Part shown: piece by piece, positions 1 through 64,000 of the stretch
Layout: each line of letters opens with the position of its first letter
How positions within the stretch are numbered: position 1 is the first letter of the stretch
From: an uncultured Spartobacteria bacterium
GTDB lineage: Bacteria > Verrucomicrobiota > Verrucomicrobiia > Chthoniobacterales > Chthoniobacteraceae
Length of the DNA: 64,000 nucleotides
Assembly (NCBI GenBank): GCA_903882875.1
Contig: CAIRYQ010000010.1
Location: forward strand, 17,558 to 81,557
Direction of reading: 5' to 3'
Translations under genes and position numbers: made by a program
The notes under the pieces: model-generated
Databases searched by the model: none
What the model was told of the DNA's origin: nothing
The model's input: only the letters and a program-made list of their open reading frames with translations

Positions 1-78
1 GAGCAGCAGCACGCTCTCAATGAGAGAATTGTGCGCTTTCTTTGCTAATGACACGCGCAGGGCGGCTGTCCTGTATTG

Positions 79-621
79 ATGACAGACGAACCCTCCACGC
101 CGCCCGACGCACACACGCTGCATGTGCAGCAGTTGTTTGTGCGGCATCAGCAGGCGGTGCTGGGCTATGTGCTTTCGATCGAGCCGAACCTCGCGGATGC
201 GCAGGACATCGTGCAGGAGGTGTTTCTCACGGTGAGCAGGAAGGCGGCGACGTGGACGGCGGGCACGGATTTTCTGGCATGGGTCTGCACGGTGGCGCGC
301 TATGAGACGTTGAATTTCCAGCGCAGTCGCACACGGCGCGTGGGGCGGCTGGACGATGATGTGGTCGAGCTGCTGCACGCGGGCGGACCGGCAGACGAGG
401 CGGTGCTTCAGCGGCGTCTGACGGCGTTGCAGCGGTGCATGGGGAGGCTCGCGCCGCGGGCGCGCGAATTGGTTGGGAGGCGGTATCACGGAGGGCAGAT
501 GCCGGAGCAGATCGCGCCGGCCGTCGGGTGGACTCCGAATGCGGTGCGCGTGGCCCTTGCCCGTGCGCGTGATTTTTTGCGCGAGTGCCTGGAGCAGCAG
601 CTTTCCGCCACCGAATCATGA
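79..621 (+). CDS. ECF-type RNA polymerase sigma factor
   Basis: About 180 residues, the usual size of an extracytoplasmic-function sigma factor. Residues about 15-90 form sigma region 2 (core binding and -10 recognition, with a DAQDIVQEVFL helix). Residues about 115-175 form region 4 (-35 recognition), ending in a helix-turn-helix around GWTPNAVRVALARARDFL. It resembles the sigma factors common in Planctomycetes and Verrucomicrobia. ATG 79 is preferred to the TTG one codon upstream. The stop overlaps the start of the FecR-like gene (ATGA), so the two are probably translationally coupled and act as sigma factor plus membrane regulator for the downstream cluster. The target promoter is unknown. 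Confidence 0.9.
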   Translation: MTDEPSTPPDAHTLHVQQLFVRHQQAVLGYVLSIEPNLADAQDIVQEVFLTVSRKAATWTAGTDFLAWVCTVARYETLNFQRSRTRRVGRLDDDVVELLHAGGPADEAVLQRRLTALQRCMGRLAPRARELVGRRYHGGQMPEQIAPAVGWTPNAVRVALARARDFLRECLEQQLSATES

Positions 622-1964
622 TGAACACGCGACGCCTCGAAGAACTCACCGATGCCTGGCGAGATGGCTGTCTCACTGAGGCGGACGCGGCGGAACTCAG
701 CGCGACCTTGCGCGAATCCGAGGACGCGAGGTGCATTTTTCGCGACGGGGCGCAGATGCACGGGTTGCTTCATCGCGCCGTGATGGCTGCGGCTGTGGTT
801 GAGGCGAGCAGTCATCTTTCAGCGCCGCGCGAAGGTGTCCGCGCCGTGGCACGGCCTCGCTTCCTTCGTCTGTCGTGGGGTTCGCTCGCGGCAGCGGCAG
901 CGTTGATTGTCTTCTGCGGGATCGCGCTCATTCAGTGGATGGGGCGCGGAGTTGAAATCGAGGTCGTGCAGCGGTCTTCCGGTGCCTCGGTTGAATGGAA
1001 AGCCGGGGACAAGGTGCGCGCAAAAGAACTGACGATAGTGCGCGGCACGATGCGGCTGCGGCTGGCGTCGGGCGTGGTGATGGATGTCACTGCGCCGGTG
1101 GAGATGAGGCTGCTCGACGCGATGCACGTGCGCGTGCTCTCGGGGCGCGTGACGGCGGACGTGGGCGAGCGCGGGAAGGGCTTTGTGATCGAGACGCCGG
1201 AGGCCCGCGTGGTGGATCTTGGCACGGTGTTTGGCGTGGATGCCTCCAGCGCGGCGAAGACGGATGTCGTCGTGTTCAAGGGGCAGGTCGAGGTCTTTGA
1301 AAAGGGCGCGAAGGAGCGTGTGGCACTGCTCAATCAAGGCGAGGGCTTGCGCGTGGAGCGCAATCGCCGCGCCTCGCGGATCGTGAACGTGACGGGCGTG
1401 GATGAAACCGGCGCATGGAGCGCACAGGAGCGCGCTGCGGAGAGCGCGGTGATCACTGCTGTAGGCGATAGCATGAGCGCGGATGACGAGCAGGCGAAAA
1501 AGTGGCCGTCATTGCGAAACTTTTACCGCATCGTGCCGCGCGGATTGCGCGATGGGGCGCTGGCCTTTGCGGATGAGCTTGATCAATGGAGCGCGGTGCC
1601 GTCGTCGCTCGTGGGTGCGGATCTTGTGCGCACATTTTCCGTGGACGCATTCAACTGGTGGATGCGGATGACCGTGGCCATTCAGCGGCCGTGCGAAGTC
1701 TTTGTGTTCGTGGATGCGCGCAATGAAGTGCCTGCCTGGCTGTCGAATGAATTCACGAACACTGGCGAGACGATCACGCTCGACTGGCGGCGTCGCAGCG
1801 ATCCGCACCAAGTCGCGCGAAAGCTGGAGTATGCGGTCTGGAAAAAGACGGTGACGCAAGCGGGCGAAGTGCAGCTCGGACCGCCCTACCCGAATCCGCC
1901 CGCAGACAAAATGAGCTTCAGCCCCAATCGCATGTTCGGCGTCGCCGCGAAGCCGCTGCGGTGA
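618..1964 (+). CDS. FecR-like membrane regulator / anti-sigma-type protein
   Basis: 448 residues. An N-terminal cytoplasmic part of about 90 residues includes a motif like sigma-regulator N-termini (residues about 5-40). One membrane helix follows at about 95-115 (AAAALIVFCGIALIQW), then a periplasmic FecR domain at about 120-230 with the LSGRVTADVGERGKGFVIETP stretch broken into beta strands and ending in a VVVFKGQVEVF motif. The C-terminal about 200 residues are not assigned. It starts inside the stop of the sigma gene (ATGATG at 618; the second ATG at 621 is equally possible). Known FecR-type proteins transmit a surface signal to an ECF sigma factor, and that is the inferred role here. In Verrucomicrobia such pairs often precede secreted DUF1552/DUF1592 genes, as they do here. 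Confidence 0.85.
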   Translation: MMNTRRLEELTDAWRDGCLTEADAAELSATLRESEDARCIFRDGAQMHGLLHRAVMAAAVVEASSHLSAPREGVRAVARPRFLRLSWGSLAAAAALIVFCGIALIQWMGRGVEIEVVQRSSGASVEWKAGDKVRAKELTIVRGTMRLRLASGVVMDVTAPVEMRLLDAMHVRVLSGRVTADVGERGKGFVIETPEARVVDLGTVFGVDASSAAKTDVVVFKGQVEVFEKGAKERVALLNQGEGLRVERNRRASRIVNVTGVDETGAWSAQERAAESAVITAVGDSMSADDEQAKKWPSLRNFYRIVPRGLRDGALAFADELDQWSAVPSSLVGADLVRTFSVDAFNWWMRMTVAIQRPCEVFVFVDARNEVPAWLSNEFTNTGETITLDWRRRSDPHQVARKLEYAVWKKTVTQAGEVQLGPPYPNPPADKMSFSPNRMFGVAAKPLR

Positions 1965-2015
1965 ATTTCAAAGCAACACCACTCCATCACTCCAACGCTC
2001 GATTTCTCCAAAGCC

Positions 2016-3296
2016 ATGAACACACCGCTCAACCGCCGCCACTTCCTCCGCAGCAGCACCGCGCTGATCGCGCTGCCGTTTCTCGAATCACTCGGCTTCC
2101 GCCGCTTCGCCTCTGCCTCGCAGATCCCCGCACGGCCGAAGCGCATGGTCTTCATTGGCATCGGCTGGGGCGTGACGCAGGAGACTTGGTATCCCGATGT
2201 GAAGCAGACGGGCGCAGAGTGGACGCTGCCCGAGGGATTGAAGCCGCTGGCGAAGCATCAGAAGGACATCACGATCATTCAGAATTGCTTCCACAAGCAC
2301 TCCATCGATCCGCATTCGTGCAGCACGTTTTGGCTCACGGGCGCGAACAAGTTCGGCGTGCCGGGCAAGAGTTTCAGCAACACGATCTCGGTGGACCAGG
2401 TGGCAGCGGAGCAGTTCGGCAAGGACACGCGGTTCACATCGCTCGCGCTCAGTGGCTCGGGCGAGAGTCATGGCGCGGGTTTGTCGCTCGCGTGGAATCG
2501 TCAGGGCAAGCCGGTGGCGGGTCTCGACAATCCGGTCGCGGCTTTTCACAAGCTCTTCTCCGATGAGAAGACGTCGCTTGCGCAACGACAGGCGGAGTTG
2601 AAGCGCCAGCAGAGCGTGCTCGACACGGTGCTCGTGGATGCACGCGCGCTGGGTCGGGATCTTGGCAAGGAGGACAACGACAAGCTCAGCGAGTATCTGG
2701 AATCCATCCGCGACATCGAGACGCAGCTCGCGAAGGAAACGCAGTGGCTCGATGTGGAGAAGCCGAAGCCTGGCCTGACCGAACCGAAGAATGGTGTGAG
2801 CGGTTTGAATGAAATCCGTCTGATGTATGACCTCATGGTCGCCGCGTTGCAGACGGATTCGACGCGCGTGGCGACGTATCGTCAGCCGGTGGATGTGTTG
2901 ATCAAAGGTCTCGGTTTGAAGTTCGCCGGACACAACATCAGCCACTACACGCCCGGCGCGCGCATGGAGGCCAGCCAGGCACGCGACCGCGGCCAGTCCG
3001 AGTTGCTCGCGCATTTCATCGAAAGGCTGAAGACCACGAAGGAGCCGGATGGCTCCACGTTGTTCGACCACGTCAGCGTCGCGCTCGGCACGAACGTGCG
3101 CAGCCAACATTACCTCGACAACTGCCCCACGCTGCTCACCGGCGGCGGCGCCGGCATCAAGCTCGGCCAGCACCTCGTGATGTCCGATTCGAAGACGCCG
3201 CTGTGCAATGTGTGGCTGACGTTGCTCAATGGCGTCGGCGTGAAATCGAAGTCGTTCGGCGACAGCACGGGAATTATCGAGCAACTCCGCGCTTAA
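2016..3296 (+). CDS. DUF1552 secreted protein with Tat-like signal
   Basis: 426 residues beginning MNTPLNRRHFLRSSTALIAL, an RR-x-F-L twin-arginine type export signal. The mature part matches the DUF1552 family, whose fold is related to alkaline phosphatase/sulfatase-like DUF1501 proteins: an early VFIGIGWGVTQETWYP segment, SCSTFWLTGANK, and a C-terminal VSVALGTNVRSQHYLDN and LTGGGAG. DUF1552 genes are nearly always paired with a DUF1592 cytochrome gene, and here one starts 27 bp downstream. The biochemical function is unknown. It is inferred to be periplasmic and to work with the neighbouring multidomain cytochrome. Confidence 0.85.
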   Translation: MNTPLNRRHFLRSSTALIALPFLESLGFRRFASASQIPARPKRMVFIGIGWGVTQETWYPDVKQTGAEWTLPEGLKPLAKHQKDITIIQNCFHKHSIDPHSCSTFWLTGANKFGVPGKSFSNTISVDQVAAEQFGKDTRFTSLALSGSGESHGAGLSLAWNRQGKPVAGLDNPVAAFHKLFSDEKTSLAQRQAELKRQQSVLDTVLVDARALGRDLGKEDNDKLSEYLESIRDIETQLAKETQWLDVEKPKPGLTEPKNGVSGLNEIRLMYDLMVAALQTDSTRVATYRQPVDVLIKGLGLKFAGHNISHYTPGARMEASQARDRGQSELLAHFIERLKTTKEPDGSTLFDHVSVALGTNVRSQHYLDNCPTLLTGGGAGIKLGQHLVMSDSKTPLCNVWLTLLNGVGVKSKSFGDSTGIIEQLRA

Positions 3297-3323
3297 GCGG
3301 ACAAGGGGAAACCTTCTCAATCT

Positions 3324-5888
3324 TTGCTCTGCGTGAAATCGCTCTGCCTATTTTTGCTGTCCGCATCCCTCGTCCACGCCGCCACGGAAGCGGTGATGCC
3401 GGAGTCGCAGCGGGTGTTTTTCAAAAACTACTGCGTCTCGTGTCACAACGAGGAAAAGCACAAGGGCAAGGTGCGGCTCGACGACATTCCGTTTCGTATC
3501 GCCGACATCCCGACGGCGGAGCGTTGGCAGAAAATCCTGGGCGCCATCAACTCGGGCGACATGCCGCCCGAGGATGAGAAGCAACCGAAGCCGGAGGAAA
3601 AGGCGGCGTTTCTCGAAGTGCTCTCGAAGCAAATCGTCGTCGCGCTCAAGGCGCTGTCGGACACGGGCGGGCTTATCACGATGCGGCGGCTGAACCGTCG
3701 CGAGTATGTGAACACGATTCGCGATTTGCTCGATGTCGAGGTGCGTCCGAAGGATTTGCCGGCGGATGATGACGGCGGTTCGTTCGACACGATTGGCTCG
3801 GGCTTGTTCTTCTCCAGCGACCAGTTTCAGCAATATCTCAAGCTCGCGCGCATCGCGCTGGATGAGGCCATCGTGAGCGGGCCGAAGCCGAAGGCGAAAA
3901 CGCAGCGGCGCGAGCCGGAGGTCGAGGCGAACAAGCACGCACAAGGTCAGCACGAACATTACGCGAAGGACAAAAAGAGATACGAGGACTGGAAGGCGTC
4001 CGGGAAGCCGCCGACTGATTTCGGTTTCGAGGATGAAGCTGACGCGAACATCAAAATCGCGCTCGTGCGCGGCCACATGGCCGGCTTCACCAGTTACCTC
4101 GCGGAGCCAGCGACGAAAACGGGGCTCGTGCTCGAATCGTTCATGGGCCTGCTCGGTCAGGATCAGACGCGGCTGCCGGGCAATGCCGCGCCCGGCGCGT
4201 ATCGCTTGAGCATCCGTGCGGCGGCGATGGATCCCGCACATCCTTGTTTCATTGAGGTGGGCATGCACGGCAATGGTTCCGGCGTCGGTGAGATCGACAT
4301 CCTTCGCTGCGTGAAAGTCACCGCGCCAATGGACGCACCGCAAATCATCGAGGTGCCGTTCACGAACACCAAGTCCGGCAGCCACGTCGTCGCGGTGCGT
4401 GAGCGGCGGCACAACACATCGGACGCCGCGTATTTCATCGAGGGCCAGCGCAGCAAGGAGAACAACGGCAATGCCTATCGCGCGACGGCGTGGATTGACT
4501 GGGTCGAATGGGAAGGCCCGTTCGTCGAGCAATGGCCGCCGCGTTCGCACGAGCTGGTGCTTGGCAAAGAGGCGCTGCCCGCAAAGCCGAGCGCGGCGGA
4601 CGCGCGGCGCATCATCGAGCGATTCGCCGAGCGTGCGTTTCGCGGTCGCGCGGTGACGCCGGAGTTCATGGAGCGATTGATGACGCACTTCGACGAGCGC
4701 ATCGCCGCGGGCGAGACGTTCCTCGATGCCATCAAGACGCCGCTGAGCATCGTGCTCGCATCGCCGAGTTTTCTTTATATCGCGGAGAGCAGTTTGAGCT
4801 TCAGCCCGAATGGCAAAGAGAAGTCCGCGGCCAAGCCCGGGCGACTTTCACAGACAGAACTCGCCACACGCCTCGCCTACTTCCTCTGGAGCAGCCCGCC
4901 GGACGAGGCGCTCATGCAACTCGCCCGCGATGGCAAACTCAGCGACGCATCGGTGCTCGCACGCGAGGTGGACCGGATGCTCGCGGACGAGAAGGTGATG
5001 CGTTTTATCAGCGGCTTCACGCATCAATGGCTGCACATGGTGCGGCTCGATTTTTTCCAATACAACCATCGCCTGCACCCTAGGTTCGACGGCAGCGTGA
5101 AGGAGTCCGCGCGACGCGAGGTTTATGAAACGCTGCGCGTCGTGTTGCGCGAGCGCCTGCCGCTCGGCGCGCTGTTGAAGAGCGACTTCGTCGTCGTGAA
5201 CGACATCCTCGCCGACTACTACGGCCTCGGCGGCGTGAGCGACGATGCTTTCCGAAAGGTGCCCGTGCCAGCGGGCGTGCCGCGCGGAGGCTTGCCAGGC
5301 ATGGCCGCCATCCTCGCGATGGGCAGCGATGGCGACCGCACATCGCCCGTCGAGCGCGGTGCCTGGGTGCTGCGCCATCTCATCAATGACCCGCCGCCGC
5401 CCGCGCCTGCGAATGTCCCGCAGCTCAGCCGCCTCGCAGGAAAGCTCATGCCCGCGCGCCAGCTCATGCTCGTGCATCAGGAGCAGCCGCAGTGCTCGCA
5501 ATGTCATCGCCGCATTGACCCCATCGGCTTCGGTTTTGAGCACTTCGATGCCGTCGGCCTCTGGCGCGAAAAGGAATACACCGAGATTCCGGTGCTCAAC
5601 CAGTTCGCCCGCGAGACCAAACTCTTCCCCGTCGACACCAGCGGCACGCTGCCCGACGGCACCGCCTTCGATGGTTTCGAGCAACTGCGCGAGGCCATCG
5701 CGAAGCGCGAGGCTGACTTTGCGAAAGGACTCGTCGAGCACCTTATCGAGTTCGGCCTCGGTCGCCCGTGTGGCTTCTCCGACGACGACCTCGTGCAGTC
5801 CGTCTTGGAAAGCGCGAAGCCACAGCACTACACCCCGCGCGCGCTCATCCAGGCGCTTGTGAGCAGCAGGGAGTTTCACACCAAGTAA
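3324..5888 (+). CDS. DUF1587/DUF1592/DUF1588/DUF1585 multidomain cytochrome-type protein
   Basis: 854 residues. After a signal peptide it has a cytochrome c-like heme motif (C37-x-x-C40-H41 in NYCVSCHNEE), then DUF1587 (MRRLNRREYVNTIRDLL), a carbohydrate-binding-like middle section (about 280-400), DUF1595/DUF1592 (about 420-660, with LATRLAYFLWSSPPDE), DUF1588 (about 690-790, with a second CSQCHRRIDPIGFGFEHFD heme-type motif) and C-terminal DUF1585 (FGLGRPCGFSDDDL). This architecture is typical of Planctomycetes and Verrucomicrobia. Its chemistry is not established, but electron transfer during breakdown of polysaccharide or other polymers is often suggested. The start is uncertain: TTG 3324 follows a purine-rich stretch, while GTG 3333 gives a tidier signal peptide. 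Confidence 0.85.
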   Translation: MLCVKSLCLFLLSASLVHAATEAVMPESQRVFFKNYCVSCHNEEKHKGKVRLDDIPFRIADIPTAERWQKILGAINSGDMPPEDEKQPKPEEKAAFLEVLSKQIVVALKALSDTGGLITMRRLNRREYVNTIRDLLDVEVRPKDLPADDDGGSFDTIGSGLFFSSDQFQQYLKLARIALDEAIVSGPKPKAKTQRREPEVEANKHAQGQHEHYAKDKKRYEDWKASGKPPTDFGFEDEADANIKIALVRGHMAGFTSYLAEPATKTGLVLESFMGLLGQDQTRLPGNAAPGAYRLSIRAAAMDPAHPCFIEVGMHGNGSGVGEIDILRCVKVTAPMDAPQIIEVPFTNTKSGSHVVAVRERRHNTSDAAYFIEGQRSKENNGNAYRATAWIDWVEWEGPFVEQWPPRSHELVLGKEALPAKPSAADARRIIERFAERAFRGRAVTPEFMERLMTHFDERIAAGETFLDAIKTPLSIVLASPSFLYIAESSLSFSPNGKEKSAAKPGRLSQTELATRLAYFLWSSPPDEALMQLARDGKLSDASVLAREVDRMLADEKVMRFISGFTHQWLHMVRLDFFQYNHRLHPRFDGSVKESARREVYETLRVVLRERLPLGALLKSDFVVVNDILADYYGLGGVSDDAFRKVPVPAGVPRGGLPGMAAILAMGSDGDRTSPVERGAWVLRHLINDPPPPAPANVPQLSRLAGKLMPARQLMLVHQEQPQCSQCHRRIDPIGFGFEHFDAVGLWREKEYTEIPVLNQFARETKLFPVDTSGTLPDGTAFDGFEQLREAIAKREADFAKGLVEHLIEFGLGRPCGFSDDDLVQSVLESAKPQHYTPRALIQALVSSREFHTK

Positions 5889-5892
5889 CGTC

Positions 5893-8778
5893 ATGCGCAG
5901 GAACCTTCGGACTCTCGCCATCGCCACCCTCGCATCGCTCGGCGTCGCGTCATTGCACGCGCAAAAGGAGAGCACCCCCATTCCCGACGCGCTCAAGACA
6001 CTCGTGCGCTCGAAGCGGCATCACGATGAAGTTCCGGCGGTCAGCATCTTCACCAAAGGCGGGCTGCCGGCGATTTCGCTCAGCACGCCGACGCCGCTGA
6101 CGGACTCGCAATGGGCCGCCATCACTGCGATTCATCCGCGCGTGCTTCAGTTCAACGACCAAGCGCTCACCGACAGCGACATGGACCGTCTCATCGCGCT
6201 GGATCCCATCGAGGTATCGCTGCGCATCACTCCGCTCACTGGCAGCGGCGCGGCAAAGTTTGGCCGGATGCTGCATCTGAAAGTGCTGGAGACGCATCAC
6301 ATTCACACAGCAACACCGGAGGCGAAGGACGCACTGGCGCAGCATCCGTCGCTCGAAGTGTTCCGCACGGCGGGCGAGTTCTGCATCGATGCCTTGCGCG
6401 CACCGAAGCTGAAGTCCGTGGAGCTCGCGGAGCAGGCGGCGAACATCGCGCGCGTCGAGGAACTCGCGGCGCATTCGAAAATCGAAACGCTCAGCCTCTT
6501 TGCCCATCGCATCCTCACCGTGGACGATGCCTGTCTAGCCAGCGTCGCGAAAATCAAAACGCTCAAGACGCTGCGTCTGTCCTTCGTGCCGCTCACGTTC
6601 GACGGCGGATTGAAGCCCTTGCTTGAGTTGCCGAACCTCACGGAACTCAGTCTCTATATGGTAGAGGTGTCGGACGCCGATTTGCAGAAGTTCAAAGCCG
6701 CGCGTCCGCAGGTAAAAGTGAAGCACACGCCGATGACGCCGGAATATCGCAAGACGCTCGATGACATCATTGCGAAGCAAAAGCACGCTGCGACGCTCGA
6801 CACACCAACGCTCCGCGTCGAAGTCTCCGACAAGGACGGCGCGCTCATCATCACCGACCCGCGCAACAAACGCGTGTGGCAGCAGGTGCGCGCGGAGACG
6901 GACGAGGCTTTGAAACAACGCATCATCGGCTTCGATGCCGGGCGCAATGAACTCACGCTCGAATGCGGACTCGGGGGCATTCGCGCGGATGGCAAACGCG
7001 GTGTCGCACTGGCGCGCATCACACTGCGCATCCCACGCGGCAAGGCCGATGTGGAGATGACGCTGCAACTCGACACGAAGGAGCAGTGGCGGCAGGCGTC
7101 GTATCCGTATGTCTTCGCGCGCGACGGCGAGCGCGTGAGCAATCTCTTCCCGCACTGCGAAGGCATGCTCGTGCCCGTGCGCAAGGCCGATCCCGACTGG
7201 CTCGCGCTGCCCGATGGCGACTTCTACGGCGGCGTGCATTCGTATTTGATGTGCCTCGGCCTCGTGGACGAAGCGAGCGGCGAGGGTTTGCTCACGCTGC
7301 TGCCGGACATCGAGGCCACGATGCTCAAATGGCGCGACGTGCCGGTGAACACGCAGACCGTCGTCGCGCCGCAGCTCGTGTGTCGCGCGAACAATGGCGC
7401 GTTCGACCGCCCGTGGCGCATGACCTTTTCCTTCAGCGACAAAGGCGGCTACGTCGCGATGGCGCAGCGTTACCGCGAATTCTTCGCCGCGCAGGGGCTG
7501 CACAAAACGCTGCGCGAAAAAGCTGCCGAGAATCCCGCCGTGAACGACATTCTCGGCGCGCCCACGTTTTGGGCCAACACACGAACGCCGAAACTCGCCG
7601 CCGACATGGCCGACGCCTTCCGCGCTGCCGGAGTGGACCGCTGCCTCTTCGCGATGTGCAACGTCCCTTTGCACAAACCCGACGTGCCCGATTGGGAGCA
7701 ACAAATGGCCGATGCCATCAAGCACGTGCGCTCGCTCGGTTATCACGTCTATCGCTACGACCAGTATCGCGATGCCTTCGAGCCGGACCCAGGCAAAGGC
7801 CACAGCCATCAAATCAACACCAACGCCTGGCCCGACAAACTCGTGCATCGCGCCGACGGCACGCGCGTCGCCGCCTTCGGCCCGCAGAGCGGCATCGTGT
7901 GCGCAAAGTTCTTCCTGCCGCTCGCGATGGAGACCTTCGACCGCGAGTTCCGCGACTTCGACTACAGCGCGCGCTTCGTGGATTGCCTCGGCTCCGTCGG
8001 CTTCAACATGGAAGCCGAGTGCTTCGACCCTGCGCATCCCTGCGACCGTTACTTCACGCGCCAGCAACGCAGCGCACTGCTCGCCGAAGTGTGCCGCCGC
8101 GGCAAACTCGCCGCCACCGAGTGCGGCATTGATTACCTCATCCCGCACACGCATTGGTTTGAAGGCACCAGCACGCTCGTGCGCTGGAAGGAGTTCTTCC
8201 TCGCGAAGCAAACCACGGAAAACATCGGCATCAATGACGCCGCCGGCGGCAAAGTCACCGACCGCATGAACACACTCGGCAAGCTCGAACCCACCGCGAA
8301 GGCTGACCTCACCCTCAGCATCAGCCCGCGCCACCGCATCCCGTTCTATTCGCTCTGCCATCACGACGAAGTCATCACCACCTGGCGCTGGGAAGACGGC
8401 ATGGACGACCCGCCTGTGTATTGGCAACTGAAGAACCTCTGGTCCGTCCTCAGCGGCACCCCGCCCATGTATCGCACCACCGCCGACCACATCGCCAAGT
8501 ATCGCGAGCAAATCACCCGCACGCAGCACTACGTCAGCGATTGGGTGAAGGAGGTCGCCCTCGACTCGATGACCAACCACCGCTTCCTCACCGAGGATCA
8601 CAGCGTGCAGGAGACTGAGTTTTCTTCTGGTCGCGGCGTCGTGGTTAATTTCGGCGACACGGATTTCACCACGTCGGATAAGCAGGTCGTGAAGTCCCGC
8701 GAATATCTCATCTTTCGCAAAACGGAAGAAGGGCGTGCCTATCAATCGCCTCCGTATTCAAACGTGTTCGCACGCTGA
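5893..8778 (+). CDS. Secreted LRR + glycoside-hydrolase-like protein
   Basis: 961 residues with a cleavable signal peptide (MRRNLRTLAIATLASLGVAS...HAQ). Residues about 60-280 are leucine-rich-repeat-like (TELSLYMVEVSDADLQ type repeats). The rest looks like a beta-sandwich followed by a TIM-barrel-type hydrolase, roughly like GH101/GH129 or DUF5696 proteins. Candidate acidic residues lie in RFVDCLGSVGFNMEAECFD and AATECGIDYLIPHTHW, and a conserved-looking YSLCHHDEVITTWRWEDG follows. It starts 4 bp after the DUF1592 stop, so it is probably co-transcribed with it. The LRR-plus-hydrolase layout is unusual. The substrate cannot be inferred and the family assignment is tentative. Confidence 0.7.
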   Translation: MRRNLRTLAIATLASLGVASLHAQKESTPIPDALKTLVRSKRHHDEVPAVSIFTKGGLPAISLSTPTPLTDSQWAAITAIHPRVLQFNDQALTDSDMDRLIALDPIEVSLRITPLTGSGAAKFGRMLHLKVLETHHIHTATPEAKDALAQHPSLEVFRTAGEFCIDALRAPKLKSVELAEQAANIARVEELAAHSKIETLSLFAHRILTVDDACLASVAKIKTLKTLRLSFVPLTFDGGLKPLLELPNLTELSLYMVEVSDADLQKFKAARPQVKVKHTPMTPEYRKTLDDIIAKQKHAATLDTPTLRVEVSDKDGALIITDPRNKRVWQQVRAETDEALKQRIIGFDAGRNELTLECGLGGIRADGKRGVALARITLRIPRGKADVEMTLQLDTKEQWRQASYPYVFARDGERVSNLFPHCEGMLVPVRKADPDWLALPDGDFYGGVHSYLMCLGLVDEASGEGLLTLLPDIEATMLKWRDVPVNTQTVVAPQLVCRANNGAFDRPWRMTFSFSDKGGYVAMAQRYREFFAAQGLHKTLREKAAENPAVNDILGAPTFWANTRTPKLAADMADAFRAAGVDRCLFAMCNVPLHKPDVPDWEQQMADAIKHVRSLGYHVYRYDQYRDAFEPDPGKGHSHQINTNAWPDKLVHRADGTRVAAFGPQSGIVCAKFFLPLAMETFDREFRDFDYSARFVDCLGSVGFNMEAECFDPAHPCDRYFTRQQRSALLAEVCRRGKLAATECGIDYLIPHTHWFEGTSTLVRWKEFFLAKQTTENIGINDAAGGKVTDRMNTLGKLEPTAKADLTLSISPRHRIPFYSLCHHDEVITTWRWEDGMDDPPVYWQLKNLWSVLSGTPPMYRTTADHIAKYREQITRTQHYVSDWVKEVALDSMTNHRFLTEDHSVQETEFSSGRGVVVNFGDTDFTTSDKQVVKSREYLIFRKTEEGRAYQSPPYSNVFAR

Positions 8779-8886
8779 AAATTGTCGGTTCGTTTCTGAC
8801 GAGCAGTTGTCGATTCCACGAAACACGCTCCGCTCCTCAATTTGCAGTAGAGCGCACACTTGTGATGATATGATCTGTTCAGCCTG

Positions 8887-9528
8887 CTAACGTTTCCCTT
8901 GGTTCAGTCGGGCAACCGCCTGCGCGCGGGACTGGACATGCAGCTTCTCATAGATTCGCTCGATGTGCGTGCGCACCGTGGAGTAGCTGATGACGAGTTT
9001 GTCCGCGATCTCCTTGTAGAGGTAGCCTTCGGATAGCAGTTGGAGGATTTGCGTTTCGCGCTCGGAGAGTGAAGCAGTGGCAACCGATGCGGCGGGGGCG
9101 GCGGCGGGTTTGTTGAACGCCTCGACGACACGGCGTGCGATCTGGCCGCTCATCGGTGCCCCACCGGCATAGACGTCGCGCACAGCGGCGAGGAGTTGCG
9201 CTGTGCGAATGGGCTTGAGCAGGTAGCCGCATGCTCCGGCGCTGAGGCTGCTAAAGATGGCGTCGCTGTCGTCGTAGCTCGTGAGCATGACGATTTGTGG
9301 CTTGGGAAGGATGGCGGCGAGTTCGCGCACGCAATCCACTCCGCTCATGCCGGGGAGGTGGATGTCCATGAAGATCACGCGCGGCTTGAGCGCCGGGATT
9401 TTTCGCAGTGCCTCCTCGGCAGTGGCGAATTGCCCGACGCATTCGATGTCATCCGCAGTGCCGAGCATCGCCGCGAGACTACGGCGGATGCGCGCGTCGT
9501 CTTCGACAATGGCTACGGTGATGGGCAT
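8887..9528 (-). CDS. NarL/FixJ-type response regulator
   Basis: 213 residues. The receiver domain occupies residues 1-120, with acidic residues E9/D10/D11 and the phospho-acceptor D55 in VIFMDIHLPGMSG. An Ala-rich linker leads to a LuxR-type HTH at about 150-210 (LSERETQILQLLSEG, STVRTHIERIYEKLHV). It lies 7 bp downstream of the histidine kinase gene and is clearly its partner. It is expected to bind DNA as a dimer after phosphorylation. A possible target is the palindrome at 16416-16445, upstream of its own operon, but this is inference. Confidence 0.93.
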   Translation of the reverse strand: MPITVAIVEDDARIRRSLAAMLGTADDIECVGQFATAEEALRKIPALKPRVIFMDIHLPGMSGVDCVRELAAILPKPQIVMLTSYDDSDAIFSSLSAGACGYLLKPIRTAQLLAAVRDVYAGGAPMSGQIARRVVEAFNKPAAAPAASVATASLSERETQILQLLSEGYLYKEIADKLVISYSTVRTHIERIYEKLHVQSRAQAVARLNQGKR

Positions 9529-9535
9529 GTTGAAT

Positions 9536-11236
9536 TCATTCGGGCTTCGCGAGAGGCACGGTCACGGAAATGCTCGTGCCTTTGCCGACTTCGCTTGTTC
9601 GTTCGAGCGTGCCGCCGATGCCGCTGATGCGCTGCATCATATTGCCTGTGCCATCGCCTGCGGCGGAAGGATCCGCGATGCCGCGTCCATTATCTTCGAC
9701 GCGGATGTTGAGCCGATGATCGTGGATGCGGATGAGCAACCATGCCTCGGTCGCGTGCGCATGTTTCACGATGTTGTGCAGCGCTTCTTTGACGGTGAGG
9801 AAAAGGTGGTGGCGCTGCGCGGAGGACAGAGCCGCATCGGGCAAAGCGGCGGGGATGTCGAGCCGACACGGAATCCCCGCCGCATTCAGGTAGTTCTGCG
9901 CGTAGTTGCTGAGGAAAGGCACGAAGCCCTTGAGCGAATCGTTCGCGGGATTCACGGCCCAGACCATCTCGTCCACCTGGCGCGTGAGATTCTGGGCAAG
10001 ATCGAAAATTTGATCAAAGTGACACTTGGCCTTCACCGCGTCGCCCGCATCCGCCTGTGCGAGATCGCTGAGCAGTGCGAGGTGGGTGAGGTCGGCCCCG
10101 AGGTTGTCGTGCAAATCGCGCGCGATGCGGCTTCGCTCATGCTCGACGGCACGTTCGCGCTCCAGTGCATCGAGGCGGCGCTGCATGCGATTGCGTGTGA
10201 TTTGGCGGACGATGAGCGAGATCGCCGCGGCAGCCAAGGCGGCGATGACGAAGGCAAAGAGCTTCGTTTCATAAAACGGCGGCACGACGATGATCCGCGT
10301 GATGCTCTCCGCGCCGACGGCTTTTCCCTCGATGGTGTGCGCCTGCAATTTCATTCGGTAGTCGCCCACCGGCAGATACGGATACGAGATGCGCGAGCTG
10401 CCGCCCCAGCCGATGGAATACGCTTCCTTCCACTCGATGACGATGCGGCTGAATGAACTGAGCGCGGGATGCTGCAAACTCGTCGTGAGCCAGCCGCCAA
10501 ACGCATCCGGTCGGTCGTCGCGCATGATGATCATCGGCGGCCTGCCCTCACGAGGAGCGATCTGTGCGATGCTCAGACTCGTGCCGTGCCGCGCCCATCC
10601 TGCTGGCGTGCCGGCGCTGGTTTGCATGAGCGATCCCTCGGCAGGGACGAGCGAGACGCGCTGGCTCGTCTGCTGTGCATCGCGGGGAATCAGTGTGATG
10701 CTGAGGTCGGCGATGGCATACACGCCCATCGTTTGCTGTGGACCGGCGCTGCTCATCCAAATCTGCAAGCGCTCGGCTCCGGCAGGAATTTCCAGCGATT
10801 CCCTGCGCGCGGTGAAGCGCGAGGTCTGCACGTCGCCAGTCCAACCCGAAGACTCGCCGTGAGCATCGAATTCCTCGCCAGAGATGGTGTTGTCCTTCGC
10901 ATCATTGAAACGCACGGTGAAGCGCATCACGCCGATGGGATCGCGCCGATCACGATCCGCGCCTTCGAGCTGATAACGATAACGCAGCGGCTGTGTCGCG
11001 GGCGCAGACTGCTCGCTGAAGTCAATGTCGAGCATCCGCGTGTGCGCACGCACTTCGACGGCGGTTTTTTTGTCGTCAGGGACCGGCAAACGAATGCCGT
11101 CGGCCTCGATTTTCGAGATGGTGAATGGCTCGGCCGCTTGCGTGAATGAAAGCGCCATGAGAAGCGATACGCCGAGCAAACCCCGCCAGTGATGCTGGCG
11201 CTGAATGGTTTCGTGTTGGCTGCGATGTCGGGACAT
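9536..11236 (-). CDS. Sensor histidine kinase, HisKA_3/NarX-like with periplasmic sensor
   Basis: 566 residues. An N-terminal signal/anchor (WRGLLGVSLLMALSF) precedes a periplasmic sensor of about 300 residues that ends in a Y_Y_Y-like beta-sandwich (YPYLPVGDYRMKLQA). A membrane helix follows (about 335-360, KLFAFVIAALAAAAISLIV). The kinase core has the phospho-acceptor H in RSRIARDLHDNLGAD and an ATPase domain with KEALHNIVKHA, EDNGRGI and GTGNMMQRI boxes. The start was chosen at ATG 11236, since the longer frame would run back to within 15 bp of the upstream gene's stop with no signal peptide. It lies 29 bp after the DUF1549/1553 gene, suggesting that the TCS senses a product handled by that operon. 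Confidence 0.9.
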   Translation of the reverse strand: MSRHRSQHETIQRQHHWRGLLGVSLLMALSFTQAAEPFTISKIEADGIRLPVPDDKKTAVEVRAHTRMLDIDFSEQSAPATQPLRYRYQLEGADRDRRDPIGVMRFTVRFNDAKDNTISGEEFDAHGESSGWTGDVQTSRFTARRESLEIPAGAERLQIWMSSAGPQQTMGVYAIADLSITLIPRDAQQTSQRVSLVPAEGSLMQTSAGTPAGWARHGTSLSIAQIAPREGRPPMIIMRDDRPDAFGGWLTTSLQHPALSSFSRIVIEWKEAYSIGWGGSSRISYPYLPVGDYRMKLQAHTIEGKAVGAESITRIIVVPPFYETKLFAFVIAALAAAAISLIVRQITRNRMQRRLDALERERAVEHERSRIARDLHDNLGADLTHLALLSDLAQADAGDAVKAKCHFDQIFDLAQNLTRQVDEMVWAVNPANDSLKGFVPFLSNYAQNYLNAAGIPCRLDIPAALPDAALSSAQRHHLFLTVKEALHNIVKHAHATEAWLLIRIHDHRLNIRVEDNGRGIADPSAAGDGTGNMMQRISGIGGTLERTSEVGKGTSISVTVPLAKPE

Positions 11237-11265
11237 GGATGCTGCGACCGTGCGCCGCGCAGGAG

Positions 11266-14200
11266 TTAATTCAAATACGTCGCCTCGTTGCAGAACAACA
11301 AAGCCTGCACGAGCGTCTCCCAAGGTGTCAGCGCGGTGCGTTCGACGAGCGTGCCTTCGTTGAGCACGGCGGCTTTGGCGGCGATGTCGCTGGCGTGTTT
11401 TTCTTTGTCGAGGAGTTCTTTGGCGCGTTGCTCGGCTTTGTCGAGGAGGGCGCGCTGTTGTTTTTCGAAGTCGGATTGCCGAGCGGTTTCAAGTTGGAGG
11501 AATTTGGTGGCCTTGGCGAGTTCGAGCGCATTCGGGGTGCGCTGGAAGACGACTTGGTAGATGGCGCGGACAACGTCGTCGTTGCGACGTGTGGCGAGCG
11601 CGGCTCTCACTTCATCGCGCGCCACGATGCGGCGCACGATGTCGATCGTGAAGGGGCTGTTCATCAAGAAGAGCGATTGCTGCGGGACGATGGTCGAAGT
11701 GCGACGCGTGTTCGGCTCGGTGGGATTGGCAAAGTCGAACTGCGTGAGCAACTCGGGCACGTTCGCGCGGTCGATGTAGCCGTAGATGCTGCGGCGGTGT
11801 GAATACGGCTCGCTCACGAGATTCACGGGCGGACCGTAGCGGGATGCGTCGAGCGCGCCGGCCATCGTGAGCATCGAGTCGCGGAAGGCCTCGAAGTCGA
11901 GGCGGCGGATGTTCGCGCGCCAGAGGAGGAAGTTGCCGGGGTCGAGCTTCTGATACTCGGCGAGGTGCGGAGTGAGCGCGCTCTGCTGATACGCGGCGGA
12001 GAGCATGATGAGCTTGTGCAGCGGCTTCATCGTCCACGCGGGTTTGCCGGGCATGTCCTGCATGAACCACCACGCGAGGTAGTCGAGCAGTTCGGGGTGC
12101 GAGGGCGTGCCGGCGCGGCTGCCGAGGTCGTCGGGCGTGCGGATGAGTCCTTCGCCGAAGAGCTGCATCCACGCGCGATTCACGGCGACGCGCGCGGTGA
12201 GCGGGTTGCTTTTGCTCGCGATGGTCTGCGCGAGTTCGAGGCGTCCGCTGCCGTGCGTGAAGGGCTTTGCGCCGCCGGGGCTGAAGGCTTCGAGGTAGCG
12301 GCGCGGCACGAGGCGTTTCGCGGCGGGGTCGCTGCTGAGCGGTCTGTTGCCGCGCGGATAAATCGGCGAGTCCATCGGCTGCGGCAAATCCTCCACGACC
12401 ATCCCGCGCATCGGTCGCGCGGGGTTCGTGAGCTTGAACATGTTGATGCCGTTCACGCGGCCCACGGTTTCGAGTTCGCTGCCGCGCGCGTCGTGGCCGC
12501 GGCATTCTTCGAGGAGTTTCAGCTCGATGGAGTCGCCCGGCTCGCAATGCGTGTTGCCGCGCATCGGCAGCTCCGGCGCGATGAGCCGATACGGATACAC
12601 GGCGAGTTCCATCAGCGGCAGGTCGCGATGGCCGACGACCTTTTCGCGCAGCTCCCAAATCTTCGTCGTCATGCCGCCGCCGGTTTTGATTTCGGCCACG
12701 AAGTCCTCGCACTTCGGGCCAACGGGCCTGCCCGCGATGGACGCGACCGTTTCCTGCCAGAAGCGCGCGAACAACTCCGCCGTGCCCTCGACATCCGCGG
12801 GCAGCGTTTTCTGCTTCTTGAAAAAGTCGAGCACCACCGGGTTGTAGCCCTTGCGTTTGCCGGACACGATTTCGTCGAAGTATTTGCGATTGCCCGCGGC
12901 ACTGCTCTCCGCGAGCGCGACGAACGGGCCGAAGATGGGATCGCGTCCGTTGAATTTGAAATTCGGCGCAAACTCGCCGCGCAGCCAATACGTGTCGTCG
13001 CCCGCGAGCCCGAGCTTCACCTTCAGCGCTTCGAGCGCCTTGCGGTCGGCGTCGGACTCGAACTTTTTGGATGTCGCGATGGCCCACTGAAAATACTTCG
13101 AGGCGTTCGCACGCATCCGCGCGTTCTCGCGTTTCGCGATGTGCAGATACGCGGCCCACGCGTGGTCCTGCAGCTCGCGGAGTTTGCCCTCGTAGGTCTG
13201 AAACTCGCGCGACGCTGTGTTGCCGCCCCAGATGACCGGCCCCTCGGTCGGTTGCGTGGTGCTGCGGAAGACGCCGTGCAGCGCGTAGTAGTCGGCCTGC
13301 GTGACGGGATCGAATTTGTGATCGTGGCAGCGCGCGCACGCGAGCGTGAGCCCGAGCAAACCACGTCCGACGCTGTCAATGCGCTCGTTGATGATCTCGT
13401 CGGGATTCGACGACGACTGGCCGATGGTGATGAATGCGAGCGCGGCCCAGTTCATGTCCGGCTTGCTCGCGATTTGATCCGCTGCGAGCTGATGCAGGAT
13501 GAACTGGTCATACGGCATGTCGTCGTTGAGCACCTTGATGAGCCAGTCTCGGTAGCCCCACGCATACGGGAAGCGCTGGTCGAAGCCGCGCTCCGGCACG
13601 CCGCCCGTGTCCGAGTAACGCGCCGTGTCCATCCAATGCCGCGCCCATCGCTCACCGTAGTGCGGATTTTTCAGCAGCTCGTCCACGACCTTCTCGAAGG
13701 CTTTAGGCGAAGTCTCTGCAACGAATGCACGAATCTGCTCCGGCGACGGCGGCAGCCCGATGAGATCGAAATACGCGCGGCGCAGCAGCGCCTCCTTTTT
13801 CCTGCGCACCTCGTCGGGCGTGCCCGTCTCCGGCTGCGCGGCGGGCTGCATGTTCTTCGCCTCCAGCTTCGCGAGCACGAAAGGATCAATCACACTCTTC
13901 ACCCACGATCGGTCCTTCACCGCCGGCATCGGAGGCGCGGCCGTGATGGGCTTGAACGACCAGTGATCCAACACCGGCCGCACCGCGCTCATGTTCTTCT
14001 CACGCGGGTCCGGCGCGCCCATCGAAATCCATTGCTTGAGCGCCACGATCTGCTCCGCACTGAGATGTTTCTTCGGCGGCATCTGCGTGTCGCCGCGCCA
14101 CTCGACTGCCGCGATCATCGGGCTGTCAGTCGGATTGCCCGGTTTCAGAATCGCGCCGTTCTCGCCCCCGCGCCGCATGTCCTCGCGATTGTCCATGCTC

Positions 14201-14382
14201 AGCCCGCCCTTCGTCTTCCCCTTCGCGGCGGAATGGCATTCGAGGCAATGCTCCGCGAGCAGCGGGCGGATTTTGCTTTCAAAGAAGGCGAGCTGGCCCG
14301 CAGTGGGCTTGGCTTCGTCAGCGCGCGCGAACGACGCGAACACCAGCGTGGCAATCAACGAGACGAATGGAATAGGCTTCAT
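11266..14382 (-). CDS. PSD1 cytochrome / DUF1549 / DUF1553 secreted protein
   Basis: 1038 residues with a signal peptide (SLIATLVFASFARA). A planctomycete-type cytochrome c domain with C46-x-x-C49-H50 (EHCLECHSAAKGKTKGG) is followed by DUF1549 (about 175-380, AYFDLIGLPPSPEQI and WARHWMDTARYSDT) and a second heme-like ACARCHDHKFDPVTQADYYAL. The C-terminal DUF1553 (about 740-1000) has LTARVAVNRAWMQLFG and RRTSTIVPQQSLFLMNSPF. The stop of the upstream DUF1501 gene is 9 bp away. DUF1549/1553 proteins almost always pair with DUF1501, and their activity is unknown. Here the usual gene order is reversed, with DUF1501 first. Confidence 0.9.
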   Translation of the reverse strand: MKPIPFVSLIATLVFASFARADEAKPTAGQLAFFESKIRPLLAEHCLECHSAAKGKTKGGLSMDNREDMRRGGENGAILKPGNPTDSPMIAAVEWRGDTQMPPKKHLSAEQIVALKQWISMGAPDPREKNMSAVRPVLDHWSFKPITAAPPMPAVKDRSWVKSVIDPFVLAKLEAKNMQPAAQPETGTPDEVRRKKEALLRRAYFDLIGLPPSPEQIRAFVAETSPKAFEKVVDELLKNPHYGERWARHWMDTARYSDTGGVPERGFDQRFPYAWGYRDWLIKVLNDDMPYDQFILHQLAADQIASKPDMNWAALAFITIGQSSSNPDEIINERIDSVGRGLLGLTLACARCHDHKFDPVTQADYYALHGVFRSTTQPTEGPVIWGGNTASREFQTYEGKLRELQDHAWAAYLHIAKRENARMRANASKYFQWAIATSKKFESDADRKALEALKVKLGLAGDDTYWLRGEFAPNFKFNGRDPIFGPFVALAESSAAGNRKYFDEIVSGKRKGYNPVVLDFFKKQKTLPADVEGTAELFARFWQETVASIAGRPVGPKCEDFVAEIKTGGGMTTKIWELREKVVGHRDLPLMELAVYPYRLIAPELPMRGNTHCEPGDSIELKLLEECRGHDARGSELETVGRVNGINMFKLTNPARPMRGMVVEDLPQPMDSPIYPRGNRPLSSDPAAKRLVPRRYLEAFSPGGAKPFTHGSGRLELAQTIASKSNPLTARVAVNRAWMQLFGEGLIRTPDDLGSRAGTPSHPELLDYLAWWFMQDMPGKPAWTMKPLHKLIMLSAAYQQSALTPHLAEYQKLDPGNFLLWRANIRRLDFEAFRDSMLTMAGALDASRYGPPVNLVSEPYSHRRSIYGYIDRANVPELLTQFDFANPTEPNTRRTSTIVPQQSLFLMNSPFTIDIVRRIVARDEVRAALATRRNDDVVRAIYQVVFQRTPNALELAKATKFLQLETARQSDFEKQQRALLDKAEQRAKELLDKEKHASDIAAKAAVLNEGTLVERTALTPWETLVQALLFCNEATYLN

Positions 14383-14391
14383 GGCGACAGT

Positions 14392-15822
<1,431 letters not shown>

Positions 15823-15854
15823 AGCGCGATGGCGGGGTGAAGTGCTGAAGTGCT

Positions 15855-16371
15855 TCAAACTTGTGGCAATGGACGGGAGCGACCGAGTTGGCGGTGCAAA
15901 TGCAGCGTGGTCATGATCGCCAGGGGGAATGAACACGAGCCCCAATACCGACAGGGTGCTGTAGAGTGCATAGTCTCTGCCGGTCTTGAGTGGCTCGAAA
16001 ACGTAGCCTGGCGGTTCGTCGATCTGCATCACGAAGCGGTAGTGCGTGCCGGTCAGTTTCATCACCCCCCAGTGGAGCCACGATGCCACAACTCCGAACA
16101 GGCCAGCCCCCAGCGGCAATGACAGCAATCCCAAGCAAACCGCCACCCAGCGGCGACTCGAAGCTAGTCCAGGCGCAAGCGCCATCGACACCAACACGCC
16201 AGTGATGGCACCTGCAATGACCACCGTCGCCGCCTCGCCGGGGCTCGACATCAGCTTACTGAAAAGGCCTGGAGCCATCGACCACACGGCACCATAGGCC
16301 GCTCCCCACAGCAAAGCGATCCTGAGACGATAATGGCTCGAAGGCGTGGTTTGATTGTCGGCGTGAGTCAT
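15855..16371 (-). pseudogene. Small four-helix membrane protein, frameshifted at a C5 tract
   Basis: From ATG 16371 the frame encodes an inner-membrane-like protein with about four hydrophobic helices (IALLWGAAYGAVWSMAPGLF, VVIAGAITGVLVSMALAPGL, LGLLSLPLGAGLFGVVASWL, YALYSTLSVLGLVFI). After FIP the frame runs on in poor sequence into the next gene. Removing one base from the five C's (plus-strand G run at 15923-15927) restores FIPLAIMTTLHLHRQLG and a stop at 15855, giving 171 residues. That is a natural C-terminus 33 bp before the DUF1501 start. So the gene is either mutated, a homopolymer switch, or affected by a sequencing error. The function is unrecognised. Confidence 0.6.
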
Positions 16372-16415
16372 GGATCGCTGTTGAATGGCGTGAAGGTAGA
16401 GAACGCAGCGGATGC

Positions 16416-16445
16416 CCGCATGTCGGTAGTTCTACCGACATGCGG
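16416..16445. promoter_or_regulatory. Perfect 30-bp palindrome in a divergent promoter region
   Basis: Two 14-nt arms, CCGCATGTCGGTAG and CTACCGACATGCGG, are exact reverse complements separated by TT. The site sits between the divergent starts at 16371 (minus) and 16480 (plus). A -10-like TATAGT at 16463-16468 precedes the plus-strand ATG, so the palindrome would cover or flank the -35 region. Position and symmetry suggest an operator for a dimeric regulator controlling both directions. The regulator is not identified; the NarL-type protein in the minus operon is one candidate. Confidence 0.6.
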
Positions 16446-16479
16446 CGGACTGCCGGGCTGACTATAGTTGCGGCTCAAA

Positions 16480-19400
16480 ATGAAAACTCCCATTCGCGTT
16501 CTGATGTCCGCCGCCACGTCGCTATTCGCTGCGATCTCGACGCTTGCCGCGCAAAATCCCGCGCCGTTGCCGCCGGCGGTCGTTGAGAAGCAGCCGAATC
16601 CGGTGAATGGTGAGCGGCCTTGGGTGGCGCTGCCGGAGTCTGAGGTCGCGAAGATTCGCGCGGCGCTGCCGGAGAGGGCGCAGGTCGCGCCCGCGAGGCC
16701 GCGGAAGCTGCTCGTGTTTTATCGCACGGATAATTACCCGCACGCCTCGATTCCGCATTGGAACAAGTGCATCGATTTGCTCGGGGAGAAGACAGGCGCG
16801 TTTGCGGTCACGCTTTCGCAGAGCTACGCGGACCTCACGCCGGAGAACCTGAAGCAATACGACGCAATTTTTTTCAACAACACCTGCCGCATGAGCACGC
16901 CCGCGCCGGTGAAGGCTGCGCTGCTGGATTTCATCGCGAGTGGCAAGGGCTTCGCGGGCAATCATGGCGCGGGCGACAACTGGCACGACTGGCCGGAGGG
17001 AAAGGATCTCATCGGCGCGGAATTCGTCACGCATCCGTATGGGCGCATCCAGATCAAAGTGGACGACGCGGCGAGCCCGCTCACCGCGGCGTTCGGCGGG
17101 CGCGCGTTTGCGTATCAGGATGAAATCTACGCGTTCAAGGAGCCCTACAGCCGCGACAAGCTGCGCGTGCTGCTGAGCATTGATTATCCGAATTCGCCCG
17201 AGGTCGCGAAGGCCGAGCAGACGATGCTCAAGCGCGCCGCGGAGCCGAACGCGCGGCAGTTCGACAAGGACTCGCTCGCCGCCGTGCGCGCGGACAAGGA
17301 CTACGCGCTCGCGTGGATTCGGCCGTGGGGAAAAGGGCGCCTCTTCTACTGCGCATTCGGTCATCGCGCGGAGGTGACGTTCGATCCAGCGATGGTGAAA
17401 TTCTACCTCGCGGGCATCCAGTATGCGCTCGGTGATTTGAAGGCGGATGACGCGCCGTCCGGCCCCGCGCCCGCGCCCGCGCCTGCTGCGCCGTTGAAAA
17501 CAGGAGCGGCGCCTGTGCAAAACCCTGCGGAGTCCGAGCAGGCGAAAATCGTTTTGCAGCACGTGCGCTTCGACTCGGCGTTCGAGTTCACGACGTTCGC
17601 CGCGCCGCCGATGGTGAATTCGCCGGTGTTCGTCTCCGCCGCGCCGGACGGCACGCTGTTCGTGTCGAGCGATGCGAATGGCAGCGTGGGCACGACGCGC
17701 GGCGTCGGACGCATCGTGCGCCTCCGCGACACGCACGGTGACGGCATCGCGGATGCCGCGAACGATTTTGCAAAAGTGGACGCTCCGCGCGGGCTCGTCG
17801 CGCATGGAAACACGGTCTTCGTGCTGCATCCGCCGCACATCAGCGCGTTCATTGACAAGGACGGCGACGGCGTCGCGGACGAGGAGCGCGTCATCGTGAA
17901 AAACGTCGGCTGGGGCTACGCGGACCGCCGCGCGGACCACGCGTCGAACGGTCTGGAGCTGGGCGTGGACGGCTGGCTCTACGCGGCGATTGGCGATTTC
18001 GGTTTCATGAAGGCCGAGGGCACGGACGGGCGCACGTTGCAACTCCGCGGCGGTGGCGTGGTGCGCGTGCGGCCCGACGGCACGGGCCTCGAACTTTACA
18101 GCGCCGGCACGCGCAACATCCTCGAGGCCGCCATCAGCCCCTTGCTCGACGGCTTCGCGCGCGACAACACGAACGACGGCGACGGCTGGGACACGCGATT
18201 CCATCATTTCAGCGGACTCGAGGACCACGGCTATCCGCGCCTTTACAAAAACTTCGCTGACGAGGCGGTGAAGCCGCTCGCCGATTACGGTGGCGGCTCG
18301 GGCTGTGGCGCGGCGTGGGTCTCTGAGCCGGGCTGGCCCGACGCGTGGAATCACCGCCCGTTCACCGTGGACTGGGGCACGCAGTATGTCGCCGCGCATC
18401 CGGTGCGTGCGCACGGCGCGACATTTGTGGAGACGGAAAAGCCGCGCAACCTCGCGATGCTCAAGCCCGAGCTGAAGCCGAACGAAATCCGCGTGAATGC
18501 CTTTCGCCCGACCGACGTGGACGTGGACGCCCGCGGCTACCTCTACCTCGCGAGCTGGGTGAACGGCGGCTTCGGCGCGAGCGACAAGTGCGGCGTGATT
18601 TTCCGGATGCACCCGAAGGGCCACACGCCCGCGAAGCTGCCAGACTTCGCGAAGGCGACGACTGTCGAACTTGCGAATCTGATGCTCTCGCCGAGCCATC
18701 GCACGCGACTCGAAGCGCAGCGCGTCCTGCTGCTTCGCGGCGCGGATGACGCGGCGTTGCGCGCGATGGAAAAAATCGCTGCCGACAAAACGGCCCTGCT
18801 CGAATCACGCGTCGCCGCGCTCTTCACGCTGCGGCAGGCGAGCGGGGAAAAGGCGTTCGCATTCCTCACGCGGCTCGCGTCGGATTCGTCCATTGCCGCG
18901 TGGGCCATCCGCGCGCTCGCCGACGACGAGCGTCTGGCCGCGCGCGTTCCTGCCGAGCCAATTCTCGCGGGCCTGAAATCCGCCGACGCACGCACGCGCC
19001 GCGAGTCGGTCTTCGCCATCACGCGACTCGGCCAGCCGAAGCTCGCGGCATTCATCACGCCGCTGCTCGATGACTCCGACGAAGTCGTCGCACACACCGC
19101 ATTCCGCGCTCTGGCAAAACTCGGTGCCAGCGAGGTCTGCCTCACCGTGCTCGACGACAGTTCCGCGTCGCAAGCGAAACGCACGGGAGCACTGCGCGCC
19201 CTGCAAACGATGCATGACGCGAAGGTGGTTGACAGGCTCATCGCGCGCGTCGCGAAAGAAACCGGAGCGCAGCGGCGACGCGATTTGATCTCGGTGCTGT
19301 GCCGCCTTTACAACACCGAAGGCGAGTGGGCTGGTGACAGTTGGGGCACCCGGCCTGACAGTCGTGGCCCCTACTACCAACCCGAGCCGTGGAGCGAGTC

Positions 19401-20622
19401 GCAGAAAATCGCCGACGCGATTTTGAAAACGATGGCAAAGCTCGACAGCGCGGATGCGACGTGGCTCGGAGGCGAACTTGCGCGCAACCGCGCCAACCTC
19501 AAGGACGCCACGCGCCAGCTCCTCGCGCGCGCCGAGCAGGACGCGAGCGTCCTTCCACCGCTCTTCCGCAACCTCGCCGACAGCGACGACGTTCCTGTGG
19601 CTGCGGTGCCGCTGCTCATCCGCGCTGCGACGGCGAGGGAGACCGACCCGAAGCTGCGCACGCACGCGATCATCGCACTCACAAAGACCGACAGCCGCGA
19701 GGCGTTCGGCGCCGTCGTCGAGGGCATGACGCAGAACTGCCACGACGGAATCCACGCCGCGCGCAAGGCGTTTCATGCGGCGCGCCACCTCGAAAACCAC
19801 GTTGAGCTTTTCATCACCACCGCAAACTCCGACAAGCCGACGGCGCGCATCGCAGAGGAGGCCGTGATGCTTCTCGCCAGCCGCGTCTTCGGCGCACCGG
19901 AGGCGCGCGCCGCCGCACTCACAGCAATCGAGGAAAACTGGAAGCAAGGCCCGAAGCGCCAGGCCATGATGATTCTCGCTGCCCGCGAGACGAAAGCCGC
20001 ACCCGCCGCGCGCCTCATCGAGCCGCTGCTGCGGAGCGAGGACAAAAACCTCGCATCACTCGCCGACACGTATTTCAAGACCGCGCAGATTGACCCGAAG
20101 AAGGTCACGCAGGTCACGCCGCCCGACCAGCTCGTCGGCGCGATGCCGCAGGAGCGCCTGCTCGCGGAGGTCGTGAAAATCAAAGGCGACCCCCGCCGCG
20201 GCGAGCAGCTTTTCACACAGCAGGGCTGCGTCGCTTGCCACACGACGAAGCCCGAGCAGACGTTGAAAGGTCCCTACCTCGGCACTATCGCCGCGACCTA
20301 CAAGCGCCGCGAAATCGCCGAGTCCATACTCGAGCCCTCGAAGTCCATCGCGCAGGGATTTACCACGAACATTTTCACGATGAAGGACGGCGGCGTCCAG
20401 GCCGGCTTCGTCGTGCGCGAGGCCGCGAGCACCGTCACCTTCCGCAATGCCGCTGCGCAGGAATTCACCGTCGCGCGAACCGACATCGCAAAGCGCGAAG
20501 TGCAGGACGGCGTCTCGCTCATGCCGCCCGCGCTCGCGGCGAATCTGAGCGTTGAGGACTTCGCGTCGCTGCTCCGCTACATCGAGGAGCTGAATGAAAA
20601 GAATTCGCCGAAGGCTCCCTGA
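16480..20622 (+). CDS. ThuA + PQQ-type beta-propeller + HEAT + cytochrome c giant secreted protein
   Basis: 1380 residues with a signal peptide (VLMSAATSLFAAISTLAA). Domains in order: ThuA-like (about 70-310, LLVFYRTDNYPHASIPHW, GKGFAGNHGAGDNWHDWPE), a Pro/Ala linker, a membrane-bound-dehydrogenase-like beta-propeller (about 350-710, with FIDKDGDGVADEERVIVKN), HEAT-like repeats (about 730-1200) and a C-terminal heme-binding domain with C1250-x-x-C1253-H1254 (GCVACHTTKPEQTLKGP). This architecture is common in Verrucomicrobia/Planctomycetes. Sugar dehydrogenation coupled to cytochrome c is plausible but unproven. ATG 16480 is preferred to TTG 16468. It probably heads the plus-strand run of genes to 25371. 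Confidence 0.85.
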   Translation: MKTPIRVLMSAATSLFAAISTLAAQNPAPLPPAVVEKQPNPVNGERPWVALPESEVAKIRAALPERAQVAPARPRKLLVFYRTDNYPHASIPHWNKCIDLLGEKTGAFAVTLSQSYADLTPENLKQYDAIFFNNTCRMSTPAPVKAALLDFIASGKGFAGNHGAGDNWHDWPEGKDLIGAEFVTHPYGRIQIKVDDAASPLTAAFGGRAFAYQDEIYAFKEPYSRDKLRVLLSIDYPNSPEVAKAEQTMLKRAAEPNARQFDKDSLAAVRADKDYALAWIRPWGKGRLFYCAFGHRAEVTFDPAMVKFYLAGIQYALGDLKADDAPSGPAPAPAPAAPLKTGAAPVQNPAESEQAKIVLQHVRFDSAFEFTTFAAPPMVNSPVFVSAAPDGTLFVSSDANGSVGTTRGVGRIVRLRDTHGDGIADAANDFAKVDAPRGLVAHGNTVFVLHPPHISAFIDKDGDGVADEERVIVKNVGWGYADRRADHASNGLELGVDGWLYAAIGDFGFMKAEGTDGRTLQLRGGGVVRVRPDGTGLELYSAGTRNILEAAISPLLDGFARDNTNDGDGWDTRFHHFSGLEDHGYPRLYKNFADEAVKPLADYGGGSGCGAAWVSEPGWPDAWNHRPFTVDWGTQYVAAHPVRAHGATFVETEKPRNLAMLKPELKPNEIRVNAFRPTDVDVDARGYLYLASWVNGGFGASDKCGVIFRMHPKGHTPAKLPDFAKATTVELANLMLSPSHRTRLEAQRVLLLRGADDAALRAMEKIAADKTALLESRVAALFTLRQASGEKAFAFLTRLASDSSIAAWAIRALADDERLAARVPAEPILAGLKSADARTRRESVFAITRLGQPKLAAFITPLLDDSDEVVAHTAFRALAKLGASEVCLTVLDDSSASQAKRTGALRALQTMHDAKVVDRLIARVAKETGAQRRRDLISVLCRLYNTEGEWAGDSWGTRPDSRGPYYQPEPWSESQKIADAILKTMAKLDSADATWLGGELARNRANLKDATRQLLARAEQDASVLPPLFRNLADSDDVPVAAVPLLIRAATARETDPKLRTHAIIALTKTDSREAFGAVVEGMTQNCHDGIHAARKAFHAARHLENHVELFITTANSDKPTARIAEEAVMLLASRVFGAPEARAAALTAIEENWKQGPKRQAMMILAARETKAAPAARLIEPLLRSEDKNLASLADTYFKTAQIDPKKVTQVTPPDQLVGAMPQERLLAEVVKIKGDPRRGEQLFTQQGCVACHTTKPEQTLKGPYLGTIAATYKRREIAESILEPSKSIAQGFTTNIFTMKDGGVQAGFVVREAASTVTFRNAAAQEFTVARTDIAKREVQDGVSLMPPALAANLSVEDFASLLRYIEELNEKNSPKAP

Positions 20623-20655
20623 AACGAGGGCCGATCATCACGCATCATTCACCGC

Positions 20656-23600
20656 ATGAATTCTCGCTGGCGACGGTTCTTCATCCACGCCAGCCGCCGG
20701 ACTATCGAATCACCCACTTCTAAATCCATCGTGTCATCAAAGCTCTTCCTGCTGCTTCTCAGCGCCAGCACCGTCATCGTCACCGCCGCCGAGCCTGCGG
20801 CCACGCTCTCGTTCAACCGCGACGTGCGGCCGATTCTTTCCGACAAATGTTTTGCGTGCCACGGCTTCGACACGAAGGCGCGCAAGGCCGACCGCAGGCT
20901 CGATACGCCGGAAGGTGCGACGGCGGAGATTGACGGCGTGCGCGCGATCGTTCCCGGTGACCTGACGAAGAGCGAGGCGTGGAAGCGAATCACCACCGAC
21001 GACAAGGACGACGTGATGCCGCCGGCGAAGTCGCACAAGACCCTGAGCGCAGCGGAAAAGGAGATCATCAAGCGATGGATCGCCGAGGGTGCGAAGTATC
21101 AGAAGCATTGGTCGTTCGAGCCGCCGCAGCGCGCGCCGATACCGGTGGTGCAGGACAAGGCGTGGGTGCGAAATCCGATTGATGGCTACATCCTCGCGGG
21201 CCTCGAACGCGCCGGTCTCAAGCCGACACCCGAGGCGGATCGTCGCTCGCTCGCGCGCCGGGTGGCGCTCGATGTGACCGGGCTGCCGCCGACGCCGGAG
21301 GAGGTCGAGGCATTCGTGAATGATCCCGCGCCGGACGCCTACGAAAAGCTGGTCGCGAAGCTCATGGCCACGCCGCAGTGGGGCGAGCATCGCGGGCGCT
21401 ACTGGCTCGACGCGGCGCGCTATGCGGACACGCACGGCATGCACATCGACAACTACCGCGAGATCTGGCCCTACCGCGACTGGGTGATCGCGGCGTTCAA
21501 TCGCAACATGCGGTTCGATCAATTCACGCTGGAGCAAATCGCCGGGGACCTGCTGCCGAACCCGACGCGCGAGCAGCTCATCGCGACGGGTTTTCACCGC
21601 TGCAACATGACGACCGCGGAGGGCGGCACCATCCCGGCGGAAAACCTCGCGATTTACACAAACGATCGCGTGACGACCACGTCCTGGGTGTGGCTCGGGC
21701 TCACGGCGAACTGCGCGTCGTGCCACGACCACAAGTTCGATCCGATCACGATGAAGGATTTCTACTCGATGGCGGCCTACTTCCGAAACACGACGCAGCG
21801 CGAGAGCGACGACAATGTGAAGGACTCAAAGCCGGTGGTCTATCTGCCCGCCACGGCGGAAGAGAAGCGGTATTCGGAGCTGCCGAAGCTCATCGCGGAC
21901 GCGCGCGCGACGCTGGCAAAGCGGCGGACGGAGGCCGCGAAGGAATTCAGCGAGTGGCTGGCGGCGACGAAGTCCGAGGAGATCGAGGTCAGTTCCGCTT
22001 CGCTCGAAGCGGACTTGCCGCTCGCCGAGGGCACGGGCGTGGAGGTGCGCGGGGAGAGTCGCGCGAAGGAGGTTTCATTCAAGGCGACCGGCCCGATCGA
22101 GTGGCGTGACGGTGGAAAATTCGGACGCGCCCCGGCGTTCACGAACCATTCGCATTTCGACCTCGGCGATTTGGCGGGCTTTGATCGGAACCAGCCGTTC
22201 TCCGTCGGCGCGTGGGTGAATGTGCCGGCGAATTTCAAGGAAGGCGCGATTGTCGCGCGGATGGATGATCGCAGCGGGCTGCAAGGCTGGGAGCTGTTCG
22301 TGCAGAATGGAAAATTCGGCGCGCAGCTTGCGACGGCGCAGCCTGTGGGTGCGCTGCGCGCAGTCACGAGAAACGGGACTGTGCGCGCCGGACAGTGGCA
22401 GCATGTCCTGGCGACTTACGACGGCTCGGGGAATGCGGAGGGCTTCCGCATTTTCGTGGATGGCCGCGTGCAGCCGGTCGTGGCGCAGGGGAAGGATCTG
22501 AAAGGCACGACGCTCGCCGCAGTGCCGCTGCGCATCGGACAGCGCGAGACGAAGTCGAACTTCGAGGGCGGGCGGGTCCAGGGCGTGCGGGTCTATCTGC
22601 GCACGCTGAGCACGGGCGAGGCGCGCTCACTTCCGGATGAGCAAAACCTCCGCACCGCCTTTGCCGCCGCGCCCGAGAAACGCACGCCTGCACAGAAGGA
22701 CGCACTGTTGAATTTCTTCTTGGACAATCACGACGATCTCTCGATCGAGATTTCATTCCGGATCGAGGAACTCGAGGAGGAGAAGCTCGTGATCGAGCGC
22801 GGCGCGACCGTCTCGCTCGTCCAGGAGGAAAAGCCGGGTGAGGCGATGGCGAACATTTTGATGCGCGGCGCATACGACAAGCTCGGCGAGAAAGTGACCC
22901 CTGCGGGATTCAGTGCGCTGCACGCGATGCCGGCGGATGCGCCAAAGAACCGGCTCGGCCTCGCGCGCTGGATCATCGCGCCGGAAAACACGCTCACCGC
23001 GCGCGTGACGGTGAACCGCTTCTGGCAGGAAGTTTTCGGCACGGGCCTCGTGAAGACCGTGGAGGACTTCGGCGCGCAAGGCGAGCGGCCGTCGAATCCG
23101 GAGCTGCTCGACTGGCTCGCGGTGGAATTCCGCGAATCCGGATGGGATGTGAAGAAGATGTTCACGCTCATCCTCACATCGGCGACGTATCGGCAGTCGT
23201 GCGTGATCACACCGGAAAAATTGGAGAAGGATTCGCAGAACCGCCTGCTCTCGCGCGGGCCACGATTCCGCATGGATGCGGAGATGATCCGCGACTACGC
23301 GCTCGCGGCGAGCGGCTCGCTATCGCCGAAAATGGGCGGGCCGGGGACCAAGCCGTATCAGCCGTCGAACATCTGGGAAGTCGTCGGCCTCGGCGGTGCG
23401 CGCTACACGCAGGACACTGGCGAGAATTTGTATCGCCGGACAATCTACAACTTCTGGAAGCGGCAGTCGCCGCCGCCAAACATGGAGCTCTTCAACGCGC
23501 CGGCGCGCGAGTCCTGCACGGTGCGCCGCGAGCGCACAAATACGCCGATCCAGGCGCTCGTGACGCTGAACGACCCGCAGTTTGTCGAGGCCGCGCGCCG

Positions 23601-23883
23601 GCTCGCGGAGTCGGCGTTGAAAAAGGGCGGTGATCCGGCTGCGGCGATTTCGCTGATGTTCCGTCGCGTGCTGCTGCGTCCGCCGAGCACTGCGGAAGCG
23701 GCGGTCGTCGCGCAGACTGCGAGCGATCTCGAAGGTGAGTTCGCAGCGAATCCGGAGCGGGCAAAAGCCTTCCTCGCCATCGGTGAAAGCAAAGCCGATC
23801 CCGCGCTGCCCGCGCCGCAGCTCGCTGCGCTCGCGATGGTCGCCAGCCAGATTCAGAATCTCGACGAAGCCCTCAACAAGTAA
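20656..23883 (+). CDS. PSD1 / DUF1549 / LamG / DUF1553 secreted protein
   Basis: 1075 residues. A cytochrome c-like domain (C65-x-x-C68-H69, DKCFACHGFD) is followed by DUF1549 (RYWLDAARYADTHGMH), a heme-like NCASCHDHKFDPITMKDFY, a LamG/concanavalin-type lectin insert (about 490-680, FSVGAWVNVPANFKEGAIVA, FRIFVDGRVQPVV) and DUF1553 (about 760-1040, LTARVTVNRFWQEVFGTGL, RERTNTPIQALVTLNDPQF). The insert suggests glycan binding. ATG 20656 would put about 26 polar residues before the signal peptide; GTG 20731 gives a cleaner signal (MSSKLFLLLLSASTVIV) and may be the true start. It lies 33 bp after the ThuA gene. Confidence 0.88.
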   Translation: MNSRWRRFFIHASRRTIESPTSKSIVSSKLFLLLLSASTVIVTAAEPAATLSFNRDVRPILSDKCFACHGFDTKARKADRRLDTPEGATAEIDGVRAIVPGDLTKSEAWKRITTDDKDDVMPPAKSHKTLSAAEKEIIKRWIAEGAKYQKHWSFEPPQRAPIPVVQDKAWVRNPIDGYILAGLERAGLKPTPEADRRSLARRVALDVTGLPPTPEEVEAFVNDPAPDAYEKLVAKLMATPQWGEHRGRYWLDAARYADTHGMHIDNYREIWPYRDWVIAAFNRNMRFDQFTLEQIAGDLLPNPTREQLIATGFHRCNMTTAEGGTIPAENLAIYTNDRVTTTSWVWLGLTANCASCHDHKFDPITMKDFYSMAAYFRNTTQRESDDNVKDSKPVVYLPATAEEKRYSELPKLIADARATLAKRRTEAAKEFSEWLAATKSEEIEVSSASLEADLPLAEGTGVEVRGESRAKEVSFKATGPIEWRDGGKFGRAPAFTNHSHFDLGDLAGFDRNQPFSVGAWVNVPANFKEGAIVARMDDRSGLQGWELFVQNGKFGAQLATAQPVGALRAVTRNGTVRAGQWQHVLATYDGSGNAEGFRIFVDGRVQPVVAQGKDLKGTTLAAVPLRIGQRETKSNFEGGRVQGVRVYLRTLSTGEARSLPDEQNLRTAFAAAPEKRTPAQKDALLNFFLDNHDDLSIEISFRIEELEEEKLVIERGATVSLVQEEKPGEAMANILMRGAYDKLGEKVTPAGFSALHAMPADAPKNRLGLARWIIAPENTLTARVTVNRFWQEVFGTGLVKTVEDFGAQGERPSNPELLDWLAVEFRESGWDVKKMFTLILTSATYRQSCVITPEKLEKDSQNRLLSRGPRFRMDAEMIRDYALAASGSLSPKMGGPGTKPYQPSNIWEVVGLGGARYTQDTGENLYRRTIYNFWKRQSPPPNMELFNAPARESCTVRRERTNTPIQALVTLNDPQFVEAARRLAESALKKGGDPAAAISLMFRRVLLRPPSTAEAAVVAQTASDLEGEFAANPERAKAFLAIGESKADPALPAPQLAALAMVASQIQNLDEALNK

Positions 23884-23892
23884 CCACGCGCC

Positions 23893-25371
23893 ATGAACTG
23901 CAACTCGCACCTCTTCGCAAATCTCCCCGCCGAGACACGCCTCGCGCTCACGCGACGCCAGTTTTTTGCGCGCGGGCGCAATGTCCTCGGTGCCGCTGCG
24001 CTCGGCTCGCTGCTGGGCGAAAATCTCACCCGCGCGCTTGCTGGCGAAGGCAAGCCGGCGCTGCCGCATTTTCCGGCGAAGGCGAAGAATGTGATCTATC
24101 TCCACATGGTCGGCGGGCCATCGCAGATGGACCTCTACGACTACAAGCCGAAGATGGCGAAGATGTATGACAAGGATCTGCCCGACAGCATCCGCAACGG
24201 GCAGCGGCTCACCGCCATGACGAGCGGGCAGGCGCGGTTTCCGATTGCGCCGTCGAAATACAAATTCAGCCAGGCGGGAAATTGCGGGCTGTGGATGAAC
24301 ACGGAGCTGCTGCCTTTCACCGCGAAGAGCGTGGACGACATGGCGTTCATCCGCTCGATGTTCACCGAGGCGATCAACCACGAGCCCGCGATCACCGAGA
24401 TGCAGACCGGCTCGCAGATTGCAGGAAGACCGTGCGCGGGCTCGTGGGTGAGCTACGGACTCGGCTCAACGAATCAAAACCTGCCGACCTTCGTCGTGCT
24501 CGTCGCGAAGCCGACCAATACGGAGCAAGTCCAGGCGATCTCTGGGAAGCTGTGGTCGAGCGGCTTCCTGCCCGGCGAACACGCGGGCGTCAGCTTCCGC
24601 AGCTCCGGCGATCCGATCCTCTACATCAACAACCCCGACGGCATCACACCGGAGATGCGCCGCCGCCAGCTCGACGGCCTGAGCCAGCTCAATGAGATGG
24701 CCTTCCGCGCCGTCGGCGATCCCGAGACGCACACGCGCATTCAGCAATACGAGATGGCCTTCCGCATGCAGGCCAGCGTTCCCGAGCTGACCGACCTGAG
24801 CAAAGAACCCGCGCACATTTTTGAACTCTACGGCGACGAGGCGAAGAAGCCCGGCAGCTTTGCCAACAGCGTGCTCATGGCCCGCCGTCTTACCGAGCGC
24901 GGCGTGCGCTTCGTGCAAATCTATCACAACAACTGGGATCACCACTCCAACGTCGGAGGACGCATGCCCAGCCAGTGCAAGGACGTTGACCAGCCGACGC
25001 ACGCGCTGATCGAGGACCTCAAGCAGCGCGGCCTTTTCGACAGCACACTCATCATCTGGGGCGGCGAATTCGGCCGCACGATCTACTCGCAGGGCGGCCT
25101 CACGCACGAAAACTACGGACGCGACCATCACCCGCGCTGCTTTACGATGTGGATGGCCGGCGGCGGCGCGAAAGGAGGCGCAATCCACGGCGAGACAGAC
25201 GACTTCTCCTACAACGTCGTGCGCGATCCGGTGCATGTGCGCGACTTCCACGCTACGGTGCTGCACCTGCTCGGCATCGATCACGAACGCTTCACCTATC
25301 GCGCCCAGGGCCTCGACTTCCGCCTCTCCGGTGTCGAGAAAGCGAGCGTCGTGAAGTCGATCGTCTCCTGA
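23893..25371 (+). CDS. DUF1501 secreted protein
   Basis: 492 residues. A Tat-like signal begins about 20 residues in (LTRRQFFARGRNVLGAAALG). The DUF1501 hallmarks are present: VIYLHMVGGPSQMDLYDYKP, GSWVSYGLGSTNQNLPTFVV, ERGVRFVQIYHNNWDHH, STLIIWGGEFGRTIYSQGG, GRDHHPRCFTMWMAGGGAKGG and HATVLHLLGIDHERFTYRAQG. It starts 9 bp after the LamG-containing DUF1549/1553 gene and completes a propeller/PSD1/DUF1501 triad. The enzymatic role is unknown; the fold is shared with alkaline phosphatases and sulfatases. Confidence 0.92.
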   Translation: MNCNSHLFANLPAETRLALTRRQFFARGRNVLGAAALGSLLGENLTRALAGEGKPALPHFPAKAKNVIYLHMVGGPSQMDLYDYKPKMAKMYDKDLPDSIRNGQRLTAMTSGQARFPIAPSKYKFSQAGNCGLWMNTELLPFTAKSVDDMAFIRSMFTEAINHEPAITEMQTGSQIAGRPCAGSWVSYGLGSTNQNLPTFVVLVAKPTNTEQVQAISGKLWSSGFLPGEHAGVSFRSSGDPILYINNPDGITPEMRRRQLDGLSQLNEMAFRAVGDPETHTRIQQYEMAFRMQASVPELTDLSKEPAHIFELYGDEAKKPGSFANSVLMARRLTERGVRFVQIYHNNWDHHSNVGGRMPSQCKDVDQPTHALIEDLKQRGLFDSTLIIWGGEFGRTIYSQGGLTHENYGRDHHPRCFTMWMAGGGAKGGAIHGETDDFSYNVVRDPVHVRDFHATVLHLLGIDHERFTYRAQGLDFRLSGVEKASVVKSIVS

Positions 25372-25950
25372 GTCATGAAAAGGACTGCGGTCGTGAAGAT
25401 GCGCCGTGCTGGTCGGATTCCGGATCGGAGCAAGATTCCCTGCTAAGGATCTCCGTTCGCCGTGCAGTTCTTTGCCGACATGAGTCCTCCCGACGAACAA
25501 CAGCGCACGTTTAGCCGCTTTCCAAGCGTGCCACCGGTTCGCGTTTCTAGGATTTTGCCGTCATCGGCACCGGTGCGGTTTCGTCGTTTAGTCGCGGCAT
25601 CCACCCAATCCTTGCGGACAGATTTTTTGCGTGCCAAGGCTTTCATTTCCCCAGCGCATCTCTTGTCGGCGGCTACGGAATCAGGCGCGGCCAGCACATC
25701 GTCGTCTCCGAAGAGACGCGGCTCGGCAACTCGTGGGTCACACTGCTGCAAGTCAGCAGGCAGCAGCCTCAATGTGAAGCGTCACGGCTACCGCAACGGG
25801 CCTTTCAATGTGCTCATCGCATCACCGGACGAGGCCCGAGCGGCGCGACACGCTCTTGGCTCAAGCTTGAGAAAGTTTGTAACGCTCGTGCAGTCGCGGG
25901 TGTAGTCCGGTGTGATCTCCCCATTCTCCAACCCTCATTCGTCCTGTTCC
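25372..25950. other. Intergenic stretch without an intact gene
   Basis: About 580 bp between two triads. Open frames here lack family-like sequence. The only recognisable item is a short degraded copy of a cytochrome/DUF1549 N-terminal motif (25587-25643). Weakly protein-like sequence continues in the same frame to about 25900. It looks like the residue of a deleted or rearranged gene. No RNA gene or terminator was recognised. Confidence 0.5.
25587..25643 (+). pseudogene. Relic of a PSD1 cytochrome-type heme motif
   Basis: The frame reads FSRGIHPILADRFFACQGF, aligning with FNRDVRPILSDKCFACHGF of the gene at 20656 at 11 of 19 positions. The first heme cysteine is Phe and the histidine is Gln, so the C-x-x-C-H site is lost. 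No start or downstream DUF1549 sequence is visible. The best explanation is a decayed fragment of another DUF1549/1553 gene. Confidence 0.45.
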
Positions 25951-28545
25951 GTGAAAACTAATCCTCATTCCAGATTTTTCGCATTTGCACTCCTCTTCGT
26001 CGCCAACCTCCCAGCATGGAGTGACATGCCGCCGAAGGGAAACGTCACCAAGCCCGAAGCCCTCGACACGCTTCCCGGTTTCAAAGTCGAGATCGTCCGC
26101 GTCGCTGATGCGGCCACGGAAGGCTCATGGATTTCGATTGCGAAAGATCCGAAGGGCCGGCTGCTCGTCGGCGGCGAGCGCAAGGAGCCGATTTCACGGC
26201 TGACGATCGCGGATGGTAAAGTGGCGAAGGCGGAGATTCTCAAGATTCCCCTCGGAGAGGTGATGGGCATGCTTTTCGCGTTCGACAGCCTTTACATCAA
26301 TGGTCGCGGCAATGCGCCTGATGGTCACGAGGTCTTCGGTCTCTGGCGTTGCCGCTCCACGAAGGGCGGCGATGAGTTCGACAAGATCGAGCTGCTGCGG
26401 GAATGGAAGGGCGGCGGAGGCGATCATGGCGCTCACGCCATCTTGCTGAATCCGGACAAAAGGCATCTCAACGTGCTTTGCGGAAATTTCGTGGACGTGC
26501 CGGCGGATGTGCTGCCCACCTCGCCTCATCGCAACTATGCGGATGATCTGGTGCTGCCACGCGCGGAGGATGGCAATGGCTTCGGCGCGGGACGCAAACC
26601 GCCGGGCGGGTTTGTCGTCCGCATGGATCCGGACGGCGGCAACTGCGAGCTGGTGGCGAGCGGCGAACGCAACACCTATTGCGTGGCCTTCAATCACGAT
26701 GGCGAGTTGTTCGGCTTCGACAGCGACATGGAATGGGACTGGGGGACACCTTGGTATCGGCCCGTGCGCGTATTCCATGCGACGAGTGGTGCGGATCACG
26801 GCTTCCGCGAGGGCGCGAGCAAGTGGCCCGAGTATTACCACGACAGTCTGCCTGCGACGGTGACGATCGGCATCGGCTGCCCGACGGGTGTGGCGTTCGG
26901 CACGGGCGCGAAATTCCCCGCGAAATACCAGCGCGCTTTCTTCATTCAGGACTGGACCTATGGCCGCCTCATCGCCGTGCATCTCACGCCGCTGGGCGCG
27001 AGCTATGGTGGAACTTGGGAGAACTTCGTCGCGCCGAAATCGCTCCGTGAAAAATCCGGGAAGACGCCGCTGAACATGACCGGTCTCGTCATCGGCGACG
27101 ATGGCGCGATGTATTTCACCGTCGGCGGACGGCACACGCAGGGCGCGCTCTTCCGCGTCACTTACACAGGCACGGAGCCGACGACGCCTGCGGACCTGCA
27201 CGACTCGAACGGCAATGATGCGCGCGCGCTCCGCCACAAACTGGAATCCTTCCACGGGCATGAAGACGCGAACACCGTGGATATCGCGTGGCCTCAACTG
27301 GCTAGTGAAGACCGCTTCATCCGCTACGCCGCGCGCATCGCGATCGAGAGCCAGCCCATCGAGAAGTGGAAAGCGCGCGCCTTGGCGGAAACCAATCCCA
27401 CGGCTGCGCTGACCGTGCTGCTTTCCGTGGCGCGCCTCGGCGGGACAGCCTCCCAGTCCGAACTTTTCGCTGCGCTGAAAAAGTTTCCGCTGACGGCACT
27501 CAAGGGTGAAGCGCAACAGCTTGAGAAGCTGCGCGTGATCGAAGTTGCCCTCAGCCGCCAGGGCAAGCCGGCTACCGAACTGGCCGCACCGCTCATCGCC
27601 GAACTCAGCCCGCTTTTCCCCGCGGCCACGGTCGCGCTCAATCGCGAGCTTTGCCAGATCCTGCTCGCGCTGGATGCACCAGACACCATTGGCCGCACCC
27701 TCAAGCTGGTGACTGCCGCAACCACGCAGGAAGAGCAGCTCAACTACATCGTCGCCCTGCGCACGATCACGACCGGCTGGACCCCGGAACTCCGCCGCGA
27801 GTATTTCACATGGTGGACCATCAAGCGGAACATCACCCAGCATCCCGATTACGTGCTCCGTTGGTTTGCCGATGCGGGGCGCGACTACAACGACGGCGCC
27901 AGCTTCAATAACTTCCTGGTGAAAGTGCGCCGAGCCGCCATCTCGACGATCCCGACTCAGGAAGTAGCGGCCTTTCAATCGGTTCTCGACTCATGGGCGG
28001 AGCCGCTGCCGAAACTGCGCACCTCAAAGAAGCAGCGCGCCTTCGTCCAGGAGTGGAAAATGGCGGATTTGGAACCGGACCTCGCGCAAGTGGGCAAGGG
28101 CAGAAATTTCGCGCAGGGCCAGGATGCCGTCTTCGCCACCCAATGCCTCATGTGCCACCGGATGGGCGAAGAAGGCGGCTCTGTCGGTCCCGAACTCACT
28201 GCCATCGCCAGCCGCTTCTCGCGACGCGACATTCTGGAATCCATCCTCGAACCGTCCAAGGTCATCTCCGAGCAGTATGCGAACACCGACCTCGTGCTGA
28301 ACAATGGCGAGACGCTCTCAGGCCGCATCGTTTCGGAGAGCGGTGGAAGGATCGTGCTCCGCCCCAGCATGCTTGCTCCCGAGATGCGGGAGATCAGCAA
28401 GGCGGACATCAAGTCGCGCGAGGTGTCGAAGGTTTCTCCCATGCCTCCGGGATTGGTGAACATGCTGACCAAAGACGAAATGCTCGACCTGCTGGCCTAT
28501 CTCGAAGCCGCCGGTCACGCGGATGGCGCGCCCTTCAAAAAATAG
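25951..28545 (+). CDS. Beta-propeller + HEAT + cytochrome c secreted protein
   Basis: 864 residues from GTG 25951, which gives a clean signal peptide (HSRFFAFALLFVANLPAWS); an upstream GTG at 25912 is also open. Residues about 30-430 form a propeller of the PQQ/membrane-bound dehydrogenase type (GFKVEIVRVADAATEGSWIS, DMEWDWGTPWYRPVRVFHA). HEAT-like helices follow at about 430-700. The C-terminal heme domain has a C-x-x-C-H motif near residues 732-736 (CLMCHRMGEEGGSVGPELT), then the ILESILEPSKVISEQY segment seen in this family. It is a shorter relative of the 16480 protein, without ThuA. The next gene starts 13 bp downstream. Confidence 0.85.
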   Translation: MKTNPHSRFFAFALLFVANLPAWSDMPPKGNVTKPEALDTLPGFKVEIVRVADAATEGSWISIAKDPKGRLLVGGERKEPISRLTIADGKVAKAEILKIPLGEVMGMLFAFDSLYINGRGNAPDGHEVFGLWRCRSTKGGDEFDKIELLREWKGGGGDHGAHAILLNPDKRHLNVLCGNFVDVPADVLPTSPHRNYADDLVLPRAEDGNGFGAGRKPPGGFVVRMDPDGGNCELVASGERNTYCVAFNHDGELFGFDSDMEWDWGTPWYRPVRVFHATSGADHGFREGASKWPEYYHDSLPATVTIGIGCPTGVAFGTGAKFPAKYQRAFFIQDWTYGRLIAVHLTPLGASYGGTWENFVAPKSLREKSGKTPLNMTGLVIGDDGAMYFTVGGRHTQGALFRVTYTGTEPTTPADLHDSNGNDARALRHKLESFHGHEDANTVDIAWPQLASEDRFIRYAARIAIESQPIEKWKARALAETNPTAALTVLLSVARLGGTASQSELFAALKKFPLTALKGEAQQLEKLRVIEVALSRQGKPATELAAPLIAELSPLFPAATVALNRELCQILLALDAPDTIGRTLKLVTAATTQEEQLNYIVALRTITTGWTPELRREYFTWWTIKRNITQHPDYVLRWFADAGRDYNDGASFNNFLVKVRRAAISTIPTQEVAAFQSVLDSWAEPLPKLRTSKKQRAFVQEWKMADLEPDLAQVGKGRNFAQGQDAVFATQCLMCHRMGEEGGSVGPELTAIASRFSRRDILESILEPSKVISEQYANTDLVLNNGETLSGRIVSESGGRIVLRPSMLAPEMREISKADIKSREVSKVSPMPPGLVNMLTKDEMLDLLAYLEAAGHADGAPFKK

Positions 28546-28558
28546 ACCCTGCACGACC

Positions 28559-31500
28559 ATGCAAACACTTCACGCTCGTCAGCCACGTTGCGTCGTTCAT
28601 TTCTCGCTGTCGGTTGGTTTGCTTTTTTCGCAGGCTGCCTTCGCGGCGGAACAAGGCCCGCCTTCGCCGGAAGGCATCGCCTTTTTCGAGCAGAAGATCC
28701 GGCCGGTGCTCGCGGACTCGTGCTACAAATGCCACTCCGTCGCGGCGAAGGCGCAGGGCAAGCTGAAGGGCGGACTTTTCCTCGATACGCGTGAAGGCGT
28801 GCTCGCGGGCGGGGACACCGGGCCGTCGGTGGTGCCGGGAAAGCCGGACGCGAGCTTGCTGGTGAAGGCAGTGCGATGGAGCGACCCGGATGTGGAGATG
28901 CCGCCGAAACACAAGCTCCCAGAGCCTGTCATCGCGGATTTTGCGAAGTGGGTCGCGATAGGCGTGCCCGATCCGCGGACCGGCGCGCAGGGAAGTGCGA
29001 AGCGTGAAATCAATGTCGCACAAGGCCGTGAGTTTTGGTCTTTCAAGCCGCTCGCACATCCGTCTCCGCCCGAGGTGAAAAACGCCGCGTGGGTGCGCTC
29101 GCCGGTGGATCGTTTCATTCTCGCAAAACAGGAAGCGGCAGGCGTGACGCCCTCCGCGCCGGTGAGCCGGGAGAAGCTCGCACGCCGCGCGTATTTCGAT
29201 CTCACGGGTCTGCCACCTTCGCCGGAGGAGCTGGCCGATTTTCTGAAAGACGAATCGCCCGACGTCTTTGCAAAACTCGTGGACCGGCTGCTCGCGAGCC
29301 CGCGCTACGGCGAGCGCTGGGGGCGTCACTGGCTGGACCTCGTGCGTTACGCGGAGAGCGGCGGATACGAATTCGACGGGTATCGCAACGGCGCGTATCA
29401 CTACCGCGACTGGGTCATCCGCGCGCTGAACGACGACATGCCCTACAGCGATTTCGTCCGCTGGCAGCTCGCGGGGGACAAGATCGCACCGGGAACTTAC
29501 GTCGGCGAGGCGGCGACGGGATTCCTCGTGGCGGGGCCGTATCCGGGGCAAATCACGGCGAAGACCGAAGAGCGCATCCGCTACGATCAACTCGACGACA
29601 TGCTGTCCACGATCGGGAGTTCGATGCTCGGTCTCACGGTGGAATGCGTCCGCTGTCACGAGCACAAATACGATCCGATTCCGCACGCCGACTACTACGC
29701 GCTCGCCGCGACGCTCGCGGCAACCTCGCACGGCGTCGAGTTGGTGGATGCCGATCCTACGGCGACAAAGACGGCGCTCGATGCCCACGCCGCCGCCCAT
29801 GCACCGTTGCTCGCCGCATTGCGGAAATTCGAGGCGGAGGAACTGCCAGCACGCCTCGAAAAATGGCAGCGCGAGGAGATGCCCGCGCTTTCCTCGACCG
29901 CGCGCTGGCAGACGCTCGATCCGATCGAGGTGCGCGCGGACAAAGCGTGGCTCGACGCGGAGGCGGACGGTTCGGTCACTTTCGCGGGGAGGACCAAGGC
30001 CGTGCAAAACCGTCCGGGCCGCGCGCAGGGCACGGACGATCCGAACAACATCACCTACACGATCACCGCGCACACTTTTCAGAGGAACCTCGCGGCGATT
30101 CGGCTCGATGCGATCGCGGACAGGAAGTTTCCGAAGTCCGGCCCTGGCCTGGCGGCCGACGGCAGCTTCAATCTCGTCGAGTTCAGCGTCACCGCTTCGC
30201 CGCTCGATGCGGGCAGCGCTGAGAAGCCTGTGACGCTGAAGCTCGTCCCCGCGCAGGCGCGTTTCGCGGAAAAGGCGATGCCGATCCAAAACAGCGTGGA
30301 TGGAAACCGCACGACTGGCTGGCGCGCGAAGGACAATCCGGGAGTGGACAATGCCGCCGCGTTCGAAATCGCCGGCGGATTCCCCGGCTTCGATGGCGGC
30401 ACCGTGATCACATTTCACATCGAGTTCCGCACCGACGCGATCGGGAGGCTGAGGCTCGCGATGACGAATTCGCCGCTGCCCGCACGCCCTGCTGAAAATG
30501 GAAAGCCTGCGGCGGAGATTCCCGACGCGCTCGGCGGCGGGACAGACGTGCAGCACTTGCGCGATCTGCGCGCGATGCTCGACGCGAAACTCGTGGCGGC
30601 GGCACGACCTGATGCGATGCGGTGGATGAGCCGGTTCGATTGTGAGGGGAAGGCGCTTTTTGACACCGTCGCCGATCATGCGCGGCAGGCGCCGCGCCCG
30701 AAGCTCTCGGAGGTCTATACGACGCTCCAAGGCGGACGTGATGTGTTCCTGCTTCGGCGCGGCGATGTCGGCAACAAGGAGGGCAAGGCGGCACCGGGAT
30801 TCCTCCAGGTGCTCGCGACCACGGAGCCGGGCCGCTGGCTCGCGCCGCCGGAGCGCGACCCGCGCGTCGCACTCGGGGACTGGATCGCCGACGCCGAGCA
30901 CGGAGCCGGGCATCTGCTCGCGCGTGTGATCGTCAATCGTGTCTGGAAGTATCATTTCGGGCGCGGAATCGTCGCCACTCCGAATGATTTTGGTGCCCAA
31001 GGCGCAAGGCCGACACACCCCGAGTTGCTCGACTTTCTCGCGGGCGAACTCATCCGCAGCGGATGGAAGCTGAAGCCGCTACACCGCCTGATGATGCTCA
31101 GCGCCGCGTACCAGCAGGGCGCGGACGCAAACGCGCAAAATCAGCAGCGCGATCCCGACAACAAGCTGCTGTGGCAGCGCCCGGCGCACCGACTGGAGGC
31201 GGAGGCGATCCGCGATGCGCTCCTCAGCGTCGGCGAAAAGCTCGACCCGAAAATGTTCGGCCCAGCCGAGGGAACCGTGGAGTCGGCGCGGCGCAGCGTT
31301 TACCTGCGGGTCAGGCGCAGCGAACTCATCCCGTTCCTCACGCTCTTCGACGCGCCGGACGCGACACGCAGCATGGGCGATCGCGGCGCGACCACGCTGC
31401 CGACCCAGGCGCTCACGATGATGAATTCCCCATTCGTCCGCGACATCGCCGCACGGCTTGCCAAGCGCGCACTGGCCAAAGGCGGCACGCCGGAAGCCGC

Positions 31501-31690
31501 GATTGACCACATGTTCCAGATCGCCTTTTCGCGGCTGCCCTCCGGTGCAGAGCGCACGAAATTCGGCGCTTACTTTTCGAGGCAGAAGGAATTGATAGGC
31601 GGCACCGATCCGAAGCTCGCCGCCGAGAAAGCCCTCGCCGCCACCTGCCTTGTTGCGCTGGCGACCAACGAGTTCATCTACGTCGATTAG
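28559..31690 (+). CDS. PSD1 / DUF1549 / DUF1553 secreted protein
   Basis: 1043 residues. Signal peptide (FSLSVGLLFSQAAFAAEQ), cytochrome-like C55-x-x-C58-H59 (DSCYKCHSVAAKAQGK), DUF1549 (AYFDLTGLPPSPEELADFL, WLDLVRYAESGGYEFDGYR), heme-like ECVRCHEHKYDPIPHADYY, an unassigned beta-rich insert (about 440-650, which may be a discoidin-like sugar-binding module) and DUF1553 (about 760-1030, RRSVYLRVRRSELIPFLTLF, LPTQALTMMNSPFVRDIA). ATG 28559 is preferred; ATG 28523 would overlap the previous gene and spoil the signal peptide. It is the second member of a triad. Confidence 0.9.
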   Translation: MQTLHARQPRCVVHFSLSVGLLFSQAAFAAEQGPPSPEGIAFFEQKIRPVLADSCYKCHSVAAKAQGKLKGGLFLDTREGVLAGGDTGPSVVPGKPDASLLVKAVRWSDPDVEMPPKHKLPEPVIADFAKWVAIGVPDPRTGAQGSAKREINVAQGREFWSFKPLAHPSPPEVKNAAWVRSPVDRFILAKQEAAGVTPSAPVSREKLARRAYFDLTGLPPSPEELADFLKDESPDVFAKLVDRLLASPRYGERWGRHWLDLVRYAESGGYEFDGYRNGAYHYRDWVIRALNDDMPYSDFVRWQLAGDKIAPGTYVGEAATGFLVAGPYPGQITAKTEERIRYDQLDDMLSTIGSSMLGLTVECVRCHEHKYDPIPHADYYALAATLAATSHGVELVDADPTATKTALDAHAAAHAPLLAALRKFEAEELPARLEKWQREEMPALSSTARWQTLDPIEVRADKAWLDAEADGSVTFAGRTKAVQNRPGRAQGTDDPNNITYTITAHTFQRNLAAIRLDAIADRKFPKSGPGLAADGSFNLVEFSVTASPLDAGSAEKPVTLKLVPAQARFAEKAMPIQNSVDGNRTTGWRAKDNPGVDNAAAFEIAGGFPGFDGGTVITFHIEFRTDAIGRLRLAMTNSPLPARPAENGKPAAEIPDALGGGTDVQHLRDLRAMLDAKLVAAARPDAMRWMSRFDCEGKALFDTVADHARQAPRPKLSEVYTTLQGGRDVFLLRRGDVGNKEGKAAPGFLQVLATTEPGRWLAPPERDPRVALGDWIADAEHGAGHLLARVIVNRVWKYHFGRGIVATPNDFGAQGARPTHPELLDFLAGELIRSGWKLKPLHRLMMLSAAYQQGADANAQNQQRDPDNKLLWQRPAHRLEAEAIRDALLSVGEKLDPKMFGPAEGTVESARRSVYLRVRRSELIPFLTLFDAPDATRSMGDRGATTLPTQALTMMNSPFVRDIAARLAKRALAKGGTPEAAIDHMFQIAFSRLPSGAERTKFGAYFSRQKELIGGTDPKLAAEKALAATCLVALATNEFIYVD

Positions 31691-31722
31691 AACGCCCTTC
31701 ATTTCTCCACGACTCCACTCCC

Positions 31723-33183
31723 ATGTTCAGCCACCACACACCAGGAGAGCTCGTTCTTCCCACGCGCCGCAAATTCCTCCAGCAAGTCGGACACGGCTTC
31801 GGATCGCTCGCACTCGCGGCGATGCTGAACGAGCAGACCCGCGCCGCCGCCGCGGTCAATCCATTGCTCCCGCGCCGCCCGGATTTCACTCCGCGCGCAC
31901 GGGCGGTCATCTGGCTCTTCATGACTGGCGCGCCTTCACAGGTGGACACATGGGACTACAAGCCGGAGCTGCAAAAGCGGCATGGCCAGGTGCTGCCGGG
32001 CAGCGATCCGCAGACGGGATTTTTCAAGACCAGCGGCAAGTGTCTCAAGTCGCCATTCGGCTGGCAGCAGCATGGACAGAGCGGCACCTGGGTGTCGGAC
32101 ATTTTTCCAAATCTCGCGCGACACGTGGACGACATGACGTTCATCCATTCGTGCTATCTCAAGGGGAACAATCATGCGCCTGCCGCAATCGAACTGATGT
32201 GCGGCACGAACGTCCCAGGCCGGCCTAGCACCGGCGCATGGGTCACCTACGGCCTCGGCACGGAGAACCAAAATCTCCCCGCATTCGTCGTGATGCACGA
32301 CCGTAAGCCGCGCGGTGACGACCAGATCTGGTCGGCTGGTTTTCTTCCAAAGACTTTCCAGGCGCTCGCGCTTGATGCGCGACGAAAGGAGGCGATCGAC
32401 AACCTGCTGCGGGCGAAGGAGGAGACTGACGCGCAGCAGCGGACAGCGCTCGATTTGTTGCGTGACGTGAACACCGCCCACGCGCAGGTCCGGCCCACGC
32501 AGGCCGACCTCGCCGCACGGATCAACAGCTTCGAACTCGCCTACCGCATGCAGACCGCCGCCCCCGAGGCGCTCGATTACCAAAGCGAGAGTGAGGCGAC
32601 CAAGAAGCTCTACGGCATCGGCGAAAAGAACACCGAGACCTTTGGCCGACAGTGCCTCATCGCGCGGCGATTGGTCGAACGGGGCGTGCGCTACATCCAG
32701 ATTTTCGCAGGCAAAGGCACCGGCGGCGACGGCTCGGTGGACGATGTGCCGTGGGACGGCCACAACAACATCGAGGCCAATCACCGCTCGTGCGGCGCGG
32801 CGACCGATCAGCCCGCCGCAGCGCTGCTCGCGGATCTCAAGTCTCGTGGGCTGCTCGATTCCACGCTCGTGATCTGGGGTGGCGAATTCGGCAGGACGAG
32901 CGATGCGCAAGGCACCGTCGGCCGCGATCACAATCCGCACGCCTTCACGACATGGATGGCGGGCGGCGGCACGCGCGGCGGCGGATTCCACTACGGAGCG
33001 ACGGATGAGTTCGGCTACAAGGCGGTGGAGAACAAAGTCCACGTGAACGACCTCCACGCGACGATCCTCCACCTCCTCGGCCTCGATCACGAGAAGCTCA
33101 CCTATCGTTACAACGGCCGCGATTTCCGCCTCACCGATGTCGGCGGACACCTGCTGCGCGAAGTCATCGCCGGGGACATTTGA
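31723..33183 (+). CDS. DUF1501 secreted protein
   Basis: 486 residues with a Tat-like signal (LPTRRKFLQQVGHGFGSLAL). DUF1501 motifs: VIWLFMTGAPSQVDTWDYKP, NVPGRPSTGAWVTYGLGTEN, ERGVRYIQIFAGKGTGGDG, STLVIWGGEFGRTSDAQG, GRDHNPHAFTTWMAGGGTRGG and HATILHLLGLDHEKLTYRYN. It closes the second propeller/PSD1/DUF1501 triad, 32 bp after its partner, and is the last large gene of the catabolic cluster before the accessory element. Confidence 0.92.
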   Translation: MFSHHTPGELVLPTRRKFLQQVGHGFGSLALAAMLNEQTRAAAAVNPLLPRRPDFTPRARAVIWLFMTGAPSQVDTWDYKPELQKRHGQVLPGSDPQTGFFKTSGKCLKSPFGWQQHGQSGTWVSDIFPNLARHVDDMTFIHSCYLKGNNHAPAAIELMCGTNVPGRPSTGAWVTYGLGTENQNLPAFVVMHDRKPRGDDQIWSAGFLPKTFQALALDARRKEAIDNLLRAKEETDAQQRTALDLLRDVNTAHAQVRPTQADLAARINSFELAYRMQTAAPEALDYQSESEATKKLYGIGEKNTETFGRQCLIARRLVERGVRYIQIFAGKGTGGDGSVDDVPWDGHNNIEANHRSCGAATDQPAAALLADLKSRGLLDSTLVIWGGEFGRTSDAQGTVGRDHNPHAFTTWMAGGGTRGGGFHYGATDEFGYKAVENKVHVNDLHATILHLLGLDHEKLTYRYNGRDFRLTDVGGHLLREVIAGDI

Positions 33184-33196
33184 GCACGTCCATCAA

Positions 33197-33373
33197 ATGA
33201 ACCACCTCATCCAGTCAATCCTCGGAATCATTACCCTCTTATCGAGCTGCGTCGTCGTGCAGGGAGCAGAATGCGGCAAGCTCGCCATCGGCTATGTTAT
33301 CAGCAGCGCCCAGGAAGGATGCGCGCTCAAGCCACTCGACCAGCCAATCACCTCCGCGCCACGCTGCAACTAA
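33197..33373 (+). CDS. Small secreted protein or truncated secretory gene
   Basis: 58 residues from ATG 33197, 13 bp after the DUF1501 stop. The first about 23 residues look like a signal peptide (SILGIITLLSSCVVVQGA). The rest is short, with three cysteines and no known domain. It could be a genuine small protein, but its position at the edge of the accessory element suggests the start of a larger cluster gene truncated by integration or deletion. Confidence is low. Confidence 0.35.
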   Translation: MNHLIQSILGIITLLSSCVVVQGAECGKLAIGYVISSAQEGCALKPLDQPITSAPRCN

Positions 33374-33787
33374 CCTAGTTCAGGAAATCAACCGGCGCTC
33401 CTAACCGGAGGCTGCTTCTTGCAAAATAGGCATCACCGACCTAGGCCATTTTTGGGGTGCAGTTTTCTGCAAGTAGCGGAATTCACCAAGGGACTCCGTT
33501 CTAATTTTTCCTAAAATGGGTGGCGGTAATTTTTCAGAAGCGGGTCACCCGGCATGCGTGGGTCGGAAGTCGACCGTTACATCGTTCCCACAAATCAGCC
33601 GTCTCCATTTACCGCGCGGTTTGCGTAAGGGCTCCTTGAAACAAGGACTCGCACCTTCGTGGCATGTCCATCGAAGGCAGATGAGGAGGAAGCAGAACAA
33701 GCAAATCCACCGTGCGTTTCAACTTGCGCTCAAACGGGCGCACATGCCGAACCCTCTGCCGATACTGCTCATGCCGCGCGCAGCGGC
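33374..33787. other. Gene-poor junction between catabolic cluster and accessory element
   Basis: About 410 bp, less GC-rich than its surroundings, with several T/A runs. Both strands were read for a tRNA cloverleaf or a copy of the att-like sequence at 36198-36220, and none was recognised. Frames crossing it do not resemble proteins. The left boundary of the mobile element probably lies here, but the exact end cannot be fixed. Confidence 0.4.
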
Positions 33788-34117
33788 ATGCTGTATAAGA
33801 ACCTCATCGGAGCGGAAATCAGGAAAAGGCGGGACCGCCTCGGTTGGAGTCAATCCGACCTGGCGGTGAGGTTGCAGCTTGCCGGTTGGGATATCGATCG
33901 CAGCCAACTTTCAAAGATCGAATGCCGCTTGGTTCATGTCAGCGATTTCCAACAACTGTATTTCGTGCGCGTTTTCAAAATAAGCCTCGACGAGCTTCTG
34001 CCCAACGTCGATCCGCTGGAGAAGATTAACGACTTTTTGGCGCGAACGATGGAGCGAAAACGGGCTCCAATTCCGAGAGGCAAGAAGCCGAAGGCAAGGA
34101 AACCAACGCAGAGTTAG
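33788..34117 (+). CDS. Small XRE-type helix-turn-helix regulator
   Basis: 109 residues from ATG 33788 (MLYKNLIGAEIRKRRDRLGW). The open frame extends upstream to 33659 but in non-protein-like sequence. A Cro/C1-type HTH spans residues about 5-65: IRKRRDRLGWSQSDLAVRLQ, then LAGWDIDRSQLSKIEC as recognition helix and the VHVSDFQQLYFVRVFKISLD helix. The C-terminus is basic (KRAPIPRGKKPKARK). A close relative follows at 34275. Such pairs are typical of mobile elements, where they control integrase or replication functions. Confidence 0.75.
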   Translation: MLYKNLIGAEIRKRRDRLGWSQSDLAVRLQLAGWDIDRSQLSKIECRLVHVSDFQQLYFVRVFKISLDELLPNVDPLEKINDFLARTMERKRAPIPRGKKPKARKPTQS

Positions 34118-34274
34118 AGCCGGACATTTTAGTGACCTCGCCGCGCCAGTTGCCGCCGCCAGAACAATCCGAATCGGAACGATTGGATTGAGACGATATT
34201 CCTGCGGCGGTTTCCCTCAGTTGGCGGGCAAATCATGCGCCAGAAGCAGCGCAAGGCGCGGATGATTCGGTGTT

Positions 34275-34598
34275 ATGAGTCTCCGCATGATGAAGATTTT
34301 CACGCATCGAAATCTAGTTGGACCAATCATCGGCCGGTTGCGGCGGAAGCGAGGTTGGACCCAGGCCGATTTTGCCGTTCATCTTCAGCTTGCCGGTTGG
34401 AATATCAGCCGCAGCGGAGTGGCAAAAATCGAAGCGCAGCTCGTGCATGTCGGCGACCGCGAAATTTGCTACCTGCGGCAAGTCTTGCGGGTGGACGTGA
34501 AAGAGCTGTTTCCACGTTTCGATCCTCACAAATCCATTCGCGAAGGAATAGCCGAGTTGTTGAGCAAAGAACCTGTCGGCGAAATGGTCGCTAATTGA
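34275..34598 (+). CDS. Small XRE-type helix-turn-helix regulator, paralogue of the preceding gene
   Basis: 107 residues. Its HTH core, GWTQADFAVHLQLAGWNISR followed by SGVAKIEAQLVHVGDREICY, aligns closely with GWSQSDLAVRLQLAGWDIDR of the gene at 33788. Both end in a similar segment (VDVKELFPRFDPHKSI against ISLDELLPNVDPLEKI), so they arose by duplication. Divergence in the recognition helix suggests different operators. The stop overlaps the open frame of the next small gene. Confidence 0.75.
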   Translation: MSLRMMKIFTHRNLVGPIIGRLRRKRGWTQADFAVHLQLAGWNISRSGVAKIEAQLVHVGDREICYLRQVLRVDVKELFPRFDPHKSIREGIAELLSKEPVGEMVAN

Positions 34599-34645
34599 CG
34601 CGTTTCGCGATTCACGCTCGGACATTCGATTTTCAGAACGACCTG

Positions 34646-34912
34646 ATGCTACGCGTCGAAATTCCAGATGACCTCCTGATCCGTGCCGTGAGTGACGCGG
34701 TCGAGCGCCAACTTTCGCGAATCAATGAATTCACCGGCTACGTCGATCTAAAGGGAGCCTGCAAATTCTTGTCCGTAGGCGAATCGCAGTTCAAGGAATG
34801 GGTGAGGATCGGCTACATCCACCCGCGTAAAGTCAGCTCGCACCTCGTGCGTTACCGGCTCAAAGAACTTGAGAATTTTATGGAGGACTTCCTGATCAAA
34901 GCTCGGGTTTAG
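34646..34912 (+). CDS. Small excisionase-like DNA-binding protein
   Basis: 88 residues from ATG 34646 (MLRVEIPDDLLIRAVSDAV); TTG 34595, overlapping the previous stop, is an alternative. Residues about 35-80 look like a winged HTH of the helix_turn_helix_17/Xis type: GYVDLKGACKFLSVGESQF, WVRIGYIHPRKVSSHLVRYR and LKELENFMEDF. The usual 'tile, residue, key residue' layout of such domains is present. Its end overlaps the convergent integrase gene by 4 bp, which supports a role in excision control. Confidence 0.65.
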   Translation: MLRVEIPDDLLIRAVSDAVERQLSRINEFTGYVDLKGACKFLSVGESQFKEWVRIGYIHPRKVSSHLVRYRLKELENFMEDFLIKARV

Positions 34913-36123
34913 GCGGCGCGGCGGTGTGATGACTTTTGGGTGTTGTCCGCAGCACGAGTCTCCGTTGGGAGCACGGAGAACCAATCCGCCGCCTGTTTTT
35001 CCGTCACCAGTTCTCGATAATTCCGGAACAGCATCGTGGGCGAATTTCCCATCTCTAAAGCCACCCGCGCCGCGTCTTTGATGTCGGCCAGCCGGTAGCT
35101 CGCGTAGCTGTGCCGCAAGGCGTTCGGCTTCCAGATGAATTCAATGACCTCATTGCCTTCCTTGATGCTGCTTTTGCAAAACTTCTGTCGAGCCTCGCAG
35201 AGGGCATCGTTCCGTGTGTAGCCGACGACGTGGCCGGACTTTTGCCGGAGTGGCGTGAGCCAGGCCGTAAGCGCAGGCAGCAGTGGTACGAGCCGACGCG
35301 AAGCAGTCTTGGCCTTTTCAGCCGCGACCTCAATAAAGCCTTGATCAAAGCGAATGTCGCCCCAATCAAGTCGCATGATTTCCTGACTGCGCAGGCCAGC
35401 CAGCGCACCAATGGCAAAAAATGGCAGCAGCTTTTCCGGGGCATTCGAGAGCAGTAATCGCAGTTCACGAGGCGTGTAGATTTCAATCGCTCCTTCCCCC
35501 GAGTTCGCCGCCGCTACGTCCTCAACGACAGTCGGCTCATTCCTTGGCAGGTAACGCTTACCGCGGGCGTACCGGAAAAGCTGGAGAACGGCATTGCGGT
35601 AGTTGTTCCTTGTGCGCCCACTGACATTGAGGCCGTTCAACCAGACTTCGATTTCGTGCGTGCTGATTTGATCGATACGACCGGGAAACGCCGCAGCGAA
35701 TTTGTTCATCCTGTATTTTCGATCCTCCAGATGGAAAAAGCTCACACCTTCGACACGCTTTGAAGTGAGAAATTCTTCGGCAACTTCCGCAGCCGTTTTT
35801 GTGATGATGCGCGGTGTCTTGCCGCGTCCTGCAATCCACTCCTCAATCGCAGTCAGCAGAGACACGCCAAACGGCACGAGCTTGCCTTTGGCGAGTCGGT
35901 AATCCTCGACCTCCGCGAGTGTCATCGGTTTCTCGTGCGCTCGGCCCGAGGCAATTTGAGCAATGAGCCTTCGTGCTTCGATTTTTGCTGCGTCGAGGGA
36001 GGTGCGAGTGATTCTTTTTCGCGTCTTTCCGAGCAGAGTGGTGACGCAAAAGCGCCCGTCGGAGAATTCGTAAATCGGGACGGAGATATTTCCCTCTTTG
36101 ACATCGATGCGTTTCGTTTTCAC
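34909..36123 (-). CDS. Tyrosine recombinase / integrase
   Basis: 404 residues. An N-terminal SAM-like core-binding domain spans about 110-190 (TAAEVAEEFLTSKRVEGVSF) and the catalytic domain about 210-390. Catalytic residues visible: Arg in ALAGLRSQEIMRLDW, Lys in VAAEKAKTASRRLVPL, Arg-His in PNALRHSYASYRLAD (the first His of H-x-L-R-H is Asn) and the nucleophile Tyr in LFRNYRELVT. The first about 60 residues resemble an AP2-like arm-type DNA-binding region. It presumably mobilises the surrounding element. A tRNA-like att candidate lies 75 bp upstream of its start. Confidence 0.9.
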   Translation of the reverse strand: MKTKRIDVKEGNISVPIYEFSDGRFCVTTLLGKTRKRITRTSLDAAKIEARRLIAQIASGRAHEKPMTLAEVEDYRLAKGKLVPFGVSLLTAIEEWIAGRGKTPRIITKTAAEVAEEFLTSKRVEGVSFFHLEDRKYRMNKFAAAFPGRIDQISTHEIEVWLNGLNVSGRTRNNYRNAVLQLFRYARGKRYLPRNEPTVVEDVAAANSGEGAIEIYTPRELRLLLSNAPEKLLPFFAIGALAGLRSQEIMRLDWGDIRFDQGFIEVAAEKAKTASRRLVPLLPALTAWLTPLRQKSGHVVGYTRNDALCEARQKFCKSSIKEGNEVIEFIWKPNALRHSYASYRLADIKDAARVALEMGNSPTMLFRNYRELVTEKQAADWFSVLPTETRAADNTQKSSHRRAA

Positions 36124-36541
36124 GGGGAAAGAATCTGCCGCCGTGTCACGGAATTGTCACGCCAAATCCAAAATGGCCCTGGAAGCCGCATGGAATATGG
36201 CGACCCTAACGGGATTCGAAAACTCGCTACTTTTTCCCCAGTTTGCATAAGTTTGCTCGCTGCTGCCACTTGCTGCGCACCTGGTTTTTGATCGATCGGC
36301 AAGAATGTGCAGAATTCGGCAACCAATCCGTCGTGAATTGTCGTGAAAAAAATGAGCGCGACATTGATGAACGAACGATGCGCTGACCACGCGGTCTCGA
36401 TGAGGTCCGAATCCAAAAAAACTTTTGACAGGGGCCTGATCGTCGTTATCGTCATAGAAGTGACTGGAGTTCCGCGGGCCAAGTTGGCGGCGGGGTTCGC
36501 ACTCACAAAGTTCTGCCTCGCTTCACCCGTGGAAGCGAGAG
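36124..36541. other. Region upstream of integrase, no clear gene
   Basis: About 420 bp containing the integrase promoter side and the tRNA-3'-end-like sequence at 36198-36220. Frames on both strands are open (a 128-codon minus frame reaches 36506), but the sequence is not family-like and the minus frame runs through the tRNA-like segment. I read it as att and regulatory DNA. Confidence 0.4.
36198..36220 (-). other. Possible att core: tRNA 3'-end-like sequence
   Basis: Read on the minus strand this gives a canonical T-loop TTCGAAT, then CCCGT (T-stem 3' strand), TAGGGTC (acceptor 3' strand), G discriminator and CCA. Upstream of the T-loop the T-stem partner is wrong (not ACGGG), so only the 3' end of a tRNA is present. 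Tyrosine integrases often target tRNA 3' ends and leave such fragments. No complete tRNA with this end is visible in the window, and the isotype cannot be assigned. Confidence 0.4.
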
Positions 36542-36868
36542 TTGGGGCGAAAAGGATCAGGGCAGATCAGGATCTACGTTCGTAATCAAAACTTACGAGC
36601 GTCTCAAAAATCAAGATTGGTTCTCCTGACAAAAAAAGAAATCGCTGCCCGATACAGAGCATCGCTGCGGACAATCGGCAACTGGACTGGCCGGTTTTTA
36701 CCGTCAATCAAGATCGGTGGGAAACGTCTGTATGACGCCGCCGCATGCGATGAAGTGGTTCGTGCTTTCGAGCACCGGCCCCGCCTGTCGAGGCAAACTG
36801 ACAGGGACTGGCAAGCGCACAACCATGTCGATTCCGACAAGCGCGACAGCGAAGTCGAGGAACGATGA
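36542..36868 (+). CDS. Small helix-turn-helix DNA-binding protein
   Basis: Up to 108 residues. Residues about 28-70 form a Xis/MerR-type HTH: LLTKKEIAARYRASLRTIGN, then WTGRFLPSIKIGGKRLYDAA, the 'tiled helix, R-F-L-P, K-I-G-G-K-R-L-Y' layout of helix_turn_helix_17 proteins. The C-terminal about 35 residues are charged. No ATG lies ahead of the HTH; the frame begins with TTG 36542, so the start is uncertain. It directly precedes the hairpin and HUH gene and may regulate it. Confidence 0.6.
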   Translation: MGRKGSGQIRIYVRNQNLRASQKSRLVLLTKKEIAARYRASLRTIGNWTGRFLPSIKIGGKRLYDAAACDEVVRAFEHRPRLSRQTDRDWQAHNHVDSDKRDSEVEER

Positions 36869-36897
36869 AGCCCAATCGGGATTCTGGAACAGTCACA

Positions 36898-36925
36898 CCC
36901 AGCCGCCGTCCCCTCGGCGGCTGGG
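36898..36925. repeat. Perfect hairpin upstream of the HUH gene
   Basis: An 11-bp perfect inverted repeat, CCCAGCCGCCG and CGGCGGCTGGG, with a 6-nt loop TCCCCT. It sits 4 bp before the GTG that opens the HUH frame. There is no T run, so a terminator is unlikely. It shares the 10-mer CAGCCGCCGT with the hairpin downstream of the gene (38134-38172), which suggests recognition by the HUH protein (origin or element end). Confidence 0.6.
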
Positions 36926-36928
36926 ATC

Positions 36929-38086
36929 GTGGCGACCTACCAATTCCGTGTGACATGGTTCCACGATGCCTCGGGCTCGGTGGCGCAATTCGCGCCAACC
37001 GCCCTGTGGCGAGGATTTCGATGCCGAGGTTCTCGGCGGACACGCAAATGCAGGAAATTGCCTTCTTCAAAAATCCAGCAACATACCCCCGACTGGGCCG
37101 CACGGCCTTCTCTTCTAGGTAATAATTCATCAAACACCCCACCACCCAGCCTCCGCCCGCCTCCCTTCGAGGCAGGCTTCGTCCCGCCTGAATACCACGG
37201 TCGCGAACGTCAGTGGGAGCGGCGAAACTGCCCATCACACCGGCGAAAAGGTATCGTCGTCCTTAAGAACGCCATCGCCACTCTCCTTGAGAGGGAACCC
37301 TTGAGCCATGCCGGCGTGTTGCTCTTGAGGTTGACCGGCGAGGTGAGCAGTGCTGCCGCCAGAAAGCGGTTCGGAAAAATTACCTACACCCTGAACAAGC
37401 TTTTCAAATACCACTGCGGTGCCCTTGAGTTTGGCCGCGATGGCAGACTCCACATTCATCTTCTCGTCGTGGCGCAGAACGACATTGCTTCGGGTTTTGA
37501 CAGGACTGCCTATCGGCAGTTTTGCCTTTTGCAGAAAGGCGAACTCAACAGTTGTTTTTCCCCGGAAGAGAGGGCGGCATACAGACGGGAACTCCCGGCC
37601 AAGTTCAACCCGAACGAAAACTTGCGCAGGATTCGCGAGCAACTGAACACCCGATTCGCGAACGGATCTCACGGCTTTAAGGAAGTGCGCATTCAGGATC
37701 TTGCGCCCATCATTGAAAATGCTGAGGCGGTTTCAAACTACCTCACGGCGGATCTCTACAAGCGCTCATCCGACTTCCAGCGTTACGTGAAACGGACTCG
37801 CATGATCGTGCTCCCCAGAAAAGTCCCCCGCAAAATGAACCGTTCGTTTTCATGGAACAACCGGCGGGGAAAACTGCACCGGAAAAAAGTGGGCACAATC
37901 GCCGGCTACCTCGGCCTAGACCGGGATGGCTTGAAAGTCAGGTTCGGAACCAGGGATTGGATGAAGAAAGTCGGCGCTCTCATCGGGTTGATTGAGCAAG
38001 CGCAACCGCTTTGGCCTGACATGTTTCCTTACCATTTCGACCCGGTCGTGTTCTGTCTGAATGTTGTCCGGAGCCGCGGATGGTAA
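36929..38086 (+). CDS. HUH-superfamily replication initiator / relaxase-like protein
   Basis: Up to 385 residues. Clear Rep-type HUH signatures: motif I-like AGVLLLRLTGEV, motif II H175-x-H177 in GRDGRLHIHLLVV, and motif III with candidate nucleophile Y271 or Y277 in AVSNYLTADLYKRS. Basic C-terminal parts follow (RTRMIVLPRKVPRKMN). The family nicks single-stranded or supercoiled DNA and joins its 5' end to Tyr, to start rolling-circle replication, transfer or transposition. The first about 100 codons are Pro/Arg/Ser-rich and look non-coding, so the true start may lie nearer 37240 at an alternative codon. Hairpins flank the gene. Confidence 0.7.
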   Translation: MATYQFRVTWFHDASGSVAQFAPTALWRGFRCRGSRRTRKCRKLPSSKIQQHTPDWAARPSLLGNNSSNTPPPSLRPPPFEAGFVPPEYHGRERQWERRNCPSHRRKGIVVLKNAIATLLEREPLSHAGVLLLRLTGEVSSAAARKRFGKITYTLNKLFKYHCGALEFGRDGRLHIHLLVVAQNDIASGFDRTAYRQFCLLQKGELNSCFSPEERAAYRRELPAKFNPNENLRRIREQLNTRFANGSHGFKEVRIQDLAPIIENAEAVSNYLTADLYKRSSDFQRYVKRTRMIVLPRKVPRKMNRSFSWNNRRGKLHRKKVGTIAGYLGLDRDGLKVRFGTRDWMKKVGALIGLIEQAQPLWPDMFPYHFDPVVFCLNVVRSRGW

Positions 38087-38604
38087 GGCGTCTTCCCACG
38101 CCCGTTGAGGGACTTCCCGATACCAAAAAAAGGATTGAGCTGAGCGGCGGCGCAGCCGCCGTGAAGCTCAATTTGTGCGAACTGAGCGTGCCTCTCGGAG
38201 CCGGCTTGGGCAGTTTGCCGATGGGATGTCCTGGTTGAGCGAAGCGAGACTAGGACTCTCATCAGGCAAATGGTTACACCGGTTCCGGGTAGGTCCGGTC
38301 AGTGAGCACCGTCGTAGCAAGCGGACCACGTTTCACCTCAACCGGCATCAGGGTTTTGCGGTGCTGGCGACGGCCTTCGCCGATACTCGCAAGCGCATGT
38401 AATTTTCCGCATCCTTCTTCCTCAATCGCCGCATGAAACGCCTTTCCGGCCTGTTCCTGCCAGCCGGCCTCGTATTGCTGGCCCAGTTTGCGGTTCTTGC
38501 AGACGACGCGCTTACCCCTCGGCCATAAAGTTGTACGGCCAGACGAAAGTTAATCTTCCCCGCTGAGCGAATTTTTCACGGACTCCGAATGAACTGAAAC
38601 GAAG
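38087..38604. other. Intergenic region with hairpin and possible gene remnants
   Basis: About 520 bp after the HUH gene. It contains the hairpin at 38134-38172. A 31-codon plus frame (38433-38528) starts MKRLSGLFLPAGLVLLAQFA like a signal peptide. On the minus strand, 38277-38549 is open for 91 codons with protein-like composition (GQQYEAGWQEQAGKAFHAAI), but without a usable start codon in its first half. These may be remnants; neither is supported as a functional gene. Confidence 0.4.
38134..38172. repeat. Two-part hairpin downstream of the HUH gene
   Basis: Outer arms ATTGAGCT/AGCTCAAT (8 bp), a 3x3 internal loop, inner arms CGGCGGC/GCCGCCG (7 bp) and loop GCA. It lies 48 bp after the HUH stop. 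Its right arm contains CAGCCGCCGT (38153-38162), identical to a 10-mer in the upstream hairpin. No T run follows. It may be a second origin, an end of a small element or a REP-like structure. Confidence 0.55.
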
Positions 38605-39237
38605 TTATGGCGCACCGCGTGCCACGCCTTTTGTGCTTTTGATAAGTTGTCGCAGCGACGACTCAGACTCTTTTCCCCAGTTAACCAGTGGCCGATGCGG
38701 GAAGCGGTGCGGAGCGCCGAGCATGCCGACATCAATGCCCTTCCACGCTTGGAACTCCTCTTTGCTGCCGAGGGTGACCTTGAGGGATGCGGAGAGCCCG
38801 AGCTTCGTCACCGCCTCACCGATTGCCCGTTCAAAAATGTAGGCCGCTTCTGTGAGGCGACCTTTGTGGAGGGCTGCCAACAGCACGGCGAGATAACGGT
38901 CAGATAGCAGGGTCAGGAGGAACACGAGGGAATCTTCAGAGTACTGACGTTCCCGATCCAAAACGAAACCCTTGGATGCGGTCGAATATCGCCTGCCCAG
39001 CAAGTCCTTCGGCTTTCCCTTTTTCGACATGATGCTCTGGGGGTCAACGCCGTAGAGAATCATCAACTGGGTTGCAAAGCCTTCGTCAACCGTGCGAGCC
39101 CCCGACTCCCAAGATTTGTAGGTCGTGGCCGGAATGCGGATCTTCTTTTCCAAAAAGTCTGAGAATTCCTTTTGGGATTTTCCGAGGGCCTCGCGAAAAA
39201 GGCGCAGCGGTGTCTTGTGTTTGGGCAGGCGTGGCAT
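38605..39237 (-). CDS. XRE-type regulator with unknown C-terminal domain
   Basis: 210 residues. The N-terminal HTH (about 8-60) reads LRLFREALGKSQKEFSDFLE then ATTYKSWESGARTVDE, a Cro/C1-type DNA-binding domain. The C-terminal about 120 residues (LDRERQYSEDSLVFLLTLLS, YIFERAIGEAVTKLGLS) have no family I recognise and may sense a ligand or dimerise. It is divergent from the ParB-like gene, so the 179-bp gap 39238-39416 probably carries the promoters of both and its operator. Confidence 0.75.
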   Translation of the reverse strand: MPRLPKHKTPLRLFREALGKSQKEFSDFLEKKIRIPATTYKSWESGARTVDEGFATQLMILYGVDPQSIMSKKGKPKDLLGRRYSTASKGFVLDRERQYSEDSLVFLLTLLSDRYLAVLLAALHKGRLTEAAYIFERAIGEAVTKLGLSASLKVTLGSKEEFQAWKGIDVGMLGAPHRFPHRPLVNWGKESESSLRQLIKSTKGVARGAP

Positions 39238-39416
39238 CGTGAATCAACGGGTAGGATACATGTGTCTCTTAAACAACTTCTTCTTCATCCGGAAATGACT
39301 ACGGTCGGAAAGTCGGTCAGCACCTTCGAGTGCAATCAAGCATTATAAAAAAACCATCCGGCCATATCCGACACCCGTCACGGGCCGGTCATCAAAACGC
39401 GGCGGGTTACAACAAC

Positions 39417-40757
39417 ATGAGCAAACACCAAAAGGCCCTCAACGAGGGCATCACCACCAAGGACTCCACCCTCGCGGGTAGCGCTGTGGAAGACGCCGCC
39501 ACGGCCCCTACAGCCCCCGGGGATCATCCACAGCCGACTGCAGGTCGCTCGAACGAACAATGGCCCATTGACGACATCAAGCCGCACGCCATGAACGCCA
39601 CGCTCTACGGCGATACCTGCGACCGGGCACTCATCGAGAGCATCAAAGAACATGGCATCCTTGACCCCTTGGTCATCCTGCCCGACGGCACCCTCCTCGG
39701 CGGACATAGAAGGCTGGCGGCGGCACACCAACTGGAAATGACGACTGTTCCGGTCCACATCATGCCGGTCTCCGATGAGCGCGACCCAGTCGGTGTCATC
39801 ATCGGGCTCAACGTCAATCGCCCCAAGACCCCCACGATGAAGGTAAGGGAATACGCCGCGCTCATCGAGATCGAGGCCAGGAAGGCCAAAGGCCGACAAG
39901 GCCGGCGGAACATCCTGCCAGATTTGGCAGGAAGTGCCCGGGAGATCGCCGCCCTCAAGGTCGGGTTGAAACATGCGACCGCCGAGAAAGGTCTGAAGGT
40001 CATCGCCGTCATCGACAAGCACACCGGTGCCGCGGACGCCCGTGCTCTCCTGGATCTCATGAATTGCCGGAGCGTCGATGCCGCCTTCAAACAGGGACAG
40101 GCGCTTGGATGGATCAAGCAGATGCCACGTAAGCCAAGAGCGGGAGGAAAACCGCAGTCCAGTCCGAAAGCAGAACTGCAGACCAAACCGAACAACGAGA
40201 GACCACTCATCACGGAGCCGGAGGCACCACCAGCGAACGTGGATCAACCCCTCGAAGGTGTCACGCCGCCGGCATCACCCGTGGGTGACACTCAGCCTGG
40301 ATCGCAGGGCGCCGAATGTATGGTACCGGACGTCCCTCCGGCCGAGGGGCTGACGCATGATGCCGCCCAAACGCCGGACTCAGGTGCCGTAAATGAGGCA
40401 CCAACCACGGATGCTCAGGTCATCACCACGGCCAAGGCCAAGTCCCAAAAACACCTCGCCGAACAGTTCCCGTTCAACTTCGCCGAAGACCCTGGCTTGA
40501 TTGTCGATGGATGGTGCGACGGGGTTATTGATCAACAGCGGGTTCGTGAGGTGGTCGCGAGCTTTGCTGAAAACCTGAAGGGCGACAGCCCGCAGAATGT
40601 CACCGAGACCCAGCGCTTCACCGTGCAACTTGCGACGTTCGTCAACAGTATCGTTCCGGCCAACGCGACTGCAGCCACTTTGCGCAACCTCCTCGATGCA
40701 GCCGAGTGGATGTCCAAAACGATCGACGCCATATCAAGGACAAGGATTCGGCGCTGA
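39417..40757 (+). CDS. ParB-like nuclease-domain / partition protein
   Basis: 446 residues from ATG 39417 (MSKHQKALNEG). GTG 39330 would add 29 residues; neither start has a strong ribosome site. The ParB/Srx-like domain is at about 60-160: WPIDDIKPHAMNATLYGD, SIKEHGILDPLVILPDGTLL, then the GGHRRLAAAHQL motif (the G-E-R-R-x-x-A box of ParB with H in place of E). Helical DNA-binding-like sequence runs to about 240, a Pro-rich linker follows, then a C-terminal about 100-residue helical domain (QFPFNFAEDPGLIVDGWC). No ParA partner is adjacent. It probably has a replication, partition or regulatory role on the mobile element. Confidence 0.75.
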   Translation: MSKHQKALNEGITTKDSTLAGSAVEDAATAPTAPGDHPQPTAGRSNEQWPIDDIKPHAMNATLYGDTCDRALIESIKEHGILDPLVILPDGTLLGGHRRLAAAHQLEMTTVPVHIMPVSDERDPVGVIIGLNVNRPKTPTMKVREYAALIEIEARKAKGRQGRRNILPDLAGSAREIAALKVGLKHATAEKGLKVIAVIDKHTGAADARALLDLMNCRSVDAAFKQGQALGWIKQMPRKPRAGGKPQSSPKAELQTKPNNERPLITEPEAPPANVDQPLEGVTPPASPVGDTQPGSQGAECMVPDVPPAEGLTHDAAQTPDSGAVNEAPTTDAQVITTAKAKSQKHLAEQFPFNFAEDPGLIVDGWCDGVIDQQRVREVVASFAENLKGDSPQNVTETQRFTVQLATFVNSIVPANATAATLRNLLDAAEWMSKTIDAISRTRIRR

Positions 40758-40947
40758 CCTTCGGCCATCGATCGCTCACCACCAATTTGCGCTTCATCGT
40801 GAGCGGCAACGATTGCTCCATTCTTCTTAACCGCACTCTGGACTGCGGGGCTTGCGATGCTTACACTCTTCAATCTCGGAGCAAAACTGAAAACGTGAGC
40901 GCGCTTGGAACTTGTCTCTGGAATCTGTCTGTCCAAGGTTTCCCGTG

Positions 40948-42240
40948 ATGAAGCTTCGACTCCTCCCCGCGCTCGCACTGTCCCTTTTCGTTTCCGCCGC
41001 CTTCGGAGCTGAAGCGCCGGTCTCCGCACTCGTGCTCAAGGCGTCAGTGGATCACAAGGATGCCATCTACAAGGCCGGCGAGACCGTGACCTTCACCATT
41101 GAGGGGACCGTGGACGGAAAGCCTGCTCCTGATGGCAAGGTCACCTGCGTGCTGTCCAAGGATGGCGTCCAACCGCAGCCTGCCACGACGCTCGCGTTGA
41201 AGGACGGCAAGGCCACGCTCACGGGGTCGTTGAGTGAGCCCGGATTCCTCTCGATGCGCGCTACTGCCGACAAGGCATCGGCGATGGCTGCTGCGGCCGT
41301 TGATCCGCTGCAAATCAAGCCCAGCATGCCCGTGCCGGATGACTTCGACAGCTTCTGGGCAGTTCAAAAGGAAGCGCTGCGCAAGGTGCCCGCGAAGGCG
41401 GTGCTCACGCCCGTGAAGGCACCCGCCAATGGCGTGGATGCGTTCGACGTGCAAATCGACTGCCTCGGCGCTCCGGTCTCCGGCTACTTCGGCAAGCCGC
41501 ACAATGCGAAACCGAAGTCGCTGCCGGCCATCCTCTTCACGCACGGTGCAGGAGTGGGCGGCTCGAACCTCGGCGCGACCTCGTGGGCGGCCAACGAAGG
41601 CGGCATGCTCGCGATGGACATCAACGCACACGGGATCGCCAACGGGAAGCCGAAGGAGTTCTATGACGAGCTGGCCAACGGAGCCCTCAAGGACTACCGC
41701 TACGTGGGCCGCACGGATCGCGAACTGAACTACTTCAAGGGCATGCTCCTGCGGCTGATCCGCGGAATTGACTTCCTCACCTCACAGCCCGAGTGGGACG
41801 GCAAGACCGTGATCGTCTATGGTGTCAGTCAGGGAGGGTTCCAAGCGCTGGCGGCTGCCGGTCTTGATGAGCGTGTAACATTCATCTGCGCCGGGGTGCC
41901 TGCCGGCTGCGATCACACCGGCGTCACCGTTGGCCGCATCAACGGTTGGCCGAAGCTCGTTCCCAACGGTGCGGACGGCAAACCCGACCCCGCCGCCCTA
42001 CAGACGGCGCGCTACTTCGACTGCGTGAATTTCGCGCGGCGCGCCAAGTGCAAGGGAGCCGCCGTGACGGTGGGCTTCATTGATGTCACATGCCCGCCGA
42101 CGAGCGTTTTCGCCGCCTTCAACGTCCTGAGCATGCCGAAAAAGATCCACAGCGACGTCCTCTCCGGCCATACGAGCACCCCGGAGGCGAGCAAGTTCAT
42201 GCAGGAAGCCGCCTTCGAGCATGTGCGGGCGATGAAATAG
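40948..42240 (+). CDS. Secreted acetylxylan esterase-like alpha/beta hydrolase (CE7)
   Basis: 430 residues from ATG 40948, with signal peptide MKLRLLPALALSLFVSAAFG. Residues about 20-125 form an Ig-like N-terminal domain. The hydrolase follows: FDSFWAVQKEALRKVP is a CE7 landmark, the oxyanion region is ILFTHGAGVGGSNLG, the nucleophile elbow is G-V-S-Q-G (YGVSQGGFQALAAAGLD), and the candidate Asp and His are in FIDVTCPPTSVF and LSGHTSTPEA. CE7 enzymes remove acetyl groups from xylan and short acetylated sugars. It fits the polysaccharide theme of the left part of the window and marks return to chromosomal DNA after the element. Confidence 0.88.
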   Translation: MKLRLLPALALSLFVSAAFGAEAPVSALVLKASVDHKDAIYKAGETVTFTIEGTVDGKPAPDGKVTCVLSKDGVQPQPATTLALKDGKATLTGSLSEPGFLSMRATADKASAMAAAAVDPLQIKPSMPVPDDFDSFWAVQKEALRKVPAKAVLTPVKAPANGVDAFDVQIDCLGAPVSGYFGKPHNAKPKSLPAILFTHGAGVGGSNLGATSWAANEGGMLAMDINAHGIANGKPKEFYDELANGALKDYRYVGRTDRELNYFKGMLLRLIRGIDFLTSQPEWDGKTVIVYGVSQGGFQALAAAGLDERVTFICAGVPAGCDHTGVTVGRINGWPKLVPNGADGKPDPAALQTARYFDCVNFARRAKCKGAAVTVGFIDVTCPPTSVFAAFNVLSMPKKIHSDVLSGHTSTPEASKFMQEAAFEHVRAMK

Positions 42241-42270
42241 CTCTGCCGGGACGCCGGCCCTGACTACCCC

Positions 42271-42471
42271 ATGGACGATGTCGCTTCCCCATGCATCCGT
42301 GTTTGCCGGATTGATGAAATGACCGGTCTTTGCATTGGATGTTCACGTACGCTGCCGGAGATTGCCTCGTGGGGTGAATTGGCCGTCGCGGAGAAAACTC
42401 GCATCATCTCAAGTCTTCCTCATCGGGCTGCCGCGCACGCCGCAATACTCCCAGCCCGAGAATCGAAATGA
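42271..42471 (+). CDS. DUF1289 cysteine-rich small protein
   Basis: 66 residues. It has the DUF1289 pattern: [20 protein letters not shown] supplies four cysteines in C-x3-C-x8-C-x2-C spacing, followed by [20 protein letters not shown]. The cysteines probably bind zinc or an Fe-S cluster. Family members are widespread small cytoplasmic proteins of unknown role. The start at ATG 42271 lies 30 bp after the esterase stop. Confidence 0.85.
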
Positions 42472-42663
42472 TGAGGAGCCCTGCTTCCATCTCCACAACT
42501 CGCTCAGATTCGAGGCGTGAAGGGAATGTTTGAAAGCCTTGTTCCACACCGGGAAGTGGGCCACAAAGACACAGTTCATAGGGTTCAAGTCGGAGTGGCG
42601 TCTGACAGGTTGAAAAAAGGCCAACAGGGAAGACTCCAAGGACACATTGCGGAGGAAAACAAC

Positions 42664-42692
42664 AACCCGCTGCAGTGGGGCCGCAGCGGGTT
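42664..42692 (-). terminator. Probable intrinsic terminator for the SRAP transcript
   Basis: A perfect 10-bp stem, AACCCGCTGC and GCAGCGGGTT, with a 9-nt loop. Read on the minus strand it is followed by GTTGTTTTCC, a T-rich tail. It lies about 60 bp beyond the SRAP stop in a convergent gap, so it may also stop transcripts from the plus strand. Confidence 0.7.
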
Positions 42693-42753
42693 GCCTCCGG
42701 TCTCACCTGATTTTCGCAGGTTCAAGTCATCCGAACTCTGACGATGACGTCGG

Positions 42754-43434
42754 CTAAAACAGCTCCGGGCCGTCGTCCGGAGCGGGGCTCTTTGACGGAC
42801 GGGTGATCATGAGCTTAGGCGTAGGCGGGATTTCTTCGTAGAGCAATGCGTCGGCGGGGAGGCCGCGGCAGAGGTGCATGAGGTGGTCGTCAGCCAGCGG
42901 CTCATCGCCGAGCCAGGCGAGGGCGTCGGCAGGGTCGAGCACGACGGGCATGCGATCATGGAATTGCGCGGCCGTGGTGTTTGGTTCGGTCGTGACCATG
43001 GCGAAGCCGGTGGAACCGGAGCCGTCGGGATCCGCGTCCCACAGGCCCGCGACGAAGAACCATGTGTGCTCTTTGACGGTAAAGAGGACTTCGCCCTTTG
43101 CGCCGACAGGGCCGAGGCCAGGCTCGTAATAGCCGGTGGTGGGGATGAGGCAGCGGCGCTTCGCGGCGGATTGTTTCCATGTGGGCTTGGTGAGCAGGCC
43201 ATCGCGACGGGCGTTGGTGATGAACTGCGGTTTCTCTCTGGCGTAGAAGGGCCACACGCCCCATCGCATTTCAACGAGGACAGGTCCGCTGTCTTCACGC
43301 CGGATGATACGCGCCTTGCGCTTGGGGTAGATGTGCCCCTGCAAGGTGGGATTGCCGGGGATGTAGAGGCCGGGCACGGACACCCGGACGGCTTCTTCCC
43401 ACAGTTCCATCTGGTCGCGGTAGTGGTTGCACAT
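42754..43434 (-). CDS. SRAP-family abasic-site crosslinking protein (YedK/HMCES type)
   Basis: 226 residues from ATG 43434, giving the family's M-C-N start: Cys2 becomes the N-terminal nucleophile that bonds covalently to abasic sites in single-stranded DNA. Other conserved features: VEMRWGVWPFYA, ITNARRDGL (the N-A-R motif), RRCLIPTTGYYEP (catalytic Glu region) and FHDRMPVVLDPADALAWLG (active-site His). The upstream in-frame extension to 43533 lacks these features. It follows an unknown gene by 4 bp, and both are read away from the LexA operator, consistent with SOS control. Confidence 0.92.
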   Translation of the reverse strand: MCNHYRDQMELWEEAVRVSVPGLYIPGNPTLQGHIYPKRKARIIRREDSGPVLVEMRWGVWPFYAREKPQFITNARRDGLLTKPTWKQSAAKRRCLIPTTGYYEPGLGPVGAKGEVLFTVKEHTWFFVAGLWDADPDGSGSTGFAMVTTEPNTTAAQFHDRMPVVLDPADALAWLGDEPLADDHLMHLCRGLPADALLYEEIPPTPKLMITRPSKSPAPDDGPELF

Positions 43435-43438
43435 GGCG

Positions 43439-44044
43439 TCAGGCAGCGCCCGCGGGGTGCAGGCCGGGGAAACGATACACGGTGAGCTGCATCGTTGCGC
43501 CGTCGAGCACTTCTTCGGGCATGCCGGAATCAATGGCGCGCTTCAGCGCAAGGCGGAAGGAGCCGGCAGTCTCTCCGGCAGCGCCGCCCTCGACTTCGAC
43601 GACACCCGTGAAGTGGCCGCGCAGGTGTCGGGGAAAGGCGGGCGCGAAAGTGAAGACGACGGGTTTTGGGAAATACAGGTCGAGAGGTGGGGACATGCGG
43701 AGATTCACGGCCTCCTCGAAGCGGAACTGAAAGAGGGCTTGGAACGGGCCGGTCTGGCTGAACTGATCGAGCGCCTCGGGACTGGGCGCTTCTTCGGCGG
43801 CGGCGTCCACCTCGTAAATGAAATCGCAGCAAGCCATGAGCACTTGGTCGGCGAATTCCTCGAGGGACTCGTGCTCGTCGGCATCGAAGTCTGCGCTGAC
43901 CAGGACGCCGAGGCGTTTCTCATCGGGGCCAGCGAATGGATCCGGGATGGAGAGGGTGACCTTGTCGCGCGGCAATGGATCGGGGACGTACGGGAGCATT
44001 TCTGCGACTGTCATGCCGACGACGATCTCTGCGAACTGTTGCAT
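43439..44044 (-). CDS. Unknown protein in the LexA-controlled operon
   Basis: 201 residues with no motif that I recognise. It starts MQQFAEIVVGMTVAEMLPYV and is acidic in the middle (DADEHESLEEFADQ), with a more beta-like C-terminal half (LYFPKPVVFTFAPAFPRHL). There is no signal peptide or membrane helix. It begins 122 bp from the LexA operator and ends 4 bp before the SRAP start, so it is the first gene of a two-gene unit probably repressed by LexA. A role in damage tolerance is inferred from position only. Confidence 0.75.
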   Translation of the reverse strand: MQQFAEIVVGMTVAEMLPYVPDPLPRDKVTLSIPDPFAGPDEKRLGVLVSADFDADEHESLEEFADQVLMACCDFIYEVDAAAEEAPSPEALDQFSQTGPFQALFQFRFEEAVNLRMSPPLDLYFPKPVVFTFAPAFPRHLRGHFTGVVEVEGGAAGETAGSFRLALKRAIDSGMPEEVLDGATMQLTVYRFPGLHPAGAA

Positions 44045-44166
44045 GGGTGACTCCTATCGCGACGAACCCGAGCTCGCAAGCGGGCACGTCGCGAGATGGA
44101 ATTGCTGCCACGCGGATGCGACATGAAGGCATCTGGGAAACTTGAGTTGACGTGAGGTGACGCGGC

Positions 44167-44190
44167 GATACCGTTCATTTGAACGGTATC
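44167..44190. promoter_or_regulatory. LexA operator (GTTC-N4-GAAC type) with overlapping promoter
   Basis: A perfect inverted repeat: arms GATACCGTTC and GAACGGTATC with spacer ATTT, ending 9 bp before the lexA ATG at 44200. A -35-like TTGACG at 44147-44152 puts the operator over the -10 region. A GTTC-N4-GAAC core agrees with the LexA motif reported for Verrucomicrobia. It could control lexA, with the polymerase fusion downstream, and the divergent unknown-SRAP pair. Confidence 0.85.
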
Positions 44191-44199
44191 CCGCGCACC

Positions 44200-44808
44200 A
44201 TGCTTACAGATCGACAACGAGAGATTTTGGACTTCATCCGCGAGGCACGCCGGTCACGCGGAGTCACGCCAACGAGCCGGGAGATTCAGCAACACCTCGG
44301 CCTCGCCAGCCAGTCCACGGTGATCGACCATCTGCGTGCTCTTGAAAACAAGGGTGCGCTGAGACGTGAGCCCCACAAGGCACGTGGATTGGTGCCCACC
44401 GACGAATACCGCGCTCAGCGGATGATCGAGATCCCAATTTACGGCACCATCCCCGCCGGGCTGCCCGCCGATGAGAGCCAGCAAGCCGATGGCTGCGTTT
44501 CGGTGGACGTGGAGACGCTGCGGCTTCCCAAAGGGGCCCGTGTCTTCGCCCTCAAGGTCCGTGGCGATTCGATGAATGGTGCCGGCATTCTGCCGGGTGA
44601 CATTGTGGTGCTGGAATTCAAGGAGGCGAAGTCCGGTGACATCGTTGCCGCTCTCATTGATGGCGAGACGACGCTGAAGCGCTACGTGGTGCAGCGCGGC
44701 AAGCCGTTCCTCAAGGCGGAGAATCCGCGCTACACAAATCTCATCCCGGCACAGGAACTCGTCATCCAAGGCGTGCAGATCGCGCTGTTGCGGGTGCTCA
44801 AACGGTAA
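44200..44808 (+). CDS. lexA: LexA repressor
   Basis: 202 residues. The winged HTH is at residues 1-65 (LTDRQREILDFIREARRSRG, GLASQSTVIDHLRALENKGA). The self-cleavage bond is A86-G87 in TIPAGLPAD, and the S24 peptidase dyad is S124 (RGDSMNGAGI) and K160 (GETTLKRYVV). LexA represses SOS genes and cuts itself when RecA filaments form. ATG 44200 is preferred to an upstream ATG within the operator. The operator lies directly upstream (autoregulation), and the polymerase fusion gene follows after 110 bp on the same strand. Confidence 0.96.
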   Translation: MLTDRQREILDFIREARRSRGVTPTSREIQQHLGLASQSTVIDHLRALENKGALRREPHKARGLVPTDEYRAQRMIEIPIYGTIPAGLPADESQQADGCVSVDVETLRLPKGARVFALKVRGDSMNGAGILPGDIVVLEFKEAKSGDIVAALIDGETTLKRYVVQRGKPFLKAENPRYTNLIPAQELVIQGVQIALLRVLKR

Positions 44809-44918
44809 CAGCCCGTGAAGCGGCTCCGTTCATTTCTCCGGCCCGCAATCGGCTGGTGCGGCCCTGCCCGCAACCCGCGGTCGCAGCAGCTCGAACGTCC
44901 GCTCCACTACCGACGCAA

Positions 44919-47900
44919 ATGATCGTTCACCTCGACGCCGACGCATTTTTTGCGTCCGTCGAGCAGGCCGCCGATCCGAAGCTGAGAGGCAAGCCGGTGG
45001 CGGTCGGCGGCGACAGACGCGGCATCATCGCCTCGGCGAGCTACGAGGCGCGGAAGCTCGGCATCTACACGCCGATGCCCACGGCACGGGCGCGGAAGCT
45101 GTGCCCGCGGCTCATCGTGCTGCCGGGTGATTTCGAGAAATACGAACAGTTCTCGAAGTTCATGTTTTCCTACGCCTACGACTTCACACCCGAGGTGGAG
45201 ATCGCATCGATCGACGAGGGCTATTTCGATTTGCGCGGCCATCACAAACACCCGCCGCGTGAGGTCGCGGAAATCATCCGGCGGGCGATCCGGCAGAGCC
45301 TGAAGATCACCGTGTCCGAGGGCATCGCCTCGAACAAACTGATCTCGCAGGTCGCATCGAAGCTCCGCAAGCCGGCGTGCTTTCTGGAAGTTCCGGATGG
45401 TGAGGAACGAAGCTTTCTCGCTCCGCTGCCGAACAAGTGGCTGCCCGGCGTCGGGCCGAAACTCGCGGGCACGCTGAATACGGCCGGCCTCGCCATCATC
45501 GAGCAAATCGCAGGCATGCCCGCCGACATGCTGGCGCTGCTCGTGGGAAGCTACGCACCGCAGCTCCGGGCATTTGCAAACGGTGTGGACGAGCGCCCCG
45601 TGGTGCGTGAGCCATCGGATGCCAAGAGCTACGGTGAGCAGGACACCTTCGCCGAGGACGTGACGGACGAGGCATTCATCTTCGCCAAGCTCCGCAGCAT
45701 CGCGGACCGGCTTGCGGCAAAGGTGCGTGAGGACGGGAAGAGCTTTCGCACGGTGACGCTCAAGCTCCGGTACAACGACATGCAGGACGTCACCCGGAGC
45801 GTGAGTCTTGGGGAGCCCGCGGATCTCGAACAGGACATCTACCCGTTGCTGCCGGCGCTTGTTCGCAAGGCATGGGATCGCCGCGTGAGCATCCGCATGG
45901 TGTCGCTGCGACTGTCGGGCATCTACGGCGGCATCTTCCGCAGCGAGCTGGCGCTCGATGAGCAGAGCCGCAAGCGCGAGAACGAGCAGCGGCTCGCGAA
46001 GGTGATCGACGGCCTGCGCGGCGACCACTCGATCATGCGCGGCCATGATCTGTGGCTCAAACAGCGGGAGGGAAAGCCACGCGCCGACACTGAGCGAACG
46101 CACACGCGAAAGCCGGTCACACCGACGAAGTCCCGCGTCCGCGATTTCGTTCCGCTCAACGTCAAAAGCCATTACGACTTCCTCGATTCGGCGCTCTCGA
46201 TTCCGGCGATCATCGAGGCAGCGCAAGAGACGGGAGCGAAGGCGCTCGCCATCACCGATCCCAATTTGCACGGGGCGGTCGAATTCTTCACGGCGGCACG
46301 CGACGCCGGGATCAAACCCATCATCGGCGCGGAGGTCACCAGTGATGGCCATCCGCTGAATCTCTACGTTGAAAATGCACAGGGCTACGCGAACCTCTGC
46401 CGACTTCTGACTTCGCCAGCCATTACGGCCGCGTTGTTGCAAACGCATAGAGAGGGACTGATTGCCGTGGATGCGGCCCGCGTGGCCCTTCCTGAAATTC
46501 GTTATCGCTCCCCTGCTGACCGTCAGAGGTTCGACATCATCCAGAGCATCAGAACGCTCACACGGCTGCATGAGCCGCATCCCGACAAGCGACGAGGTGA
46601 TTTACACTGGCCCGTGCCGGCTGAAGTCGGGGCGCGATGGAGTGACGATGCCATGCGGGCCACTCACGAGATCGCGGATCGGTGCAATTTCGCCTTCGAG
46701 TTTGGCCGGCTCCGTTTTCCACGATTCACGCCGGACGACGGCACGACACCGCACGACTTCCTCGCACGACTCGCCTTTGAGGGTCTTCACCAGCGCTACG
46801 GCGACCGGTCGCATTTGCACGAAGCGCAGCTCCGCGAGGAACTCGGGATGATCGCCGAGGTCGGATACGAGGAATACTTCCTTACGACCTGGGGCATCCT
46901 GCAGGAGTGCCGGCGTCGCGGCATCGCGTGGATCACACGGGGAAGCGCGGCGGATTCACTCGTCTGCTACTGCCTTGGAATCTCCGGAGTCTGCCCGATC
47001 CGGTTCGAGCTGTATTTCCGGCGCTTCCTCAACCGCGAGCGCATGGCGCTCAACAAACTGCCGGACATCGACATTGATTTTGCCCACGACCGCAAAGACG
47101 ACGTGGTGGACTTGATCTTCGAGCGATACGGGCCGCAGCACGCCGCCGTGGTTGGCGGCTTCAACACGTATCAGGGCCGCTCCGCCGTGGCCGACATCGC
47201 CAAGGTGCTCGGCGCTTCCGAATTTCAAATCCGGCGCCTCACCGGCCACATCCCGCACACGTCCGCGGCACACGTCGCTGAAGCCGTCTCGCAGGCCCAG
47301 GAATGCAAGGAAGGCCCGTGGGGCGAGGAGCCCTACAAGACCGCACTGGACATGGCGGCATTCCTCGACGGGTTTCCACGCCATGCGAAAATGCACCCAT
47401 GCGGCATCGTGCTGTCGCGTGATCCGATTGCATCGCTGACTCCCACATTCACGAGCGCGAAGGGCTACCCGACCACGCATTTCGACATGGATGCCGTCGA
47501 GAGTGTCGGCTTGGTGAAGATGGATATTCTCGCGCAAGGCGGGCTGGCCGTCATCCGCGACAGCCTTCAACTGATCGCTGAAAAAGGCGTCACACCCGAC
47601 TTGGAAAACCTCCAGCCGTGGGAGGACAAAAACATCTGGCAGATGATCGCCTCGGGTGATGCGCGTGGCGTCCACCACATCGAAAGCCCCGCCATGATTT
47701 CACTCGCAAGGATGTGCAACGTGCGGGACATCGACTGCCTCATCGCGATCGTCTCCGTCATCCGGCCGGGCGCGGCCAACGGTTCCAACAAGACACAATT
47801 CGCACGACGGGCGCAGGGGCTTGAGCCGGCAGATTACACGCATCCGAGCCTTGAGCCGGCGCTGCGCTCGACCTTCGGTGTCATCGCCTACGAGGAACAC

Positions 47901-49016
47901 ATCCTCCAAATCTGTGAGGCATTCGCCGGACTTCCGGCGGGCCGTGCCGACATGCTTCGCCGGGCGCTGGTGAAACAAAAGACGGCGGTGATCGAGGAGA
48001 TTGGGCGCGAGTTCATCGAATCAGCCCGTGCAATTGGCCGCGCTGAACAGGACATCGTGAACGTATGGAATCTCGTCTCAGGATTCCAAGGCTACGCATT
48101 CTGCCGGGCGCACAGCACCGCTTACGGGGTCGAGGCGTATCAGGGGGCGTGGCTGAAGCGGTATCACGCCGCGGAATTCCTCGCGTGCGTGCTCAGCAAC
48201 GGCAAAGGCTTCTACTCAACGCTCGCCTACACGCTTGAATGCCGGCGGCTCGGCATCAATTTCCTTCCGCCCGACGTGAATGCTTCGCGCTGGAATTTCA
48301 CGCCGCAGGCCGATGCCATCCGCGTGCCGCTGCGTGTCATCAAGGATCTCACTTCCGCCACGCTGGAGCGCTACCAACGCGAGCGGGAGCGCAGGACATT
48401 TGCATCCCTACGGGATTTTTACGACCGCGTAAATCCCACCTCAGCAGAACTGCTCAACTTGATCCGCGTCGGCGCATTCGACGGATTCGGGGAGCCGCGC
48501 ACCGCGCAGTTCTGGCAACTGCAATACCTCGCGCAGTGGCCGAAAGCCCAAGGGTATCTTTTCCAGAGCGATGAGGCTGCACCGCTGCCTGAAATTCCTC
48601 TTACAGAGCCGGACGGCACCCAACGTCTCCGGGATGAAATGGAATTGCTCGGGTTCACCGTGAGTGGTCATCCGCTCGAACAATTCCCCGGCATTGCGTG
48701 GGACACGTATTGCCCGATTCGTGATCTCGCCAATTACGCCGGGCAGCGTGTCACGACCTGCGGGCTCATCATTGCCGATCGCTCGCATCACCAAGTCTCA
48801 GGCGACCGGATGAAGTTCATCACGATCTGCGACCACACCGGCATCATCGAGTGTGAGATTTTCGCGGCCACGTATCGGCGATTCGGGCTGGCGACTGTTC
48901 AATTCGCAGTCGTTGAGGTTGAAGGCACGGTCACAGCCTTCGAAAACGGTTTGGGCTGCACGCTCGACGTGCAACGAGTTGGAAGACCGCGTGGCTGGGG
49001 CGCTGCATCATCCTGA
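44919..49016 (+). CDS. Fusion of Y-family DNA polymerase (DinB type) and DnaE-type polymerase
   Basis: 1365 residues from ATG 44919, which gives the canonical DinB start MIVHLDADAFFASVEQ. Residues 1 to about 360 form a complete Y-family polymerase with metal ligands D6, D99 and E100 (ASIDEGYFDL). After a charged linker, residues about 410-1230 are a C-family DnaE polymerase: degenerate PHP domain (NVKSHYDFLDSALSIP, AITDPNLHGAVEF), palm with D716/D718/D720 (LPDIDIDFAHDRKDD), HPCGIVLSRDPI and FCRAHSTAYGVEAYQGAWLK. An OB domain ends it (about 1275-1355). No stop or frameshift separates the parts. It resembles an ImuB-DnaE2 mutasome in one chain, but with Y-family active-site residues kept. It is probably SOS-induced with lexA. 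Confidence 0.92.
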   Translation: MIVHLDADAFFASVEQAADPKLRGKPVAVGGDRRGIIASASYEARKLGIYTPMPTARARKLCPRLIVLPGDFEKYEQFSKFMFSYAYDFTPEVEIASIDEGYFDLRGHHKHPPREVAEIIRRAIRQSLKITVSEGIASNKLISQVASKLRKPACFLEVPDGEERSFLAPLPNKWLPGVGPKLAGTLNTAGLAIIEQIAGMPADMLALLVGSYAPQLRAFANGVDERPVVREPSDAKSYGEQDTFAEDVTDEAFIFAKLRSIADRLAAKVREDGKSFRTVTLKLRYNDMQDVTRSVSLGEPADLEQDIYPLLPALVRKAWDRRVSIRMVSLRLSGIYGGIFRSELALDEQSRKRENEQRLAKVIDGLRGDHSIMRGHDLWLKQREGKPRADTERTHTRKPVTPTKSRVRDFVPLNVKSHYDFLDSALSIPAIIEAAQETGAKALAITDPNLHGAVEFFTAARDAGIKPIIGAEVTSDGHPLNLYVENAQGYANLCRLLTSPAITAALLQTHREGLIAVDAARVALPEIRYRSPADRQRFDIIQSIRTLTRLHEPHPDKRRGDLHWPVPAEVGARWSDDAMRATHEIADRCNFAFEFGRLRFPRFTPDDGTTPHDFLARLAFEGLHQRYGDRSHLHEAQLREELGMIAEVGYEEYFLTTWGILQECRRRGIAWITRGSAADSLVCYCLGISGVCPIRFELYFRRFLNRERMALNKLPDIDIDFAHDRKDDVVDLIFERYGPQHAAVVGGFNTYQGRSAVADIAKVLGASEFQIRRLTGHIPHTSAAHVAEAVSQAQECKEGPWGEEPYKTALDMAAFLDGFPRHAKMHPCGIVLSRDPIASLTPTFTSAKGYPTTHFDMDAVESVGLVKMDILAQGGLAVIRDSLQLIAEKGVTPDLENLQPWEDKNIWQMIASGDARGVHHIESPAMISLARMCNVRDIDCLIAIVSVIRPGAANGSNKTQFARRAQGLEPADYTHPSLEPALRSTFGVIAYEEHILQICEAFAGLPAGRADMLRRALVKQKTAVIEEIGREFIESARAIGRAEQDIVNVWNLVSGFQGYAFCRAHSTAYGVEAYQGAWLKRYHAAEFLACVLSNGKGFYSTLAYTLECRRLGINFLPPDVNASRWNFTPQADAIRVPLRVIKDLTSATLERYQRERERRTFASLRDFYDRVNPTSAELLNLIRVGAFDGFGEPRTAQFWQLQYLAQWPKAQGYLFQSDEAAPLPEIPLTEPDGTQRLRDEMELLGFTVSGHPLEQFPGIAWDTYCPIRDLANYAGQRVTTCGLIIADRSHHQVSGDRMKFITICDHTGIIECEIFAATYRRFGLATVQFAVVEVEGTVTAFENGLGCTLDVQRVGRPRGWGAASS

Positions 49017-49177
49017 TGGCCCGTCGCATCGCGTGGGTCGTCGCGGTCCTGCGGCGCGAGTGCGGGTCGCCGTTGTGAAGTCAGGAGTCGGGCGTCCATA
49101 CCATATTGAACAGGCACGACACACAGGATCGCTCAATTCGTTTTGCTCCCGGCGCGATCACGGGTATTGGTGCAGGC

Positions 49178-50002
49178 ATGGTATTCGCCAACCTGCGCAT
49201 CCTGCTCGTGCTGGCCGGACTTTTCTCGGTTCACCTGCACGCTCAAATCGTCCAACCCGGATTGGAAGCCGCGGTGAAATGGAAATGGTGGTTCTTGCCC
49301 TCGGAGGAAAAGGACTGGGGCTTTCCCATCACGGAGCCGGTCCAAACGCCCGCCGTGGCCCCAGCCAATGCACCGGCCCTGAAAAAGAAGGATCGGTCGG
49401 TTCAAGCGGAGATCTCGATCGCACCGGGACCCTACGAGGTGAAACGCGGTGACGCGCTCGAAATTATCGCCCGAAAATCGGGAGTTTCGGTCAGCCATCT
49501 TAAACAGTTTAATGCGCTGACCAAGGACATCATCCGCGATGGGCAGATCCTCAAGATTCCGACCTCGTCCGAATTGATTGCCCTCGCTCCCCCAGTCGCC
49601 AGAGTGGTCGCTCCACCGCAACCGACTCCGCAGGTACCGAGAAAGGGCAAGAAATCTCCGCCGAAAGCGGCGGTGGAACCTGAGATTGACTACATGGCCG
49701 AGGCCACGCTGCTTCAGGTTTTCCTGGACCGGGAGAATTTTTCGAGTGGTTCCATTGATGGAAGCGATTCCGTTGCTTGGCAGACGTTATCAGCCACCTA
49801 TCGCGGCATTCACCAGGATTTGCAGACTCCCGAAGCGCTCCGGGCCAAGGCGCTCACGGTCGTGGGAGAACCCTTTGCCGCCTATATGTTGAAACAATCC
49901 GATTTCCGTTTCATATCGCCTCCGACGGCGACCGCCCGCCGGTGGCTTCGCATCCCAAAAAATCCGCGCCGGTCCCGAAGGCACCTCCTCGGCCGCCGCT
50001 GA
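49178..50002 (+). CDS. Secreted LysM protein, upstream part of a frameshifted gene
   Basis: 274 codons from ATG 49178 with signal peptide MVFANLRILLVLAGLFSVHLHA. A LysM peptidoglycan-binding domain lies at about 88-135 (YEVKRGDALEIIARKSGVSV, LKQFNALTKDIIRDGQILKI). A Pro/Lys linker and a helical segment follow, like the peptidoglycan-binding part of L,D-transpeptidases (YMAEATLLQVFLDRENFSSG). The frame then degrades into RRWLRIPKNPRRSRRHLLG and stops. The natural continuation is in the -1 frame (next entry). The switch point is probably the A6 run at 49957-49962. Confidence 0.75.
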   Translation: MVFANLRILLVLAGLFSVHLHAQIVQPGLEAAVKWKWWFLPSEEKDWGFPITEPVQTPAVAPANAPALKKKDRSVQAEISIAPGPYEVKRGDALEIIARKSGVSVSHLKQFNALTKDIIRDGQILKIPTSSELIALAPPVARVVAPPQPTPQVPRKGKKSPPKAAVEPEIDYMAEATLLQVFLDRENFSSGSIDGSDSVAWQTLSATYRGIHQDLQTPEALRAKALTVVGEPFAAYMLKQSDFRFISPPTATARRWLRIPKNPRRSRRHLLGRR

Positions 50003-50685
50003 CCTACGAAGACCTTCTGGCTGCCAAGTATTCCGCCTATCGGACGCCGTGGGAGTTTGTGGCCGAAAGATTCCATTGTGATGAGGCATTTTTGCGCCGC
50101 CTTAACCCCCACATCAAGAATGCGCCCACGGCTGAGACTGCCTTCAAGGTGCCCAATGTGACGCCCTTTGAAATCGAAAAGTGTTTTGACTCGCCGTTGC
50201 GACCGAAGGCCGATCCGGAGAAACCCATCACGGCGGCGATTGTGGATCTCTCACGCTTGGAAATCCGTCAAAGCGGGCAGTTGGTCGCGACCATGCCGCT
50301 GTCGAGAGCCAGACCCGGTCTGCATGGGCGCGGAAGCTGGACAATATTGGGTGCCACGCCGGGACCGCGGTTCGCCACCCGCCAGGAGCAGACGACCGCC
50401 GCCAAGGTGACCGCCGAGCCTGGAGTGGCCGTTGCTACATCACCCGCGACGCCACTGGCTGCGGACCAAATTCTCGCAGCCGGACCGAGAAATCCGGTGG
50501 GCGTCTATTGGATCGATCTGGCGAAGGCCAATAGCACGACACCGCTGCCGTATGGGCTGCACGGCACCAGCATTCCCGGCCGCATGAAGACCCAGGAGAG
50601 CATTGGCGGACTGCGACTGACCAATTGGGACATAGCGCGGGCTGTCCGGATGTTGCCCGAGGGCACGCCACTGGCCTGGAAATGA
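49957..50685 (+). CDS. L,D-transpeptidase-like C-terminal part, active-site Cys missing
   Basis: This frame, -1 relative to 49178, continues the preceding gene from about the A6 tract (SAPVPKAPPRPPLTYEDLLA onward). A second LysM-like segment (YRTPWEFVAERFHCDEAFLR) leads to a YkuD-type fold: IVDLSRLEIRQSGQLVATMP, NPVGVYWIDLAKAN, LPYGLHGTSIPGR, then ESIGGLRLTNWDIARAVRML. In active enzymes the last motif is S-H-G-C-x-R; here it is S-I-G-G-L-R, so the catalytic Cys and adjacent His are gone. It is probably an inactive cell-wall-binding relative. The frame is open upstream to 49777, but that part is a shadow. Confidence 0.7.
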   Translation, partial: KKSAPVPKAPPRPPLTYEDLLAAKYSAYRTPWEFVAERFHCDEAFLRRLNPHIKNAPTAETAFKVPNVTPFEIEKCFDSPLRPKADPEKPITAAIVDLSRLEIRQSGQLVATMPLSRARPGLHGRGSWTILGATPGPRFATRQEQTTAAKVTAEPGVAVATSPATPLAADQILAAGPRNPVGVYWIDLAKANSTTPLPYGLHGTSIPGRMKTQESIGGLRLTNWDIARAVRMLPEGTPLAWK

Positions 50686-50859
50686 CGTTCGCAATTTACG
50701 GGCGAATCTCCGCGTTGCGCGTCAATGACCGGTGCAATGTCTTGGCGGCGCTGCGCCATCGAGTTCGCCGTCCCGATTCCACCCCGTCGTCAGAAAATGA
50801 AATCGTCTGGCCGAATTCCCGCCTCCTTGCTCTCCTCCTCGCTTTTGATTGAATCAGAA

Positions 50860-51420
50860 ATGAACAATCCGGAGGCACTCGAAACCTTGCTGCACCAAGC
50901 GAGAAAATACGCCGAGTTCTCCATGCGGAATATCGGCCATGTGCCACCCACCATGCTCGCCATGACGCCCGAGGGAACGCTGACATTCCTTCCCGATGGT
51001 CTTGAGGATGAAAAAGCCAAGACCAGTTTCGCCAACACGGCCCGGATGATCTGCGTGGGCTACGGAGCAACCGCTGTGGTGATGATTCTGGAGTCGTGGG
51101 CGACCTTTGCAAAGCAGGGCAAAAGGCTCGACGACACGTCGCCGTCCGAGGCCATGGACCGCAAAGAATTCGTGGTTCTCATGGGCGAAACAGCTGGCAA
51201 GAAGACCACTGAGTTTCTGCCGATTTTACGCACGGATGCAGGAGGTTTTTTCGGCTTCGGTGAATTCGACTCAAGCGGGTTGGAGGGATTTCAGGGACGA
51301 TTTGCCGAGATGCTGCCACCGATAAAACCGGACAAGCAGATGAGGGAGATGGCTCAAATGCTCCTTCAGGCGATGGGCGTGACGAAAAATCTGCTGCAAC
51401 CGAAACACGGCAGGAATTGA
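50860..51420 (+). CDS. Hypothetical cytoplasmic protein
   Basis: 186 residues from ATG 50860 (MNNPEALETLLHQARKYAEF); the frame is open further upstream, but that part is not protein-like. No signal peptide, membrane helix or family was recognised. Notable segments are AMTPEGTLTFLPDGLEDEKA, ICVGYGATAVVMILESWATF, VVLMGETAGKKTTEFLPIL and a C-terminal helical MREMAQMLLQAMGVTKNLL. It may be an island-specific gene; nothing in the context indicates a role. Confidence 0.6.
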   Translation: MNNPEALETLLHQARKYAEFSMRNIGHVPPTMLAMTPEGTLTFLPDGLEDEKAKTSFANTARMICVGYGATAVVMILESWATFAKQGKRLDDTSPSEAMDRKEFVVLMGETAGKKTTEFLPILRTDAGGFFGFGEFDSSGLEGFQGRFAEMLPPIKPDKQMREMAQMLLQAMGVTKNLLQPKHGRN

Positions 51421-51436
51421 GGCCAACTCGTCCCGG

Positions 51437-51565
51437 ATGACTCGCTTCCTCTCGCTTGCGTTCCTGTTTGCATTGTTCGTCGGCTGCAAAGTTCAGCATC
51501 AAGAGAAGCCCGCTCACAAAATCCGGGTCTTCTCGCGGAATCATGACTGGTTCCCCACTAAATGA
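51437..51565 (+). CDS. Tiny putative lipoprotein
   Basis: 42 codons starting 16 bp after the preceding stop: a short hydrophobic signal MTRFLSLAFLFALFVGC with a lipobox-like L-F-V-G-C, followed by about 25 polar residues ending HDWFPTK. It fits the small lipoproteins often missed by gene callers, but there is no homologue or strong ribosome site to confirm it. Confidence 0.35.
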   Translation: MTRFLSLAFLFALFVGCKVQHQEKPAHKIRVFSRNHDWFPTK

Positions 51566-51650
51566 ATGCACTCACCGACTGCCGACGCAGGCCGGTGAAA
51601 ATGATGATTTACCCCGGCAAGGAAATTCCCAAGTCTGCGTCCCGGTCTAA

Positions 51651-51782
51651 ATGAAAGGAATCACCCCCGGCGCGGTTCTTCAGGAATCTTTTGGTTCTTC
51701 GTGGTCTCCTAGCGAGGACCTCGGCCCATTCCACCTCGCGTGCCTCGAAACGCTCCTCCGCGTCTCGCCGCTTGCAAAATAG
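51651..51782 (+). pseudogene. Relic of a cas3 C-terminus
   Basis: A 43-codon frame ending EDLGPFHLACLETLLRVSPLAK and a stop. The segment from 51720, LGPFHLACLETLLR, matches LGPFHLAYLETLLR near the C-terminus of the intact cas3 (about 54940-54980) at 13 of 14 positions, and the DNA is also similar. No helicase or HD sequence remains. It sits just before fic and the intact cas3, so it records a duplication or replacement of a cas3 gene at this locus. Confidence 0.7.
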
Positions 51783-51806
51783 CCATGCCCGACGACACTC
51801 CCGATC

Positions 51807-52559
51807 ATGACTTGGCAGGACAACATCCGGCGCTGGCAGGCGCTCCCGGCGGAGCGCAAGCTCCAGATACGCCGGGAGGCGATTCCGCTCGATGTGGCCC
51901 AGAGCATGGCATTCGAGAGGGAGCCGGTGCCGGTGGAGAAGATTCGCGAGATACTCGCCCAAGGCAACGCCACCCGCTACGTCGAAACGACGCGCGGCAT
52001 CCTCAGCTACGCAGAGCTAGCCCCGCTGCTGGCCGAGCGGGTCGCCCTCGTCGAACTCGCCCTCTACGAGCAGGAGACCTTTGCCGCCGCGCCGCTCGAC
52101 GAACATCTGTTGCTCGACTTGCACCGCCGAATCGCTGGCGAACTCGTGCCGGAATGGGCGGGACGCTGGCGCGACATCGCCGTGACGGTGGGGCGGCTGG
52201 AACCTCCGCAGCCGTTCCAAGTCCCCATGCTCATGCGCGATTACGCCCTCGACCTCCAGGCACGCTGGCCCGCCGCTGCGTCGGGAAAATCAGACCTGCT
52301 GCTCGAATTGCTCGCCTTCGCCGAAGGCCGCTTCCTCACGGTCCATCCCTTCCGCGATTTCAACGGACGCACCATCCGCGTCTTCCTGCTCGAACTTCTC
52401 CGCCGCCTCGATCTGCCCCGCGTGGAACTCGCCCCGCAAACCGAAGCCGGTCGCGCCGAATACTTCACCGCGCTGGAAGCTGCCGACCGTCGGAACCTCC
52501 AACCGCTCGTGGACATCTGGCGCGACCGCCTCGCCCACGCCGAAACGCCGGAAGCCTGA
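51807..52559 (+). CDS. Fic/DOC-family protein
   Basis: 250 residues. The Fic core is at about 90-230 with motif H180-P-F-R-D-F-N-G-R-T-I-R191; the usual G-N-G-R is F-N-G-R, but the catalytic His and phosphate-binding Asn/Arg are present. Fic enzymes usually transfer AMP to a target hydroxyl, with roles including toxins and signalling. An N-terminal helical region precedes the core (LPAERKLQIRREAIPLDVAQ). The gene lies 24 bp before cas3 and after the cas3 relic, so it is probably part of the same transcript, as an ancillary or toxin-like protein. Confidence 0.85.
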   Translation: MTWQDNIRRWQALPAERKLQIRREAIPLDVAQSMAFEREPVPVEKIREILAQGNATRYVETTRGILSYAELAPLLAERVALVELALYEQETFAAAPLDEHLLLDLHRRIAGELVPEWAGRWRDIAVTVGRLEPPQPFQVPMLMRDYALDLQARWPAAASGKSDLLLELLAFAEGRFLTVHPFRDFNGRTIRVFLLELLRRLDLPRVELAPQTEAGRAEYFTALEAADRRNLQPLVDIWRDRLAHAETPEA

Positions 52560-52583
52560 GCAATTCTTCGACTCCCAGAAACT

Positions 52584-55052
52584 ATGAGCGACACCAACTA
52601 CACAGCGTTTTTCAAAGCAGCTACCGGCGGAAGCCACTCGCCATACGACTATCAATCCCGCCTCGCACTTGGTGAGGCTGATTCACGGAACAACGGCACG
52701 GACTGCCACTCACGATTGATCAATATCCCCACCGGCCTCGGCAAGACCGCAGCCGTCGTCCTCGCGTGGATGTGGAATCGCGTCGTCCGCAAAGACCCTG
52801 CATGGCCTCGCCGTCTCGTCTATTGCCTGCCTATGCGGACGCTCGTGGAGCAGACGCGCGATGAAGTGGAGAAATGGCTCAAAGTTCACGGCCTTCTTTG
52901 GGACGAAAAGGAGTCGCATGACGGAAAAGTCGCCCTTCACATCCTCATGGGCGGCGAAGACGCGGGCGAATGGGACATCCATCCCGAACGCGAAGCCATC
53001 CTCATCGGCACGCAAGACATGCTGCTCTCCCGCGCTCTGAACCGCGGCTACGGCATGAGCCGCTACCGCTGGCCCATGCACTTCGGCTTGCTGAATAACG
53101 ACGCGCTTTGGGTGATGGATGAGACGCAGTTGATGGGCGTGGGCGTGGAAACCAGCGCACAGCTCGACGGCTTCCGCGCTCGCGAGGAATGGCGAACGCA
53201 CGGGAGCTGCCCGACTTGGTGGATGAGCGCCACGCTGGAACAAATGCGGCTCGCCACCGTGGATCATCCGGCTCCGGCTCACGGCTGGCCTAGCGTCACA
53301 CTCAGCGAAAGCGAACGCGCGTCGGGGAGGGCGCACGATTTGATCGAGGCGAAAAAGGCCGTCTCAGCGTGCTCCGTTACGCTCACCCCTGCGAACAAAG
53401 CGAGCTATGCCAAAGACCTCGCCGCACTAATCAACCAGCGCCACCAGCAAGGCCCGCTCACGCTTGTCGTCGTCAACCGCGTCAACCGTGCCCGTGAAAT
53501 CTACGACGCCCTGACCAGCGGGAAAAAACCACTGCGCGATCCGAAGCAAGTGGCGCTCATTCACTCGCGCTTCCGCCCGATGGATCGTGCGCGACACACC
53601 AAGCTATTGTTTGGGGAGGGAGATCGCATCGTCATCGCTACGCAAGCGGTTGAGGCAGGCGTAGATGTCTCGGCCCGCCTGCTCATCACCGAACTGGCAC
53701 CGTGGTCGTCGCTTGTTCAGCGCATCGGGCGCTGCAATCGCCGCGCGGATATTCCCGATGCGGAAGTGCTGTGGGTGGACGTTCAGCCCAAAGACGAAAA
53801 GGACGACCTGCAACTTCCTTACACGAAGGCCGAATTGGATCAGGCTCGCACCGCCATCGCCGAGATCACCGATGCCTGCCCTCGCATTCTCAGCGGAATC
53901 GTTGTTCCAGAAACTCCCGTTGTTCGGCCCGTCATCCGTCGCCGCGATCTCGTGGATCTTTTCGACACGACCCCCGACCTCTGCGGGCAAGACCTCGATG
54001 TCTCCCGCTACATCCGCGATGGTGAAGACAGTGATGTGCAGTTTTTCTGGCGGGAGTTTGAAGGCGACACGCCCACCGACAAAGAGCCTCCGCCGCAGCG
54101 AGCGGAACTCTGCCGCGTTTCCATCGGCGAGGCGGCGAAGTTTCTTGGCAAAGCCGACGCTTGGACTTGGAACCCGCTGGACGAAAACTGGACGGAAGCC
54201 AAACGCCCGCGCCCCGGTGCCGTTTATCTCGTGAGCGTCGCCAGTGGCGGCTACCACGACGACCTCGGCTGGACGGGCGACGCAAAGCACAAGCCCACGC
54301 CGCATCCTCCACAGGAAGGCACGTGCGAATCCTACGCTGGTAACCGCCTTTCCTTTACCCGCGACTGGCAAACGCTCGCCGACCACTCGGGGCTGGTCGT
54401 CGCTGAGATGAAGGCCATCGCCGCCGCGCTCGCTCTCAATGGTGAGGATGCCGCCACACTCCACATTGCTGCGCAGTGGCACGATGTCGGCAAGGCGCAT
54501 GAGTGTTTCCAAGCGATGCTCCGGCTCGGGCCGTATCAGCCGGAAGATCCAGCCGGGTTTTACGCAAAATCGAAAAACCCATTTTCGTTTCGTCGGGACG
54601 ACAGGACGCGCCCCGGCTTCCGCCACGAACTCGCTTCCGCTCTGGCCTGGTTGCTTGCCGGGCCGTCCGATGCTCCCGAGCGCGACCTCGTTGCTTATCT
54701 CATTGCAGCACACCACGGGAAAGTCCGTCTCTCCATTCGCTCGCTGCCAAACGAGCCGGTGCCGACCGGCGAGGAACGACTCTTCGCGCGCGGCATCTGG
54801 CACGGCGACACACTCCCCGCCGTCGCCATCGGCGACATCACCACGCCCGCCATCACACTCGACCTCAGCTTTATGAAAATGGGCGCTGGTGAGCACGGCC
54901 CGTCTTGGCTTGCCCGCACCGTTGCCCTCCGCGACCGCCTCGGTCCGTTCCACCTCGCCTATCTGGAGACACTCCTTCGCGCCGCAGATGCCCGCGCCTC
55001 TGCGGGGGCTAACTCGCCTGCGCTCGATAACGCCAACACGCTAAAAACATGA
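52584..55052 (+). CDS. cas3: Cas3 helicase-nuclease, type I-G (C-terminal HD)
   Basis: 822 residues. A superfamily 2 helicase occupies residues 1 to about 480, with Walker A P49-T-G-L-G-K-T55, the Walker B/DEAH-like V-M-D179-E180-T, and motif VI-like SLVQRIGRCNRRADI. The HD nuclease is C-terminal: H633-D634 in AAQWHDVGKAHECFQAML and AHHGKVRLSIRS. A C-terminal HD is a feature of type I-U/I-G Cas3, as opposed to the N-terminal HD of most type I systems. Cas3 unwinds and degrades DNA bound by the Cascade complex. The stop overlaps the next gene (ATGA). Confidence 0.93.
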   Translation: MSDTNYTAFFKAATGGSHSPYDYQSRLALGEADSRNNGTDCHSRLINIPTGLGKTAAVVLAWMWNRVVRKDPAWPRRLVYCLPMRTLVEQTRDEVEKWLKVHGLLWDEKESHDGKVALHILMGGEDAGEWDIHPEREAILIGTQDMLLSRALNRGYGMSRYRWPMHFGLLNNDALWVMDETQLMGVGVETSAQLDGFRAREEWRTHGSCPTWWMSATLEQMRLATVDHPAPAHGWPSVTLSESERASGRAHDLIEAKKAVSACSVTLTPANKASYAKDLAALINQRHQQGPLTLVVVNRVNRAREIYDALTSGKKPLRDPKQVALIHSRFRPMDRARHTKLLFGEGDRIVIATQAVEAGVDVSARLLITELAPWSSLVQRIGRCNRRADIPDAEVLWVDVQPKDEKDDLQLPYTKAELDQARTAIAEITDACPRILSGIVVPETPVVRPVIRRRDLVDLFDTTPDLCGQDLDVSRYIRDGEDSDVQFFWREFEGDTPTDKEPPPQRAELCRVSIGEAAKFLGKADAWTWNPLDENWTEAKRPRPGAVYLVSVASGGYHDDLGWTGDAKHKPTPHPPQEGTCESYAGNRLSFTRDWQTLADHSGLVVAEMKAIAAALALNGEDAATLHIAAQWHDVGKAHECFQAMLRLGPYQPEDPAGFYAKSKNPFSFRRDDRTRPGFRHELASALAWLLAGPSDAPERDLVAYLIAAHHGKVRLSIRSLPNEPVPTGEERLFARGIWHGDTLPAVAIGDITTPAITLDLSFMKMGAGEHGPSWLARTVALRDRLGPFHLAYLETLLRAADARASAGANSPALDNANTLKT

Positions 55053-56002
55053 ACAGCAACATGGACCTCAACCAGCACCACGCTCTGGCACAGCGCGCCC
55101 TTGAGCTTGGCCGCAGCAATGACCCCGCCAGCGTGCCGGAGCTTATCCGCCTTCTTTCTATGCCATCTGCCGAGATTCGCCGCCTCGCCGCGTCGGCTCT
55201 CTCCAAACTGGCTGACTTCGGCGCGGACCGAGTTTCTGCCGTCGCCGCCCTCGCGCCAGTCGCCCTCCGCGACCCCCATCCGCAAGTCCGCCAGTATGCC
55301 CTCAAGGCTCTCAAATGCTGTGGCACTGCCGCCAGCGCCCACCTTCACGACCTCGACGACCTCGCGGCAAACGAAGACACCAAAGACTACGTCCGCCGCG
55401 CCGCCCACTCCGCCGCCACCGCCATCCGCGAAGCCGTCCGGCTCGCCGAGGCCGGTGCCGTCCACCGCTGTGCCCGCTGCGGCAAAGACGTCACCCCCGA
55501 CGAACACACCCGCAGCCAGCAAGCCTTCCAGCGCACCTTCTGCGACGCCTGCTTCGACACGGTCTATCTCGACCGCCGCAACTTCGAGACCAAAGTCGAA
55601 CTCCACAAAACCATCATCGCCAATGCAGGCACCCTCGTGCAGTCCGACGGCGAACGGCTGCTCGCCGATTGGTTCACCGCCCATCACATCGGCTATCGCT
55701 ACGACGAAAAATTCCGCATCCTCAGCGGCCACGCCATCCGCCCCGACTTCTACCTGCCCGAGCTGGACGTCTATGTCGAATACTGGGGCATGGACACCGC
55801 CGACTATAAAATCGGGATGCTCAAAAAGCAGCAGCTCTACCAGCAGGAGGGAAAGCGCCTCATCTCCATCTACCACGCCGACAAGCCCCGCCTCGACGCC
55901 CTCCTCCGCGCCAAGCTCGCATTCTACGGCTACACCATCCCGTCCGCATCCGCGTCAGCAAACGCCCGTGAGTCAGCCCCCGAAAACCACCCGGCCCCAT
56001 AA
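55049..56002 (+). CDS. HEAT-repeat / zinc-ribbon / PD-(D/E)XK nuclease inside the cas operon
   Basis: 317 residues. Residues about 10-135 form HEAT-like helical repeats (PASVPELIRLLSMPSAEIRR, VALRDPHPQVRQYALKALKC). A zinc ribbon follows with C141-x2-C144 and C165-x2-C168. Residues about 195-295 are a PD-(D/E)XK nuclease-like domain: E202 (SDGERLLADWF), D233 (AIRPDFYLPELD), E244 (YVEYWG), then a Lys/Gln-rich KKQQLYQQEGKRLISIY. It overlaps the cas3 stop by 4 bp and lies 8 bp before csx17, so it is translated with the cas genes. It is not a core type I-G component; an accessory role in interference or DNA repair is inferred. Confidence 0.82.
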   Translation: MNSNMDLNQHHALAQRALELGRSNDPASVPELIRLLSMPSAEIRRLAASALSKLADFGADRVSAVAALAPVALRDPHPQVRQYALKALKCCGTAASAHLHDLDDLAANEDTKDYVRRAAHSAATAIREAVRLAEAGAVHRCARCGKDVTPDEHTRSQQAFQRTFCDACFDTVYLDRRNFETKVELHKTIIANAGTLVQSDGERLLADWFTAHHIGYRYDEKFRILSGHAIRPDFYLPELDVYVEYWGMDTADYKIGMLKKQQLYQQEGKRLISIYHADKPRLDALLRAKLAFYGYTIPSASASANARESAPENHPAP

Positions 56003-56010
56003 ACCAGACT

Positions 56011-58320
56011 ATGCCCAAACTTACACTCCAAGGCTGCTCACCCGTCCCGCTCGCACACTATTTGAAGGCGCTCGGAATCCTCCGACTCGTCGCGGAATCT
56101 GCGCATGGTGACGCTGCTGCCACTGCTCACTGGAGCGGAAACAACTTCGTTCTCACGTCGCGATTCGACCGTGAACCGCTCCTGTCGGAATTCTTCCTCC
56201 GCGATTACCAGCCAACGCCACTCATGGTTCCGTGGAGCGGCGGCGACTTTTTCGCGGTGAACCGTGAGAAGCCCGCAAACTCCTTCGATAAAACGCCGAC
56301 ATCAGCGCGTGTCATTGAATCAATTCTCAGCACCGATTCACCACGCTTCGAGGACTATCGCGCCGCGTTGCGAGCAACATTCTCCGCAATGGATAGAGCC
56401 GGCGTGAGGGTGAAGAAAGACATCGAAGGTTCCGGTGGCCCGCAACGCCGACTTAAAGCGGAAATGCTGAAATCGCTGCGAAACTCTCTGCCGGATGGGG
56501 CGCTCGCGTGGATGGACGCCGCCGCTGTCATTGAGCCGGATGCGGTTGCCTTCAACTCTTTGCTGGGCGGTGGCGGTGGCAGCGACGGCAACAGCCATTT
56601 CTCCGACAATTTCATGCAGAGCCTTTGGATGGCACTGCCCGAGTTCGACACTCAAAGGAAAAAGGCCGTGAAAGCCATCGGAGAAAGCGCCGTATTCAAT
56701 TCCCGCGCTGCCCTTGATGAATCGTTGTTCGGATTTCAGGGAGCGGGAACCAAGATTCCCGAACTCTCCCCTGTGCTGTTCGATTCGACGCGCGTAGGCG
56801 GCCCAAATCAAACGACGGGATTCGAGGCGAAGGCAGGCAGCAATCCGTGGGATTTCATCTTGATGCTTGAAGGCTCCGTTCTTTTCGCCGGGGCGATTGG
56901 GCGCAAACTCGACGACCGCCGCGAACCCTCTGCGCGATTCCCATTCCTGTTCCAAGCATCGCCTGTCGGCCTCGGCTCGTCGTATCTCGGCGAATCCTCC
57001 GGGCGCGAACTCTGGCTTCCGCTCTGGTCGAAGCCAGCGTCGTTCGCGGAGATTCGCGCCTTACTCGGCGAAGGAAGAGTGGAAAAGCACGGACGCATGG
57101 CGAAGCGCGGCACTGACGCCTTTGTTGCCGCTGCTCAGCTTGGTTTTGACCGAGGAATCACCGCGTTCCAGCGCGTTGGCTTTTTCAAGGGCCGGATTGG
57201 TGGCGACAACTATTTCACCGCGATTGACCAGGGCCGAATCGCTCCGCGCCGCAATCAATCTGTGGATCTACTCAGAGATATTGACGACTGGCTCACCAGA
57301 CTCGCGTCTGCCTCAACAAGCGATAAGTGCCCGGCTTCGGTCGCGGCGAAAGTTGTCGCTTTGGAACGACGGATTGCCGATTTGGCAGTCACCTCACAGA
57401 AGGAAGCACCGCCCCGCTTGATTGCCGTTCTCGCCGCACTCGGTGCGACTGAACGCGCACTGGCAAAGAGTTACAAGTGGACGACCGAGAGCGCCTACCT
57501 CCGCCCGCTGCATGGCTTGAAGCCGCAATGGCTCACCGACGCGGACGACGGCTCGCCGGAATTCCGCCTCGCCGCCTCCCTCGCCGGGATGAGTGCTTGG
57601 CTGGGGAAAGAGACGCTCTATTTCCGCCAGCACCTCGAACCACTCGAAATGCGCGCGAACAAGGAACGCTCGTGGGCAAGTTGGGACAAGACGCCGGGCG
57701 ACGACGTCGTCTGGCACGACGGCGACCTCGCCGATTCGCTCAACGCCATCCTCTCCCGGCGACTCATCCGCGTGGAAAAATCCGGCGCACGCGGCTGGCC
57801 AGACTGCTCGCCGTGCGTGGCAAAGCTCGCAGACATCACTGCCTTCATCGAAGGCCGCACGAACGACGCGCTGCTCGCCGACCTCATCTGGGGCCTCAGC
57901 CTCATAGACTGGCAGGCTGTAACCCATCAACACCACGAGACCCGCGTCCGCGAGCGCGAGCGAGTCAGCGACACAGCGGAGCACATCCCCCACGGCAGCC
58001 GCGACGACGAGCAACACGCCATCCCCTCCGCATTCTACGCCCTCCTGCGCCTCTGCTTCCGCGCAGCACGCCCGGACGACACCATTCCGCTCCACCCCGC
58101 CATCCTCAATCGAGCGATGAGCGGCGACGGCACCGCCGCCTCCGAACTCGCCTCCCGCGGCCTCCGCGCCTCGGGTAAGGCACCGCTCGTCGCCAGCCTG
58201 CCCGTTCGTGGCGACATCGCCCGTCGCACCGCCGCGGCGATGTTGTTTCCCATCAGCAATCGCGACCTCCATCTCCTCGAACACATGATCCTGAAAAAAC
58301 AAAACCAACAAAATACATGA
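56011..58320 (+). CDS. csx17: Csx17 (Cas8-type large subunit, type I-G)
   Basis: 769 residues, matching Csx17 (the Cas8 equivalent of type I-U/I-G): starts LTLQGCSPVPLAHYLKALGI, with TPLMVPWSGGDFFAVNREKP, GVRVKKDIEGSGGPQRRLKA, NPWDFILMLEGSVLFAGAIG and RIGGDNYFTAIDQGRIAPRR. It is the presumed large subunit for PAM recognition and Cascade assembly. The stop overlaps the csb1 start (ATGA at 58317), indicating coupling. Confidence 0.92.
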   Translation: MPKLTLQGCSPVPLAHYLKALGILRLVAESAHGDAAATAHWSGNNFVLTSRFDREPLLSEFFLRDYQPTPLMVPWSGGDFFAVNREKPANSFDKTPTSARVIESILSTDSPRFEDYRAALRATFSAMDRAGVRVKKDIEGSGGPQRRLKAEMLKSLRNSLPDGALAWMDAAAVIEPDAVAFNSLLGGGGGSDGNSHFSDNFMQSLWMALPEFDTQRKKAVKAIGESAVFNSRAALDESLFGFQGAGTKIPELSPVLFDSTRVGGPNQTTGFEAKAGSNPWDFILMLEGSVLFAGAIGRKLDDRREPSARFPFLFQASPVGLGSSYLGESSGRELWLPLWSKPASFAEIRALLGEGRVEKHGRMAKRGTDAFVAAAQLGFDRGITAFQRVGFFKGRIGGDNYFTAIDQGRIAPRRNQSVDLLRDIDDWLTRLASASTSDKCPASVAAKVVALERRIADLAVTSQKEAPPRLIAVLAALGATERALAKSYKWTTESAYLRPLHGLKPQWLTDADDGSPEFRLAASLAGMSAWLGKETLYFRQHLEPLEMRANKERSWASWDKTPGDDVVWHDGDLADSLNAILSRRLIRVEKSGARGWPDCSPCVAKLADITAFIEGRTNDALLADLIWGLSLIDWQAVTHQHHETRVRERERVSDTAEHIPHGSRDDEQHAIPSAFYALLRLCFRAARPDDTIPLHPAILNRAMSGDGTAASELASRGLRASGKAPLVASLPVRGDIARRTAAAMLFPISNRDLHLLEHMILKKQNQQNT

Positions 58321-59366
58321 ACCTAGAAGCACTGAAAAACCAACCGCGCCTGCTGCTCAAAGCGACGCTCGAACCGCAACTCGGACATTTATTCCAACCA
58401 ACCGGCTTCCCCGACCTCGGTGCCGCCACATTCAAAGCCATTGGCAAGGATGGAACCACGCGTTCCATGCTACTGGTTGAGTCCCACCAGAGCATGGGAA
58501 ACAACTTTGAAAAAGTTTGCTGGGATGAGGCGACTGGTAAACTGGTCACTGAGTTGGAGGGTCTGCCCTACGTCGAATCCACGCTCCCTGACGGAACGAA
58601 AACCAACACCATCCTTGAAGCCCATCGGCTAAACTCGCCCTACATCGTGAACTCTGCGGAGTTCGCCGAAATCGAAAAGGCGATTGGCTTTGAGAAGAAC
58701 AAACCATTTGATCGGCGGAAGCTCGCATCGGCTCTTATGAAATACGATCCGAGCAGCCTGCTTCATGGAATCTTTCTGGAGAAAGTGGGCGGAGTTGTTC
58801 GCCTGCCTCGTTCCCTGACCAGTTTCATAGAAGCGGAAGACGTCAACCCAGTCGCTTTTGGCGGCGTGAAGCTCGACCGAATCCAACCGGAAAGCACCGG
58901 CGACAAGACGCCCTACGGCAAGGCCAAGGATGGCTACGGAAATGTTCCGCATCACATCGAAGATTTCACAGGGAGCATTTACGCCTACTTCAATTTGGAC
59001 TTGGCGCTCCTACGCGGCCTCGGGTTGTCGGACGGCTCTCCAGACCTGCTTGTCTGGCTGGCGTTCTTCAAGGTTCGCAAATTCCTATCCGAAGGCTTGA
59101 ACCTTCGTTCTCGTTGCCAACTACAGCTAGTCTCGATTGAGACCGTCGGCGCTCTCAAAGGCCGTTTTGAACTGCCAGAACTTGAAACAATAGTTCCTGA
59201 GTTGAAGCGCCACATTCAGGGTGCTGCCGCACTTTTCTCGAAATCACCATTGCCAGTGAAATACGACCAGAAGCTCGCAGCGAAACGCAGCAAGGCGAAA
59301 GACAAAGCCAAAGACGACGGCGGCGATGGAGCAGACACAGCGGGAGAGGATATATCAGCCACCTAA
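58317..59366 (+). CDS. csb1: Csb1 (Cas7, GSU0053 family)
   Basis: 349 residues, the type I-G backbone subunit that coats the crRNA. Segments: LGHLFQPTGFPDLGAATFKA, MLLVESHQSMGNNFEKVCWD (RRM region), FLEKVGGVVRLPRSLTSFIE and IYAYFNLDLALLRGLGLSDG. The C-terminus is Lys/Ala/Asp-rich and low in complexity (KRSKAKDKAKDDGG). It overlaps csx17 by 4 bp and is followed 4 bp later by csb2. Confidence 0.92.
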   Translation: MNLEALKNQPRLLLKATLEPQLGHLFQPTGFPDLGAATFKAIGKDGTTRSMLLVESHQSMGNNFEKVCWDEATGKLVTELEGLPYVESTLPDGTKTNTILEAHRLNSPYIVNSAEFAEIEKAIGFEKNKPFDRRKLASALMKYDPSSLLHGIFLEKVGGVVRLPRSLTSFIEAEDVNPVAFGGVKLDRIQPESTGDKTPYGKAKDGYGNVPHHIEDFTGSIYAYFNLDLALLRGLGLSDGSPDLLVWLAFFKVRKFLSEGLNLRSRCQLQLVSIETVGALKGRFELPELETIVPELKRHIQGAAALFSKSPLPVKYDQKLAAKRSKAKDKAKDDGGDGADTAGEDISAT

Positions 59367-59370
59367 AGCC

Positions 59371-60999
59371 ATGACCGTTCTTGAACTGCGATTTCCCACT
59401 GGGCGTTTCCACGCCACACCGTGGGGGCGGCACGTCAACGAAGGCGCTGTCGAATGGCCGCCTTCGCCGTGGCGCATCCTCCGCGCACTCATCGCAACGT
59501 GGTATTTGAAAGCCCGCGATGCGGGAGACTGTGACTTGGTGCGTTCGCTTGTGCAGAAGCTCTCTGAGCAGCCACGATTCTGGCTGCCCCCAGCGACAAC
59601 GGGACACTCGCGGCACTACATGCCGGGCAACGAGGCGACCCACAAAGAAAGCGGTGCCGTAGTGTTTGGCCCTGCGAAAACCAAGGTCTTCGATACCTTC
59701 ATCCAACTTGCCGAGGACTCCGCAGTGTTCGTCGTGTGGAATGTGGACTTGCCCGGCGCCGAACGCACCGTTCTGCAAACGCTCGCCGAACGGCTCTCCT
59801 ACCTTGGCCGCGCCGAGAGCTTGGTCATCGCGCACCTGCTCGATAGTGACGCCGCCTTTCAGGCTGCGAAAACGCCCGCACACCGCGAAGCCGCACCGCT
59901 GCCCAGCACCGATCCACTGCCATCCGGCCAAGAACTTGTCCGCTTGCTGGCTCCGATGCTCCCGACTGCCTACGACGAATGGCGCGATGACTTCATGACG
60001 AAGGCGGAAACCGCCCTCGGCCCCGAGCCCACCGCCGCGCAGAAGAAGCTGCCGAAGCTGCCGGACGACCTCTTTGCCGCACTCCACGCCGATACCGGCG
60101 ACCTGCAAGCCGCGGGCTGGAATCTCCCGCCCGGCGCTGCCTTCGTGAATTTCATCCGCTCGGAAAACGCCTTCGCTCCCGCGCCCCGCCCGCGAGCGCC
60201 CCGCAAAGGCCCGCTGCTCACCGTGGCCCGCTACGCCATCACCAGCACCGTCGCGCCGAGCATCACGCAGGCGATTTCCATCGGCGACCGCGTGCATGAT
60301 GCGCTCTGCAAATGGTCCGACCAAGGCAAAGGCCGCGCGTCCGTCTTCACCGGCCTCGATGCGGATGGCAAACCGCTCGTTGCCCAGCATCAGCACGCGC
60401 ACATTTTCTGCGAAGCCAATGGGCCGCGCGATGCTGTCACCCACATCACCGTATGGGCGGAGATGGGCTTTGATGAAGAAGCCTGCCTCGCGCTTCGCAG
60501 ACTCAACAAAGTATGGGGCCACGGCGGACATGATATTCGCCTCGTTCTCCAAGGCATCGGCCAGCTAGGTGATTTCTTGGACTGCGCGCTTGTCCGCCCG
60601 GCGAAAATCTGGCGCTCCGCCACGCCCTTCGTGTCCACCCGACACGCCAAAACATTCCGCGATGGCAGGCCGAAAATAGACTCGGACAATGGCTGGCAAG
60701 ATGGCTCCGCCGCTCACGACCTGCTGCGACTGCTCGCCCTGCATGGGCACGGTGCGGATGCCAAAATCCAGCAGATCAACGAGAGGGAGCGCCCGTATCA
60801 GTTCGGTGAACGCAGCCTGCGCTCATTGCAATTTCAAACCGGACGCAAAGACGGAGCAGGATGCCGCGGCCACGACAGCGGGGCAGCGTTCACCATCACC
60901 TTTCCCGATAAACGCCCAGGTCCATTCGCGCTAGGCTACGGTGCCCACTTCGGCCTCGGCCTCTTTGTTCCGTCGGATCGCGAGCTTGCCAGCGTGTAG
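59371..60999 (+). CDS. csb2: Csb2 (Cas5-Cas6 fusion, GSU0054 family)
   Basis: 542 residues from ATG 59371, giving the family start MTVLELRFPTGRFHATPWGR; the frame is open upstream inside csb1. The N-terminal half is the Cas5-like part (VEWPPSPWRILRALIATWYL). The C-terminal part is Cas6-like, ending in a Gly-rich loop region (KRPGPFALGYGAHFGLGLF) and a candidate catalytic His in GRASVFTGLDADGKPLVAQHQHAHIF-type sequence, here split for length. In type I-G this fused protein processes pre-crRNA and caps the 5' handle. Confidence 0.9.
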   Translation: MTVLELRFPTGRFHATPWGRHVNEGAVEWPPSPWRILRALIATWYLKARDAGDCDLVRSLVQKLSEQPRFWLPPATTGHSRHYMPGNEATHKESGAVVFGPAKTKVFDTFIQLAEDSAVFVVWNVDLPGAERTVLQTLAERLSYLGRAESLVIAHLLDSDAAFQAAKTPAHREAAPLPSTDPLPSGQELVRLLAPMLPTAYDEWRDDFMTKAETALGPEPTAAQKKLPKLPDDLFAALHADTGDLQAAGWNLPPGAAFVNFIRSENAFAPAPRPRAPRKGPLLTVARYAITSTVAPSITQAISIGDRVHDALCKWSDQGKGRASVFTGLDADGKPLVAQHQHAHIFCEANGPRDAVTHITVWAEMGFDEEACLALRRLNKVWGHGGHDIRLVLQGIGQLGDFLDCALVRPAKIWRSATPFVSTRHAKTFRDGRPKIDSDNGWQDGSAAHDLLRLLALHGHGADAKIQQINERERPYQFGERSLRSLQFQTGRKDGAGCRGHDSGAAFTITFPDKRPGPFALGYGAHFGLGLFVPSDRELASV

Positions 61000-61020
61000 T
61001 TTCGTGCATAGCACGCTGCC

Positions 61021-63210
61021 ATGCGCCGCAAGCCTTCCGTTGGTCGAAGGAATCCTCGCCAGAGTTCTGATGCGGGGACGATGGATTTGTTTCAGGCAAA
61101 GATGGTCGCGGTGATGCAGACTTCGCTGGAAGCGGAGGAAAGTGCTGTTGAAGATGCTGTAGTTTCAGTGCAGCCGGGCTTGGATGCCACGGAAGGCGTG
61201 ACGGTGGGCGCGGAGATGCGGCCGCTGGAGCGTGATGCGCCGCCGGTGGTGAAGGAGAAGACCGATACGGTTATGGAGCCGGAACGGGAGGCGCTGCCAG
61301 CGCGGATGCTCAATGAGTTCGTTTATTGCGCGCGACTTTTTTACTACGAGCACGTCGAGGGTGTTTTCGTGGAGAGCGCGGACACGGTGCGCGGCGCGGC
61401 GATTCACAAGCGCGTGGACAAAGGTTCGGGCGCGATGCCGCTATCTGGGAGCGATGACGGTGCCGCTGCGAAAAAACCGAAGGCCAAGGCAGACGCATCC
61501 GAAGCCGATGAAAACGCGGAGGGCTCGGAACCAACCCGAACACCGAAAGCCGAGGCCGCCAATGACGTGATTCATTCCCGCTCGGTGATGCTCGGCTCGG
61601 AGCGGTTTCGCGTAGTGGCCAAGATGGATCTCGTCGAGACGACGGTGGGCGGTGATGGCGGCGTGGAAAGTGTCTGTCCGGTGGATTACAAGGCCGGCTC
61701 GCCGCGTGAGGGTGAGGAGGCCAACGAGCTGTGGGACACGGACCGGATGCAACTCGGCGTGCAGTGCCTCGTGCTCCGGGAAAACGGTTATCGTTGTGAT
61801 GGAGGCATCATTTACTACCGCGGCACCAAGCAGCGCGTGCCGCTCGAATACACTCCGGAACTGGAGACATGGATCGTGGCGAAGATCGCCGCCGCACGCG
61901 CGGTCTCCAAGGGACCGATCCCGCCGCCGCTCGTGGATTCGCCGAAATGCGTGCGGTGTTCCCTCGCTCCGGTGTGCCTGCCGGATGAGACGGAGATGTT
62001 GCGACATCGAGTGGAGATTCGGAGCGAAGCGCAGAACGCCGCAGGCAATTTGGAGTCGAGGACTGAAAGCAGTGATGCAGACGAAAGATGCGTGTTGGAG
62101 AATCTCGCGACTCCCAATCCCAAAACCTCAACTTCATCTAGCCCCCGCCGGCTCATGGCTGCGCGGGATGAGAAGCGCGTCCTTTTCCTCAACACCCAAG
62201 GCTACCGCATCGGCTGCAACGACGGCGTCATCAAGGTGAAGGAAAAAGATCGCGTGGTGGACGAGGTGCGGGTGAGCGACGTGAGCCAGGTCGCGCTGTT
62301 CGGGAACATCCAGATTTCCACGCAGGCCATCCAGCTCCTCTGCGAGACAGGCGTGCCGATCACGTTCTTCTCGATGGGCGGATGGTTCTACGGCATCGCG
62401 CGCGGGCACGGGTTGAAAAACGTGACGGACCGCATCGCGCAGTTCCGCGCGGCGGAAGATCCGGCGGCGTGCCTGCGGTTCGCGCGGCAGTTCGTGCGCG
62501 GGAAGATTCACAACCAGCGCGTGCTTTTCATGCGCAACCACGAGCAGCCTCCCGAGCGTGTGCGACTGCGGCTCGGCCAGGCGCGCGAGGATTTGGAAAA
62601 GGCGGGTTCGCTCGAAGCACTGCTCGGCATGGAGGGCGCGGCGGCGGCGGAGTATTTCGCGGAATTCGCCGGGATGCTGCGCCCGCAGGAGGAGGACGAA
62701 ATCCCCGGCATCACCAACGTGCCCGAGGCGCCGTGGGCGCGCTTTGATTTCAACGGACGCAACCGGCGTCCGCCGACCGACCCGGTGAACGCGCTGCTCT
62801 CGCTCGCCTACAGTCTGCTGGCGAAGGAATGCACCGTGGCCGCCTACGCCGTGGGGCTCGATCCGTATGTCGGATTTTACCACCAGCCGCGTCACGGGCG
62901 GCCCGCGCTCGCGCTGGATGTGATGGAGGAATTCCGCCCGCTCATCGCGGAAAGCGCCGTGCTCACCGCGATCAACAACCGCTACGTGACGCCGCGCGAT
63001 TTCGTGACCGCCGGCCGCGCCGTGAACCTCTCGCCCGCGGGACGGAAGCAATTTTTCCAATGCTTCGAGCAGCGCATGAGCACGCTGATCACGCATCCGG
63101 TCTTCGACTACAAGGTGAGCTATCGTCGCGCAGTGGAGCTGCAATTTCGCATCCTCGCCCGCGTGCTCACTGGCGAAATCCCCGAGTATGTGCCTTTCCT
63201 CACACGCTGA
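61021..63210 (+). CDS. cas4-cas1: Cas4-Cas1 fusion adaptation protein
   Basis: 729 residues. Cas4 part (about 95-340): LPARMLNEFVYCARLFYYEH, ESVCPVDYKAGSPREGEEAN (nuclease Asp/Lys) and the iron-sulfur cysteines in CVRCSLAPVCLPDE. Cas1 part (about 380-729): VLFLNTQGYRIGCNDGVIKV, Glu in LLGMEGAAAAEYFAEF, His/Asp in GFYHQPRHGRPALALDVMEE. Cas4-Cas1 fusions are typical of type I-U/I-G and select PAM-proximal spacers. Two oddities: an N-terminal extension of about 85 residues before the Cas4 motif (ATG 61273 is a tighter start), and a low-complexity Lys/Ala/Glu insert of about 45 residues in Cas4. Confidence 0.93.
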   Translation: MRRKPSVGRRNPRQSSDAGTMDLFQAKMVAVMQTSLEAEESAVEDAVVSVQPGLDATEGVTVGAEMRPLERDAPPVVKEKTDTVMEPEREALPARMLNEFVYCARLFYYEHVEGVFVESADTVRGAAIHKRVDKGSGAMPLSGSDDGAAAKKPKAKADASEADENAEGSEPTRTPKAEAANDVIHSRSVMLGSERFRVVAKMDLVETTVGGDGGVESVCPVDYKAGSPREGEEANELWDTDRMQLGVQCLVLRENGYRCDGGIIYYRGTKQRVPLEYTPELETWIVAKIAAARAVSKGPIPPPLVDSPKCVRCSLAPVCLPDETEMLRHRVEIRSEAQNAAGNLESRTESSDADERCVLENLATPNPKTSTSSSPRRLMAARDEKRVLFLNTQGYRIGCNDGVIKVKEKDRVVDEVRVSDVSQVALFGNIQISTQAIQLLCETGVPITFFSMGGWFYGIARGHGLKNVTDRIAQFRAAEDPAACLRFARQFVRGKIHNQRVLFMRNHEQPPERVRLRLGQAREDLEKAGSLEALLGMEGAAAAEYFAEFAGMLRPQEEDEIPGITNVPEAPWARFDFNGRNRRPPTDPVNALLSLAYSLLAKECTVAAYAVGLDPYVGFYHQPRHGRPALALDVMEEFRPLIAESAVLTAINNRYVTPRDFVTAGRAVNLSPAGRKQFFQCFEQRMSTLITHPVFDYKVSYRRAVELQFRILARVLTGEIPEYVPFLTR

Positions 63211-63216
63211 AGCGCC

Positions 63217-63507
63217 ATGAGAAACACGTATCTCGTCTGCTACGACATCACCGAGGACAAGCGGCGCGACCGTGTCTTTCGCGTCTGCAAAAATCACGGC
63301 GAGCACCTGCAGTTCTCCGTCTTCGAGTGCGACCTGAACGGCAGCGAACTGGCGTCGCTGCAACGCGAACTGACTGCGGTGATTTTGCAGAGCGAGGATC
63401 AGGTGCTTTTCGTCAGCCTCGGCCCTGCCGAAGGACGCGGCGAGCGGGTCATCGCCGCGCTGGGCAAACCCTACACCAAGCTGGATGCGCCATGTTACGT
63501 GGTTTGA
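63217..63507 (+). CDS. cas2: Cas2 adaptation protein
   Basis: 96 residues, 6 bp after cas4-cas1. Starts MRNTYLVCYDITEDKRRDRV with the family's Y-D-I-T-x-D/E-K-R-R motif and ferredoxin-like fold (LQFSVFECDLNGSELASLQR; ILQSEDQVLFVSLGPAEGRG). It forms the spacer integration complex with Cas1. The first CRISPR repeat begins 219 bp downstream. Confidence 0.96.
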   Translation: MRNTYLVCYDITEDKRRDRVFRVCKNHGEHLQFSVFECDLNGSELASLQRELTAVILQSEDQVLFVSLGPAEGRGERVIAALGKPYTKLDAPCYVV

Positions 63508-63726
63508 CCAGCGATGAAACCGGGGCTCAGACTCCCCAGTTCTTTGACATTCCAAACGAACGCGAGCGGCAAGGTGCCGATGGCACTCCCCGTGGCCGCT
63601 CGCGCACTGATGATAAGCGACTTCCGCTGGAAGTGGCATTACTGCGCACGAGCATGCTTGGAAATAGCGAGACCGCTCGCAACCAACGTGATTGCATCCG
63701 CAAACCCAAACGCTTACAGAAGGTCT
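63508..63726 (+). promoter_or_regulatory. CRISPR leader
   Basis: 219 bp between cas2 and the first repeat, on the side where cas1/cas2 sit, as expected for the leader that drives pre-crRNA transcription and receives new spacers. It contains GTTCTTTGACATTCC at about 63540-63554, resembling a leader or promoter element. An 81-codon open frame crosses it and the first repeat but is not gene-like. Confidence 0.7.
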
Positions 63727-64000
63727 AATTCCGCGCCCCCCGTGGCGCGGCTCCGTTGAAGCGCCCCATCACTGAGACTCGGCAGAATGATGGATTGAAA
63801 TTCCGCGCCCCCCGTGGCGCGGCTCCGTTGAAGCATCGCTCCATGATCCTTTTTCAAACAGCGAGCTTTTAATTCCGCGCCCCCCGTGGCGCGGCTCCGT
63901 TGAAGCCAATATCAGCAATCTCGCGCGCAGTTGCTAATTCTGAATTCCGCGCCCCCCGTGGCGCGGCTCCGTTGAAGCAGACTTGCGAGAGCGCAGATGA
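63727..64000 (+). CRISPR. CRISPR array, 36-nt repeats and 36-nt spacers, continues past the window
   Basis: Four identical 36-nt repeats begin at 63727, 63799, 63871 and 63943, a strict 72-nt period, with three complete 36-nt spacers and a 22-nt start of a fourth. The repeat starts AATTCCGCGC, ends GTTGAAGC and contains a 7-bp stem CCGCGCC/GGCGCGG with a 6-nt loop CCCCGT. The final 8 nt (GTTGAAGC) are the expected crRNA 5' handle. Identical repeats at the leader end indicate an intact, recently active array. Spacers show no obvious match elsewhere in the window. Confidence 0.98.

Follow-up and report, generated by a model that had tools for sequence, protein, structure and literature searches.

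The open reading frame at 44919..49016 (forward strand, as for all features below unless stated otherwise; ATG at 44919, stop at 49016, 1365 amino acids) encodes a Y-family polymerase and a DnaE-type polymerase in a single chain, with a RecA-like motif and a short linker between them. The frame lies in the window, the 64,000-nucleotide stretch of an uncultured Spartobacteria genome that was analyzed. From its sequence, the fusion protein is predicted, with moderate confidence, to be a DNA-damage-induced translesion enzyme: its Y-family half would insert nucleotides opposite the lesion, and extension of the product would be the task of the DnaE half. Bypass of a damaged base and the extension that follows would then likely fall to a single enzyme, a design that is absent from the literature searched, as far as the available parts of those sources go.

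Pfam matches are distributed along the whole protein: IMS (residues 5–148), IMS_C (236–335), PHP (413–520), DNA_pol3_alpha (614–872), DNA_pol3_finger (876–1038), HHH_6 (1112–1195, the (HhH)2 region at 48252..48503) and an OB fold (1278–1344, 48750..48950). The OB domain, which the initial annotation had already proposed, is matched by tRNA_anti-codon with 26.1 bits, slightly below the cut-off of 27. The single frame described in that annotation is indeed open throughout, and both halves are present in 148 of the 236 homologues taken from two lists of at most 120 matches each. A second intact copy, 91% identical, exists in the same genome, and no stop interrupts either copy. A frameshift or assembly join at codons 360–410 was looked for and refuted, as all 121 aligned homologues and the second copy form one chain there. 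The genome is a draft in 129 contigs, and no other point was found for an assembly or annotation artefact; because of the many fused homologues and the second intact copy, this explanation is given practically no weight. A further 27 fused proteins include four without N-terminal residues, which appear truncated rather than mutated. Among the matches listed, the source names of fused homologues include 'DNA polymerase III subunit alpha', 'error-prone DNA polymerase' and 'DNA-directed DNA polymerase III PolC', so that annotations give no hint of the Y half.

The Y-family half (residues 1–338, 44919..45932, Pfam IMS/IMS_C) has the catalytic residues that had been reported for it, D6, D99 and E100 (codons starting at 44934, 45213 and 45216). 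They align with D8, D103 and E104 of E. coli DinB, and D6, D8, D99 and E100 are each kept in 121/121 aligned members. In a Y-family tree this half groups with active PolY, apart from ImuB. The dN/dS between the two genomic copies is 0.03 in the Y half, 0.09 in the polymerase core, 0.09 in the OB domain and highest, at 0.295, in the linker. It could be supposed that the Y half is a scaffold like ImuB and that the DnaE half alone makes DNA in the cell, since the Y half bears the RecA-like motif and occupies the place of ImuB in the ImuA-ImuB-DnaE2 order. However, the invariant acidic residues, the low dN/dS and the grouping with active PolY argue against a scaffold, which is considered very unlikely.

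The Y core is followed by a degenerate clamp motif, ELALD (343–347), and then by a motif resembling the RecA N-terminus (359–378), together spanning 45945..46052 and recognized by family conservation. A canonical QxxLF-like clamp motif was sought on the Y half in the 121 aligned members and is absent: residue 343 is Gln in just three of them, and residue 347 is mostly Asp, Glu or Thr. Closely related lone PolYs share the same degenerate motif, which is therefore not tied to the fusion. In the RecA-like motif, D364, M373, R374 and G375 are kept in 118–121 of the 121 members, and its spacing from the clamp motif after the Y core is that of the E. coli UmuC tail. The resemblance of the window protein's motif to RecA is not significant (41/500 shuffles), versus 5/500 for the UmuC tail. 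When four other fused members were compared with RecA, two gave 0 or 1/500, one gave 5 and one gave 125. A flexible linker comes next (residues 379–409, 46053..46145), with pLDDT below 50 at 391–407 and a length that varies in the family, the distance from G375 to position 410 being 27 to 168 residues (≤60 in 117/121 aligned members). No Pfam domain was found between residues 335 and 413, and ImuB-C was not detected there.

The polymerase core of the DnaE half (46479..48098) was delimited with Pfam and by alignment to E. coli and Thermus Pol III alpha. Of the catalytic triad D716/D718/D720 initially proposed, D716 and D718 hold, whereas the third aspartate is not D720 but D869 (codons starting at 47064, 47070 and 47523). 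The corrected triad aligns with D401, D403 and D555 of E. coli DnaE; D716 and D869 are kept in 121/121 aligned members and D718 in 120, with one gap, and the claim of two intact sets of catalytic residues in one chain stands. The PHP domain (46146..46478, Pfam PHP) has lost its histidine motif, as the initial annotation had stated: compared with Verrucomicrobiota DnaE1, P412, N414, K416 and P448 replace residues that are His in 5/5 sequences, and D423, D447 and E472 are retained. It is common for error-prone DnaE to have lost the PHP site (PMC12926913). The DnaE half has a clamp-binding-like motif, QGYLF, at 48549..48563. The pattern Qxx[LMI][FL] occurs within residues 1195–1230 in 99/121 aligned members, a count without a chance control, and the counterpart in E. 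coli DnaE is QADMF at 920–924. The same genome encodes a separate DnaE1 (1242-residue frame on contig C11, placed in the DnaE1 clade) and a separate DinB, which, together with the lost PHP histidines, suggests a dedicated error-prone role for the fusion.

A mechanism can be proposed for the single-chain translesion enzyme. LexA would repress the cassette, and RecA-driven self-cleavage of LexA would allow expression of lexA-polY-dnaE. At the stalled fork, the Y half would dock on RecA with the RecA-like motif at its end. As the linker would pass from this motif straight into the PHP domain, it is proposed that the covalent tether does the job of the ImuB-C-to-PHP contact in the ImuA-ImuB-DnaE2 mutasome. 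Because the Y-half motif is degenerate, contact with the clamp may depend chiefly on the DnaE half and its QxxLF-like motif. Being tethered, the extender would receive the primer end with no exchange of subunits and, devoid of PHP proofreading, would keep mismatches. That the enzyme might extend its own insertions fits the conservation of both sites. An AlphaFold model of residues 1–1195, computed with an alignment of 65 of 120 listed homologues, has a pTM of 0.60 and pLDDT below 50 at residues 1–18 and 72–109 in the Y palm, and the relative placement of the two active sites is consequently not fixed by the model.

The chain could also be a tether only, giving equal dosage and shared recruitment to two polymerases that both work, on different substrates or at different times, with no handoff. 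The linker is the region least conserved in sequence and length, which would fit a loose tether. At locus L016 the DnaE half is lost while lexA and the Y half are kept; the fusion is thus reversible, and a Y half exists on its own. Nevertheless, the architecture is kept across the whole clade, and for the surveyed systems most similar to the fusion, PMC12926913 models a single complex of PolY and DnaE2. A mere tether is regarded as improbable, if worth keeping in mind.

The DnaE and Y-family trees were built from chosen rows (41, 39 and 49). All fused DnaE halves in them fall into a single clade, which is distinct from both DnaE1 and the ImuAB-linked DnaE2 rows. The closest rows to this clade are unfused DnaE of Acidobacteria and Planctomycetes, and the DnaE of Emticicia and Persicobacter, from Bacteroidota PolY operons, branch beside the fused clade and its lone relatives. 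In a quick tree, a branch with 100% SH-aLRT support has 18 fused DnaE rows together on the same side, a placement that suggests a single origin of the fusion. A Streptomyces row, labelled DnaE2B after its genus, grouped with other DnaE2 on a long branch in the first DnaE tree and was left out of the second.

The lexA gene (44200..44808) lies immediately upstream, as first annotated, its end being 110 nucleotides before the polymerase ATG. Its product has DNA-binding (PF01726) and S24 peptidase (PF00717) domains and matches TIGR00498 with 153 bits, versus a curated cut-off of 110.95. Inspection of the translation by eye also shows an Ala-Gly site and the peptidase Ser and Lys; their roles are presumably those known from E. 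coli LexA. A perfect inverted repeat read in the sequence, GATACCGTTCA-TT-TGAACGGTATC (44167..44190, no strand assigned), ends 9 nucleotides before the lexA ATG and is likely the LexA operator. The candidate operators are CCGTTCATTTGAACGG for the window cassette and TGTATTCCCATACA for the second copy. The core CCGTTCN4GAACGG occurs in two places only in the 5.78 Mb draft genome, in this repeat and on contig C15, where the match sits in the 3' end of convergent frames and was rejected as a promoter site. Exact operator types are almost confined to the cassettes' own lexA genes. The divergent neighbor (42754..43533, reverse strand) encodes an SOS response associated peptidase (SRAP; PF02586, 119.7 bits). 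No RNA family reached the gathering score in the window, the promoter scan gave no sigma-70-like site, and terminators were no more numerous than in shuffles.

Of 12 fusion loci, 7 have a gene for a LexA with a DNA-binding domain directly upstream. At L013 and L078 the gene in this position encodes a UmuD-like S24 peptidase without a DNA-binding domain, behind a TGTTCN4GAACA box; both peptidases score below the curated cut-offs of the UmuD and LexA models. At L012 lexA is 3.6 kb away, and a LexA box, TGTTCATTTGAACA, ends 2 nucleotides before the fusion ATG. No LexA or LexA-like neighbor was detected at L015 and L079. In this count, same-genome duplicates were dropped (L025 and L036 as L009, L060 as L078, L062 as L079, L064 and L080 as L015), as were L026 and L037, where the contig starts inside the gene, the lone Y half of L016, and L017, which has lexA upstream and a contig that ends in the Y half, leaving the fusion out of sight.

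The fusion was demonstrated in 4/387 genomes of the phylum and 2/40 of the family, a patchy distribution. The four include G344, although its gene is split over two contigs, as the Y frame continues into the PHP domain. G056 was left out, its piece 52% identical to residues 985–1362 running off the contig, and G060 was rejected as a carrier, having a lone DnaE. A separate PolY and a PHP-less DnaE were observed in G045. Besides the two intact copies, the genome under study contains two decayed remains. The patchiness, the copies and remains, and the near restriction of exact operator types to the cassettes' own lexA genes would all suit a mutator cassette complete in itself, which passes from host to host and is of little importance to each. 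On the other hand, no transposase, integrase or plasmid gene was recognized among the six neighbors of the second copy and the four tested at L009, and the dN/dS values denote strong purifying selection. Among the matches of a plasmid listing that runs to 5000 records, the nine covering at least 80% of the query all have the halves as separate genes, judged from annotation or frames and, for H3, H7 and H10, from the listing alone. None of the 1376 matching phage records covers at least 80% of the query, and four viral contigs match the DnaE part only, with 25–29% identity. A phage or plasmid origin was rejected, as no fused match was found among the listed records covering most of the query, and a mobile cassette of little consequence is judged quite unlikely.

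A broader reading goes further and is put forward tentatively, at slightly less than even chances. The fusion would be a natural single-chain mutasome, combining an inserter (Y family) and an extender (C family), both catalytic, that arose once from a lexA-linked polY and a DnaE of the PolY-operon lineage. It would have replaced ImuA-ImuB-DnaE2 in Verrucomicrobiota hosts and would travel with its own LexA and private operator, an arrangement that would let a genome hold several copies with no cross-control between them. In some hosts LexA would have shed its DNA-binding domain to become a UmuD-like partner. Passage of the primer from inserter to extender in translesion synthesis is usually studied with separate, exchanging subunits. 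With both sites in one chain, stoichiometry and order are fixed, so that a single purified enzyme would suffice to knock out each site separately and to measure the handoff. A 2026 list has 11 multi-subunit DnaE2 and PolY modules (PMC12926913, as partly available), to which the fusion adds a type made of a single chain.

ImuB was detected in none of the 16 genomes searched, 12 of them with a demonstrated fusion, the sole match, in G238, being the fusion itself. It is present in 30/57 relatives and 38/387 genomes of the phylum; within the 57 relatives, the contrast with 0/3 genomes with a demonstrated fusion is weak (p ~0.1, calculated by hand and ignoring kinship). Like the fusion, the ImuA-ImuB-DnaE2 mutasome is a lexA-linked cassette with a Y-family member and an error-prone DnaE lacking an intact PHP site. 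ImuB is a separate, catalytically dead protein that has an ImuB-C domain and cannot do without its clamp motif (PMC10421592, PMC12926913), ImuB-C being about 80 residues long (PMC3765255; all three sources in part). In contrast, the Y half of the fusion keeps its catalytic residues, and the linker leaves little room for ImuB-C. An ImuB-DnaE2 pair fused in place was rejected on the catalytic residues, the missing ImuB-C and the Y and DnaE trees. The contrast initially drawn with this mutasome is thus valid for the single chain and the catalytic Y half, but the fusion is not that set run together, as its DnaE half groups apart in the tree.

The suggestion that such fusions might be common and well described was half right: they are common in sequence databases, but no description of a single-chain PolY-DnaE enzyme was found in the literature searched, which comprised the available portions of two surveys, from 2019 and 2026, and not the 2016 paper on Verrucomicrobia LexA. 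The Bacteroidetes DnaE2B-PolY-RecA modules of the Cellulophaga algicola type also place an active Y polymerase beside a DnaE, and their PolYs carry a RecA-NT motif (PMC6511836, PMC12926913, both in part). Unlike the fusion, they consist of two genes, dinB and dnaE overlapping by one base in Emticicia, and the PolYs of the Emticicia and Persicobacter plasmids have a canonical QINLF/QIDLF clamp motif where that of the fusion is degenerate. E. coli Pol V resembles the fusion in the motif spacing of UmuC and, at L013 and L078, in the UmuD-like S24 peptidase before the fusion, but it has no DnaE half, and a full LexA stands in for the peptidase at most fusion loci. The lexA2-imuA-imuB-imuC cassette of Pseudomonas putida has its own LexA and is transcribed as one unit (PMC3901139, available in part); it shares the former feature with the fusion locus and differs in its separate proteins and inactive ImuB. 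The lexA-DUF72-polY-dnaE cassette of a Desulfosarcina ovata plasmid has the same gene order, with lexA first, and its DnaE row adjoins the fused clade. Its PolY and DnaE are nevertheless separate genes, and the PolY, on a long branch joined to another, has Asn at the position of D6.

The polY-dnaE fusion is encoded by one real, uninterrupted frame, as the initial annotation had held, from an ATG at 44919 to a stop at 49016 on the forward strand (1365 codons). It consists, in order of Pfam domains, of Y-family catalytic, little-finger, PHP, Pol III alpha core, finger, (HhH)2 and OB-fold regions, the last scoring slightly below cut-off. Against known structures, the first part aligns to solved DinB-type polymerases (best E 2.3e-59) and the second to solved Thermus and E. 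coli Pol III alpha (best E 2.5e-117). An AlphaFold model covers residues 1–1195, with a mean pLDDT of 79.3 and a pTM of 0.60. In a structure search, this model aligns with Pol III alpha chains across some 900 columns; Y-family polymerases come lower in the list, over about 340 columns and with poor superposition. As the Y palm is poorly modelled, no geometry was drawn from the model.

Catalytic residues were placed by reference to E. coli K-12 DinB and DnaE. D6, D99 and E100 are the Y-family acids, as initially proposed. D716 and D718 were also correctly recognized as DnaE aspartates; D720 is not one of them, the third being D869. Across the 121 fused proteins aligned, D6, D8, D99, E100, D716 and D869 never vary, and D718 faces a single gap. 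Two intact fusion copies are present in the window's genome, on contigs C10 (the window) and C111, and their comparison gave dN/dS values of 0.03 for the Y half, 0.09 for the core, 0.09 for the OB fold and 0.30 for the linker. Residue invariance and this dN/dS pattern would not be expected of two dead or drifting halves. The reported loss of the PHP motif is real: P412, N414, K416 and P448 occupy positions that are His in 5/5 Verrucomicrobiota DnaE1. D423, D447 and E472 are still present in this domain.

When the two-domain architecture was searched for, as the initial annotation had suggested, the fusion was found to recur, mainly in Verrucomicrobiota, with a patchy distribution among genomes. 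A first protein search returned it in all of the best 120 of 2191 homologues; a second, with a lone DnaE as query, gave 27 further fused proteins and 88 unfused DnaE among the best 120 of 4961. Among the matches listed, fused proteins with a named organism are almost all from Verrucomicrobiota, one partial record being named Paceibacterota. The fusion occurs in 4/387 genomes drawn from the phylum (G060 was taken out as a lone DnaE), 2/40 genomes of the family and 3/57 near relatives; G056, where the piece runs off the contig, is outside these counts.

A branch with 100% support in the DnaE tree has 18 fused rows together on one side. Next to them come nine lone DnaE, Bryobacteraceae and Acidobacteria rows among them (84% SH-aLRT), followed outward by a group with Planctomycetes rows and, farther, by polY-adjacent DnaE of Desulfosarcina and Bacteroidota. 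DnaE1 and the ImuAB-linked DnaE2 are placed elsewhere, apart from the fused rows. The sister group of the fused halves in the Y tree consists of lone PolY that follow lexA in the host's own family (L040, L041, L042, L044). The lone PolY of locus L016 is nested among the fused Y halves, which implies at least one fission. The unfused PolY of genome G045 (L039) also falls inside the fused group, with weak support. It is lexA-linked, and a different contig carries L038, a DnaE that lacks PHP and is akin to the fused clade; in G045 the two are a split form or else the parts of a broken fusion. The trees fit one fusion within a lexA cassette, followed by loss and transfer, in an order of events that they do not fix. 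At L040 (8570–11365), lexA-polY is followed on the same strand by a gene for a Pol I-type 5'-3' exonuclease; the PolY there is lone and related to the Y half of the fusion.

A Verrucomicrobiota ImuB query, at E up to 1e-10, detected no ImuB in 16 genomes carrying the fusion or its unfused relatives (12 with a shown fusion, plus G045, G060, G441 with L016, and G442 with L017, where the contig ends in the Y half). The sole match, in G238, was to the fusion. ImuB was found in 38/387 genomes of the phylum at 1e-20, and in 30/57 relatives; among the latter, it is present in 4/4 with lone PolY and 0/3 with a shown fusion. The pattern, on small numbers of draft and related genomes, suggests that the fusion replaced ImuB.

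Upstream sequence is available for 12 fusion loci: the window, C111, L009–L015, L018, L078 and L079. A LexA with its DNA-binding domain is encoded immediately upstream and in the same orientation in seven of them (the window, where an upstream lexA had already been noted and is placed here at 44200–44808, C111, L009, L010, L011, L014 and L018), with gaps of 27–115 nt measured from the last aligned codon. At L013 (3784–4197) and L078 (5369–5818), the upstream gene encodes an S24 peptidase (137 and 149 residues, respectively) that lacks a DNA-binding domain, shares 59–65% identity with the window LexA where they align, and matches both UmuD and LexA models under cut-off. The palindrome TGTTCN4GAACA, reportedly the LexA box described for Verrucomicrobia by Erill 2016, lies 10 and 14 nt before the ATG of these genes, and also occurs at four lone-PolY loci and at L039. 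As the peptidase has no DNA-binding domain and LexA genes exist elsewhere in both genomes (one in G439, three in G238), these two cassettes are seemingly controlled by another LexA, and their own product seems to be a UmuD-like protein, probably the cassette LexA minus its DNA-binding part. At L012, lexA is 3.6 kb distant and TGTTCATTTGAACA ends 2 nt short of the start codon of the fusion itself. No LexA or LexA-like neighbour was detected at L015 and L079. A SRAP gene (4563–5345) directly precedes the UmuD-like gene and the fusion at L078, and SRAP recurs beside the fusion cassette. In the window, a 201-aa protein (43439–44044) that overlaps the SRAP gene start and is divergent from lexA had no match in Pfam, NCBIfam or PHROGs.

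Besides its fusions, the window's genome encodes separate DnaE1 and DinB. It also contains a decayed cassette on contig C59 (L022, 5547–6161), with an intact lexA and then 55 polY codons running into an unrelated frame, and a C-terminal fusion remnant with stops on C81. A family search found three LexA, each leading a cassette, one of them decayed. CCGTTCN4GAACGG has two exact matches, one at the window lexA (within the palindrome at 44167–44190) and one within the 3' ends of convergent frames; both exact matches to TGTATN4ATACA lie at the remaining lexA genes (L020, near 9019–9034; L022, near 4708–4723). Reversed-pattern controls for both operator types found none in this genome. The LexA of the window and that of C111 diverge more at the N-terminus (dN 0.24 over the first 75 residues) than in the remainder (dN 0.055). 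With operators nearly confined to their own lexA and divergent LexA N-termini, control by each LexA seems largely limited to its own cassette, on exact matches that leave room for weaker sites. Two palindromes among three cassettes, together with the changed DNA-binding part, may reflect LexA-operator switching after duplication. Such control of the own cassette resembles that in Pseudomonas putida, where LexA2 controls its own lexA2-imuABC unit (PMC3901139). Elsewhere in the window, a Type I-G CRISPR-Cas locus (52584–63207 and 63726–63978) comprises cas3g, an unnamed 317-aa gene (55049–56002), cas8g/csx17, csb1/cas7g, csb2 and cas4g-cas1g, followed at the window's end by a repeat array of 72-nt spacing.

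After the little finger of the fusion, ELALD has the place and spacing of the UmuC clamp motif QLNLF. Both Leu are conserved in 119/121 fused proteins, and Gln is at the first place in only 3/121. A stretch resembling the RecA N-terminus comes next, in which D364, M373, R374 and G375 are conserved in 118–121 of the 121. Shuffling of the window's stretch gave 41/500 against RecA and 5/500 against the UmuC tail, which is suggestive only. Among four other fused members, P0041 and P0116 gave 1/500 and 0/500 against RecA; P0098 gave 5/500 against RecA but 482/500 against UmuC, and P0051 was not significant (125/500 and 64/500). The lone PolY of L016 gave 0/500 and 15/500. In the DnaE half, Qxx[LMI][FL] is found within residues 1195–1230 in 99/121 aligned fused proteins. 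Given the degenerate ELALD on the Y half, contact with the clamp has probably passed to the DnaE half. In the mycobacterial mutasome, by contrast, ImuB has a clamp motif that is reported to be essential (PMC10421592). The linker from G375 to the PHP domain is 27–60 residues long in 117/121 fused proteins, below the roughly 80 residues of an ImuB-C domain (PMC3765255). In the modelled ImuA-ImuB-DnaE2 complex, ImuB-C binds PHP (PMC12926913), a contact that the covalent tether of the fusion would replace.

The likeliest reading is that the Y half would insert and the DnaE half extend, under LexA and RecA control, a mechanism that is directly testable. The fused family is conserved and apparently undescribed. 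The abstract of Erill 2016, on the Verrucomicrobia LexA regulon, reportedly mentions a mutagenesis cassette. A single-chain PolY-DnaE enzyme was not found in the accessible portions of the literature searched, including the surveys PMC12926913 (2026) and PMC6511836 (2019) as well as PMC3919608, PMC8565304 and PMC3765255; a mention in Erill 2016 is possible. The 11 module types of PMC12926913 are given, in the portion available, as complexes of separate proteins. The fusion belongs to a known kind, the PolY-DnaE2 mutasome, and its novelty is to hold both catalytic polymerases in one chain.
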